Of a DNA stretch of 64,000 nt, positions 1-64,000 are shown piece by piece. The position numbers and the translations under genes are program-made. The notes under the pieces were generated by a model. That model searched no databases and was not told where the DNA came from. It saw only the letters and a program-made list of their open reading frames with translations. How positions within the stretch are numbered: position 1 is the first letter of the stretch; every line of letters starts with the position of its first letter. Source of the stretch: Lytechinus variegatus (Eukaryota; Echinodermata; Echinoidea; Temnopleuroida; Toxopneustidae); assembly GCF_018143015.1 (NCBI RefSeq), contig NC_054743.1, positions 37,466,922-37,530,921 on the forward strand, in the 5' to 3' direction.

Positions 1-1046
1 ACACCATTATCAAGAATATCTTTACATGTCGCACACAAAAATAATTGTTTTTCGTGGAGGGATAGGTGGCAAGTGCGATGCAAAGAAAACTGTTGGTGAA
101 TATAAAATAATTTTATCATATTCAAGACTTTGGGACACTCTTCCTCTAAGTGTAAGAGATAATGCTGTCTCAACTTCCCTCTCTTCATTTCTTTCTTCTT
201 TAAAGGGAGCACTCTTGTCCAACTCTTAAATACCTCCATTTTCTTTCCATTTCATTTGCTTTCTTTTCACAACCTCATTATTTGTGCTATTATTCCAACA
301 ATGACATTTCTTTAAGACTTATATTTGTCTGCTGCAATATACAGTGCACATATCTCTTCCCGCTCTTTCCTCCTCTATTTATTTGGACCTTACCTCCAGA
401 ACATTTATACTAAATTAATTATTGCCATTACACTTTTCCTGTTATTTTATATGCTTGCCATATTACCTAAATAATTACATGTACTTTGTATTTTTTCATT
501 TTATGATGTGCATCCAACAATTGTCTTTCTTCGAATATTGTAATTTGACTTAATTATCGGTCAGTAAGGATTTAGTATATAATTTAACTTTTTTTTTTCA
601 TTTAATATTTCAGAATAATGCTCAAAGTAGTACAGGCTGTATGATCTGTTGTATCCATTTGGTACAGTTGATTTTTTTTATTCCTCTTTAGCAATCGATG
701 AACAGGCACTCAACACAAGCCTACAGCATCGAGGACTTAAAGTAAAGTAAGTAAAGTAAAACTGTTGGGGGGACATAAAATCTAAGAATCTCAATATCAT
801 TACTATTAGTACGCAGTTCTTAACTTCTCTTTTCTTCATCAAGGAGGCGAGTTTCCTGTAAGTTTCCTGTAATTTTACTATTTGTTGTCTCTATGACTGT
901 ATGTGTTAGGTGCTGGAGCCTGGCGAGTACACATGTTGTTAATAGGAATGTGGAGGCATGCTCTTTCTGTTGTTTAGGGCATTCCTCCTTATTTCATTGT
1001 TGCTCTTCAGGCTCTAGTACCTCACACAAATCTACAGAGCTACCAA
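1..1046. other. AT-rich stretch without a recognised gene
   Basis: I see no exon with plausible splice sites, no RNA gene and no complete repeat here. The short ORFs on both strands have the low-complexity composition expected by chance. A short AAAGTAAAGT-type run lies near 740-760. Confidence 0.5.
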
Positions 1047-1069
1047 GTCTCACGCATTATGCGTGAGAC
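1047..1069. repeat. Perfect 11-bp-arm palindrome of the CTCACGCA motif
   Basis: The arms GTCTCACGCAT and ATGCGTGAGAC are exact reverse complements around one T. The core CTCACGCA recurs near 1112 and 1175, so this is probably part of a small motif-bearing element rather than an isolated hairpin. Confidence 0.6.
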
Positions 1070-1347
1070 TCAAGCATTTTGGACTCTTGTTCATCCCCTC
1101 AAATCTCTGTCTCACGCAACTATCACAGCCTATCCCCGTACACAATGTCTATGATCTCACTCAGATTCACAGAAAATCTCACGCATAGCTGGTCTTTGAA
1201 CTTGGCATCTCTGAATCTAAGTTATTTTTGTTATATGTTAAGCATTGCACACATTCTTTAATCAGTCCGGCATGGGTATTTAAATTCTTCCCAATACCCC
1301 TCTTTATTTCTTTTATCTTGCCTGGCGTTACATACTTTTTTTCAATA

Positions 1348-1702
1348 AGGCCAAGTAAAATAAGAAAGTAGTTGATCGTCCTCGCGCGCATCACTTTTGG
1401 CCGCCGCATGAAAATTTTTGCTATTTACTATTTTCTAAAAAAAAAAAAAAATTGTGTTGTTTCTCGTCCGCGCCATCTTCCCTTTTTGATTGCAGCATCA
1501 ATTTTGACGATCATTTGAATAAAAAATAGCAAAAAAATAGTAAATAGTAAGGACCTCCCTCATCACTGATGTAAAAAATCAGGCCGAGAAAATGCCTCCT
1601 TGTTCTTAAAAAAAATAGTAAGATAGCAAATAGCAAGGACCTCCCTCATCACTGCTCTCAAAAAACCCGGACGATCAACTACTATCTTTTTTTACCTGGC
1701 CT
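1348..1702. mobile_element. Foldback MITE, ~355 bp
   Basis: The left end (AGGCCAAGTAAAATAAGAAA, then GTAGTTGATCGTCC) is matched as an imperfect inverted repeat by the right end (GGACGATCAACTACTATC... ACCTGGCCT). Inside, the phrase GGACCTCCCTCATCACTG occurs twice. No ORF that could be a transposase is present, so it is non-autonomous. Confidence 0.65.
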
Positions 1703-1783
1703 AATGCTTTTTGTCAATGTTTTTTATTTGAATTTTAATAATGTGCAATTTTATATATTGAATGTGCAATATTCTCTCAACGG

Positions 1784-1858
1784 TTTTTCCATGAGGGCTC
1801 GCATGCCTCTGGGCAATAGTACTGAATTTTACTTTTGCGAGCCCTGGCCCATGGAAAA
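1784..1858. repeat. Short hairpin element
   Basis: The arm at 1784-1803 (TTTTTCCATGAGGGCTCGCA) is complementary to 1836-1857, with a loop of about 32 nt. It resembles a very small MITE. The ORFs crossing it on both strands are by-products of the palindrome. Confidence 0.5.
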
Positions 1859-1861
1859 AAC

Positions 1862-2870
1862 ATTTTCTTACTCTTTTCTTCTCCTCTTTCATTTCTACTT
1901 TATCCATATTTAATTATTCGATTTCAAATTGTATTTATGTAATTACATTGTACAATTTTTGTATGTTTTTATGGCCAAAATAGATAATAATAATAATATT
2001 CATTAAAAAATATTTGGAAAAGCAATAGGCCCTATGGCTATGCACATTTTTCTTGATTGTATTTGTAATCCTCAACATTTGTCATTTTTAAAGCACTGAA
2101 TTAAAACTAAAGGTGTCCAGCAATAGCATACACTGCCATATAATAGCTACTCACCGGGAAGAGCCACGGTGAGTGGCAAAAAAGGTACCCGCAAAATTAT
2201 TACTTCTGTCGTGTAACTGTAATTTTAAGTTAGATTCTAAATGAAGCAAGATGCAAACAGGAACTTCTATGTAAAGTAGCAAACGTAGAATGCAATACAT
2301 GGGGACAACAATAAAAAAATTGCTTACCAACACCGCCCATCTAACAAAGTCATTCACGAGTCTTCCACCGAAATTCCGCATTCTTAATTATTAGGAGTGC
2401 TACTTTTGCGACAATCTTCCAAATCAAAGAAAACAAAAATACTAAATCATCTCTGGATTCTGGGAAAACAAGACCAAACTTTTATTATACTTAGTTCCAG
2501 TTCGCGACTGTACTTTACAGCTTTCCGGTACCGGTATTATCAGCGACTGGGATGATCCGATCCGGATCTAGTTCTCGATCCGTGACGCGCCTGCCTCCCT
2601 CCCCAAATCGAACCCCAATCTAAACATGCTAATTAAACGTCAGTGTATCATGAAAAAAATATATAGTCAAGGCTTCAATTTGGGTGGGAAAATTACAAAA
2701 TAGGCTTATATATAGGCGGATAAGCAGCCATGTCCCCCTCCCCCCCCCCCAAAAAAAAAAAAAGTTATGTGAAGAAAAATAATAAAATTTAACAAGGAAG
2801 AATTATTCATGATTTTTCTTTTTAAAAATTGGCCCTAAGAGTTGGGGTTTATATTCTTGACAAACCGATC
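1862..2870. other. No gene seen; homopolymer junction inside
   Basis: AT-rich sequence without recognisable coding. At about 2731-2763 a C run passes directly into an A run, a pattern that recurs in this window within the CACTGGCGT-type repeats. Confidence 0.45.
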
Positions 2871-2891
2871 CTATTCACGTATAGGGGTATT

Positions 2892-3050
2892 GGGCGTTGT
2901 GGCGTGCGCCTGTAATCCAAGCTGTGGGGAAGTTACAAATTGATGCACAGGTTCGAGCCCTCCTGGTCACGTCTTTCGGATGGTGACGTTAAAGGTCGGT
3001 CCAGACGTAAATAATGATATCTGATTGATACACGTCTGAAAAAACTCAAA
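2892..3050 (+). mobile_element. SINE with 7SL-like head, copy 1
   Basis: It starts GGGCGTTGTGGCGTGCGCCT followed by GTAATCC, which closely resembles the 5' Alu domain of 7SL RNA. An A-box-like TGGCGTGCGCC and a B-box-like GGTTCGAGCCC give an internal Pol III promoter. The body (TCTTTCGGATGGTGACG, then the ACGTCTGA tail) is shared almost base for base with the copy at 24471. The 7SL relation is inferred from resemblance, not from an alignment run here. Confidence 0.7.
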
Positions 3051-3393
3051 TAGACGCACACTTATTCATGATTGTTACAAAAAGGTAGTGTCTAAAATGC
3101 CAATGTTCAACTGGCTCGCACTTTTTGCGATATGAGGCCCGGGGAGCCACTTTTTTGTAGAGGGCAAGATAACATGATAGTGATATTATTGGATGGTGAT
3201 GTCATATATGTTTTCTTTGTTGATTTATAGGGGTATTATTGTTTTACATGGCCCATACCTCGATGTCTCATATTTTATTAGTCCTTTCTCATTCCTCCTC
3301 CGCCTCCTCGTAAGGACAGTTCAGTGTTAATGAACCAGTCTGGTCTGTATGAATATCAGAAATATACACAAAGATGCTGGAGCTTTCTGCTGG

Positions 3394-4103
3394 GGAGCGT
3401 TTCATAAACATAATATATATGTTTCATAAACATTTTTGTCCGACAAGTTAATCAGATATTTTGATTGGCTATGAACGGCGAATAAAACCGGACTTGTCGG
3501 ACGTCTAAGGTCAAGTCCGGACCAGAAAAATGTTGTTTTTAATAAATAGAGAAAATCAAACTAGCATAACGCTGAAAATTTTTATCGAAATCAGATGTAA
3601 AATAAGAAAGTTATGATATTTCAAAGTTTCGCTTACTTTTCACAAAACAATGATATGCAAACCTCAGTGACATGTAAATGAGACAGACGATGATGCCCCT
3701 CACTCACTATTTCTTTTATTTTTTATTGTTTGAATACAATATTTCTTTTTTTTATACAGATTTGACAATAAGGACCAACTTGACTGAACCATATTTAAAC
3801 AATGCACGTGTACAGGGAAAAATTAATCGTTATTTCACTTGGCATTGAGGAGAAAATTAGAATATTTTTCATATTTTATATAATAAAATACAAAAGCAAT
3901 AGTGAAGGGATGACATCATCAGTCTCCTCATTTGCATATCTGTTTCGTGAAATTAAGCGAAACTTTAAAATGTCATAAATTTCTTATTTTACATCTGATT
4001 TTGATGAAATTTTCAGCAGTAGTTTGATTTTTCTCTATTTATTCAAGTCAGCATTTTCCTGGGGTGGACTTGACCTTTAAGTTCTTTCATGAAACGCTCC
4101 CCT
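3394..4103. mobile_element. Two nested foldback elements
   Basis: Outer ends GGGAGCGTTTCATAAA (3394) and TTTCATGAAACGCTCCCC (4103) are inverted repeats. Nested inside, about 3508-4081, lies a copy of the window's commonest MITE (ends TCAAGTCC and GGTGGACTTGACCTTTAA). Its own halves are inverted copies of the GAAAATTT... CATCTGATTTTGAT block. The nesting implies that the inner copy arrived second. Confidence 0.65.
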
Positions 4104-4677
4104 GAATTTTAACTGAGGTGCTCGCACTCCGTCACGGCATATTTTTGGCGTAATACTTTGAAAAGAATCAATCATAAAAATTAATAGGCGAAATACGTTT
4201 TTCATTACGAGGAAGTTACAAAATTCAAAGTTCATCTGCCTGCTTATTTTACAAGAAAATTACTAAATACTGTATTTCCTCATTTTCTGTACACCATTTT
4301 TAAGTTCGATATTATATGCAGGTACACTTTAGTCAATTCTAAAAACAATGAGAGGTTTAATTAGTATTTGTTCCTAAAACATTGGCTCTTCAAAAATTAT
4401 TCAATATTGTAATGTAATGACAGATTTTATGACCGATGAATTACGAGTATACGATGATCAAAAGCCAATTTCATCTCACACTTAACATGCTTGAAATGAT
4501 TTATGACTCGTTTGGCTCTTTATCAATTTCCTCAAGCGATATGTTTTTTTTATTCTTTTCTATTTTGTTTAACACACTTACCATGTTATCTTGTGGACGT
4601 ATAGAGGCCCTATTTTATATTCTGATGTCACACATGCCACATTCATGTAGGTAAGAAGTACTCCAGGCTAAAACTAA

Positions 4678-5678
4678 TACTATTTTAACAGACAAACGAA
4701 CCACTGACATTTCATCAAAATCGGACAGGGAATTACGAAGTTATCACATTTTAAAACTTTGCACAATAGGGATAAAGTATGCATGTCTTCATTGATATGT
4801 AAAGAGCAAGCTGATGATGTTGTATCCCAACTTATGATTTTTTTTTGGGGGGGGAGTATTTCATTTTATTATATGAAATTATATTTATTCAAATTTTGGT
4901 CATCAAGAAATAATGATTAACAACCGAGTTGATTTGAAAGATATTGATTGATACAAGTTATTTTGTTACAAGGGAGGTATATCATGAACACGTGACTTTT
5001 TTTGTATGAAAATATGAATAAATGGAACATATAAGAATATTTATTACGGCGTGCATATAACCTTTTCTCACGAAATATTACTGATTGCTGGATGGTCCTG
5101 GCTGAAAATATATCTAAATAGATAAAGTAAAATTCACAAAGCAAAATGCTGAAAATTTCATCAAAATCGACTAAGAATTAACGAAGTTATTGAATTTTAA
5201 AGTTTTTAATTGATCAAGTTTGTGAAAACAGTTATATGCACATCGTCACGAATATTCATTAGATGGGCTAATGATGTCATATCCCCACTTTCCTTTTTCT
5301 TAACATGAAATAATAAATGTATCATTTTTTTCATACATGTGTAAATGATGTGTTTCCATTATGATGAAATAAGTTGCGGCAATAAATAACTAATGCAATT
5401 AATCAGTTGTCAATTCAATTGTTGTTCTTGGTAGTATTTTTTTTAATAAACCTAATAAAATACAAAAGAACAAGTGGGGATGTAACATCATCAGCCCATC
5501 TACTGAATATTCATAAGGACATACCTAGAAATGTTTCACCGGTATAATGCAAATCTTTAAAATTCAATAACTTCGTTATTTGTTATCGGATTTTGATCAA
5601 ATTTTCAGCATTTTGCTTTGTGAATTTTACTCTATTTATTGAGATATAAATATCTCCACCCTGGACCATCCCTTTAAG
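4678..5678. mobile_element. Foldback MITE (ACCATCCCTTTAA type) plus a partial relative
   Basis: 5085-5678 is a palindromic element. Its left half has AAAATTCACAAAGCAAAATG and its right half the reverse complement CATTTTGCTTTGTGAATTTT, ending at GGACCATCCCTTTAAG. About 4678-4840 looks like a single diverged half of the same type (TTTCATCAAAATCGGAC). No coding capacity is seen. Confidence 0.6.
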
Positions 5679-5814
5679 AATTTATTTATGTTATCAGATT
5701 TTGATGAACCTTCAACATCTCGCTTGGTGATGTTTTTATTATATTTCTTTTATATATAGATATGAAATCATTTCAGCCCGGAGTAATGAACAGCAGTTGG
5801 AATAAAAATACTAA

Positions 5815-6010
5815 TGATAATAATAATAATAATAATTGGATTTATATAGCGCTTTTTCCAGAGGATACAAAGCGCTGTTAATTGCATAAGACAAGTTAAG
5901 GTTTATGGTTATATAAGTGTGTTTTGAGATGTTTTTTGAAGAGGTTAAGAGAAGAGAGGTTTCGAAGAGATGGAGGGAGTTTGTTCCAAACTGAAAGCAG
6001 TCAAGAGCGT
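5815..6010 (-). mobile_element. Probable LINE 3' tail with (ATA)n
   Basis: An (ATA)n microsatellite abuts GGATTTATATAGCGCTTTTT, the familiar 3' end of CR1/L2-like non-LTR retrotransposons read on the opposite strand. No reverse-transcriptase ORF remains. The family assignment is from memory of the tail motif. Confidence 0.4.
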
Positions 6011-6186
6011 ATAGCTGAGGGGTAGAGGACTAGTGTCCCCCCTTTCCATGTAAATATCGTAAAATAAATAGAGAAAGGGGAAAGAGGGGAACGGAAAGTG
6101 GAAAGCAAAATAGAAAAAGGACTAGAAAAAATGGAAGAAAAGAAGACCGTATGTACGAAAAGGAGTATACGTACAATATAATGGTA

Positions 6187-6437
6187 CCACTGGCGTAATA
6201 AACCAAAAACTTCGAGGGGCAGATGTGGCGTGAAATTTATTAAACGTTGTGAGAGAACGAAGCAGGCAAGAAATTGACAGTCCAGTCATAAGAAAAGTCC
6301 AATTTAGTGATAGCTCTTGACTTAATATTCAGAAAATTATATCATATTTTAACCTTCTCTCTTTCTTCTCTCTTTTTTCTTGGTCGTGATGTTTATGTGG
6401 GGGGCAACCGCCCTAAGCACCCCCTCGTATGCCACTG
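6187..6437. mobile_element. MITE with CACTGGCGT-type ends
   Basis: The left end CACTGGCGTAATAAACC and the right end (reverse complement CAGTGGCATACGAGGGG) form a terminal inverted repeat. The body contains a diverged form of the GTGAGCAAGCGAAGTGAGC phrase that recurs near 27800 and 36940. Confidence 0.5.
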
Positions 6438-6731
6438 GCGTATATACATTCAAAATAAGACAGCTCATAGAATATTGCAAATAAACACAAAATAAAACAT
6501 AATGCATCTTTTCCAGGTTTTACTCATCATAATTTATATTCGAGTTTATATAATTAACAAAGTAATTCCAGGTCGGTGATCTTTCAGTCCTTTCTCATTT
6601 TTGTTTCTTTAAAAAGTAATGAAAACATGATTATAAAAAAGGACCTCTAATATTCTTAAACGTGACAAGTGTTTCTCTGAATCCCAATAAATTTTCTGGT
6701 CTAGGATAACACAAACAAATGTCATCTTGAA

Positions 6732-6881
6732 CAGGGCCGCGGAACGGTTTTCAAAGTGGGGGGAGGGGAGGCTGACCATGCTAAAAATCACAATTATTAT
6801 GGTCATTTTTACATTTTCGTACACGGTTTTGGAAAAAAGTGGGGGGCTGAAGCCCCCCCCCCCCCCCGATCCGCGGCCCCT
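6732..6881. mobile_element. Small G/C-run MITE with CCGCGG ends
   Basis: AGGGCCGCGGA at the left and CCGCGGCCCC at the right are inverted. Between them lie a G-rich tract and a 15-17 nt C run. The ORFs encoding Gly/Pro runs here are artefacts of these tracts. Confidence 0.5.
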
Positions 6882-7324
6882 GTTGAAATATGTTTCCTTC
6901 TTACTAAGATTACACGATACCATTTCTTAAGATAACAACATATCGTATAACAGTCCGAACTTGATCTGTATTACTAAAACTGCACGACATCAATAAAAAT
7001 AAAGTATTGTAACCTATACTATGGGAGTTAATTTGAATTGTTAAATTCCAAAATGCCATGATTTATTGCATGATCTATGAAGACTTTACATCAATTTGTG
7101 CGCGATCAAAATTAATCGAAATGATATATACACTCTTAAAAATGCGTGGTTAAAAAACGACCAAAACGTGGTCGTTTTTGACCACGCACGCGTCGTCAAC
7201 TATGCACACGTCACGCACGTGGTTGAATTGACCACGCAGCAAGTGGTTGCCCAAAATGACCACGAAGCGTGGTTATAACTTTAACCCCAAACGTGGTTCT
7301 GTCCTAACCACGTTGCGTGGTCAC

Positions 7325-7675
7325 ATTTTTGTGACCACGCATGACCACGCACGCGTCGTCAACTATGCACACGTCACGCACGTGGTCAAATTGACCACGC
7401 CTCGAGTGGTTACCGAAAATGACCACGAAGCGTGGTTATACATTTTTGTGACCACGCATGACCACGCACGCGTCGTCAACTATGCACACGTCACGCACGT
7501 GGTCAAATTGACCACGCCTCGAGTGGTAACAGAAAATGACCACGAAGCGTGGTTATACATTTTTGTGACCACGCATGACCACGCACGCGTCGTCAACTAT
7601 GCACACGTCACGCACGTGGTCAAATTGACCACGCCTCGAGTGGTTACCGAAAATGACCACGTAACGTGGTTATCA
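7325..7675 (+). repeat. Three tandem copies of a 117-bp unit
   Basis: Units begin at 7325, 7442 and 7559, exactly 117 bp apart, and are nearly identical. Each holds GACCACGC, CGTGGTC and ACGTCACGCACGTGG. Because 117 is a multiple of 3, a 144-codon ORF runs through, repeating 39 residues. Given the palindromic motif content I take the ORF as incidental. Confidence 0.8.
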
Positions 7676-7830
7676 TTTTAATAACTCCAAACGTGGTTCT
7701 GTCCTAACCACGTTGCGTGGCTATTAGATAACCCTTCGGACGTGGTCATTATTCCTAACCACGAAACGTGGTCGTAACGTGGCCATTCCGCAGCCCTGCT
7801 TTAGCCACGAAAACATGGTTATTTATGACA

Positions 7831-9430
7831 ATGTGGATAACAAATGACATACATGCACACGAAATCAAGTGAAATTCAACAATTTGCATATATTCTTATA
7901 AATAATGGCAAAACAATTAACAAATGGTGTCTTAAGCTTGCATTATTATGGGGCAAGTTGGGATGACATTGAAATAATTGCAATGATTAAGGCAGGAATT
8001 AATGATATCTGTTTTACCCAATCGTGCATCCCCCATATCCTTCACAATTCAAATCACATGTACAAGTATAGAAACAAATTATGTCGATCCAATATTCCCA
8101 TTATGAAATAGAACAAAGCTTCAATGCATAAATCAATTAATATTAATACATTTTCAGCAAATTGATAAACTATATCAAATCGAATGAAACGACTACATAC
8201 AAAAAACAAGAGCCCAGAGTGGCTAGGACCTACCCCGAGATTCTCACAATACATTATAAAAACATTATTCCAACATATATATAGAATATTTGTAAAAACA
8301 TTTTATTAACATTTGATTTATGTATTAACCAAAACAACGTTAAATGGGTAGTTCAACTTTGGTAGAGAAGGCTCTGGACAACTCACATCTTTAGCGAGGC
8401 AACAAAAAACTGAGTTGCAAATTTCAAGGAAAATTCAATTTTAATGACAGAACAAAATTTATTTTGTCAGAACAGTTCATAAATAGCTGAAATATTGATA
8501 AATGTATCCCCAATCGTAATAAATCTGGGCCCTAAGATTTATTAGGCTTTAAAAAAAATAAGAACAAATGCTTTAACTATTTGAACATTTTCTAAGAGGT
8601 TTTAAAAGTTGTTGATTACTATTATTTAATCATAATTGAAGAAAAAATCAAATGTATAATTTTGTATCAAAACAAAGTTTAAAAAATCTTTTTGGATAGC
8701 GCTCTCTTGTATTTTAATGGTTCTTTTAAATGATAACATGCTGGTCACATAATCTTATGTAATTTTCTATACTTTTGCAGCATAATACTAAGTTTGTAAT
8801 GTTATTTTGCAGGTTTTGATTACTAAAACTTGGCCACACAACAGCTGTACTACCCCTTGAAATAAATCAATGTCATATAGATTCCATCTTTACTTCCAAT
8901 TTTATGTTGTACCTTCTATGCGATTGCCTAGCCCTAGCCCTATTGTAATTTCCTAACATACAATATTTTCATTGCAATTCATTTCCAAACATAAATGCGA
9001 AGAATTTATAATTATTTATTTCTTTGACAAAACAATTGAGTACAAAGAAACCTCGCATATGTCGAAGTCCTCGGGACTGAGAAAAATGCATCAACACAGC
9101 CGAAACTCAACTCCTTACTTCGGCAAATCCAATTTTATTTAACATGTATATACATGTGTAAAAATCGGGACTTTTCTTTTGCGAGGTTTTCGACTTTACC
9201 GACTTCGACACATCCGAGGTTTACTGTGTCTAATATAACAGACTTCTATAAATATTAAAAAGTGAACATTACAATATATAATATAACCAGCAATGACCTG
9301 TCAGCTGTAAGAGCTAATTCTCAATCCAGAAATAGAATGTAAACATGTTCAACATAGCATACATTATACACAAATTGTAAACAACAATTGTATCTCATCA
9401 TAGTCATAGCAATTTGAAATACAACTGAGT
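7831..9430. other. AT-rich interior without recognised gene
   Basis: No motif array, no palindrome and no convincing exon. It lies inside the outer TIR-bounded block and may be original cargo or older inserted DNA. Confidence 0.4.
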
Positions 9431-10629
9431 CCTTTTGTGATCCACAACTGAGTCCAACTCACCAGGTCCAAAAATTCACAGCTTAGTCCTAGATCTCTAG
9501 TCCTAATCCTCGACATCACCATCAGTCTAACCAGCATGACCAGGTCCAGGGCTTGGGCGTCACGAAATGGATATCAATCTGTCTCAGCAGCTCAACATAT
9601 TCCAAAACCAGCACAGGAAATGATGAAAACTCCACTCATCTAGGTCTAGACCAGGTCCAAGACAAATGGTCCAGAAATGTAGTCTACAGTTTCCATCAAT
9701 ATAGATCCACAAACAAGTTTAGACTGGTCCAAATAACAATTGCTCGAAAAGAAAACAATAAGAGCACAGCAAAGCGTCCAAATATCAATAATATTGAACC
9801 AGTTTGCACTCACTACACTAGAACATGTTCAGCTCTCGTCTTTAGCTCCAAAGCGATAGATCTCCCCAAGATTCCAGTAAGTTCATCTAACTGCAAAATT
9901 CGTCCAAACGCACGTTATCGATAAAACATGCCATCAGCCAATAATCAGGTCTAACGTTACGCGTCGGCTCCCCCATAAGGACAAGCTAACGAGCGTTCAT
10001 CCTCAGTGCAGTCCGTACAAATAGGCCTAGTACAAGTGCTCACGAATCACGGTCCTCAATCATCCGACGTCGAAACAGCGGAAGATCCGGCAACTCAGTC
10101 CAGACTACAGTCTACACTAGTCCAGGTTTCACTTCAGAAAACCACAGTTCACTCCTACTTCCATCACAAGCCTAAACAAAACTGTGAGAGTTCCCTTCCG
10201 AGTCCGATCGTGTGACCTCAAATCGATCAGCGATCCAATGCCCGTATAGGCCTAGCCTACAGCCTTAACCTTGCTAGCCCGATCCGATCCCACGTCCGGT
10301 CCAGCTTCACAATACACATACCGGTACGCATTCCAGTCCAGCAGACGGTCCATTCCTCCAACGCTTCCGGTAACCCCGTCAAGTTAATGTCCAGTATTTC
10401 ACATTTCTGACATGAGTTCAGTTCTGCTCTCTGCCACCATGTAATATTACGTTGGTGGAACACTGTATATCACTGAGATGGACAAATGAATGATTGAACT
10501 CTCAATTATCAAGTTTATTTAACAACGACTCGGAGCACGTAGTTCTTACATCGTGGTTTCACGTCGCGTAGCTAGCCAAGCAACCCGTAGCATGCAACCA
10601 CTTAGCAACCACGCGCACGTGCATAAACA
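9431..10629 (-). mobile_element. Fossil LTR retroelement, 5' end only
   Basis: On the minus strand a ~190-bp TG...CA-bounded segment (10440-10629) has an AATAAA signal inside and is followed by a primer-binding-site-like TGGTGGCAGAGAG, as in Ty3/gypsy-like elements. Downstream, ~9431-10439 is probably leader and the start of the internal region, rich in AGTCCA phrases. No second LTR was found and no intact gene is recognised. It is an incomplete, old copy. Confidence 0.4.
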
Positions 10630-10632
10630 TAT

Positions 10633-13600
10633 AGTCTAGGAGCCAGGGGGCTTTATTCAGAATTTTTGGTGGGGAAGGTTTGACAAGCTTATCCGGGGTA
10701 AAATTGTGCGCTGATTCCAAAAATGTCACTCTTATTGACCGTACTCACGCCATTTTGGTTATTTTGGCCAAATTTTGACCAAAAATGACCATTTTGACCA
10801 CTCTTTGGAAAATGGTCCTTAACAGACTGCTTTTGTAGCCACATGCAATTAAAAGGGTCTATCTTAAGTAAAAATGCACACAGATTTCAGATAAAGTGCT
10901 TTCATTTGCCAAATCACAATAGCAGTGGTCATTTTGGCCATAATTTGGCCAAAAATGACAATTTTCATGATTTTTTGGCCGAAATGTGTTACAAATATTG
11001 ATCAGAGCTACGACTGGATGTTTTTAGAAATCCACATTTATTTTCAAAATGTGCGCTGGATCATAACCATCAACCTCATGTAATTTATTCCATCAGTTTT
11101 GACCTATGAGGGTCATTTTGGGTACTTTAGACATAACTGACCATTCGCGCAGTTTGCATTATTAACTGTTCAAATAGGCAGGAAATTGAGGTCTTCAGCA
11201 TGTTTTATCTTCTTCCCTTATAAAATGAGAATGCATTTAAATGTCCTTCATGTGTAAAATTTTATGCTGATTCCAAATATATCAGTCATAATAACCCTAT
11301 TTGATAGCTTGTGGTAATTTTGACCACTTATGGCCCTCAAAATGGCCAATGACATCAGTTCATTTTACCCCCAAATACTTCGAATGTTACCAGAACCATA
11401 ACAAGGTGTGCTGCGACACCTAACATTGGTGTGTTAATCCTTTAAATTGAACATCTCACAAAGTATTTTGACTTTATGTAATTTATTACATCAGTTTTGA
11501 CCTATGAGGGTCATTTGGGGTACTTTATACATAACTGACCCTTCACGAAGTTTTGCATAATAAAGTGCACATTTACATGTCGGCAGGAATTTGAGGTCTC
11601 GTAGCGTGTTTTATCTTCTTCCCAATATAAAATGCAAATGCATTCAAAAATCCATCTTGTGTAGAATTTTATGCAGATTCCAAATATATCAGCCTTAATG
11701 ACCCTATTCAATAGCTTATGGTTATTTTGGCCACTTATGGCCCTTAAAATGACCAATGACATCAGATCATTTTACCCCCAAATACTTCGAACGTTACCAG
11801 AACCATTACAAGGTGTGCTGCGACACCTAACATTGGTGTGTTAATCCTTTAAATTGAACATCTCAAAATTATTTTGACCTCATTCCATCAGTTTTGACCT
11901 ATGATGGTCATTTTTGGTACTTTAGACATAACTGACCATTCGCACATAGGCAGGAATTTGAGGTCTTCAGTGTGTTTTATCTTCTTCCCTTATAAAATGG
12001 GAATACATTTAAATGTCCATCTTGTATAGAATATTATGCTGATTCTAAATATATCAGTCTTAATGACCCTATTGAACACCTAATGGTCATTTTGGCCACT
12101 TATGGCCATACAAATGACCAATAACATCAGTTCAATTTATCCAAAATACCTCAATGTTACCAGAATCGTTTCCAGGATGTGCTGTGACATCTAACATTGG
12201 TGTTTTAATCCTTTAAAATGAACATTTCAAAAGTATTTTGACCTCATGTAATTTATATCATTAGTTTTGACTTTTGACTATTTTGGGTAACTGACCATTC
12301 GTGCAATTTTGCATAATAACTGCAAATCGGCAGGAATTTGAGGTCTTCAGTGTGCTTTATCTTCCTCCTTTATAAAATGGGAATGATGCATATGTCGTTC
12401 TTGTGTAGAATTTCATGCTGATTCCCAATATGTCAGTCTTAATGACCCCATTTAACAGATTATGGTCATTTTGGCCACTTTTTGGCCCCCAAATGACCAA
12501 TACCATCTGTTCAATACTTCAATATATCCAAAAATACTTTGAATGTTACTATAATCGTTACAAGGGTGTGCTGTGACACCTAATATTGGTGTATTAATCA
12601 TTTAAATTGAGTGTCCCAAAAATATTTTTGACAACCTTGGTCATTTTGGCCAGATTGTCCCCTGCCCAATGTGTATACTAAATTAGCCTATAGTGAACAT
12701 AGTGAGGAGACAATTCAGGATTGTGTTAATATTAGCATCAATTATTGTTAAATTGGAAAAGTTTGAAAGCTTTTGGGTGAAAATCAATGCAATGATTCCA
12801 TATAAATCAGTGTTATTGGCCGATCGAACTATTGGACTTTGTGGTAATTTTGATCACCATTCCTCAATAATTTCTCGTGACCACACATTATTTGATTTAA
12901 AAAGGGCTCAAATGTTGCTTAATATTATTTCAGCTTGAGCTACTATAACAATAATCAAGATTTTAATGAATGTGATGAAAACCTTTTACATGAAGTACAC
13001 ATACATGTAAGGTTGTTTGACCATGCACCTTGGTCATTTTCATGATTTTAGGCACATTAACCATTTTGTAATTCATGGAAACAAATGATATTAGATAGGA
13101 CATATTACAAAAACTTTCTGCACCAGATTAATACAATGATTTAGAATATATCAGTCTTAATGACTACTTAGTGGTCATTTTGTTCCTTACAATTAGCAAT
13201 GACAATTACATGTATCAAAAGTATTCCAATATTCTTGCTCTATATTTTTGTAAGATTTGTTGTATCAATCATAATCAGTGACAAATTATTTAATTCAATA
13301 TGATATTACTAATATTCAAAATGTGACCATTTTGGCTAATTTGACCGTTTATCCAATGTGTGAATTTTGAAATAAACATGACTTAGCAGCAATTGTAGGT
13401 CTATGAACATGATGAAATGCGTTCAATCCCTTTTCATGGGAAATATTAAAGGTTCACCTTGAGTAAAAATTGTGCTAAATATCATGTGAATGTCTTCTTT
13501 GGCCCCTTTGATCGCTGTATGTTCCTAAATAGCCAGAATTATTTTCCTTCTTTAAAGTCAAATTGTACTGAGAATCATTACAAAGCAAAATAGGTCACAG

Positions 13601-16600
13601 TGAAGTTCACAAAGAGTTTTGACTATCATTCATTTTTACAATCTTTGTTTTTTCTTGTACAGTGATTCACAAAGCTCACATTGGCATGATTGGTGAGCAG
13701 CAAATTTACCCTTCATTCTTTTGAAGACGTACTGGGTAATAAAATACATTCTCTATATGAAATTATTCTCTGTGCCGAATTTTGGTCACTCTTTAACAAT
13801 TTAGGGCAAGTTTTCCACTTTCAACTTTACCAATCATGCCAATGTGAGGTTTGTGAAACATTATACAAAATGGCAAAGGTAATAAAAATGCATCATGGTT
13901 AAATCTATTCGTGAAATCCACTTTCACCAATAGCTTTGTAATGACGCACCTTTGAGTTCAGGATTAGTTCCTTCCTCTAGAATATAGTTATCTGTATAAT
14001 TTAAATAAAAAAGGAGGGAATGATGTTATGGCTACTCAATTACCATACAATGACCAAATGGTGAGGTATTTGGCACAATTTTTTTTACTCAAGGTGAGCT
14101 TTTAATATTTCCAATCGAAAGGGATTGAACGCATTTCCACCATTGCTCCTGTCATGTTTAGTTACAAAAGTCATACATGCGATAGATAGTCAAAATGACC
14201 AAATTGGTTTCAAAATTTTGATAATGTGCTATTAGTCATATCATATTAAAATCAATAATTGATATAATACATCTTATTAACAATGCGGAGCGATAACAAC
14301 ATTTGAATCCTCCAAAAGCGACCAAAATGACCACTAGCTCATTAATGGTCATTAAGACTAATATATTTGGATTTCATTAATCTACATTAATCTAGATAAG
14401 TGTCTTAAAATAACATGTAAATGATGCTAAAATGTCTCATTCCTGAATTTGCTGCCCCATATATGTGAGGTTTCCATAAACATTTACTGTGTGTGTGGTC
14501 AAGGTGGCTAAAATCATGTAAATGACCACAGTGCCATGGTCAAACAACCTTATGTATGCGCGATGTCAGCACTCTTCACCGATTAATGGTAGCTCATGCT
14601 GATAATGATACTGACCAGCATTTGAGCCATTTTTGACTCATCAAAGCATGCAAGGTCTCTCTCTTAGCTGATCTCTCCACTAATTGGAGATTCCTAGGGT
14701 CCATGGTCACTGGTCAATATTGAGGGAAACGTGGTCAAAATGACCACAGGGTCCAATAGTTATGGTCTATGTGTGGAATAATTTCATCAATTTCCACCAA
14801 GAAGCTTTCAAACTTCCCCATTTATCAATAATTGATGCTAATATTAACGCAATCCAAAATTTCTCCTCACCATGTTCGATATCACCTGAATTAACATCCA
14901 CAATGAGCAGGGCTGGCCGGGGGGTCAAGGTGGCCAAAATGACCAAGGTAGTCAACTTTGGGGATGCTCAATTTTAAGGATTCATTCACCAGTGTTGGGT
15001 ATTACAATTGTACAGCACACCCTTGTTAAGATTCTGGTAACATTCGAAGTATTTCTGGATAAATTGAACTGATGTTATTGGCCATTTTAAGGGCCATAAG
15101 TGGCCAAAATAACCTAAAGCTGTTAAATAGGGTCATTAAGACTGATATATTTGGAATCAGCATCACATTTTACATAAGATGAACTTTTGAATGCATTTCC
15201 ATGTTATATGGGAAGAAGATAAAACACGCTGAAGACCTCAAATTCCTGTCTATGTGCAGTTTATTATATGCAAAACTGCGTGAATGGTCAGTTGTGGCTA
15301 AAGTACGCCAAGTAACCCTCATAGGTCAAAACTGATGGAATAAATTGCATGAGGTCAAAATACTTTTGAGATGTTCAATTTCAAGGATTAATACACCAAT
15401 GTTATGTGTCACAGTATGCCTTTGTAACGATTCTGGTAACATTCAAAGTATTTTTGGATAAATTGAACTGATGTCATTGGTCATTTTAAGGGTCATAAGT
15501 GGCCAAAATGACCTTAAACTGTTAAATAGGGTCATTTAGACTGATACATTTGGAATCAGCATAAAATTCTACACAAGGATATTTAAATGTATTTCCATGT
15601 TATATGGGAAGAAGATAAAACACGCTGAAGACCTCAAATTCCTGTCTATGTGCAGTGTATTATATGCAAAACTGCGTGAACGGTAAGTTGTGGCTAAAGT
15701 ACGCCAAGTGACCCTCATAGGTCAAAACTGATGGAATAAATTGCATGAGGTCAAAATACTTTTGAGATGTTCAATTTCAAGGATTAATACACCAATGTTA
15801 TGTGTCACAGTATGCCTTTGTAACGATTCTGGTAACATTCAAAGTATTTTTGGATAAATTGAACTGATGTCATTGGTCATTTTAAGGGTTATAAGTGGCC
15901 AAAATGACCTTAAACTTTTAAATAGGGTCATTTAGACCGATACATTTGGAATCAGCATAAAATTCTACACAAGGACATTTAAATGCATTTCCATGTTATA
16001 TGGGAAGAAGATAAAACACGCTGAAGACCTCAAATTCCTGTCTATGTGCAGTTTATTATATGCAAAACTGCGTGAATGGTCAGTTGTGGCTAAAGTACGC
16101 CAAGTGACCCTCATAGGTCAAAACTGATGGAATAAATTGCATGAGGTCAAAATACTTTTGAGATGTTCGATTTCAAGGATTAATACACCAATGTTATGTG
16201 TCACAATATGCCTTTGTAACGATTCTGGTAACATTCAAAGTATTTTTGGATAAATTGAACTGATGTCATTGGTCATTTTAAGGGTCATAAGTGGCCAAAA
16301 TGACCTTAAACTGTTAAATAGGGTCATTTAGACTGATACATTTGGAATCAGCATAAAATTCTACACAAGGACATTTAAATGCATTCTCATTTTATAAGGG
16401 AAGAAGATAAAACATGTTGAAGACCTCAATTTCCTGCCTATTTGAACAGTTAATAATTCAAACTGCGCGAATGGTCAGTTATGTCTAAAGTACCCAAAAT
16501 GACCCTCATAGGTCAAAACTGACAGAATAAATTACATGAGGTTGATGGTTATGATCCAGCGCACATTTTGAAAATAAATGTGGATTTCTAAAAACATCCA

Positions 16601-16983
16601 GTCGTAGCTCTGATCAATATTTGTAACACATTTCGGCCAAAAAATCATGAAAATTGTCATTTTTGGCCAAATTATGGCCAAAATGACCACTGCTATTGTG
16701 ATTTGGCAAATGAAAGCACTTTATCTGAAATCTGTGTGCATTTTTACTTAAGATAGACCCTTTTAATTGCATGTGGCTACAAAAGCAGTCTGTTAAAGGA
16801 CCATTTTCCAAAGAGTGGTCAAAATGGTCATTTTTGGTCAAAATTTGGCCAAAATGACCAAAATGGCGTGAGTACGGTCAATAAGAGTGACATTTTTGGA
16901 ATCAGCGCACAATTTTACCCCGGATAAGCTTGTCAAACCTTCCCCACCAAAAATTCTGAATAAAGCCCCCTGGCTCCTAGACT
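10633..16983. mobile_element. Giant 6.35-kb foldback element
   Basis: AGTCTAGGAGCCAGGGGGCT at the left is matched inverted at the right end (…CCCCCTGGCTCCTAGACT). The two ~3.1-kb arms stay complementary almost to the centre: for example CACATTGGCATGATTGG near 13677 faces its complement near 13829, leaving a loop of about 130 nt. Each arm carries about four tandem units of ~400 bp. The unit landmark TTTTGACCTATGAGGGTCAT occurs near 11097 and 11495 in the left arm; its inverted form occurs near 15320, 15716 and 16122 in the right. All are dense in GGTCATTTTGGCCA-type words. No transposase ORF is seen. Confidence 0.8.
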
Positions 16984-17180
16984 AATATATGATATTATCA
17001 TAACATGAACCACGCTACGTGGTCTTTTTGTCTAACCCCACTGTGCGGGGTCACCAAATTAAAATGACCATTTACAAGCATGGCTAAAATTTGACCTCGA
17101 CTGGGTTAGACAAATAACCACAATATATGGTCATTTTGGCTAACGGTGAGGGGTTATGTTATATAATGTTATATCGAGCT

Positions 17181-17345
17181 TTTTACCAGACTGCTAGAGA
17201 GCACGAATGCCCGTGAGCAAGCAACCAGGGGACCGAAGGCTTAAGGTCCTCTCTGAGGAACCTGGTAATGCGTTACCAAAGGGCACTAGCGCACCACTTG
17301 GGAATCGAATCCGGGTCACCGGAGTCCGAAACCCTCGCTCTATCC
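17181..17345 (-). mobile_element. tRNA-derived SINE, truncated copy
   Basis: On the minus strand a B box GGATTCGATTCCC is followed by a body shared with the copies at 56515 and 61267 (GCGCTAGTGCCCTTTGGTAA, then TTGCTTGCTCAC). The A-box end is missing. It is inserted in the right arm of the outer element. Confidence 0.75.
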
Positions 17346-17792
17346 AAAATGACCACAAAGTGTGGTTACAATTTGACACGTCAAAGTTTAGGTCAAATGT
17401 TTAACCGCGCTATATACGTTTTGGCCACTGTGCGGGGTCACCCAAAATGACCATTAAGCATGAATGATTATTTTCCATTTGAAATGTTCTGCGTGTACGT
17501 GGTCGCAATATAATCATCGTGGTTAGTTCTACTTGACGCTGACAAAAAATTACCAAATTTTTTTGACTCAAAAATTATCGTCGATCAAACCGTGACCACG
17601 AAACGTGGTCAAATTATGCTCTTTCATCTGACCACGTTCTGCGTGGTCAGTATAACTAATCATCGTGGTTAATTCTAGCCGTGGTTCTGACCAAAGAACC
17701 TGTTTCGTCGATCAAACAACCACGAAACGTGGTTAAATCATTTTGACCACGTAAAACCACGCAAAATCCGACCACGCATTTTTAAGAGTGTA

Positions 17793-18636
17793 CATTTACT
17801 AAAAATATCATAACTTTTTTCAGTACAATAGATATTTCAAGTGGTCCCGAAACATGGAACGATCTTCCTGCTTAAAAAAAATTGTCATCATCTAGCTTGA
17901 AAATTCAAGATAAAAAATGACTATCAATCATTGCATTGATTATATCTAATGAACTTCTTTATATTTAAAACAAATGCGACATTGTGCGCGATCGTTCTTA
18001 ATCGTTGCGATCCTTTTTATATCAAATATAACTCAGATTTGCTCAGTAGTCACATCTCTTTCTCGCTCACCTCCATCTCTCTCTCTCTCACATACACGCA
18101 CACACACACACCCTCTCTCAAACAAGTTAATGTTACATAATTATGTTCTTCATCAAAGCAACAAATTAAAATTAGGTATATTTTTGAACCCAAACTTAGT
18201 GTTGAATAAGAACTATTATCATGTAAAAAATTATGAATATAAATGTTTATGCGAATGATAGATATATATCGAGATTATTTTTATTAAGAAAAAAATTATT
18301 TGTTCATAATTTTCATGTAATTTCATGTAAATGTACCTGACAGTATTCAATTCATTATTCTAAAATTTCAATTGAGTTGAAACACTGAACGCCCCCGCCC
18401 CCCCCCCCAAGAAAAAAGGGGGTGGCTAAGTTCCTGCATAGGGTTAAGGCACTCGATCTCGATTTTAGTTTTCAGCAACAACTCTCCGGCGCCGCTATAC
18501 TTAGATTATTTCGCAACTATAGGTCTATCCCGAGGTCTAAATAGATTTTGAGCCTCCAAAATTTAAAATTTGCAGCGAACATAATAAGGGAACATATACT
18601 TTCAGGTGAAATGCGCTAATTATATAAAGAACTTAA
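17793..18636. other. No gene; CT/CA microsatellite
   Basis: AT-rich sequence with a CT-then-CA simple repeat at about 18060-18118 and a C run at 18392-18408. No exon is recognised. Confidence 0.45.
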
Positions 18637-20262
18637 TTATTCAATTATTACGCAAATATTTACAGTGCAAGTTTGGTTAGATTTCTTGGTACGAAAGGCT
18701 TGCTTGAAAGCATTCCGATAATTTTCGCTGAATGACGTGTATATGATGGGATTGATGGCAGCGTTGATATAACTCAGGGATCTGAACGTCTTCGGAATGT
18801 TGTACCCTGATAATGAAGCAATCGTCTCCAATACGGAGATGGTTTCGAAAGGAGCTAACGAACAGAAGAACACACCGTTTATTACCAACATCCTCGAGAC
18901 CTGATCTCGCAATTTCTTTCGAGTTCCACCATGTACTCCGCAACCTAAAGGGGGTATCTCACTGGGCTTGAAACTAGTTCGCGACTAGTTCGCGACTACA
19001 AATTTTGCTAGTTGCAGAGACGTCTCCGCGACATCTTTGAGACGTCTCATGAAAATTACAGAGTCTCCGAGGAGTCGCAAGAAGATTAAACATGTTTAAT
19101 ATTTTTGGAGACTGTTTCTTGTCTCCGCGACGTCTCCGAGAAGTCTCCATCAGTTGCTGCGACGTCTCGGAGACTAAAGATATCCGCGACTGCTGAGACG
19201 TCGCCGCGATGTCTCCGCGATGTCTCAGAGACGTCTCAGAGACATCGCGAAGACCCGCTGGAGACCCAAAAAATTATAATACATTGCGGAGACGTCTCCG
19301 CGACACTTCTTCACACTGTTTGACCCACTTCAGAAACCACGTGACTGAACGCGTGCTGATATCCCTCCTCCTGCTCCAAGTCAGGTGTATGATCTTTCAA
19401 ACGTTCCATCGAGACGTCTCCTTGGTGAGAGCGCAAGCCATTTTCGTCTCCGAGACGTCTCCGCGACTGCAGCGACTGATAAGTTGGAGACTGTCGCGGC
19501 GACGTCTCCGTTGGTGAGATAGGGGCTTAAATGATCTGTTCAAACCACGAACGATCTTTATGTATAAGACAACGTTGACCATATAACAAAAAAGAATGGA
19601 ACCGTTTGGGCGCCTTTCTGGAATGTTGAAATCAACGCATGTTCCGGACGACAAAGCCCGAATGTGTCCGGGTATTCAAGAAAATTGGGGTTTCCAGGGG
19701 GCCACGTAATACATATTTTATAGAAATAAACGCTCGATGGAGATGATAAAGCAGCCACTCCCAGTGATATAATCCATGAAGCACAACAGGCAACAACTGT
19801 CATTGCTGTTTTGTAACATTTTTCTATTGCTTTCATTTTCAGAGGGTGACAAACTGCGAAGAAACGGTTTACAGTTACCAGTGTGATAAAGAATAAAGAC
19901 GAAAAGTATGCAACATTTGAGGAAAAGAGTACAAAGATACAGCCATCAGAGCCAATGTGCGAATCATCTTGAATTGGCGAGCTAGCGAAACGCCATATCT
20001 TTTCTCCGATTGTAACTAACAGGAAGATTAGGTCAGAAACTGCCAAATTCAATAGGAACCAATTTGTGGAGATCCGTATCCTATGTATTTTAAGGACTAT
20101 GTAGATGAAGGCTAAGTTGCCAAGTACTCCGACCACCAAAATTAGAGGAAGGAACACTGCAAAATAAAAGTAGTCTCCCGGCACATGATATGTCAAGAAA
20201 TTTCGAGGAGGGGGATGGCCTGTACAAACATCCCCCCACTTTTCACAGAAGAAATGAAAAAA
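18637..20262 (-). pseudogene. Class A (rhodopsin-like) GPCR, peptide-receptor type, disrupted
   Basis: The minus strand encodes, in order: TM1 with GVLGN, TM2 with LAVSD, TM3 ending in VNRFFAVCHP (an NRF in place of D/ERY), TM4 with its Trp, TM5 starting VPFFF, then TM6 and TM7 with NPIIY and a short tail ending at the stop at 18637. The open frame extends upstream of TM1 with two Cys to about 20262, next to a pyrimidine tract and AG, so an upstream exon is possible. Two problems break it. A 578-bp element (18950-19527) sits in the third intracellular loop. The end of TM5 (NVVLYIKIVRGL) lies in another frame from both TM1-5 and TM6-7, so a one-base shift near 19582 and a compensating one near the insertion are needed. 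Known of the family: plasma-membrane receptor acting through G proteins. The ligand cannot be read. It could also be one of the echinoid lineage-expanded GPCRs. Confidence 0.85.
18950..19527. mobile_element. 578-bp element with GACGTCTC motif array, inside the GPCR gene
   Basis: It is flanked by TAAA on both sides (18946-18949 and 19528-19531). The ends GGGGGTATCTCAC and (reverse complement) AGCCCCTATCTCACC form an imperfect TIR. The inside repeats GACGTCTC, often as GAGACGTCTCCGCGAC, at least eight times. Removing it with one TAAA restores the GPCR's TM6 frame to that of TM1-4. No coding capacity. Confidence 0.8.
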
Positions 20263-20577
20263 AAATCACAAGAGATAATTGTTTTGTTGGTGAAAATTCT
20301 TCCTAAAATACCGCTTAACAAATAAAACAATATCATTGGATCATAAAATGCAAATAAAGAGCCAGTTCACCATTTGCAAACGAAATACTTCTGTCCTTAT
20401 TATAAAACTGAAGAGAAACCCCCGTTTCTTCAAATTCATCAATGTTGGGGGGGGGGGTTGGGGGGGAGGATTAAGATGGAATGTCAAAACATTTTGAATG
20501 TTATCTCTAATAAAACCATTAAACCATCATGGGGTAAAAAGATAACAATATCGAGGGGTATTAGCCATATGGACATA

Positions 20578-21634
20578 CAGTGGCGTAACTACCGGGGGGG
20601 GGGGGCTGACCCAATCGGCTGACCACCCCCCCCCCCCCAAAAAAAAAAAAACGGGGAAAAGGAGAAATGAGGGAGAAAAGAAGAGAAACGTAGTGGGAAA
20701 GAAGAAAATATAATTCATTATAATGTTATATTATAATTATTTATGTTACATTACATAAGAAACATTTTTATCATAACTTTATGAAACATAATTTGCCCAG
20801 GGCCTACGTCTTCATTGTTCCTGGTGCTCGCATTGTCTTTTTAACAAGATAGCCTAATCCTGTTGTATTAAAATATCACGTTTTCAAGTCAATATAAACC
20901 AAATATATTTTCTAGCACTTGAGTTATCATATATTGACATATGCTTCTTTTACATGACTCAAAAAGTGATTGCCCCATGTTAAGGTCTCCGTATATAAAC
21001 ATTTCCTGTCCGTGATTACGTTCGCATTAGTGGATTGGTGAGATATGTCTGCTCTTCGTGAATTCCTAAAATCAGTCCTTAAAATGTCCCTTCTTCTGAT
21101 CTGAATATGAAAAATTTTCAGCTCGCATCATTTGGTTAATGAAATACCTATATGGTCCTAGTTAATTCCTACAAAGAAACATTAGAATGCCCCACTTCAG
21201 GTCTGAATTATCTAAATTTTCAGCTCGCGCTTCGCGCTCGCAATATTTGATTGGTGAGATGCGTATGATAATCATGATTGCAATGACTACAAAGAGTGTT
21301 TCATGTGTTCAGATGTAATTCTAATAAAATCAGCAAGCGCTTGGCACTCGCATTAGATGACTATGGTGAGATATGCATACTCTTAATGGATTCCTAAAAT
21401 ATATTCCTTAAAATCTCGCTGTTTGTGGTCAAAATATACGAAAATTTCAGCTCGCGCTTCGCGCTCGCATTGTTTAGCAAGACAGGTACCTATCATGATT
21501 ACATGAATTTGATTATAATGTCCCTTTTTAGGTGTGAATATAAAAAAAAATCAGCTCGCGCTTCGCGCGCTCACTCAGTGATACAAAAAATTTGCTGGTG
21601 CCCCCACAATGCCGTGACCCACGGAACGCCAGTG
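20578..21634. mobile_element. Element with CAGTGGCGT ends and internal minisatellite
   Basis: CAGTGGCGTAACTACCGG at the left and CCACGGAACGCCAGTG at the right form the TIR. After G and C/A homopolymer runs, the phrase TCAGCTCGCGCTTCGCGCTC or a variant recurs near 21117, 21222, 21331, 21446 and 21552, a ~105-115-bp period. No transposase is visible. Confidence 0.65.
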
Positions 21635-23580
21635 TGGACATATCAATGACAATTCCTTGCATATCTAAAAACATGATTGCAAAAAAAATGCCAAAATATT
21701 TCAGTCATCCCCCCCACCCATCAACACGGATTTACGCCAGTGCTTTTGTGTCAGTCTGATTTGCAGATTGTTTTTGTACCCATGTCAAAATCAAATGTTT
21801 ATGTGTGTTAATGTATGTGTGTGTTGGTTGCGGGGGGGGGGGTGAGTGGGTGTATTATGTCAATGTACTTTTTTTCATTGTATGTAGAAACTGTAACTAT
21901 GTAAAATATATTAGGGGTGCAACAATAATATGTTGATTTTTTTTTCTTCAAATCTTTATACTTGAGGGTCGGGGCTGAGTTAATTTTACATGTATATATA
22001 TTCTAAAGGTATTTCATTATTTGCTTCTTTTTTTGTAAATATTTTCGTATTTTGTTATTGATATGAAATGAAGATTTGTCAATTTTATTTGTATTTATCT
22101 TGAGTTTATTTGAATGAAATCCTTAAAAAACATAATATGTGTGTGTGATCATGCAAAAAACACTATTAGATCTAAGATGTACATGATGATCATCTTACAG
22201 TTTTTACGTTAAAAGAAAGTATGTGTAGGGGGGGGGGGCTCAGCATCCCCATCGTTTCCGCGACCCGGCCCTTACAAGCAAGCACTCAAACATATAACAA
22301 CAACAAACAGGTCAGTCATGGAAAGAAGTTTTGTAAGTAGGCTGGCCTATATACTCTGCATTAAAAGTTTGTGTCAAAGCATGCAGCAAAGGTAGGCTAA
22401 AATAAACATTTACGCCTAACTCGAGCTTTCTTTCTTTCTTTTTTTTACTTTCTTACTTTCTTTCTTCTCCTTGTTGTTGTTGTTCTTCTTTAAAAAATTA
22501 AGAAATAGATCTCACTCCATCTTCTTCCGTTCTTTTTCCTCAAACTCGTTTTTGTTCGCTCGAAAGAAAAATCATCAAATTTTCCCCTCATGGAGAGGAC
22601 TGTGTGGGACTCACTGTGTGGGTTCTTCGTTTCATTTTAAGAATCAAGTGATATTCTTTCTGTACGGTTGGAAAATTTCCTAGAGCGCTAACTGGGCGAA
22701 TCTGGTCAATCAAAATCTCAGCCACAAGCTGTCTAAATACAATTGTGGGGGGGGGGGTGTTGTTGATCTTTTGCCCCAAAATTTCCTTTTTTTTCACGGT
22801 GTGTGTATTGCTTTCTCAGTGTCTCTATCATTTTTTTTTTTTGGGGGGGGGGTGGGATTTTTTCATTGCCTTTTTTTTGTTAGATGACAGGTCGCCTTGT
22901 TTTCTAGACTATTCTTTTTAACAATATTTTTTTCAGCATGATAGTTAATTGAATTAAAGTACGGAATGGATTCAATAGGGTACTAATAGTATTCTAAAAA
23001 GGATTTCTAAATTACTATTACAGATTCAAACTAATCTCAATTATAGATTCTCAGTGATTTTGTAAATAGCCGGCCACTAGATTAATAAAATCTCATAGAT
23101 TTTTTAAACAAAAACGTTTGCTCCTCACTTCCAAAACCATTTCATTTATAATTCTAAAATTTGTAATGTCCAAAACTTGTCCACAATAAATGGAACAGCG
23201 TACTGTATTTTTTTGTTTTGAATTATATTTCATTTTCTTCGTCTTTCAAATCGATAAGTTTACAACCACAATTCATATAAATCAAGATTTTGTACATGTA
23301 TACGAAACAAATGATATGTCAATATCAATGAAATTGCAAATTTTCAGAATGATTAGAATGAAGTTACATGTAACTGCCCAATTTCTCTTCCATAACAATG
23401 TGAAAGCAGAAAAAAAATCATATCACATCGATCGACAAATAAAAAGACATACTTTGTAAAAGATTTCTTTTTTGCCTGAACAGAATAGAAATAATATATT
23501 TTGCACACAATTTTACAAAAAAAATGAATGAAAGGTCAATTAGAGGAAGGTTATTTTGCCTAAAAACGTCGCTACACACT
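21635..23580. other. No recognised gene; simple repeats
   Basis: Several G runs (21833, 22227, 22747, 22841), a TTTC/TTG simple repeat near 22425-22490 and AT-rich DNA. Short ORFs (for example 23190-23459) match nothing I know and lack coding character. Confidence 0.4.
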
Positions 23581-23606
23581 CACCTCCAATACCCCCATAC
23601 CCCAAG

Positions 23607-23641
23607 CCCCCCCCCCCCCCCCCCCCCCCCCCCTCCCCCCC
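23607..23641. repeat. 27-nt C run plus 7 C
   Basis: A run of 27 C, one T and 7 more C lies about 200 bp upstream of the CD164 start codon. The opposite strand could form a G-quadruplex and this strand an i-motif. Run length may be affected by sequencing error. Confidence 0.7.
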
Positions 23642-23838
23642 ATCTCTCTCCGATCGATCCATCCGAGAGAGCTTTGCTAATGCGCCCTCTATTTCTTAGA
23701 ATTGGAAGAAGTTGATGACAGTTGATGACGTCGTCTGGAAGATTTCATCTTCATCTTGTTCTTGGACCGTAATTCTCATATCAGAAGCCGAAATTTTGAA
23801 AGATCTTGTCACGAAATAGTTGGCAGAAATCTTCCAGG

Positions 23839-23887
23839 ATGGGACTGAGATATCTAATTTTTGTTTCTTCGTTGATGCTTTTCTTGG
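23839..23887 (+). CDS. CD164: CD164 exon 1 (signal peptide)
   Basis: ATG at 23839; 16 codons plus one base, hydrophobic throughout, then the GTGAGT donor at 23888. An in-frame read upstream from a TTG exists, but the ATG is preferred for its context and because the signal peptide starts there. It could instead belong to another transcript in the same intron; the exon-like ORF at 33026 has a compatible phase. Confidence 0.7.
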
Positions 23888-26800
23888 GTGAGTACCGTGC
23901 CGTACATCAAAGCAAAGCCAAGGCTTGGGCCAAGCCGGCAGCCGCCCGCTGTCGCGGATTGGCGTTCGCTCTGCTGCATCGCAGCGCAGCTCGCAGCGCG
24001 GAAGCTGAACTAACTAGGCCTATGCACTCGTATCAAGGCTCGACATAACCTAGACAGGAATAACCGTCGTTTCTGGGGATTTATTCAACAATTTCTGACA
24101 TTTGACTGTAATCCTCTTTCACCGATGGTAAAGTGTCAGTGTGGGCCGTGGGCTCCCATTTGTTATAACACCAGCACTTTTGTCCGACCAGAGTCCAAGA
24201 CCAAAGGACACCCGTACATGTTCTAAAATACTAAATAAGTGAAATAATAAAAAATTCGATTTTATTCAGTTATGTTTGTGAATCTTTAAAGTTTTTTCTC
24301 TTTTTACCTCCTAAACTAAGCTCCTTACTTAAATTCTACAATCAGTAATAAAATTAAAACATCATTTGATCTCCTTTTATTGAAATAAATGATTTTATGA
24401 AAAATCGTCATTATAAATAAAAGGTTCAGGTGACGATGAAGACTAAATATCTTTCCGATACTATTTAACTGGGCGTTGTGGCGTGCGCCTGTAATCCAAG
24501 CTGTGGGGAAGTTACAAATTGATGTCGAGGTTCGAGCCCTGGTCACGTCTTTCGGATGGTGACGCTAAAGGTCGGTCCCAGACGTAAATAATCATATCTG
24601 ATTGATACACGTCTGACAAAACTCACACACACACACACACACACTATCGATATCAAACGATATCGCGGACTTGGAAGACAAAATTGCCTTCATGAAACGG
24701 AAAGCGCTGATTTGTCGCCAATCTTCCTATCTCGGAAGAATGGTCCTAGGCACTCACACATTGTACGAGGTTAGTATGTACTAACCTCGTACAATAGACC
24801 GTGTTTGACCCTGGATTTCGAAGTAGTCGGCAAACATCGCTTCATTGCTGAAGTAATATTTGCCGAAGCTCCTTCTCGCTATATATAATAATAAAATAAT
24901 AATCCGATAAAAAAAGCACATTTTGCTTACCTCGGCCTCGAAAGTGACTTCGCTTGTCTCTTCCAAGGAAATACAAGGAAGCCCGTTGGTGGCGCTAATA
25001 ATTTCACAACCTTGATTCAGCTCCTCGGTAATTTTATAACTGTATCTAAATTCTTTGAATGCGCAATCCTCATGATTAATTTACTAATTATGGGCACCAA
25101 TTAATGAAATGCCTTCAAAAAACATAATTAATGATTATTATTGGTGATGATAACACTCATTTGCATTAATTTAAAAAGATGACTGGTAAAAAAAAAATGA
25201 AAATGATATACGTGCCTGGAAAGAAACCAGCAGTACAAGCTTTGACGAACGTCAATAATACGTATACGGTATACCAAAGTCTATACAATGAAAAGATTGG
25301 ACACTTCACGGACTTTGCGTAATGCCTTGCGTCGATATGCGTGTAAAATAGTGTAGGTGCCTATTCTTTCCCTTGTCGTGTCTTTGATATGAATATAAAT
25401 CGCGCGCCCTCTTCAGGAGAAAATTGATATCAACGCTGACTGATTTCTATCTCCGTAAAATCTTCACTAAAGATCAAGAAAATATACATATTTTTAGAAA
25501 GAAACTTCAAGGAGAAGTCACGGAAGGATCTAAATGATTCGGTAAGTGTCATAGCAGGATGTGGAATATTTATTTATACATAATATTTTATGTGGGCAAA
25601 AGCCCACTGTATTTTCGAAGTGTAGTGGTGTGTCGCGTGCGTATGACTGATAATCCTTCGCTCGCGAGACGATATGAACCCATGGGTGGGTCCTAGGAAG
25701 TTCCTATGTATCGCTCATCTCGTCATGCAACAGGCCCCATGTATTTACCGTGTATTTGACCATACTCACGGGACTAGCATGATTTATGGTCTAAATATTT
25801 CTCCAAATGAATTGTGAAAAGAGAAATTATGCACATACCTAGACCAAAAGCTTCGGCCTCTGTTTTGTTGGTTGTACAGCTGAACTCCGTTGGCTACACT
25901 CACCAAATACAGAGACCGAAGTTCTAGCGCGATCTGTACAGGGACTCAATGGCCATATGTTTATGTACTTAAGATCAGATAAAACGGGGAAGTGAGTCTG
26001 CGCGACAGCCGAGGTAAGTCACTGTTTTTGTCCCTTTCAACTTTATTTTTCTCTGTTTTTTGGCAATTAGGGCCTAATGCCAAGAGGGAATATAAATTTG
26101 CATTTTGGTGCGTTAATTTTCAAATTTTTTATTCATTAAAGACAAAAATTGAAGAGCCCCGAAGGGGGGATTTTGCATGGCAAGTCCCCTAATGGTGGCT
26201 GCACGATAGCGAGCCGTCTATGTACGAGGAGAAAAAAAAATGTTAAAAAACTCCTCGAAACAGACGGCTGCCAGCTGTCTAGCACTTACCATGAATGATG
26301 GTATGGATGAAGGTCTAATACACCTATCAATTGTAAGACGCACCCCTCGACCCCCGGGAATGGGTGGGTCATGGGTGGGTCATTTACCAACAAGTAGTGA
26401 CTCAGGCCAGGGTACCGTCATGGAGGCATTTGGTCAGTCATAGCATGGAGAATCAGAATAGGTTGCGTCAAAGTCGGTCATTTACCGGGGTGCGTCATAA
26501 AGCCTCAGCATGGTAGGAACGGGTAGCCAGGCGGCTTTTAGAGAATAAAAATCATTCACTAACGTAAGGTTACTCTCATACGAAGCCAGGGATCCTATCT
26601 CATAGACCCACACAAAGGAAGCCAAAACTTGAAACTTTCATCCCCCGAGATTTCTACTTTCCTTCTAAAAGATCATGTACATGGGATAAAACTTCATTTC
26701 TGACATTTCTACGCTCTCGTTATTTTTGAACAAGAATTCATCAAAAAATGAGAAAAATATCATGAATAGGCGGAAGAGACTTGCCCGATGTTTACGCCGC

Positions 26801-29800
26801 CATCTTGTTTTCTATTGTTCTTCGCCGCGTTACAGACGGCTAGCTCTCATTAAGGTAAACCTAGTGAACGGGTACCTAGTTGAGAACTAGCCATCGACGA
26901 TCATCCACAATACACAAACCTCAACATTCGATCGAACAAGATTGAAATTCAGCAAAATAGGCCCATATTTCTGTCAGAAAATATATACATTGTTAATGCA
27001 AATCTATGTTGTATGATACTTTAAAGGACAAGTCCACTCCAACAAAAAGTTGATTTGAATATAAAGAGAAAAATCCAACAATCATAACACTGAAAATTTC
27101 ATCAAAATCGGATGTAAAATAAGAAAGTTATGACATTTTAAAGTTTCGCTTGATATTTCACAAACAGTAACATGTATATGCACATCCTGGTCTGTATGCA
27201 AAGGAGGAGACTGATGACGTCATCCACTCACTATTTCTTTTGTATTTTATTAATTGAAGTATGAAATATTTTAATTTTCTCCTCATTGCAAAATGAATCA
27301 ACAACTAATTCCTCCTTGAACATGTGGAATTAGTATTGTTTATAAACACTATATTTAAAGTCAAGTTGGACTTCGTCCTTCTTGTCAAATTTGTAAAAAA
27401 TGAAATACAGTGCGTAGTAAAAAAAAAAGGGACAGATTTGAAAGTCTAAAATTTTTGTTTCAAATTATGATGTCTATATTTTGGTGCTAAAAGGTGCTCT
27501 AAGGTCTTATCTTTGAAATGTAATTTAAAAAATGAATTTTGTTCATGCTTGAGCGAACACGGGACGTTTTTGTTGGGGGTTAAAAAAGATTATTCAAATC
27601 CTTTAATATATGAAACAAATTATGTTATGTACCTTTAAAAGACGTGTATCTTTTTTTCAAGGGGCCATTGATTCTTTGACCACTTTAAATTGCTTGACAG
27701 GAAACACAAGAAGGGATTCATGTCTTTCAATGACAATGGTGTATTGAGTCAATTTTGAAGGAGCTAGATATGGCAGATCGGATAAAATGTATTGAAAAAG
27801 TTGTGAGCAAGCGAAGTGAGCACCCAAATATTTATTATAATATCAAATCTTGTGATAGATTTTGACCTAATATTCAGAAAATCATATCATGTTTTACTTT
27901 CTATCTTTCCTTTTATTTCCTGTCCACTTTTTTTCTTGGTCATGTTTTTTTTTAAATGAGGGGGGGGGGGGGGCATCCCGAGCTCCCACCCATCTGTGTG
28001 GCACTGTTCAAAAGGGACCATAACCTTTGTAGCACACATTGAAAGGATTTGAAAAAAAAATCCATGCTCTCCCATACTTTGGTTGAAAATTGTTTTAGCT
28101 TGAAGAAGGAATATTCAAAGCTAACAGAGAGCATATTAAAAAGAAACAACAACAGAACAATTTAACTAAATAAATAGATCTGAAAATAATTTTGACCGCA
28201 TGATTTGAAAATTATGGCAAAGATAATGAAAAGGATAAGAGGAAGTCTGCTAATTAGCAAGAAGTCCGATCATCATATTTTTTTATTTTATGCCATTTTG
28301 GCGCAAGCCTCATTTTTAACCCTAGACAAAAACATTCCATGTTCGCTCAAGCATGAACGAAGTGAAATTTTTTTTTAAAGCATTTGAAAGATAAGACCTT
28401 AGAGCACCTATTAACACCAAAATATAGACATCATAATTTGAAACAAAAATTTTATAGACTTTTCAAATCTGTCCCTTTTTTATATGCACTTTATTGTATA
28501 ATTCAAACAATTAAAAACAAAGGAAAAAATGAGTGAGGGACATCATCGATTATCTAATTTGCATGTCTCTCAGTTGTGCATACATGTATCACTGTTTTTC
28601 GAAAAATAATTGAAACTTTAAAATCTCATAACTTTCTTATTTTGCATCCGATTTTGATGAAATTTTCAGTGTTGTGCTAGTTTGATTTTTCTTATTCAAA
28701 TCAACATTTTCTGGGGTGGACATGACCTTAATAATGGAGACAAACCATTCACACATGAAAATTGAAATGATTATGATTTCATTAAAAAAGGAAAGTGGGG
28801 ATGTGACAATAAATCAAACTACATGTACCTACATACATGTACATGTATGAATGTTTATGACAACATGCCAATATTGCTAAATCTTAAAATTTAATAACTT
28901 TGGTATTTGTGATGAGACTTTGATGAAATTTTCAGCACTTTGCTTTGTGAATTTTACTCTTTTGTATACATTTTCAGCCTGGAGCAACCCTTTAATACAA
29001 TTTTCAGGTCATAACAGCCCCTGAAATGTCCCATTGATACATAACACATGCAAGTTCATGGACTTGCCCACAAGTGGATTTTCATAACAATTCTTATGAA
29101 CATTTCATTTAATCCACATTAATCAATTTATATTTGAATATGATGGGCTGTTTTGGCCTTTAAAATTTGTGCACATGCACACATGGGGAAGACAGTCTGG
29201 GCAATGTTTACTTTTCAAACAGATTACTTTCAAATTTCTATTAACGTCACTCTTTCTTTAGATATTTGATGTTGTGTAATCTTATGCAGGTCCCATAGCC
29301 AAAAAGTAAATATTGGATCATTTGCCTCCAATATATTTTGATGCTGGAATATACATTGGAGGATTTGGAGGGTTGACTTGACATTTAGAAATAGGAAGAG
29401 AATGGATGCAAACACTCGAACTGTAAAACGAATGGTTATGGCTGAGATACATCAGACAGAAGGGGAGGGGGAGGGGAGCTAGAGAGACAACATGGTTGAA
29501 ATATACATTACATGTAAATGTAATTAGGTCAAAAGGAAGGAAGTGAAAATGGGGACATGTAGATCTATGAGGATAAAACAACCTTATTTTTTCAACAAGA
29601 ATTATTCTTATTTCCTACTCCTGGAGTCACTGGGAATTACATGTATTTGAGACAGTTTTAAAAGTGAGGCTGTAATGATGTTCTTTATTCTATTGTCATC
29701 TCTTGTGTCCTGTAATTACAAAGGTTTCAGTCATTACTTGATTTTCATGATTGCTTGTACATAGTAGTCAATGCAATCAATCGTAGAAAAATGTTTTACG

Positions 29801-32800
29801 GTCACTGCTAAGCTTTGTGTTGTGGTCGAACAGGCCCCTCCCTCCTGGGGCCCATTGCATAAAACCTGTGCCATAAAAAAACTCTGGCAAACAAAGTTAT
29901 GCCATTGAAAATTGCAGATTAAAAAGCTCTGGCCAAAAATTGCCAGAGTTTTTTTAAAGCAAAAGTTTTATGCAACGAGCCCCTGGTGTGCATGCAACAA
30001 GGATGGAGATGTGACTGTAATTTCAGACTGCCATGTGAAGGATAGACAGGTACATCTAGAGTGCATGGTGTGATTTTAGGCAGTTTTAATCTCGCTGTGG
30101 TATGGGGCATTCAGCGGTGCAGAGGTGATAAAGAGCTATTAAATATTGCCATTTTTTTTTAGACGCTTGCTCAATTAAAGTCTGTTTTCACTTTCAGTGT
30201 GGCCACATTTGTGACATTTTAGTGTTCCTGCCACCAGACGGCCCTGTTGCTGCTCTACATTCATTATAAGATCATCTATTATTTAGATCAGAAAGCCAAT
30301 GCCTATTAATAAACCTTTTCAGATTTTACTGAGAATTGGCAAGTCTGCTATATGTGGCTTTCCCTTTTTGTATAATGATCTGCACAGATTCTGCATAAAC
30401 TGCGAGCTTTTAACAAAAGGACCATCTAAAAACAAAAAAGAAAAAAAAATACTGTCTAAAAAAAGGAAAAACAAAAAACAAATTACTGTAGGGATTCCAT
30501 CCTTCCTGTAACTACTTGTAGGCTTTCCCACAAATTAATGAGGAGAAACATTGAATGTGATTATCATGAAAGAAAGAATGGTCTCAAAATAGACCTGCAC
30601 CAAAAAGTACTGTAGTTAGAGCCAGCATACTGTAGGGCAATTTTGCCTTCATGACAGCCCGTAATCCCCCACCCCCTCCAACCCCCCAAATTGCATGCAT
30701 TTGGACGACCATCTTTTCACTTTTGCCCCATTAAAGTCTTGCTACAAACAATATTTAAGAATATGTAGAAAACCCATGGCAAAATAGTGATGTTCGCATA
30801 AATTTTGATACCCATTAATTGAAAGAAATAAACCTCCAAATTAAATAATGACCCCAAAGTGAAGAGATTTTTTTTTAAAGACCTAGAATGCAAATTATTT
30901 CCTACCGGGTCATTCCATGGGGTTGGGGCAAAAATTGTGACATCAGGGTCAAAAAATAGAAATGTAATAAATGAAATGTTTTATTTCTTATATGTTTCAT
31001 GGGACAATCCTTCAACTAAATCCACTTACAGGCATTTGATACCACCCTGCATATTGGAGTAAACTGAGAAACAAGATTTGACAAAATACCACCGTTACAT
31101 GGACATCATTTATCATCCTTGCTAAGACTATGCTCTCCCACTGTCAAAATAAAGGGGTTGATCTCCATTACTCTTGATAAATATGTTGCTAACTACATTG
31201 TTAGTCACTTTATTCCACACTTTCCAACATGGCATATATATTTTGATAGATTTAAGCATCAATAAATGGAACTTGATGCTCTGTGTGTATACCAGTGCCA
31301 TGTTCTGTGTCATTCTTTTTTCTCACCAGTCTAGAAAATTGAATTTATGATGGCATGTAGAACTAAATAGTTGAGAGAAGTCATGCCTCAACAGAATGGA
31401 ATATTCTCTTTGGAAAAACTCAATTACTCTTTCTGGCCTAACCTTCTATTTTGGTGTTACCACCGTTACATGGACATCATGTCTCAGTAACAGAGGTATA
31501 CTTTGAAGCATTGTTAAGTTAAGGTCCATTAATGGCCATTACACACCAAATTCCACTTTGTGCCTTAGAATATTTGCACAAGATCAATTGATTATACTAA
31601 AGAAAAACATTTTTCATGTCAAATTCTTTGCAAATAAAAGCAAATTAAATTAGAGTTTAAACAAGGAAAAATGTACAAAATTATGAACAAATTATATTTT
31701 AAATCATACTACGGTAATCCTCAAGTTTCCACTTCCGTCTATCTCTGGAAACATTTATGTTTCTGTCTAAAGGGGAAAAAACGAAACAGTGCTATCTTAT
31801 GATCTCCAAATCTTTTTACTTTAAAATATCTCCTTCAAGATATTACTTTCAAATGTACATACCACCGTTACATGGACATCATGTCTCAGTAACAGAGGTA
31901 TACTTTGAAGCATTGTTAAGTTAAGGTCCATTAATGGCCAATAAACACCAAATTCCACTTTATGCCTCAGAATATTTGCACAAGATCAATTGATTATACT
32001 AAAGAAAAACATTTTTCATGTCAAATTCTGTGCAAATAAAAGCAATTTAAATTAGAGTTTAAACAAGGAAAAATGTACAAAATTATTGATAAATTATATT
32101 TAAAATAATACTACGGTAATCCTCAAGGTTCCACTTCCGTCTATCTCTTGAAACATATGTTTCTGTCTAAAGGGAAAAAAACAAGAGTGCTAGCTTATGA
32201 TCTCCAAATCTTTTATTACTTTAAAATATCTCCTTCAAGATATCACTTTCAAATGTACATACCACCGTTACATGGACATCAGTCCTTGTCCTTGTAATGG
32301 TCATATTGAATAGTATGACTTGACATTCTACTTATCAACACACTAAATGCGAGTTAACTCATCTTACTCAAGTGTAGAAATACAACATCTACAGGCAAGC
32401 TTCTGAAATGCATATCAATGAACAGGTAAATTTTTTTTTTATTCATACATGTACATGTACACGATTATAATTTTGATACCTTTGATACAATACTCGGGTG
32501 AAAAAGATGTAGGGAAAAGGTACTAGTTTAGTTCTTCTAAGCTATGGTTTTTCAAGACAAAACAAGACAAAGTTGGCATGCAATTCATGGACAGTGCATT
32601 AATACCTTACACACATAACTTGTTCAATTTGTTTACTCTAATTTGTTTTACCTCAGTTACATGGTAATGTAGTTCTAAGTGACTTTAATTAAAATATAAT
32701 CATGTCATCACTGGAATAGATGCATTGGATAAAACATTAAGTTCCAGCATGCCAAAAGGACAATTGTAAAGTACTTAGTGGACAAATTGAATAAAAAAAC

Positions 32801-35800
32801 TTACACCTGTTGTTTGAACATAGAGTTGTGAATGAGAGAGTAAAATGTACTATTTCTACTAAGCTATTCTAATAAATGTTCAAGTATAAAACTGCAAAGT
32901 ACAATCTTTTCCTTTAGTTAAAAACTATATGGTAAACTTCTTACTGGCAAATGTAAAAAATGTATTACACTGTACACTAAACCTGACTATTAGAAATAAC
33001 ATGCAATATTTCTCTCTGCATTCAGGTTACAAGTTTATGAACTTCAAGAAGATCGGTGACCCAATGGATAGAGGTAGAATTGTGCCTCGCCATCAGGCCA
33101 GGAGTACAGGTCACCAGATTGACACTTCATGTACTGAAGATATACATTTTAACCTTCAACAGAGGCTACCTGTAGTTATTTGAGAAAAATAGTATTTGGA
33201 AGTTTGACTATTTTTTTTACACAATTCAAATTATTACATTTTAATCAACAAAACTTGCTGGATTGTTTCCACGATATTTTATATTATATGAAATCATTTA
33301 CTCATGTACATGTCTTGACATTTTCTCATTAAAGTAAGGGGGGTGGATTACTAGGGCAATGACAAGGAATCTGATCTGTTCTTGCAAAATACACAAGAAC
33401 CCTCACTTTGTATTTTTTCATAGCAAATAGAATTCATCATTTCATAAATTAAATATAAAGTTATGTTTTATACAAGGATTTTTGTATTTGCTTTTGTGTT
33501 CTACTTTGTTTTGACAATACAATTACTTGCCCATTACCTGTACCTTTTCATAAATTATCTTTACTTCAATTTCGTTTCTCAATGGATGAATTTAATCTAA
33601 TTTTATTCTGCATTATAATCAAGGGTGGTTCTTGACAATTCCATTTAGTTCTGTATGACCATCCTATTTAATTTTCATCTCTGAAGTTTAATTGTTCAAG
33701 CAATTACATAATATATTCATGTTTTATTGGAATTAAATGAATTAATGGAATTCAAATCTGCAATTTACCTTTTGATACAGCAAATAAACTCTTGTGAAAC
33801 AAACTTGATTGTGTCACATTTTCTTTTGTTCACTTGTACATGTTTTTAAAATGTCGTTATATATTGCAATAAAGAAATCACATTGAAAACAATCACACAG
33901 GCTTTTGCTTTCTGATAAAACAAATACCCACCCCCTCTCCTAACAATTGAATAAATAAAAATTAAAATACGATTGAAAAAGTCCCTAACAATTGAATATA
34001 TAGAAATTAAAAAATACAATTGAAAAAACGGAGAAAGAAATGAGGGAAAAAGAATAAGTGCTGAAAAGTATACCAACATTCAACAAGATGAAAAGTTTTG
34101 GGAAGGTTAGGCCTACAGCTAAGAATTACTAGTAATTGAATTATTCCCATGCTTCATCATACACAAAGCACATCTACTATGTGTAGGGGGTAGTAACAGA
34201 AAAATTATTTTGCCCCCCCCCCCTCCTTTCGGGCTGGGATCAGCTGACGAGCAGAAATTTTTTTTTTTTTTTTTTTTTTTTGGGGGGGGGTCTGCCTCCC
34301 CGTGGCGCTGCCACTGGTTCTAAATTCTCATTTTTTTTGCAAATTCAAATTTGATCCTCAGGTCTTTGATACCCATATTTCCTAGAATCAGTAGGAGCCA
34401 ATTTAAACAAGGAGAAATTTTGTACCAAATTGAGATGTCATCGTGATCGTCATGATCACCAGTGAAAGAGCTGTTTCTGAGTATCCATTGGCCTATTGAA
34501 TCAACATATTTCGGTGTAAAAAAATCAACTAAATTACGATTGAATCATGTCAGCTACCATTCAAAACATGTTTGCACGGAATCACAGTAATAAAAACATT
34601 TTCTTTGGAACCATTCAGCAAATCTGGAAACAAACACGGCGATGTCTTAATTTACATATTTTACTTACACAAGAAGCTACATGTGGGACCGAAGTGAAAG
34701 ATAATGGAAAATTAGCGAGATTTTTCAAACTTAAAAACACTTTCTGCATGGTAATATAGTTCCACATTTTAAAGATTTCAAAATACGAGTATCGGGATAA
34801 ATCTCCGTACTTACGTTGCTTTGAAAGGGAAAACATCGTGGAGATCCAATCCACCGTTTCACGGACATCGCAGGAAGATTCCCAACTGCGATGCTTCAAA
34901 AAGCCCGACATCGTGGCTGTTCATGTGCATGTGGATCGCGGCTAACATCCCGTCCGTCTGATACAACGACGGTCTCTTCTCCGGTGTCTCCTTCTTACAT
35001 ACGCGATGAAATGTGATCCACCGTTACAAATTTGACCCGGACATCGCCCAAAACATCGGCGACACTCGATTAATTTAAATGACATTATCATAGGTTTTCA
35101 AAGCTAATCTTTTGATGAAAAGTTGCTTACTGCCTACCCTTTATTTCTGACACATAACTTTGGAAAAAATGATATCTGACTTTTAGTTATTTACCACTTT
35201 ACCGCCGTTACAGAAAAAAATCAACGCGGACATCGCATGTAACGGTGGTATGCCGAGTTGTAGGAATGATTTATGATATGAAGCCTCTTTTCATTTGCTA
35301 TCCCATTACTGTTTTGTTATTAAACAAATGTTGCTTTATCAATTATGGCCATTTGAATTTGACTAAGTTTATCTTTTGATTAGATATCTTCAACTGAAAA
35401 TGACCATTTTGATGTCACACTTGGTACCCCAAAAAAGAGTCTGGACATCATCATTTAAAGTCTCACCATCAATTCTTGCAGTTCAACATTTTTATTTCTG
35501 CATCAAGTAATTGCTTACATAACTGCCTTCCAACAAAACCACATTGCAACATCAAAACACCAAACACATTTTCAGGATAAAGCTAACAATTCATAAGGAA
35601 CACAAAAAAGTGCTGTTGCCCCAACCCTGTGGAATGACCCTACCCTGGAATAGGACAGTGGATTTCAGAACTTGGGGGGGGGGGGGTGACAAGGACACTG
35701 GGAAGAAGTCAAAACTAGAACCCTAAGTCCCTAACTACCGTGGTTTGACTGACAAAATGGTCTGTATTTATGGCACCGTGTTACAAAGAGTTACGATTGA

Positions 35801-38800
35801 TCCAATCAATCGTATCTATGGAAATCCATCAGTGTCATAATTTTTTATACAGGAAATTTGTAAAATATCCTTTGTATACAAATAGAACACACCAAATTGT
35901 CAAGAAATCAATAAATTTATGGATATACATTTTTTTCTTGAATTGACATACCATACGTTTATTATGCATACTGTACCTGAACATATCTGCAGTGACATTT
36001 GAATATTATTAATAAACAAATCAATGTTATAATTTTATCACACCAAAACACCTTGGAGCAAATAATGATAAATCCAGCAGGATATTTTCTGAACAATATT
36101 TTGGACTTGTTTGACCTTGCCTTTTAGACTGAAAAGGAAAATGAGTCAATTGATGCGGAACAGTCCAAGATGAAACACAAATCAACAGGAAATTAGTTCT
36201 CTTGCTTTCTGAACCCACACACCTGCCCTGTATGTATGGAGAGTGAAAGAGACGACGAGTGGGGAGGGGGGGGGGGGTGAAGCTTCACATTCTTGGGCGA
36301 TTCCGAATGTGTCGTACCGGTACGGACATTTTGACAACAATTTATAGTCTCTTAACTGAACACTTTACCAGTAAAATTGTCTTTCTTATCAAAGAGGGTA
36401 GTGATGTGAAAAGCTGATTCCCAACAAACAATGCTTGATTACAGGTGAATTATTAAGGTGTTTTTGTTGTTTGTCATGCGAGACTCAGAAATGTCCCGTA
36501 AGACAGGAAACATCTTCACCTCTAATTCAACCATGAAAAAAAAAAATCTTTGTTGGTAGTCCTTTTTTCACGTGATTACCCTGTAGTACTTTAATATTAC
36601 CACAAAACAGAAGTGCCTCATTTGTTTGGACAGTTGGTTGAAAAGTGTTTTGAAAATGGCTGATTTTTCTACCATAGAATCTCCCTCCTGAAGGTGAGGG
36701 GGGGGTGGGGATCCTCTCAGATGTGACATTGTACCAACCCGGTTAAATCCTGCTGATCAATGTTATTTGGAAACAAATGGCATGTCGCATTTTAAAGAAG
36801 AATTTTGTAAAATCACTTTTCAAGCCAAGTCCACCCCTACGAAAAGTTGATCAATATGAATTTTATGGCGGTGGCATAATGAGCCAAAAAATTTGAGGAG
36901 GCACAATGTTGCTTATGCATATGTAGGAAAATTTCTAAAAAGTTGTGAGCAAATGAAGCAAGTGAGCAAATTTTTGGCATATTGAAATGACATTCTTTTT
37001 TTGCAATATATTTTGAAATAATAACAAATAATTTCCTTTTATTCATGTTCTCTTCCTTTTTTATTCATGGATATGGAACCTGATTATTCTTATTTTTTTT
37101 TTTTTGTGGGGGGGGGGGAGATCCCATGCTTTCCATCTGTACACCAGTGTTCTAATACAGAAAAAATCTTTTCCAAGCATGACACAGAAAAGGGCATTAT
37201 TTGATGTCAAATATTTGTTTTGCTTTATTTCACAAAGAGTTACATACACATCCTATTTGGTATACTAATGAGGGTATTAAATGCACTCATCTTCATTAAT
37301 TTGCGAAAAAAAGGTTTTATTCCTCCCTGAACATGCGGAGTTCCCATTTTTAAAACCCATTTACATATGAAATCACAAGAAATGCTTTACTATGCAAAAT
37401 GGACAATATATTCTATATAATGTAATTCTATGATTTTGTAACACCACAACTGTAGAAGTCTGGAACACATGTAGCTTTTAATGCTAGGATAAAGGTCATG
37501 CACTATATCTAGTGAGTGGACATAGCGGCTGCATTTTCTCACACGTATTTTCGGCTGAAAGATGAATGGATTATGAGGAGATTCAAGGAAACATACCGAC
37601 ATGTGAGATGCTTTCCCGCTAGCCCTAATTATGATGGACCAGTTCATCTCTCTGCCGTGAGGGGAGTTGAAAACTCCCCTTTTCCATCTTAAAGATAAAC
37701 TGGATCTCTGATACATTTAGGCTTAGCGATTGATTATAGAGCTGATTTTTACAAGTGATAATAAAGCAATATTTAATGCAATCAATCATAGAAATCAACC
37801 CCATGATCAATTATACCGTGTTTACACATTGACTCGGCTCTCGTGTTGAATCCGCGAGCCGGGTTGAACAATGCGAAGAAGGGATCAGAGATCGCGTTCA
37901 TACGTACATATAAAAAGGCGAGTTCAACACGGCTCGCCGTTCTCGAACGGAAGAAGAATTATGACGTCGCAAATTAAACGCGGGAAATTCACCGCCCGAA
38001 TCAAATTTTGTCCGTGCGAACGACAACAATGCCAAAAGTGAAAGCGCGCGCAGTGACCTAGGTCAAGAGAGTTCGACACGGCTTCCTGTTTACACATGAA
38101 AAAATTGCCGTGTCTGACTCGGGTCGCAGGTTGAAACCTTCGATTTTGTAGGATCGATAAAGCCGTGTTCGACACGGCTCGCGGATCACTCTGATCGCGT
38201 TTACACAGCATAAAATTGCCGTGTTTAGCACGGCTCTCGTGTTCAACCCCGAGCCGAGTCAATGTGTAAACACAGAGTTAGTCTGCAGGCACATTTACCC
38301 TGATTGAAAATTTGACCAGTAAGTGTATCTCCTTGCAAAGACTAGCACATACAATACTTGCCTGCAGTACACAAGGCAAGAGTAGGCTACACATTCAGAC
38401 CCTTTACTCGAGTGAAGGGTTTGCACAGCAGACTAATACTATGGGCCTAGGTCATTATTTTTGTTAGATTATATTATGGAAAAAAATGCCTTGACAGGAC
38501 TTGGAAAATGTTGAAATAGTATGGTCTGCACTGTCAGTGGGAAATCACTGTTAAGGAATTAGCTGAATACATGTAGTCCTTTGAAATGAAAACTATGATG
38601 ATATGCAGGATCTGAAATTGAAAGACTGCATGTTTGCCTCGTGAAAACAGGCCTAAAATGTTGGATGGCCTTTACATCCGCTGTACACCAGAAGCAATGC
38701 ATAGTGGCAAAGAATATAATCTGGTTATCTCATTCTCTTGGAGCCAAGTGCTTTTCTCCACCAACCCCTCCCCCAATCCCATTTATCATACATGTATCTC

Positions 38801-41800
38801 TAGCTTTTTTTCCTGTTAAATTAATGAAATAAAAATTTGTGGAAGTATAATTTTTCCAACATACTGAGGGTATATGAAACCATATCAAATCCAAACATTT
38901 AGAAAATGCATGTACATGTACATGTAGGCTTACTGGTTGCAGCATGGACTACTTCAACATCTCCTTTAGATATATGTCATATAATGGATTCTCATATTTT
39001 TTCAAAAACATGTTTTCAAGATGACTTGCAATTCTACATGTATGTTTTCTGTAGATGTTTCTTAAAGACCCAGACCGGACCCAAAAATGAAATTGACAAA
39101 TTAAATACCAATCGAAAGCTTATAAGCTACTAAATACAGCAATGTGAGCTTTATTCATTTTCACCCTTCCCAGCTGAGTATTTTGCTTAAGAATATTCCA
39201 ATTATCGGGCTTCGAACCCGGCTTAGAAAATAGGCTTTATTGTGCTTTTCAAATGCATCGAGACCGTGACGTCACGTTGTGTAAGAAGCGTCGTGATTCC
39301 ATAGGTTTGTACACAGAAAAACTGGGTTATTTTTTTGCTTTCCAGATTACGCATTTCATTTTCTTCACTTCCATCACAGAGTGATATCACATATATTTTT
39401 TCCTACACGCTTAAATTATGAAATCTACAGTTTTTAACTAGTTTTTGCCATATTTTATTTCCTGCTTATTTGGCGTAGATTCCAATTCTATCTGCATTCA
39501 GATCATGTATAACAACTTTTCCTGACATAGCAATTTAGGTCCAATAAGAGCCAAACAAAGAAATCACAAAAAAGGTAGTGAATAGTTGTAGGTTTCCATC
39601 AATTTGAACAGTGAATAATTGTGAGTGCCATTTTCATCTGAAAACGAAAAAAAAAATTGGATTCATAATATAGAAATGGAAGAAAATACCCAATGCTTTT
39701 GTACACAAACCTATGGAATCGCAACCCTCCAGACACAACATGACGTCATCATTTCCAGGCGACGTGGGGTGCTTAATCGAAGCGTACTTTGGAGGAGCAG
39801 TTTCTTTGATTTTTATCTAATATTTCTAAAAAATGGAAGGAGATATACATGTATGTAGAATATTTTTGGTATATTTGTATTCTATGAATCATTACCTTTC
39901 TTGGGCAAGTCCAAGAAAAGGTCACCCTAGAAGGCAAAATTTCATCTTTAATTTAAGAAGTTATCTTTGGTGGGGTAAGAAAGCCCAAATGTTGAATTTT
40001 AAAATTTCATTAGGAAAAATTTGATAATATGCATATTTATGCTAATTTGGGGCACCTAATTTGCATAATTGGTAAAATGGGCGTTACGTATGGGACAATT
40101 ATAAAAACTCATAGAAAAAAAACAAAAACTTGTGAGATTTAGTCATAGGTGGGACATGGACCCCCTAACATCTTATAACTTTTTGGGGAAAAGAAGTGAT
40201 GTCATCTAATTAATTATGCAAATTAGGTCTTGTCCAAGGACGGAATGTCCCATACGTAACATTTTGAGAATGTTTTTTTTCAGTTATTTCTCATAATACA
40301 ATACTTGTATTGTTGCATCTCTGGGAAGTTCTAATTTATAAAGTATGAAAATGTTATACCCCAAAAAGTTTCAAAATAGAGTTTACTTTTTAATTAAAAG
40401 TTAATTAAAAAATTGTTACGTATGGGACAACATGTTACGTATGGGACATTTACACACAATGTCAATGGGGAGATTTGTGTACAAAGTGAATGGAGAAAAA
40501 CAAATTTCAAGAGTGCTCTAAAAAGTGATTATTTACTTTTTCTTTAGTTTTTAAAGACTGATTTGTTATGAATACTGATTAATGAAAACAATTGAAGCGA
40601 AAAAATTGTGAAAATGGAAAAATATGAATAAAATAAAAAACAATAGAAATACATAAGAAATTCATGAAACCATGAAAAACAAGGAAAAAAAATGTGGAAA
40701 TGGCTAATTTCCTTTTCAGTCATATCAAATATGTCTCAATAGAACATTTTAAAAGACAGAAACTCTTTTGTTATTTCCATATTTTAAATTATTTCAATTT
40801 TTTAATTATGGGGGAAATTGTGTACATTCTCTATGGGGACAAAATGTCCCATACGTAACTGTCCCATACGTAACATGTCATTAATTTGTTTAATTAGAGT
40901 CTGTAATTAGAGGGATTTGGCTTATGACATGAAACTTGCCTTAGATATACTAGAGTATTGTGACTTCTATCACACTGAGTTACAAGTTGTCAAATGAAAT
41001 ACTTTCAGAGAATTCTCAACTTGTAAAAATTGTTTTAAAAATTGTCTTTTTTCTGCATCCCATACGCAACGGCCCATCTTTTCTCTCTAAAAGGTCGAGG
41101 TCATATGCCACCATTTTTTCCATGATTATTCTTCTCCTCCTAGATGTCTACCATCATGAGGGTATTCAATCTAATCAAAGTCAATTAACACTATTTTTCA
41201 GGTCATTGAAGCCTCTGAAATGTCCCATACGTAACGCGCGCGAATTCTTGGACTTGCCCTAATGATTGTTTTTACACCGGTCAGGATCTTTAATTTCTTT
41301 GGAGCTCATATATGAAAGAATATTTTTCTTGAAAAGTTGTTTGACTATTAAACAACTGTTATTTTTATTACCATTGAGTGGATCCATAATACTAGTACCA
41401 AAGAGCTTCATGGAGCTCTTTGATATAGATATCATGTACCAGTCCGGTCTTCTTGTCAGCAATGAATGTTTGCACCATAAAACTTACAGTCTCATGTCTC
41501 ATTTTCATAAATAGTATGATGAAAAATGCATAATTCATATAGCATTACAATTCAATAGTATCAGCCAATCAAAATGAATGATTTCAGTAGCTTTCAACTG
41601 TTTGTGATAAATTTGTTATAACAAGTTTTATGAAACAGTCCTAAGTTTGAGTAAGTTTTAAGTAGGATATGATCTCAATTGATAGAATTACAGTGTAGGA
41701 TATCTATGAATTATTAACCCTCAACATACCACAACTGAGAAAAAATATAAAAATCATCCACCTATATAAATAAAGGTGTGGTAATTGAAATCAGTTTAGG

Positions 41801-44800
41801 CACAGGAACTTCTGGTATTGAGGAATACATGTACATGTAAATTGGAAGACTTTTTTTTAAATCATCATCTGTACAGTGTACATATATGTATATGAAAGGA
41901 AGGAAATGCATTTTAGAGAACATTCCCATGTATAGCACTTTTCATGTTTCATGTGAACCTCTCCAGCACTTAACAATCTCTTTAGGGAAATCAATGGAGC
42001 TCTGTGCTTTATGATGTGAGGCATGTGATTCGATGATAGACCCATCCATCGAGGGCAACATGCAGTATGTCCCTCGACATCAACATGAAGGAAGTTCTTG
42101 CCTCGGAATGTGAAGTTGAATGGGATTTTCTCAAGTTAATCCCTGAAAAGGGATTTCAGTCTCTCAATCTCAAAATGTCAAAGTCATGTTGGAATTTAGA
42201 TGATGCATTATTTCTGCTTACACCTCTACAGTGTAATGTACATGGGACTTGGTTGGAAAAAAAATTCCCCTTGTTTATAATTGCCGATTGAGCATGTTTG
42301 TTCAAAATATTTTCTAACTATGATTTATATTCATGCATTCATCGTTTTCTTAATAATTCACTGTGCTTCTCTTTGTTTACCAAGGACATTGTGCAAATTT
42401 CCTGTAGAAAATATTATGACACTGATGGATTTCCATAGAGTTATGATTGATTGGATCAATCGTAACTCTTTGTAATCTTGACGGGGCCCTGGTATTTATC
42501 TTTAAAAAGCATACAGTATGCTGTGTATGCCATTTGAGGCAAAGGGAATACTATTGAAGATTAGACCAACTTTTCAATCTCCATCCGCCACCTAATTATC
42601 TTTACATTGTTCTGAACCGTACACTACAAGCCTAACTCTAAACCTATGTCCTCTGAGATATATTAAAACCAGAGCAAATGTCGTGCCACCATGTGAACAG
42701 GGGTCTGTTTTATGACCGGTTTCTGAGACCGAGAGGCTATCCTAATAACAGCTATCTCTGGATAGGTGTCAGAAAAGATGCGATTGATATGCAGAGGAAA
42801 TCACAGGCGGTGTCGGGTATCCATTCTGCTGCTCCCTTAATGCCCTTAGTATCAAATACCGTACTTTGTGGTAATGGATCAGGCGGGATAGTAATTACTT
42901 ATCTAAAAGGCCAATCTTAAATTGTTGATGGGACAGTGCTTGTGTAGTATGCATGGATTTTAAATGATTAAAATAGGAGTATGTATGCCTGTGAATGTGA
43001 TGCCTAGAGCTGATGAAAAGAGGAGCCGGTAGTCTATGAGTTAAACATATCGAGTGATGGACAGTGCACATCTATTGGGGATTGTGATTTACATGTACCT
43101 ATAGGTGTGTAGAGTGAGTCCATACATGCAATTTGAGTCAATTGCTATTAAAGGACAAGTCCACCCCAACAAAACCTTGATTTGAATAAAAAGAGAAAAA
43201 TTCAACAAGCATAACACTGAAAATTTCATCAAAATCGGATGTAAAATAAGAAAGTTATGATATTTCAAAATTTCGCTTCATTTCACAAAAACAGTTATAT
43301 GAACGAGCCAGCTTCATCCAAATGAGAGAGTCGATGATGTCATTCACTCACTATTTCTTTTGTTTTTTATTGTTTGAAATATGAAATATTTTGATTTTCT
43401 CGGCATTGTCATGTGAAATGAAGTTTCATTCCTCCCTGAACACGTGGAATTCCATTATTTTAACATTTTGTGCTTCAGGCAAGGAGGTCCTAATCGTCAA
43501 ATTCGTAAAAATTGAAATATTGTATAATTCAAACAATAAAAAACAAAAGAAATAGTGAGTGAGTGACATCATCAACTCTCTCATTTGGATGTAACTGGCT
43601 CGTTCATGTAACTATTTTGTTAAAAATAAGCGAAACTTTGAAATGTCATAACTTTCTTATTTTACATCCGATTTTGATGAAATCTTCAGCATTGTGCTTG
43701 TCTGATTTTTCTCTATTGATTCAAATCAACATTTTTCTGAGGTGGACTTGACCTTTAATAAATAATATTTTCTGAGAACTTTAAACAAAATATTTAAAAG
43801 AACTACTCTGTGAAAGCAAATCATTTATATGTACAATACATAAAATGTAGGCCTGCAGTATGACGTCTGGCGTGCATATGAATATGATGAGCATTATAAT
43901 ACTCCTTAATGCAAATATACACTTGTAAATGCCTGGATATCCATTTTTTGACAGGTTGCCAGTTTAATTTCCTAGATGGTAATTTTCGATGTGTCAGTCA
44001 TTGTGCTTCATGACGTACAGTGTTATATTTCTACCCTTCATTTGTGTATTTCATGCACTTGATATCATATGACACTCTCCTCATGGAAAGAATTCTCCTG
44101 ATGGAGGAAAAGCGAAAAAGGAGTCCTTTGTCACGTACTGTGCATTTGTAACATTACACAAAAGTTCATAAATTGATACATTTATGCCCAGATCTATTCT
44201 TTTCTTTCTTCATGTTTTGACTTTAGTATGTACAGTAACTGTAACATTCGTAATCATGCATTTGTTATAATAGAAATAGTCATCGGTTTCGTTCATTGTT
44301 TCAAAGTGGCTTGAACAGAGCACCTAGATTTGCAGCAGAATGAAAATATGATTCAAAGAGTCTGAGATATAATGGCAATTATGTGGTTATAGAGCTACAT
44401 GTACATTTACACACTGTAGCAACATGAATGACACTGACAAAACTAAAGAGATGATCTTAATTCTAAATTTCATTTTGTTATTAATATTATTATTATTTAT
44501 TTATTATTGGGAGTGGTGGATAAGGCTTAGGAAAGGAGCCCCCTGATATATCTTGTTTTCCAAGATAGTGGAAGGAATGAGAAGAAAAGAGTATTAAACA
44601 GAAAATATAATTTGATCTTCATACTAGATATTTAGCTGTACAAATATTTTCATCACTTGTCTGATTGCATGGATATTAAGACATTAAATGCATTATAGTT
44701 TCATGTAAAGGCATGGTCACACCGCCCGAGCGTTGTTGGAGCGGTCGTGGAGCGGAGAGAAAAAATCATCACCGCTCGCTACTGTTCACCATTTCGATTT

Positions 44801-47600
44801 TAATTGTTGTTGTTTTTTTCGATTTTTTCCCCAATTTTGTAATGATGCGGAACCCCTCTCTTTGTCTGGGATATGAAAAAAATAGTATAATTTGTATGTG
44901 AGAGCGAAGTTGGCTCAGTCGGTAAAGCGTCTGCCTGTCGAACCAAAGATTGCGGTTTGAGTCCACCCCAGGCGGATTACTGAAGCCAGTACATTGTGTG
45001 TAAACATATCTCCTGTTATATTGGGAGGAGAGACCTGCGGTTCACAGTGATTCAGTTCGCTTCTTGCCACCCAGGCACAGGTGACGCCAAAAAAATAATA
45101 ATAATGATAATGATATTGTTCTCGACTTCATATGGAACACTATTTGCTTTTCAAATGCCAAGTGCAATATCTATTGATTTGTATGAATGCTAGCAAATTA
45201 AATATTACTGTAATTTCATATTGGTCAATGATCAATTTTTATATACTGCATTATGTAATCTACATTCTCTTTTTTCCCTTTATACAGTAGTTACATGCTC
45301 TGCTCAAACTCCAACAGAAGCACCTAGTGATGCAACTACACTCAATATGACCACACCAGAAGGTAGGAAAATTCATATTTTGTTATGTTCACTGTACTTG
45401 TAAGTTCAGGTTGAACTCATTTGAACTCTTTATGTTTACAAAGGATTATCATACTAGATTATGAAAATAATTATTTGTTGCAATATGTAGGGTGGGGTAG
45501 AATACGCCAAAATACATGTACTTGTTCGGGGTATTTTGAGATCAAAGGATGATCACTTTCCTTTGATCTCTTTCTTACGGTCCATGTTCAAAGTCAATGT
45601 ATGAGCATAATTTACATGTACAGGTTTTAAATTAAACTCGACTTCAGAATAGGGCTTTAGTCTCTGATGTTTACCTTCAACTTACACTTTGACTTGATAA
45701 TTGACTCCAACATTGCCATACGCATGGAAGCTGTATTGTGCTAAGACGTTTCGATTTCGAGATGGCAAGATATGTCATTTATCCCACCAAGTCAACATAT
45801 AAAATGTACATGTATGTCAACTTGGCGAAATACGCTATTGTCAAGTTGAGATACATGTATGAGAAGTTGTCTTTCTACATGGCGAGATGCGTAGCCCAAT
45901 TTTATGTCCACAGCATGCGTGTATGTGAATGTTCATCTGTAGACAGCCGCATTGCGGACTGGATGTGGTGCATGCATGCTGTGGATATACAGTACATGTA
46001 AAATTAAATCCCACATTTTACATTTTAAAAGTTTATGTCAACAAGGCGAGATACATTATCACGACATGTTCACATATTTATGTCAAATTGGCAAGATAAG
46101 TTAACTCAACATGTTGACATTTGAACGTTGTTGGTAAGATGAATTATCTTGCCATCTCCATAGTTCATGGTACTTTCAAACTCCATACATGTAAGTCAAT
46201 ATTATATTTTGAAATGGTTGTTCACTTTTCTCCTATTTTCTTGTGATAATTAAAAAAAAGAATAAACACATCTGATTTCAACCTTTTTTTTTTTAATTAA
46301 TATGTTAAAGTTCAAGTCCACCTCAGAATAATGTTGATTTGAATCAATAGAGAAAAATCAGACAAGCACAATGCTGAAGATTTCATCAAAATCCGATGTA
46401 CAATAAGAAAGTTATGACATTTCAAAGTTTCTCTTATTTTTAACAAAATAGTTATATGAACGAGCCAGTTACATCCAAATGAGAGAGTCGATGATGTCAC
46501 TCACTCACTATTTCTTTTGTTTTTTATTGTTTGAATTATACAATATTTCAATTTTTACGAATTTGATGATTAGGACCTCCTTGCCTGAAGCACAAAATGT
46601 TAAAATAATGGAATTCCACGTGTTCAGGGAGGAATGAAACTTCATTTCACATGACAATGACGAGAAAATCAAAATATTTCTTAAATCAAACAATAAAAAA
46701 CAAAAGAAAAAGTGAGTGAGTGACATCGACTCTCTCATTTGGATGTAACTGGCTCGTTCATATAAATGTTTTGTTAGAAATAAGCGAAACTTTGAAATGT
46801 CATAACTTTCTTATTTTACATCCGATTTTGATGAAATTTTCAGTGTTATGCTTGTTGAATTTTTCTCTTTTCATTCAAATCAAGTTTTTGTTGGGGTGGA
46901 CTTGTCCTTTAATACTGCATGCATGCATTTGTTGTTTGAATGAAATGCTAAAATTGTTTTCCTTAAATAATTATTACTAGTTAATATTTCTATACTAAGT
47001 AAGTCTTGCATTTCTACTGAATCTCAAGTATGAAATTTCGTCATCTTACATGTAAATCAAATGGAGGCTTTATACATTTGTACATTTAGCCATTATGTAA
47101 TGTGTATTCACATTCATTGTATATTATTTTTATGTAATCATAAATGTTTGATATGGTATTTTGATATTTTTATTGACTCGTAAGTTGTGAACGAAACAAA
47201 CTTGTGATATGGATAAAATAAAGACAAACGTTGAACTTTGAATTTCTTGAATCTCTCATTCCAATGCACAGTGGGACCTACCGAAAATATGACAACAGCG
47301 AAGGAACCTGACACAGCCGCTGCCAACGACTCCACAACCACAAAACCCAATACCGAAGCACCAGCACCTGACAAATCGTCAACCGAGGCACCGACCACCA
47401 AAGCACCCATGACTGATTCACCGACAGAGAGCCCTGCTGCTGGTACCACCGACAAGGCAGCGGATAGCGGTAGCAGAAAAGGTTTTAGTGCCGGTAGTTT
47501 CATTGGCGGTATCATCTTGGCTGTAGCAGTTCTTGGTATTGGATTTTGCGGATTTAAATTCTATCAGTCAAGACAGGATAAGAATTACCAAACACTATAG
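23839..47600 (+). CDS. CD164: CD164 / endolyn sialomucin, three coding exons
   Basis: Join 23839-23887, 45288-45362, 47272-47600, about 150 residues. Exon 1 encodes the signal peptide (MGLRYLIFVSSLMLFL) after a good context (CCAGGATGG) and ends at a GTGAGT donor in phase 1. The later exons encode a Thr/Ser/Pro-rich mucin stalk to about residue 113, then one membrane helix within SFIGGIILAVAVLGIGF. The tail ends NYQTL, a YxxΦ lysosomal/endosomal sorting signal. Vertebrate CD164 ends with the same pattern (SFIGG... YHTL), which makes the family call firm. CD164 (197 residues in human) is a heavily glycosylated type I sialomucin of endosomes, lysosomes and the cell surface, linked to adhesion. 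The vertebrate Cys-rich part is mostly absent. Linking exon 1 across a 21.4-kb intron rests on matching phase and a sensible signal peptide (…VVTCSAQ). Exons 2 and 3 are surer. Confidence 0.82.
24471..24646 (+). mobile_element. SINE with 7SL-like head, copy 2
   Basis: Same head (GGGCGTTGTGGCGTGCGCCT), B box (GGTTCGAGCCC) and body as the copy at 2892, ending in a (CA)n tail. It lies in CD164 intron 1. Confidence 0.72.
24647..24769 (+). other. Exon-like ORF, unidentified
   Basis: A 41-codon open stretch of coding-like composition (…DLEDKIAFMKRKALICRQSS…) ends TACGAG followed by a GTTAGT donor. No acceptor is clear: the (CA)n of the SINE abuts it. I do not recognise a protein. It may be a fragment of a mobile-element gene. 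Confidence 0.3.
24760..24795. repeat. Perfect 17-bp-arm palindrome
   Basis: ATTGTACGAGGTTAGTA and its exact reverse complement are separated by TG. On each strand the arm consists of the last bases of a candidate exon plus its GTTAG donor. Confidence 0.85.
24786..25071 (-). pseudogene. Two exon-like blocks, possible YqaJ-type exonuclease fragment
   Basis: Minus-strand block 25071-24931 encodes …CAFKEFRYSYKITEELNQG… and ends at a GTAAGC donor. After a possible 52-bp intron with acceptor ATATATAG, block 24878-24786 (31 codons) encodes …AMKRCLPTTSKSRVKHGLLYE and ends at GTTAGT. KHGLLYE resembles the G...E motif of YqaJ/lambda-exonuclease proteins found in ISL2EU-type DNA transposons. That is a weak resemblance made from memory. 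The intron is unusually short, and read-through is also open. No flanking exons were found. Confidence 0.3.
25394..25541 (+). promoter_or_regulatory. Candidate TATA promoter and first exon
   Basis: TATAAAT at 25394-25400 is followed 20-30 bp on by TTCAGG, an initiator-like site. At 25534 ATGATTCG runs into a GTAAGT donor (25542), which would be a three-codon first coding exon. No downstream exon of fitting phase was identified, so this may be chance. Confidence 0.25.
25850..26850. promoter_or_regulatory. GC-richer intronic stretch with hairpins and a YY1-like site
   Basis: Two hairpins are visible: CTTCGGCCTCTG against CAGAGACCGAAG at about 25854-25925, and GAGCCGTCT...ACGAGGAG against its complement at about 26210-26270. 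CCGCCATCTTG near 26799-26809 matches the YY1 core often found in promoters. AAGGTAAACC near 26850 could be a donor. No gene is recognised. Confidence 0.3.
27021..28732. mobile_element. TTAAAGGACAAGTCC-type foldback MITE, split by another element
   Basis: Left end TTAAAGGACAAGTCCAC and right end GGTGGACATGACCTTAA bound the family. The halves repeat the block CTGAAAATTTCATCAAAATC in inverted order. The copy is interrupted at 27408-28491. Its uninterrupted relatives are at 43148 and 46305. Confidence 0.8.
27408..28491. mobile_element. 1,084-bp foldback element nested in the MITE
   Basis: The flanking TA is duplicated (27406-27407 and 28492-28493). The intact sister copy near 43520 has a single TA at the same place, which shows the insertion directly. 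The TIR is ~150 bp, including AAGGGACAGATTTGAAA and its complement. The middle contains GTGAGCAAGCGAAGTGAGC and a G run. TA target use suggests a Tc1/mariner-type mobiliser. Confidence 0.8.
28790..29076. mobile_element. Mosaic of MITE ends
   Basis: A right half of the AAAATTCACAAAGC family ends near 28998 (GGAGCAACCCTTTAA). It is followed by a right-end fragment of the 39903 element (CTGAAATGTCCCAT… then TTCATGGACTTGCCC at 29062-29076). Confidence 0.5.
29077..31085. other. No gene recognised; one small MITE
   Basis: AT-rich intron sequence. At 29845-29985 a ~140-bp MITE has ends CTGGGGCCCATTGCATAAAA and (reverse complement) CAGGGGCTCGTTGCATAAAA, with an inner TCTGGC hairpin. A G-rich run lies at 29460-29478. 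I see nothing else. Confidence 0.5.
31086..32282 (+). repeat. Tandem ~400-bp units headed by ACCACCGTTACATGGACATC
   Basis: The 20-mer ACCACCGTTACATGGACATC occurs at about 31088, 31459, 31861 and 32262. The two later intervals are ~401 bp of closely similar sequence (both with CATGTCTCAGTAACAGAGGT and ATGATCTCCAAATCTTTT). The first interval is ~370 bp and diverged. Related words recur at 34850-35255. Confidence 0.8.
33026..33183 (+). CDS. Exon-like ORF ending in a stop, unidentified
   Basis: After a good acceptor (TTTCTCTCTGCATTCAG) a 52-codon stretch (GYKFMNFKKIGDPMDRGRIV… ) runs to TGA at 33181. Its residue mix is polar and coding-like, unlike the surrounding AT-rich DNA. It enters in phase 1, the same phase as the CD164 exon 1 donor, so an alternative last exon is formally possible. 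I recognise no family. It could equally be a chance ORF inside the surrounding repeat region. Confidence 0.3.
33184..34780. other. No gene seen
   Basis: AT-rich sequence with a C run near 34214 and a T/G run at 34256-34290. AATAAA near 33783 could serve the ORF above. Nothing else is supported. Confidence 0.4.
34786..35260 (-). other. CpG-richer island with overlapping minus-strand ORFs and CCACCGTTACA motifs
   Basis: Base composition rises here. On the minus strand one frame starts MSGFLKHRSWESSCDVRETV at 34911 and meets a GTAAGT donor. A second, overlapping frame reads KKETPEKRPSLYQTDGMLAA to a stop. Words related to the 31-kb array occur too (TCCACCGTTTCACGGACATC near 34849, TCCACCGTTACA near 35020, TGTAACGGTGGTA near 35239). 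It may be a first exon with its promoter, or the other end of the 31-kb repeat. Confidence 0.3.
35261..36860. other. No gene recognised
   Basis: AT-rich. A fragment ACAAAGAGTTACGATTGATC near 35784 belongs to a hairpin family also seen near 42440 and 63900. G runs occur at 35670 and 36263. Confidence 0.45.
36866..37147. mobile_element. MITE of the GTGGCATAATGAGCC type
   Basis: The left end GGCGGTGGCATAATGAGCC and the right end ACACCAGTG resemble the CACTGGCGT family. The body has GTTGTGAGCAAATGAAGCAA and a T/G run, as in related copies at 6187 and 27408. Confidence 0.45.
37818..38273. mobile_element. 456-bp MITE with GAGCCGTGTTGAAC motif
   Basis: GTGTTTACACATTGACTCGG at 37818 is matched inverted at 38254-38273. 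Inside, CACGGCTC and GAGCCGTG variants (ACACGGCTCGCC, CGACACGGCTCGCGG) recur in both orientations at least six times. It has no coding capacity of its own. GC content stands out from the flanks. Confidence 0.8.
38274..39902. other. No gene recognised
   Basis: AT-rich intron sequence with ACATGTACATGTA-type simple runs near 38907. A possible inverted pair (GTACACAGAAAAACTGGG near 39310 and TTGTACACAAACCTATGGAA near 39700) suggests another old foldback element. Confidence 0.4.
39903..41259. mobile_element. 1.36-kb element with GTTACGTATGGGAC motif
   Basis: Ends GGGCAAGTCCAAGAA and TTCTTGGACTTGCCC form the TIR. GTTACGTATGGGAC or its reverse complement occurs near 40083, 40248, 40417, 40434, 40849, 40862 and 41221, and in variant form near 41056. 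The only ORFs are short. A relative's end lies at 29062-29076. Confidence 0.8.
41260..43147. other. No gene recognised; hairpin-family fragment
   Basis: AT-rich. Near 42433-42475 TTATGATTGATTGGATCAAT then CGTAACTCTTTGTAA is a piece of a hairpin MITE also seen near 35784 and 63897. A short ORF at 42678-42920 was not recognised. Confidence 0.45.
43148..43758 (+). mobile_element. Intact TTAAAGGACAAGTCC MITE, copy upstream of CD164 exon 2
   Basis: 611 bp, flanked by TA. Ends TTAAAGGACAAGTCCACC and GGTGGACTTGACCTTTAA. Its halves are inverted (AAGAAAGTTATGATATTT against complement). It is in opposite orientation to the copy at 46305. Confidence 0.85.
44899..45085 (+). mobile_element. tRNA-derived SINE, second family
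   Basis: A-box TGGCTCAGTCGG (44911) and B-box GGTTTGAGTCC (44954) are tRNA-like. They are followed by an unrelated body and a terminal AAT/GAT simple repeat. It does not fold into a full tRNA with acceptor stem, so it is not annotated as a tRNA gene. Confidence 0.7.
45288..45362 (+). CDS. CD164: CD164 exon 2 (mucin)
   Basis: 75 bp, phase 1 on both sides, between TTTATACAG and GTAGGA. It encodes the first part of the Thr/Ser/Pro-rich stalk (CSAQTPTEAPSDATTLNMTT) with an N-glycosylation site NMT. Being 25 codons and phase-symmetric, it can be skipped without a frameshift. Confidence 0.85.
46305..46922 (-). mobile_element. Intact TTAAAGGACAAGTCC MITE, inverted copy downstream of CD164 exon 2
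   Basis: 618 bp with the family ends (TTAAAGTTCAAGTCCACC; GGTGGACTTGTCCTTTAA). Incidental ORFs in this copy (minus) and the copy at 43148 (plus) translate almost identically, which shows that the two are inverted relative to one another. Confidence 0.85.
47272..47600 (+). CDS. CD164: CD164 exon 3 (stalk, membrane helix, sorting tail)
   Basis: It starts after CCAATGCACAG and runs 109 codons to TAG at 47598. It holds repeated TEAP/TKAP mucin phrases, then RKGFSAGSFIGGIILAVAVL (membrane helix), a basic stop-transfer stretch and the NYQTL terminus. This exon alone identifies the family. Confidence 0.9.
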
Positions 47601-50600
47601 ACACAAACAACACCAAAGACTACCTTTTTCTTATCTTTTTACTTTCTTTTAATAGATGTTGTGTAATTTATAACAACTCCGGAGGGAGGGAGCGGGAGGG
47701 GAGGGGGGTGTTGCATTTTTGCCCAAGTATGGGGTATTCTTGTCAGTTAAAACTATTCATATCAAGGTTTGTGATTTTGTCTGTCAGATTTTCAGAGATA
47801 TTTTTGATGGTGGTTTGTTTGTGATGATAAATCTGGTGATTATTTGATGTCCATTGCCTTTCATTATTATACACATAGTGATTGATATTTCAAAGTGAAT
47901 GTGGTGAATCACATCATACATGTATCTTTATTTGAGGTCGTCAAATGTATTCTTGACAGAACAAATGTTATAGTCAAGTGGTTTAAGCACTGGACTTCAG
48001 GTTTCTCCTCCCATAGAAAGTGATTACAGAGACCCTGTACTTGCAGATGTGGCCTGGATATTGCTGGTAACCAAACTATTATAATTCGTGAAGTTGTTTT
48101 GTTAGAACATATGATTGTGTTCCTGAACAGAAAAAGACAATGTTCAATACAAAACCATTGCATGTATTAGTACGGAAGAGAATAATTGAAATTGATGGCC
48201 ACTAGAATAAGGTAAAATAGACCCAATGGATTTGGTACATGGAATCATTTGATGCATGTTAACATGTAAATTTACCTTTAGTAAGACTTCCTTATATATA
48301 CACTATAGTGTACATTTACATGTACACAGGGTGAACTTATTCTTTATAAAGATACTCTTGACATGTACATGTATGTGTACACTATTGATCTAGTGGATAT
48401 AATTGGGTAGATTTCTATTGGTATCAAAGTTTGTGGGCTCTTGAATACATAGCAATTATGTTATCCTCAAGCTTGATTCTTGTCCGCATGTTTGCAATCT
48501 GAAGTGGTGGAATTTCAATGGTTCTCCCAAAGCTATTTTGTGAACCTCTTTTTGATGCAAAATTTTGTATAATGTGTAATTCTTTTTACATGGCACAAGA
48601 GGCTTACCCCCCACCCCATCAAAACCAAATGCACACACTCAATACACCACACACTATCCGATCCCTACATGTATGAATGATGATGCGGAAGTAATTTGCC
48701 TTCAAAAGATTTTGATTGGCTCATTTAACAGGCTTTCAGTCCTATTTAGGTGGCAGTCCTGATTTTTTGAAGAATTTTCATGTCTTAGAAAGTAGATCTG
48801 TAGATCATAATGATGACACTGTTTTTAATGTATGTATGTGATTTTTGCATACAGTGTAATTTATTGTGGCCAAGACGAGAGTGATACTAAAAGTTGGTTG
48901 TTGACATGATTGGGGTGTCATGTTTCACGCATGAAATTGATGCTTGGTTGAATATTTAATTTTATACAAATTTGTAATTTTGTAAATTGGATTGCATGTA
49001 TTTGCAGGCTTCCATTAATCGTTAGCATACATGTACAACCTATGTAGATTGCCTCATTTGTGCTTGAAATGTGTCAAGCTCAAAAGTGGGGACAAATAAA
49101 AATCAATAAATTCATCACACGCTTGCTTTGTGGCCCACAGTAGAACAAATAAAATTGGCTGTCTTTGATATCGACAGATGTTCTTTTCCCCAGTGTTTCT
49201 GACAGCATTATGATTTGCTTTTCAAATGAATGATTTTGATTGAAATCTTTGTCTTTGCAATAGTGATATCCCTTGTGGTAGAACTGTGAATTCAGAGAGA
49301 AATGATATTTTATGTTTGAAAAAATCAGTATGACAGAAGCTAGAATCTTTGTCACTCTTAAATATATTTTTAAGAATTTCCCTTTTTTTGAGGGGGTGGT
49401 TATTTGGGGTTCAATAGTTCATGTTCCTATCTAGACATTTTAAAGGAATACATAAGATTTTTCATAGATCACTTCGTATTATGATATTTCAAATTAATTT
49501 TAGTCTAACACCGATTTCATGTAATTTAATGATTTGATGGGGCTTAAGAAGGGTTGTTTTTTTTTATTTTAAAAATGTAAATAATCCTTTCTGAAATAAT
49601 AAAGTTGCAATATAATTATGAATATTATAAATGAATTTTGATAATGATAGAGTTTGTACTTAATTAAACTAATTAAGTTAATGCATATATGTGTTATAAT
49701 TGAAATAATACATCGTCATTGAGGTTTGATGAAACACATGATTCATCAAGTTCTAGAAGATGAGGACCAATGTATGTCCTACATTGTTCTCATAATTACT
49801 GTATACTAATATATCAGTGCATTCATTACCATTTCCTTTGATACCCTATGCTTTAGTTGGGATATATGATATTAGAATGGATCTATTCCTGGCTGTCAAG
49901 AGATTCCTAGATTACACAGTGTTGGCATTGACACTAATTGCAATCACATGTAGTGTATACATGTATCTGCAGCATAATTTATGCATGATCTGCTTTATAT
50001 ACGAAACAATATTTTAATTGCATTATAGTCCTTGGCTGAAGCATAATATGTACATAAACTGTACATTTATGTCTTTTTATATTGACACAGCATTGCTTCT
50101 TATTAATAAATCATTCAAAGAACTTGTGTCCTTTATATTGAAAATATAATTGTGAGTTGTGTGTAGAAGTCTTGCAGGAATGTCATGCCATATTCCTGAT
50201 GTTAAAGCTAAAAGGCTTCTTCCATTTTATATTACATATACAGAGAGTTATATCAAGTGTAGTTGCAAAGCTATACTTCCAGTTTGAAAGGCTTCACTTT
50301 TCCTTTCAATTATTAACAGAGAGAATATGATATTCAGTACAAGTTACAGCTACTACTGTAGCTTATGTACATGTAGTTGCTTATCAATATACTTATGTGT
50401 GACATTTGATTTAAATGAAAATAGGAATTAATGATGAAAGGAATCATTCTATAAACAAATACAGGAATTGGTCAGGGACACAGCTAGCTGATAACAATTT
50501 GTGCTACTCCACTCATTTATATTTTGGAAAGCCAATAATATTTTACTTCGTCATCTACATACATGTATATGTAAGTGTGGTAAACTTGTATTCAGTTGTT

Positions 50601-50728
50601 GAAAAAAAGAGCATTTTCAGTGATTGGCCATGAATCGAGTCTAGATAAAATCACTGATTTCAATAGGGCACTGCATGGCATGCTTGGGTATGCGCTCCTT
50701 TTTGGTGAAGTTTGATCTATCGTTTTTG
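47601..50728 (+). other. CD164: Probable CD164 3' UTR and following DNA
   Basis: No MITE or SINE is seen for ~3 kb after the stop, unlike the intron. AATAAA occurs at about 49085, 49598 and 50105, candidate poly(A) signals. A G-rich tract at 47681-47709 (GGGAGGGAGCGGGAGGGG) fits a G-quadruplex motif. The exact end cannot be set without transcripts. Confidence 0.5.
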
Positions 50729-51488
50729 TCTCACCTGCATAGCAGAGTGAGACTATAGGCGCCGCTTTTCCGGCGGCAGCGGTGGCGTCAACATCAAATC
50801 TTAACCTAATGTTAACTTTTTGAAATGACATCATAACTTAGAAAGTATATAGACCTAGTTCATGAAACTTGGCCATAAGGTTGATCAACTATTACTGAAC
50901 ATTCTGCTCGAGTTTCATGTCACATGACCAAGGTCAAAGGTCATTTAGGGTCAATGAACTTAGACCATGTTGGGGGAATCAACATCAAAATCTTACATGT
51001 AACCTAAGGTTAAGTTTTTGAAATGTCATCATAACTTAGAAAATATATGGACCTAGTTCATGAAACTTGCACATAAGGTTAATCAAGTATCACTGAACAT
51101 CCTGCGTGAATTTTACGTCACGTTACCAAGGTCAAAGGTCATTTAGGGTCAATTAACTTTGGCCAAATGGGGGTATCTGTTGAATTAACATCATAACTTT
51201 GAAAGTTATGGATCTGATTCATGAAACTTGGATATAATAGTAATCAAGTACCACTGAACATCCTGTGTGAGTTTCAGGTCACATGATCAAGGTCAAAGGT
51301 CATGTAAGGTCAATGAACTTTGGCCATGTTTTTTTGGGGTTGAATTACCATCGTGTGTTAGTGTATTGGTCTAGTTCATAAAACGTGGACAGAAGAGTAA
51401 CCAAGTATCACTGAACATCTTGTGCGAGTTATAGTAGTTTTCAAAGTCAGCACTGCTGCTATATTGAATCGCGTGGTGCAGGTGAGAT
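50729..51488 (+). mobile_element. DR1-bearing MITE, copy A
   Basis: Ends GTCTCACCTGCAT and (reverse complement) GTCTCACCTGCA. The inside is three or four diverged ~200-bp units with TTCATGAAACTTG and ACTGAACATC. AGGTCAAAGGTCA, a perfect DR1 nuclear-receptor element, occurs at 50931, 51129 and 51290. Confidence 0.8.
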
Positions 51489-54400
51489 GGCCAGAGGCAT
51501 TCCACTTGTTAATATTTGAGACTGATTTAACTCAATGCCCCTTTTTTACCACTTACCCTTTTATCACCCAGGTCATATACCATTGTTTCATTGTGCCTTT
51601 TGTATGCTCCATCCAGCTCCTCGAACAGCTGTGCACAAATCGATCAATTGATTTTTTTTTAAATCACAATAATATTACAAGTGTTTCATCTTTCATAGAC
51701 AGATAATATTCCTTATACATGTATGCTGCCGTACTTTGGCAAAAGGAAGCAAGTTACAAAACTATCATTTGTTGTAAATGAGCAACGTGTGTTTGTCATT
51801 TGCATAGGCGTTAATGTAATTTAATAGCATATTTTCTTTAATATCTTTCCAGAGAACGATCATTTCTTCCCCAATTTTGCCTGAACGTGCAACATTCAAA
51901 GGGTGTTTCAGAAACAACATTAACTCAAATTTGACTGATGCACGTCACTTGCTTCCTTTTGCCAAAGTTGGGCTGTATCCCGGTGGTCAATACCAGGTAT
52001 AATAGAGGATCTATTTAGATTAATTGTGGACAGTTGCATAGTGTCCTTTTATTTTGAAATAAATCCCTTCATTTCTGCTACATGTTATAAACCATTGCCT
52101 TTTTTTGTCTATTTGAATACCATGTACAAAAGATTACTAAAGAGCAATAACATTGACTACGGTACAGTGTAGTCTGTGTATAGGCTTAGTGTGTATTCCA
52201 GTTTGCAAGGAAAGGAAATTGCGTTCAACTTGCGAAATCATAATCGGAACCAATCACAATTTGTTAGGCTTTCAAACTTGATATTGATGCCCATGTATGA
52301 ATGTTACTCTCTGAGGTAATACTACTTCATGCGTATGCCTGTAATTAGGCCAAAATATGTATTTCTGCAAATTATGCTCTTTGGTTTTCGGATGAAACCT
52401 ACATGTATCTACGTAAATTATACGCACTGACTCCCAGCACTTATTATAAAGTATTGCCATGTATACATGTACGTATGTAGAGAATGAAGTTAAGTTTTAT
52501 CAGTTGGATTTGTGTGTATATTTAGTTCTTTGATTTTGACTGGGTTCATAGAAAAGATGAATACTGTTAAGTATTTTTATAGTTTTTTCTTTAAAAGTAT
52601 TTTTTTATGTGGGTTGTGAAGTGTTTGAAAAGATACCAATGATAATTTTTAGCGTATGTGGGTATTTCAGTTTAAAATACTGGTAGGTTTGTCAATCTGC
52701 TTTTCTCATGACATAATCATTTCTATTTTGGAGTTTTAGAATCAGGAGTTTGCTACATAACATTTATTATCATCAGTTGCTGAGTATGAATGTGTCAATG
52801 CAACTTCTGTGACTCTATTTTTAGTTGGCCGAAAAGAAAAACGACTAAAAAGTTTGCACAGGCGCAAGACGGAGTAACTCTTCTATGGAATGCAACAGTG
52901 TTTTTTGGGGGGCCAAATTCACATGTCTGAGGACTGCGTTGTAAATTCAAAGCTTCCTAGGACATTCCGAGAGCTAAAAAGAGAAGATGAAAAGAAATCT
53001 AGTTTAACAAAAAAACATTTTATTAATAATATATTTCGCTCTTACTAGTAGGTGTACATTGATTTGGAAGAGGCTATTGTAATCGCATCTAGCTGTGCTA
53101 AATCACACAGTATTAAGAATAGAGGTACATTGCTTTTTCTTATTAGATTTGTATGATGCTATATGTCTGTATAAACTTTGGTAAATTTAGGGTATATGTA
53201 GTGTAGTGTCATGTTTGATTTATATTTCGTTAAAAATTCTTTGTCAGTGCAATTTGGGAAACAGAGTTTTAGGAGTTTAATCGTTAGAATATTAACATCA
53301 TTGTCCAAATTTTTGTAAAGGGGCATTTTAATACAAAATCTAGTATCTTCACAGTGGCTATTTCAGTATGATTGATAGTTTGAATAATATATGATCTAAT
53401 AATGACTATTAAATGAGACAGGTTGATGCATCATGCATAAATGACCTTTTCCCTTCTTTCTATACATGTCGAGCCTATACTTACTTTCAAAGCTCTGCCT
53501 TCCATTTGCATTTTAATAGTGTCTCTTTGTGTACATTTACATACTATGTACTGTATCTCTTGTTCATTAACATCTTCCTTTATCTCTCTCTCTCTCCTTC
53601 TCTTGCTTTGTCCAATAATACATTCATGCCTTCATCCTTCTTTTTCTGTGTCTATGCATTCATTCTCTATTGCTTTAGGATACCATATCAAGTGCCATAT
53701 TCAAATATAAACATACAATTTAGATACATACTTCACTGTACCTGTAGAACAGGTTTAACCATAATTAAGATGTCTCTTTAGTTCAATGTATCCGTTCAGT
53801 TAAGTGGAATTTCCTGTAATAAAAAGGGGAATGATTTATTGGGAATCTAAGATTTCTGAACCAAACGCTTCCAACAGCCTTACCATAAATGAATGAACCA
53901 ACCTAATAAAGAGATGATAAAATGTGTTTTATATCATTTTATTATTTATTTAGATTAATTCTGGTTTTCAGAAGATCTGTCTTTACATTGATGAATTATT
54001 TAACCAGCAGCAGATGTACATGATCTGCATGGTAAAGAGTATAGAGAATAAAGTAGTATACATGTACCAGATGGCGTTTATTTCTTATGTGATAAAGGTG
54101 ATATTCTATTTGAATTCACACCTTCACACACTTGTACTACTAACTTGTTCAAACTTTGTTTCTTATTTGATACAGCAACAAATCCTTTGCTTTCATTGGA
54201 ACAGTCGTATCAGTCAAGTTTGGTTTTAAAAAAATATAATTTTGAGATTGTTACAGAAAATGAAAGTACATCTTCACTGCATTGACTTTGCATGTGAAAG
54301 AGCTATACAACGTTTTGCTTGATCCCATGCTACGTAAACTTGGTCAGGGTTATTTTTGTACAAGGAAAATGTAAATCGCTCAAACTGAAATTACAAGCAT

Positions 54401-55108
54401 GTACCCCTTTTGCAATATTTTCTCTTGATTCTTCATTTTGTGTGAAAATATAGAGACCAATGTCAAGCAATTGTCTTGGTCTTTCCAACCATGTATTTTT
54501 CTAGCAATGAATATGCTGTAAGGTTGGGGAAAAAGTGTTGAAATTACTTTGAAGTTGATTTTCTCTGAAATTGGTTTGCAGTGATACGACGGTTCGGATG
54601 ACCGCCAGCGAAATAGTGCGTTAAACCATTACCCAGACATTTTGTTGGTACTCTGTTAGCCTAAAAGATTCATTCTTCACTGTGTTAAACATACATGTAT
54701 ACACTGTATATACATGTACATGTATGTGTAGTAGATATCAATAAGATAAAAACTATCTTGGTCTGTTTTCAGTTCATGTTCAATGCAGTCTGTGCTGTTA
54801 GTGTTTTATGTACTCACTTATTTATTCATACTGTTGGTCATTTGTTGTCTTCATTGTTTAAAAGTAGTGAATTTGAATCTGTGCTGTTCAAAACATTTTG
54901 CAATATTTATTACCGTATCTCACATTTTCATTCCTCCTATATATTTTATCAGATTAGATATGTAGAGTTGGATTATATTTGTTGACAATAAGGTCACAAG
55001 AAAATGGTCGTGCTTTTTGTGTGAGTTTTTTTTTTAGTGGAGAGGAGTAGAATGATACAAAGGGTTGCAAAGAGTTGAAAGTATAGAATATTGATCAGTG
55101 AAAACCTA
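51489..55108. other. No gene recognised; one small foldback
   Basis: At about 51732-51969 TACTTTGGCAAAAGGAAGCA is repeated inverted, a ~235-bp MITE. The rest is AT-rich with ACATGTA-type runs. No exon is supported. AATAAA near 53909 could end a long transcript. Confidence 0.45.
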
Positions 55109-55264
55109 GGCTCTGTAACACAAAGATTTGCCGTCAATCGCTAAATACCAATGACCAATCAAGATCATCGTTGCATGCGTGCTCGTTTGAATTACTGGCT
55201 GGGAACCAATCAGTGCAGTTCTTTTATATATCCAATTCATCGCAAACCTTTGTATTATAGAGCC
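55109..55264. mobile_element. ~156-bp hairpin MITE
   Basis: GGCTCTGTAACACAAAG at the left faces CTTTGTATTATAGAGCC at the right. The body is partly palindromic (GACCAATCA... TGGGAACCAATC). Non-coding. Confidence 0.6.
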
Positions 55265-55960
55265 CTGGGAGGTTTTCATAAAATCTTTATCAGTGACTTT
55301 CACCAACTGATGTAAACTGCCAATCCTTTTATCTGATTGGTTAAAAGCAAATTAATCTTTGAAAATTACTGTTTCTGAGATGCTTTCCAGAAACATACCA
55401 GCCCTGAAAAAAGTTGATGATAATAAACATAATAGTTGGATAAGAAACCAAGGCTTCTGAGCCAATCAAATTGTGATGGTCCCTCCTACCCCCCCCCCCC
55501 CCCCCCTCCGGCAACTGCATGAAGGAGCGCAATTCGTGGTGGGGTTCACAAACTTTCAAGCCAAGCTGTATATTGAGAATGGGGAAAGCAAATGCGACAG
55601 AGATGAAAAGGAACAGAGATACAGAGGAAGATGTCAATAGGATTGACAGTAAGGGGAGGTGGAAAAAAGACGAAGTTAAAGATGTATGAGAAATTAAGAG
55701 AGAAGACGGACACAAAACACATCAAGAGATTTGTGGAGTGGAGGGGAGAAGACAGAGATACTATTAAAGATGAGGTTTGCATGGGCAAGATTTTGAAGTT
55801 TCAAACTGTGTTCCCTATTCTTTACTAGAAGAAAATTACAGTTTGAACTGCCAAAACCCTTTTTGTGAGAATTTTTTTTCAATTTGTAATGAAACAAAAA
55901 ATAATAGTATTTTCAGGGAGTACTTACATTGTTTTTTTATTTATTTTTTTTATATTTTAT

Positions 55961-56029
55961 TCATTCATTCACTTACTCATTTGCTCACTAATTCACTCAC
56001 TCATTCACTCACACATTCACTCACTCATT
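55961..56029. repeat. TTCA/CTCA tetranucleotide microsatellite
   Basis: Imperfect tandem TCAT/TCAC units over about 70 bp. The 95-codon ORF over it is a product of the repeat. Confidence 0.8.
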
Positions 56030-56409
56030 TAATTTATTATTTTTTGTATTTGTTTATTCATTAATTTATTTATTAATTTATTTTTTGGTGGGGGGGGGGT
56101 CAACCTCATGGGCCAATTCCTCCACAATGCAAACACCAAGAGTTCATTAATTTGTGGTTTTTATTTTCTTTCCATTCACCTTGTTCACATTACAGGGACA
56201 ATATTCCAAACTAATTGAGAATGAATTCAACATGGATTATCAAATGTCAATCATATTCTTTATTCTTTGAGTCTAACTCTTTCTTCTAATAATAAACATT
56301 GTCATTTCACAGCACCACCACCAAATAAAACAAATACAAAACGGTATCAGAAGGAGCAAGATGGCTTATAAAGAATACAAGGTATAAACATACGGAGGAT
56401 GAATATAGA

Positions 56410-56913
56410 GGCCTGTATTCTGAACTCTGGTTTTATATCAAATCCTGGTTTAAAGTTGTGGTTTAACTATGGAGAGCCAACTGGGGCACAAATCCCTAAC
56501 AGTACTAATTGGTGGTGATTTTTTACCGGACTGCTAGGAAAGCATGAATGCTTGTAAGCAAGCAACCAGAGGACCAACTGCTTAAGGTCCTCTCCGAAGG
56601 ACATGGTACTGAGGATTAATGCCTTACCAAAGGACACTAGCGCACCAAGTGGGAATAGAACCTGGGTCACTGGAATAAGAATCCCCCGCTCTACCGACTC
56701 CTCATTATTAATCCAATATTAATTCATATGACACCCAAATTGTTCATAATTGTCTGGGAATGATAACTGAAGTACATGTATTTTTCTTCCTTATGAAAGC
56801 AAAATGAAACAAAATTGTAAACATAGGAAATATATTTGAACTTTTGGCTCCCCATAATTTTAGCATAGAGTTAAACTGTGGTCTAAGTTAAACCCGACTT
56901 CAGAATACGGGCC
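56410..56913. mobile_element. Foldback MITE (GGCCTGTATTCTGAA) holding a SINE
   Basis: GGCCTGTATTCTGAACTC at the left and CTTCAGAATACGGGCC at the right are inverted. Related ends occur near 45645 and 62430. A tRNA-SINE has inserted at 56515-56703. Confidence 0.65.
56515..56703 (-). mobile_element. tRNA-derived SINE, first family
   Basis: On the minus strand, after a GAGCGGGGGATTC start, come B box GGTTCTATTCCC and the body shared with 61267 (GCGCTAGTGTCCTTTGGTAA; TTGCTTGCTTACAAGCATTC). Confidence 0.75.
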
Positions 56914-57589
56914 AGAGTGTCTTGAAATTGTTTTAAATGGACGATCATTCCATTTTCCAATATGAACTAAAAATTTGTCAATAGCTTATCTCATTAACTC
57001 ACAAAATATACAAAAAAATATCTAAAAATAGGAATGAAGTTAGTCACCAAATATTGCACCAAAAAAGTAAGGTAGTTATAAATGCCAGGCATGCATATAA
57101 GACAAAATATTTCTTCGTAATTTGTTACAAATTATCTATGTAACTAAGGGTAAAACCAGTAAAGGACAGTTGAAATAATTGAAGATGTCAAAGATTGTTG
57201 TAATTTCTTCAAATTACTGTACATACATTGTGTAATTCAGGCAACTATTAAGCTGAATACGATTTGAATACAGAATGAAAATCCATGATTCCTGTATGGA
57301 AATAGAGTCATTGAACTTTTAAAAATATCTGAGCAGTTTTCACTCCCAACTTAGGCAATAATCACTTGCTTTTGATTATGCTTTTACACAGTTTTGGGCA
57401 AAGGGAACTTTACAGGAGTCAAAAGGAAAATATGCAACCTTAAAATGGTTAAAAATTCACATTAAATAGCAAACGTAATGATTGCAAAAAAATGACTCTT
57501 GCAAGGGAAGACCACTATTCTATTCTTAGAAACATAACATAATACATAGTGTCTCTACTTAATAGCTTATACATGTAATTCTAAGAAAA

Positions 57590-57850
57590 ATATAAGCCTT
57601 TAAAGACAGATTACAACCTATCAAAGAATTCAATTGGTCTAATATTTTTTGGAAGGCAGTTCCATAATTTAGTTGCCATTTTCCACAAAACTCTATGATT
57701 GAATGTCTTGGAGTTTACACATAACTTTACAGAGGAAATCACTTGATCGTAACTCGTAAATTTGTCTCATTTTTAGATAAGAGGTTTTAATCACCCCTGT
57801 GGCAATATGCTTTGTACATGAGCCACCAGGTTTTAAAGGAAAACATACAA
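57590..57850 (-). mobile_element. LINE reverse-transcriptase C-terminal remnant
   Basis: Minus-strand frames read YELRSSDFLCK, then NSKTFNHRVLWKMATKLWNC followed by LPKNIRPIEFF. This is the layout of the end of CR1/Jockey-type ORF2 (YNLRS… KT… LWN-LP--IR--- FK). At least one frame change and an in-frame stop after FDRL show that it is decayed. Only the C-terminal part remains. Confidence 0.55.
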
Positions 57851-58849
57851 ACAAATATAATTTACGCCATTAAAAAATACAAAATTTATTTAGACATCAA
57901 ATATAATATTAAACATAATTTCATATGGGAATAAGTACGGATTTGCCAAAACACGAATCACACACTAATTCCCAATCAAAAGATTACAAACTAAACATTA
58001 ACCCAAACAAAAACCACATATTAAGAAAACTGAATATATAATTGCATAATACCAAAATAATATAGAAACCTCTGAGATATATCACAAAAATACAAAAAAC
58101 ACATTTCTCTGGAAAGACAGGATTATTGCATATCTATAATTGGCCAATGTGATATATGAAAATAATCTTTTAACATAAATAAAACTGCTCTTTTCTCATG
58201 AGATGTATATATTTTCCACACATAAAATGACTGTAATCAAATAACATTTGATATTAATGGAAAACTTGTCTAAAGTATGAGTTCCTGCAACAGTGCTTTT
58301 AGAAAAAAAAATCTTTGCTCCTCATAACTCTAGATCTAGTAGATTTAATAGAAGAGCCAAACAAAAATCATAGCATGGCATGGATTTTATTTTCACTTGA
58401 TTTTTACTGAATCTGTCTATATGCAAAGAATTTGCCATGATTTAGCACCATCATTCCTAATAGTTGGTATTCCCTAATCAAATCATATATATACATACTG
58501 CATAGAATAGTTAATGCCACATTAAACTTTTAAACACAGTACCTCTCATTGTACTGGAGGTCGTTTCATAAGCTGTATGTAAGACTTATACAAGGTTTTA
58601 GGCAAGACCGGTGACCCTTTCTTGCGGTTAGCAATATAAGATAATAATAAAGCAATATTGACTGGCCTAGGGGCGATACAACATATTTTATTGCCCGCAA
58701 CATTTCCACGCATTTTCTCATTGACTTTCCTGAGCGGGCAATAAATTGGGCCCGTGGATAAACAATTGGAATTTTATTGACTGGTCATTTGATCCCAGTC
58801 TTAAGCAGGCAACAATGTTTCAAAGTTGCCCTGCTCAGATGTCTGATAC

Positions 58850-59125
58850 GGTTAATAATAAATATAGGATTTACATGTATATATAGCGAATGTATACACG
58901 TTGTGAGGTGCTCACTGCTCAAGGCAATCCTATCTTACCCTGGCTAAGCTAGTGCTAACAGCTTTTTGAGGAATTACTTCCTGCTGGTACCCATTTACCT
59001 CACGTGGGTTGAGTGCAGCACAATGCGGGTAAATTTCTTGCTGAAGAAAAATGCCATGGCTGGGAATCGAACCCACGCCCCTCAGATTGAAAGACGCGAG
59101 TCTTAACCACTAGACCACCACATTC
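58850..59125 (-). mobile_element. tRNA-derived SINE, third family
   Basis: Minus strand: A box TGGTCTAGTGGTTAAGA and B box GGGTTCGATTCCCA, close to a tRNA-Glu-like head, then a ~200-bp non-tRNA body ending near TATATATACATGTAAATCC. Continuation into the body argues against a functional tRNA gene. Confidence 0.75.
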
Positions 59126-59767
59126 CCACCAATATACCTTTTGGTGTTGATTTATCTCCTCAGAAATGGTCACCAGTCCCTCATTAAGTGGCTTGTAGCT
59201 TATGAAAGCTTTATGAAACATACACCCGCAAGATTTTTTTATAAAGCTGTTCATGAGCCACTTGTACCTTTACCAATGATCCAAGTGCACCTTGTCCTAC
59301 ATTTGGGACAATGTAAGAATCACAATTTTTATTGTCCTGATTGTGAAAATGAACAAGTGAGACAACATGGCACATGTGCAATGCCTTGAGATGTATATGT
59401 AGCAGTCTATTTTGTCAACATGCACATCCAAAAAATCCCTACTCTCAACTAAACTAGTGGCAATTAGTATACAATGCACATTTTATTTCAGATCTGTACA
59501 TATACACCAATGTTCCTTTGTTCAGGCTTGAATAACAAATGAAAAGATATTTACGATAATAGCATGGATGCTTAGAATCAGACATGTATTTCTATTTTAG
59601 GAAGTGGGATATTCATTGAGAAACCCTCTTGGCTTGTAATGCTTTAGTTGTTGGTAAGTATTGCAGACCTTTCTGGATAGCCTCATGATTTTGTATGTGA
59701 ATGACAATATTTGGAATTTTATTCCTTTTGAGTTGGTTCCATCAAGATACCATACATCAGCAGGTCT

Positions 59768-60369
59768 TTAAAGGGGAATCCAGCCTTGGCCATAAAATGT
59801 TGTGTTGGGAAGGAGAAATATAAATTAAACAGAATGGTGCAAGTTTGAAAGAAATTGGACAAGCAATAAATAAGTTATAGCTGCTTTAAAATTGAGATCA
59901 CTAATACTATGTAGATTTCAAATTGGCAACTGGGTAAGTAAATTATGACAAGGGGCAAGGACAACTTTCCCATAGGCCATGTACTTTATTATCAGGGATT
60001 TGTGGTTTTCTCCTTAGTACCCATTCCCCTGGGGCAGTAATCTAAATATAACCCATGTAGTATATTGTTTTATGTCCTCATGAAAGAAAAATATAATTCG
60101 AAATAAAACTTTTGGGAAAAATGACATTTTAGCCATAATATGTATTGGAGTACATGGAAGAGTAGTCCTTGCCTTACATCACTATGACATCCCATATGCG
60201 GCCAATTTGAAATCTCCATGGGTATAGTGATTACCAATATTTACAACTTTTAAAAATTCATATCTTTCTTTTTGTTTGTCCAATATTGTTCAAACTTTCA
60301 CCTATCAACTTGTCTGATTTTTCTTTTCCTTATAAAAACAAGTTTTATTTGGGTTGGATTCCCCTTTAA
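59768..60369. mobile_element. 602-bp MITE with TTAAAGGGGAATCCA ends
   Basis: TTAAAGGGGAATCCAGCC and GGTTGGATTCCCCTTTAA form the TIR. The element ends 12 bp from the stop codon of the minus-strand gene at 60382 and so lies in its 3' UTR. Confidence 0.8.
60344..60349 (-). terminator. AATAAA poly(A) signal inside a MITE end
   Basis: On the minus strand AATAAA falls about 33 nt after the TAG at 60382, inside the terminal part of the MITE. It is the first canonical signal downstream of the stop. Confidence 0.55.
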
Positions 60370-60381
60370 CAATGTCCATAT

Positions 60382-62574
60382 CTAAAGTTCAACTTTCACA
60401 CTCACGCCTGAATCATCATCAATATCTTCTGGATTTTCGACTCCATGATCGGTCAACTCTTCCTCCTTCCGTATATCTTCTGCTTTCTTGTCTTCCCTTG
60501 TTTGATCTGTTTTCTTTTCATCCATTTTCTTTCCATCTTTCTTTCCATCGTCTCCCCAATCAATGTCATCGAGATTGAGAGGTTCTACTTGCTGGACGAA
60601 AACGTTTGGATCGTCTGATAATGGCGGCTTCTTTGTCTTTTCCATCTTTCTCTGAAAATCAAATAAAGGAACACTTCAAAGACTGTACTTAGGGATTCAT
60701 TTTATTTTGTTTCATTTCGTTTCATTTATTTGGATTCAATTCAATTCATTCATTTTTCAGATATTGTAATACAAAATGTACAAAGGTTAAAAAACGGGAA
60801 GCATCTCAAGAAGCTTACGCTTGCCGAGTAAGGTGCTCCCTTACAGAGAGCGGCAACAACAAAAAAAATATAAACATAATATAAATAAGATAATCACATT
60901 GAACATAGACACATAAGACATTTTTCAAATACAGACATGGAAAAAAATATTCAAGATGTACGGATGCAGTATAACAAAACACAAAAATAAACATGGAATG
61001 CTGAATAATTTTTTAATAATTATTAATGCATATTTTTGCATTTTTTAATACCTCTAATTGCATGAATGTGATCCTTAAATTCAACAATCATCTATCCAAC
61101 ATCCCCAAAATGTCCTTATCCTATTGAGTGGTACGCTGATGATTAAACCCAGATTTAGCTCCAGACTATGCAAGAGATTTAATCAACACTTTCTTGGAAA
61201 GCCACGTTTCATCTCATTTCTGCGATATTTATAACATAGATAACATACAAAATATTCCAGTAGAATAGAGGAGGCGTAATAGCTCAGGCAGGAGAGCGGG
61301 GGACTCAGATTCTAGTGACCCGGGTTAGATTCCCAATCGGTGCGCTAGTGCCCTTTGGTAAGGCATTAATCCCCCTTACCAGGTTCCTCAGAGCTTCAGA
61401 TAGGACCTTAAGATGTCGGTACTCTGGTTGCTTGCTTACAAGCATTTATGCTTTCTTAGCAATCATGTAAATAATGTCCACCATTTATCATTTATTGTAG
61501 ATTTGTTTTATCCTATTTTTTTCTCATTTCATTACAGGCCCCCCTTTGAGATCTCGGCCGTCGACCGCGCGATCGCGCCGAAAATTGGCACGCATGTTGT
61601 CTGGGAAATAATCTACAAAAATGTATAGTAATTTATTTCATGCAAATTGTTATTACATAATTATGCTAATTTATGCGTAATTAGTATGCGAAATCATACT
61701 TTTTCCTCTAACTCCATAAATAAAGCTCCAAATGTTCTAATTTTTGGCATAGAAACCCTTTGTGATGTTCTTAGCAAGTGTACATGAACAAAATTGTGAT
61801 ATCAGATCAATATCTTATGTATTATATTGACTTTTGCAATTTCTTATGTATTTCTTTGTTTTTTTTTACCTTTTGTTTTTCATTGTTTTTTTTCAATGAA
61901 ATTCGTTGGGGACTCTTCTAAGATCATAAACAGCATAAAATACATTTAGGCCAGCAAAACTAAAAATAATCAAACATTTATGATTTTTGGTTGAAAACAC
62001 AATTTACATTGACTTTGTACACGAAATCACGTTTTTGAGCAGTTTTTGGTCTGACATGCACTTACATAACATTGCGTAACTTCGGAACCGCGTATTCGGG
62101 TGACGCAAAATTGGTCTCAAAAGTTGCGCAAGACGTGAAAGTAAAAAGTCAGCGAGCAGCGCGGTCAAAAAAATTTTACGCGTCGAAAATATCGCGCGAA
62201 TCGTTGAGGGGGGGGCCTCCGAGGCCAAGATAGGGTTAAACCAGGTGGGCGTTTCATAAAGCTATTCGGAAGTTAAGAGCGACTTAATTTTTTAGAACTG
62301 GCGATCCTGTCTTATGGTAAATGATATATTCATTGGTGATGGTTTAGTGCGTAAGAAAGGATCACCAGTCATTCTTAAAGTCGCTCTTAACTTACGAACA
62401 GCTTTATGCAACGGCCCCCTGGGTTTAATTCAAACCCGAGTTCAGAATACAGGCCAATATGTCCTGATATTTAAGATGATGCAATCTTACCAGCCTCTCT
62501 TGTACTTCCTGTTCATGTGCTATATCGGAAAGCATAAATAGTTTGGATTCCAACTGGAAAGTGAATATCTCATC
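60382..62574 (-). CDS. Last two exons of an unidentified gene with an acidic, Lys-rich tail
   Basis: Complement of 62574-62491 (84 bp) joined to 60651-60382. Exon one follows CTTATTTAG, encodes DEIFTFQLESKLFMLSDIAH and on to QERL, and ends at GTAAGA. Exon two follows GATTTTCAG, in phase 0, and encodes RKMEKTKKPPLSDDPNVFVQ, then LNLDDIDWGDD, a charged Lys/Asp/Glu-rich tail and the stop. Both splice sites and the codon-aligned exon lengths support a real host gene. The gene starts beyond the right edge of the window. I do not recognise the family. The first segment looks helical and may be a coiled coil, the tail disordered. Its intron carries a SINE and several MITEs, and its 3' UTR falls in a MITE. 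Confidence 0.75.
61267..61470 (+). mobile_element. tRNA-derived SINE, first family, fullest copy
   Basis: A box TAGCTCAGGCAGG (61280) and B box GGGTTAGATTCCC (61322) at tRNA-like spacing, then the body shared with 17181 and 56515. It lies in the intron of the minus-strand gene. Confidence 0.8.
61537..62217. mobile_element. MITE with GGCCCCCC ends and CGCGCGAT subterminal motif
   Basis: Left GGCCCCCCTTTGAGATCTCG and right (reverse complement) GGCCCCCCCCTCAACGATTC form an imperfect TIR. CGCGCGAT follows on both sides. The centre is AT-rich and non-coding. Confidence 0.55.
62242..62421. mobile_element. 180-bp palindromic MITE
   Basis: CAGGTGGGCGTTTCATAAAG at the left pairs with CTTTATGCAACGGCCCCCTG at the right. 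The arms continue with AAGTTAAGAGCGACT against its complement. Confidence 0.75.
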
Positions 62575-62636
62575 CTAAATAAGAGAAAAGAATGAAAAAT
62601 GTGAAAAATAATAATAAACAAGTGGAACCTCTGACA

Positions 62637-63650
62637 GTCTCATCTGTATTACGCAATTCAATATAGCAGCAGTGCTGACTTTGAAAATGACTACTGAAAA
62701 ACACCACTCATATGATAATAACAAATTATATTCATTTACCCTAAATGACCTTTGACCTTGATCATGTGACTTAAAGCTTGTGCAAAACAATAAATGATAC
62801 ATGTACTTGACTATCCTCTCGTCCTTGTTTCATGAACTGGAACCATAAACTTTCAAAGTTATGATAGCAATTCAACAATACCCCAACATGGCCAAAGTTC
62901 ATTGACCTTAAAATGACCTTTGAACTTGGTCATGTGACCTCAAACTCATGCAGGATGTTCAATAATACTTGATTATTCTTGTCTAAACTTTATGAACTAG
63001 ATCCATAAACTTTCAAGGTTATGAGAAAATTCAACTAATACTCCCAGTCCAACACAGCTAAAGTTCATTGACCCTATATGACCTTTGACCTTGGTCATAT
63101 ATTCTGAAACTCAGCCAGGATGTTCAGTGAAACATGATACACAATTACCCTTATGTCCAAGTTTCATGAACTAGCTTTCAAAGTTAAAATGGCAATTCAA
63201 AAATTACGCCCAACATGACCAAAGTTTGTTGACCCTGAACTACCTTTGACCTTTGTAATGTGACCCAAAATTTGGGCAGAATGTTTGGTGATATACCAAT
63301 ACCTTTATACATGTATCCAAGTTTCATGAACTAGGTCTACACACTTTCTAAGTTATGATGACATTTTAAAAACTTAAACTTAGATTAAGATTTTGATGTT
63401 GATTCCCCCAACATGGTCTAAGTTTATGAACTTCGACCTTGGTCATGTGACCTGAAACTCAGGCAAGTTCTTTAAGTAATAATTGATTATCCTTGTGTCC
63501 AAGTTCCATGATCTAGGTCCATATACTTTCTATGATGACATTTCAAAATCTTAGCCTTTGGTTAAGATTTCAATGTTAACGACGCTGCTGCCGCCGTCGG
63601 AAAAGCGGAGCATAGTCTCGCTCTGCTATGCAGGCGAGACAAAAACCTGT
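62637..63650 (-). mobile_element. DR1-bearing MITE, copy B
   Basis: Inverted relative to 50729. Ends GTCTCATCTGTATTACGC and (reverse complement) GTCTCGCCTGCATAGC. About five ~200-bp units. TGACCTTTGACCT (perfect DR1) occurs at 62746 and 63079, with degenerate versions near 62914 and 63240. It lies next to the exon at 62491-62574. Confidence 0.8.
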
Positions 63651-64000
63651 GTATTTCTTTAAATGATTTTCATGTAGCCCTTTTCCCCTGGCTGCAATTC
63701 ATTCAAGCTTTTTGCTTTAGCTGACCACAGCATTCAAATTAATTTTACATTTTTATATGAATTAAGTCTTATCTATTGTTATCATTGTGTAAATGTCACA
63801 TTTGTAATCTGATCAATAATCCTGTACGTTGTTTTTTTTTATATCATTGCTGTGAACTTGTATATCAATAAATACAGGAAACATCTGGGCCCCATCTTAC
63901 AAAGAGTTGCGATTGATCACATAAATCATAACTATGGACAGCCAAAAACGTCAACTTCTAAAATTCAAATTTGTTCAGAATATTTTCTACAAATGATGTT
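63651..64000. other. No gene recognised
   Basis: AT-rich. Near 63898-63930 ACAAAGAGTTGCGATTGATC is the start of the hairpin family seen at 35784. The upstream exons of the minus-strand gene were not found here. Confidence 0.4.

Follow-up and report, generated by a model that had tools for sequence, protein, structure and literature searches.

The TU elements of Strongylocentrotus purpuratus (1983) have 8-bp duplications and 15-bp tandem repeats, and Tc4 gives a TNA duplication. As far as the extracts of the published descriptions used here go, Tc4 is a fold-back element of C. elegans with a CTNAG target (PMC11071193); Galileo belongs to the P superfamily, has a known transposase, shows 7-bp duplications and carries repeats of up to about 1.26 kb, the longest occurring in non-autonomous copies (PMC3573991, PMC3688188); and Tetris, a Drosophila virilis foldback with 8–10 bp duplications, tandem repeats of about 220 bp and a suggested affinity to Mutator, is represented by three structurally complete copies, no autonomous copy having been found (PMC4079207).

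The window analysed here, a stretch of 64,000 nucleotides of Lytechinus variegatus DNA, contains a palindrome of 6353 bp (10632–16984), imperfect and almost end-to-end, which is almost certainly a copy of a non-autonomous foldback-type DNA transposon with long inverted arms (about 3.1 kb each) around a short non-coding loop. Long inverted arms, internal tandem repeats and a small loop are all features of the foldback class, as are well-defined ends flanked by target-site duplications at numerous sites, and all are present. The near-complete palindrome of the original prediction is borne out, each end lying one base beyond the limits then given; the transposon nature of the palindrome was absent from that prediction. 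Reading inwards from an ATA target-site duplication (10629..10631; recognised, like its partner on the right, from the sequence and a comparison of flanks, with no strand assigned to either), the left arm (+ strand) comprises a tip domain (10632..11072), which is a terminal inverted repeat that starts TAGTCTAGGAGCCAGGGGGC and is 98–99% complementary to the right tip domain; a “stable” (S) array (11073..12628) of four units plus a remnant (S1, 11073–11404; S2, 11404–11811; S3, 11811–12170; S4, 12182–12563; remnant, 12571–12628); and an inner domain (12629..13695), mostly 75–90% complementary to its counterpart on the right. The central loop (13696..13828, also unstranded) was placed by eye, and the RNA fold agrees on the centre. 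The right arm (− strand) then comprises an inner domain (13829..15022, from the arm alignment), a “variable” (V) array (15023..16542) of four units (15023–15421, 15422–15817, 15818–16213 and 16214–16542) and a tip domain (16543..16984), the other terminal inverted repeat, which ends GGCTCCTAGACTA and abuts the second ATA (16985..16987).

A search for further copies of the 20-bp end, as proposed with the original prediction, found 257 places, against 0 for a backwards control, and the 40 end matches scored, out of 564 candidates in the 870-Mb genome (which carries Bindin, a mark of a sea urchin), are all 98–100% identical. An exact 3-bp target-site duplication flanks 75 of 83 paired ends (mean 5.3 and maximum 15 in 1000 shuffles of the flanks), leaving eight pairs without one; a 4-bp match is seen in two of the 83 and a match of 5 or 6 bp in none, and 32 of 198 exact ends are unpaired. 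Among the 18 copies read whole, the flanks agree at 3 bp in 15 and at no length from 5 to 11 bp in any. The family ends are fixed (TAGTC...GACTA), and their boundaries are confirmed by the uninterrupted targets of two copies: for L009 there is one target paralogue that is uninterrupted at the junction and has one triplet there, and for L020 the same is seen in five copies of the target repeat. Tips diverge from their majority sequence by a mean of 0.77% (36 tips), and the family, judged from its sequences, is young and high-copy; the persistence of the palindrome, which had earlier been thought notable, is not remarkable for a family of this kind. The 75 duplication-flanked paired copies constitute a large, young foldback set within one chromosome-scale assembly, allowing study of the stability of long palindromes, of unit-by-unit array change in one arm, and of the transposase behind short-duplication foldbacks.

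Comparison with the described elements, limited to what the extracts report of Tetris, Galileo and Tc4, brings out both shared and distinctive features. The family shares with Tetris long inverted repeats with a flanking and an inner domain, tandem repeats that vary in number, and a middle that seems to code for nothing; unlike Tetris, with its 8–10 bp, it has duplications of 3 bp, found at 75 of 83 paired copies, and a Mutator-type foldback of the kind suggested for Tetris finds no support, none of the 18 copies matching at 8, 9 or 10 bp. The likeness to Galileo lies in long inverted repeats, in internal tandem repeats (which in Galileo subfamily F differ in number between the ends) and in the presence of some copies with non-matching flanks, but the arms here reach about 3.1 kb, the same arm type varies from copy to copy, and 0 of 18 copies match at the 7 bp of Galileo and the P superfamily. 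Tc4 shares the fold-back form and the 3-bp duplication, but TNA fits only 10 of the 75 duplications, which speaks against a Tc4-like fold-back, and the arms here are much longer and contain arrays. The TU elements differ in both duplication (3 bp here) and repeat length (about 400 bp here), and are set apart by description rather than by sequence. What is new, going by these descriptions, is a foldback architecture with motif-free 3-bp duplications, as against 7–10 bp in Galileo and Tetris; the architecture is therefore not tied to duplications of 7–10 bp.

No transposase was recognised in the 18 copies read whole, at the centres of 60 copies or in the interiors of seven long copies, and the family therefore looks non-autonomous. 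Since the sixty copies were viewed only over 401 bases at the centre, a transposase-coding copy may yet exist; the Pfam search took selected longer open frames. A 12.2-kb copy (L012+L013) was considered as an autonomous candidate and rejected, its insert being a nested LINE in which one frame is PHD-finger-like (sub-cut-off Pfam matches) and another of endonuclease/reverse-transcriptase type, and not a transposase; the interiors of seven other long copies, viewed in part, hold minisatellites and unrelated inserts. Eleven further open frames matched no transposase model in Pfam: the first five gave one weak match (E 0.1) and four blanks, the other six four blanks and two sub-cut-off matches, the better of which (E 0.0013) fell in a minisatellite frame. 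A search for a partner family sharing the 13-bp end TAGTCTAGGAGCC but with a different next base found four places, including one mutated end that belongs to a family copy; because the backwards control also gave four, nothing points to another family using this end.

The enzyme that moves the family is probably produced elsewhere. This transposase, whether its gene lies elsewhere or in copies lost or outside the sample, would bind the matched tips, possibly with help from the motif repeated along the arms, and the element would move by a cut-and-paste mechanism whose staggered cut is 3 bp wide; one arm might gain or lose units through unequal exchange or slippage, while inner-arm divergence could keep the palindrome imperfect. 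As to which enzyme this is, it can be suggested, tentatively, that the family is mobilised by a 3-bp-duplicating transposase that is new to foldbacks and belongs to AcademX, Zator or a superfamily yet to be described, with the array of one arm free to lengthen and shorten and the other arm frozen, in which case the asymmetry of the arms would be a built-in means of keeping a multi-kilobase palindrome both stable and mobile. The 3 bp of the family matches the duplication lengths given, in the extract available, for Zator (3 bp) and AcademX (3–4 bp) (PMC10045372). The ISAzo13-like transposase model (PF07592, Zator-type) had no match in the genome, and none in 14 control genomes either.

A PIF/Harbinger transposase moving the same kind of element, an alternative that differs as to the enzyme alone, seems rather unlikely. 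This widespread superfamily makes 3-bp duplications with the motif TWA, and its DDE_Tnp_4 genes are present in this genome (458 candidates, of which 150 were scored); the length fits, but TWA accounts for only seven of the 75 duplications, none of the 150 scored places lies inside a paired copy, and just one comes within 20 kb of any of the 198 ends, lying beyond an unpaired end on C8. CACTA/EnSpm elements have ends of the form CAC..., which the family's ends, TAGTC...GACTA, do not fit.

Whatever the enzyme, the foldback transposon is paired over most of its length, as the original prediction held in proposing pairing from the tips to a loop of about 130 nt. The arms are 99% complementary over 189 nt and 98% over the overlapping next 445 nt; a global alignment of arm to arm has 2654 identical columns out of 3017 aligned, plus 719 gap columns, and scores 3456 (3 for one shuffled arm), with identity of 99–100% over the first 500 nt and 75–91% per 250 nt deeper in. 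The minimum-energy RNA fold of the whole strand (−3646 kcal/mol, against −1421 for one shuffle) joins arm to arm in 2545 of its 2677 pairs, its longest unbroken helices being 270 and 189 bp, and by eye the innermost clear helix (about 13668–13695 with about 13829–13856) encloses a loop of some 133 nt. A full-length transcript would be predicted to fold into a near-continuous duplex, so that a role as a source of dsRNA, siRNA or piRNA is energetically possible. That the locus is instead a host inverted repeat kept for small-RNA (siRNA/piRNA) production is very unlikely, however: numerous scattered copies flanked by target-site duplications are in keeping with a transposon, and a transposon can feed small-RNA pathways too.

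Less likely again is a satellite or segmental duplication spread by recombination rather than transposition. Arrays of about 400-bp units would suit it, and two pairs of copies (C1, 8.11/8.21 Mb; C14, 3.93/5.35 Mb) do share both 6-bp flanks, but fixed ends, differing flanks, 3-bp duplications in 75 of 83 pairs and uninterrupted targets already contradict it for most paired copies. Long palindromes are a classical assembly artefact, arising by read-through of a hairpin or by the false joining of an inverted copy, but such an origin has a negligible chance here. It is ruled out as the source of the structure because this recurs at many independent sites, every one of them with a duplication of its own, and with both arm types in all 18 copies read whole; the inner arms, moreover, differ by 10–20%, so that neither was made by mirroring the other.

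Within the transposon arms, the earlier description of arrays of about 400-bp units agrees with Tandem Repeats Finder (396 and 407 bp), and right-arm units are indeed closer to each other than to the left, the two middle right units of the window copy being 97.5% alike. Across 18 copies, the likeness between units of opposite arms is 84%, rising to 90% for the two outermost units (each arm being typed by its mean identity to a single variable unit of the window copy, and L028, a single end, being excluded from the counts). Four diverged units make up the left-type array in 16 of 18 copies, with unit classes 80–88% alike (16 copies; the class comparison omits the single unit of L014 and the stable arrays of L011 and L024, which have three units each). 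The motif GGTCATTTTGGCCA, allowing up to three mismatches, has 16 occurrences in the left arm, where Markov-resampled controls give 0.5 and equal stretches elsewhere in the window 0–3 each; because its two places in the unit consensus (30th and 83rd percentile) are no more conserved than their surroundings, a transposase-binding role is unsupported and is kept only as a possibility. The right-type array, by contrast with the left, has from one to six units among the 18 copies, its inner units about 94–97% alike. The tandem turnover originally proposed is to that extent upheld, as the right-arm array changes length, but that it is ongoing is shown only weakly, since the agreement of middle units inside one copy (97.0%, n=9) barely exceeds that from copy to copy (96.4%, n=82). 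General per-copy homogenisation of the variable array is for that reason not supported. In L009, three of the four middle units are 99.5–100% alike, and L011, L014 and L019 have inserts within their arrays.

The imperfect palindrome of 6353 bp at window positions 10632-16984 is a real structure, and it is well explained as a copy of a foldback transposon. The original prediction had placed it at 10633..16983, which is correct to one base, and was also right in giving the loop as about 130 nt and in describing the arms as tandem arrays. From the tips inward, the two arms agree at 99% for 189 nt and then, in an overlapping stretch of 445 nt, at 98%; when arm is aligned with arm throughout, 2654 of 3017 aligned columns are identical and there are 719 gap columns. 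Identity is 99-100% over the outermost 500 nt and, in blocks of 250 nt, 75-91% deeper in. If this copy is folded as one RNA strand, 2545 of the 2677 pairs in the predicted fold join arm to arm.

The window lies in a genome of 870 Mb in 33 contigs (numbered here with the prefix C), which was searched for related copies. Four places in it match the Bindin family, which has no match in any of 14 control genomes; as Bindin is a sperm protein of sea urchins, the host is a sea urchin. The terminal 269 bp of the palindrome yielded 564 candidates; the 40 that were scored are all 98-100% identical. The 20-bp end, with at most two mismatches allowed, was located at 257 sites (126 +, 131 -), against 0 for the same pattern read backwards. 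Exact 16-bp ends were collected together with six flanking bases (50 + 91 + 57 = 198), and taking + and - ends less than 20 kb apart as one copy gave 83 pairs and 32 unpaired ends. Paired copies have a median length of 6011 bp (range 1756-16520), the largest cluster lying at 5.5-5.7 kb and the second at 5.9-6.1 kb, a spacing of about one 400-bp unit. The family is young, in that the tips of the 18 copies read whole are little diverged (mean 0.77% from the majority, over the outer 430 bp of 36 tips). Two copies lie 40 bp apart (C6:22822207-22827798 and 22827839-22833509), the first flanked by a duplicated TAA and the second by a duplicated ATA. Copies at 8.11 and 8.21 Mb of C1 have both 6-bp flanks in common, as do those at 3.93 and 5.35 Mb of C14, and these are perhaps segmental duplications.

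In 75 of the 83 pairs the triplet just outside one end is the same as that outside the other (ATA on both sides for the window copy), as compared with a mean of 5.3 matches, and a maximum of 15, over 1000 shuffles of the right flanks among copies. Longer matches are rare. Two of the 83 pairs agree over four bases and none over five or six; among the 18 copies that were read whole, 15 match at three bases, a single one at four, and none at any length from five to eleven. The duplicated triplets are A/T-rich and follow no fixed motif (ATA or TAT in 20 of 75, TNA in 10); since TWA fits only 7 of the 75, PIF/Harbinger is unlikely as the mover. For empty sites, the genome was searched with the joined flanks of 7 of the 18 whole copies, and all 40 matches scored, of 3070 candidates, span the junction (one place for copy L009, 39 for L020). 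Six of these were fetched (one for L009, five for L020), and all six cross the junction uninterrupted with a single triplet; relative to the filled flank, the L020 set lacks two bases, two bases past the junction, and in the L009 paralogue a gap of 3 bases lies 12 bases from it. Because the flanks are duplicated and the targets uninterrupted, the element runs from TAGTC to GACTA and is flanked by 3-bp duplications. One copy, L025 (C10:26261257-26267193), has no matching duplication and sits among tandemly repeated CCCACAAATGTAATAA-type units.

Ends, duplications, uninterrupted targets and copy number are all directly observed, and the mechanism best supported is cut-and-paste movement in trans, in which a putative transposase would bind the tips and make a cut staggered by 3 bp. 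Any role for the recurring GGTCATTTTGGCCA motif would be conjectural; the left arm has 16 occurrences of it where 0.5 would be expected, and it showed no preferential conservation.

In every one of the 18 whole copies, one arm carries a set of diverged units and the other a different, more uniform kind (each arm was typed by its identity to a single unit from the window). In 16 of the copies the first, stable array is four units long, and in the other two it is three; its units are 98% alike at like positions across copies and 80-88% at unlike positions. The other, variable array has one unit in one copy, two in nine, three in four, four in three and six in one; apart from the outermost, which is just 85-89% like the others, its units are about 94.5% alike regardless of copy. 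In a tree of 119 units, those at stable-arm positions 2, 3 and 4 (16 members each) have smallest clades of 16, 18 and 18 leaves with support 1.0, and the 17 innermost variable-arm units form one clade with support 0.98. Since the middle units of the variable array are about as alike within one copy (97.0%) as between copies (96.4%), most of this uniformity is older than the copies themselves. The variable array of L009, where three of four middle units are 99.5-100% alike, shows recent duplication. No column of the outer 430 bp has an arm-specific majority base, so the tips are matched, in contrast to the diverged inner arms; we infer that matched tips may serve the needs of the transposase, and that diverged inner arms may make the palindrome less perfect.

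As to the source of this enzyme, the window copy has no open frame of at least 110 codons, and in the 18 whole copies such frames fall wholly or largely within inserts that other copies do not share, except for a 142-codon frame of copy L022, which has no Pfam match and much of whose sequence recurs in L011, L012/13 and L019. The copy L012+L013 (C1:3217714-3229894) contains a nested LINE with two frames, one of 601 codons that matches PHD fingers weakly and one of 1211 codons for an endonuclease/reverse transcriptase. Of the 83 pairs, the whole sequence was read for 16, part of it for 6 and the centre for 60; the remaining pair (C14, 5.35 Mb) has both 6-bp flanks in common with a sampled copy. 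Two more of the whole copies and a further long copy, each with a mutated end, lie outside the 83. Of the 60 centres, 56 match the common interior across 380 or more of 401 bases and the rest, four in number, are mostly other sequence; in seven long-copy interiors no scanned frame was called a transposase by Pfam. Because no transposase was recognised in the sampled copies, the enzyme is probably supplied from elsewhere, or else has been lost, though a coding copy may exist among the 60 read at the centre only. Two long copies (L033 and L034/L039) contain minisatellites readable as open repetitive frames. A DDE_Tnp_4 match at C8:35631139-35631624 lies 1.5 kb beyond a family end that has no partner (C8:35629593) and is probably a coincidence.

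A 1983 sea-urchin paper is said to have described an unusual transposon with long inverted repeats. Searches of open-licence full texts for sea-urchin foldbacks listed only the paper on the Drosophila virilis foldback Tetris and a gall-midge mobilome survey, and the matches listed for open-licence sea-urchin transposon literature included no foldback paper by title. The domain plan here is the foldback plan, nearest among the descriptions compared to Tetris (PMC4079207) and to subfamily F of the P-superfamily element Galileo, where repeat number is likewise unequal between the two ends (PMC3573991, PMC3688188). Duplications are longer in both, 8-10 bp for Tetris and 7 bp for Galileo, as against 3 bp here; 3 bp is reported for Zator and 3-4 bp for AcademX in the part of PMC10045372 consulted. 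The interest of the family lies in its short, motif-free duplication, its missing transposase and its array variation on one side.

Elsewhere in the window, a second element with long inverted repeats lies at 43146-46914 (arms 428 nt at 96% plus 191 nt at 93%, ends TATTAAAGGACAAGTCC...); pieces related to it lie at 3580-3791, 27012-27184 and 28575-28704. An open frame at 19558-20265 (- strand), about 2.6 kb from the palindrome, matches the rhodopsin-family receptor domain 7tm_1 (E 3.9e-18), and another at 47235-47600 (+ strand) matches the sialomucin family MGC-24 (E 9.6e-13). Finally, a 117-bp tandem repeat at 7323-7679 (3.1 copies, 97% matches) has one frame open throughout the array.
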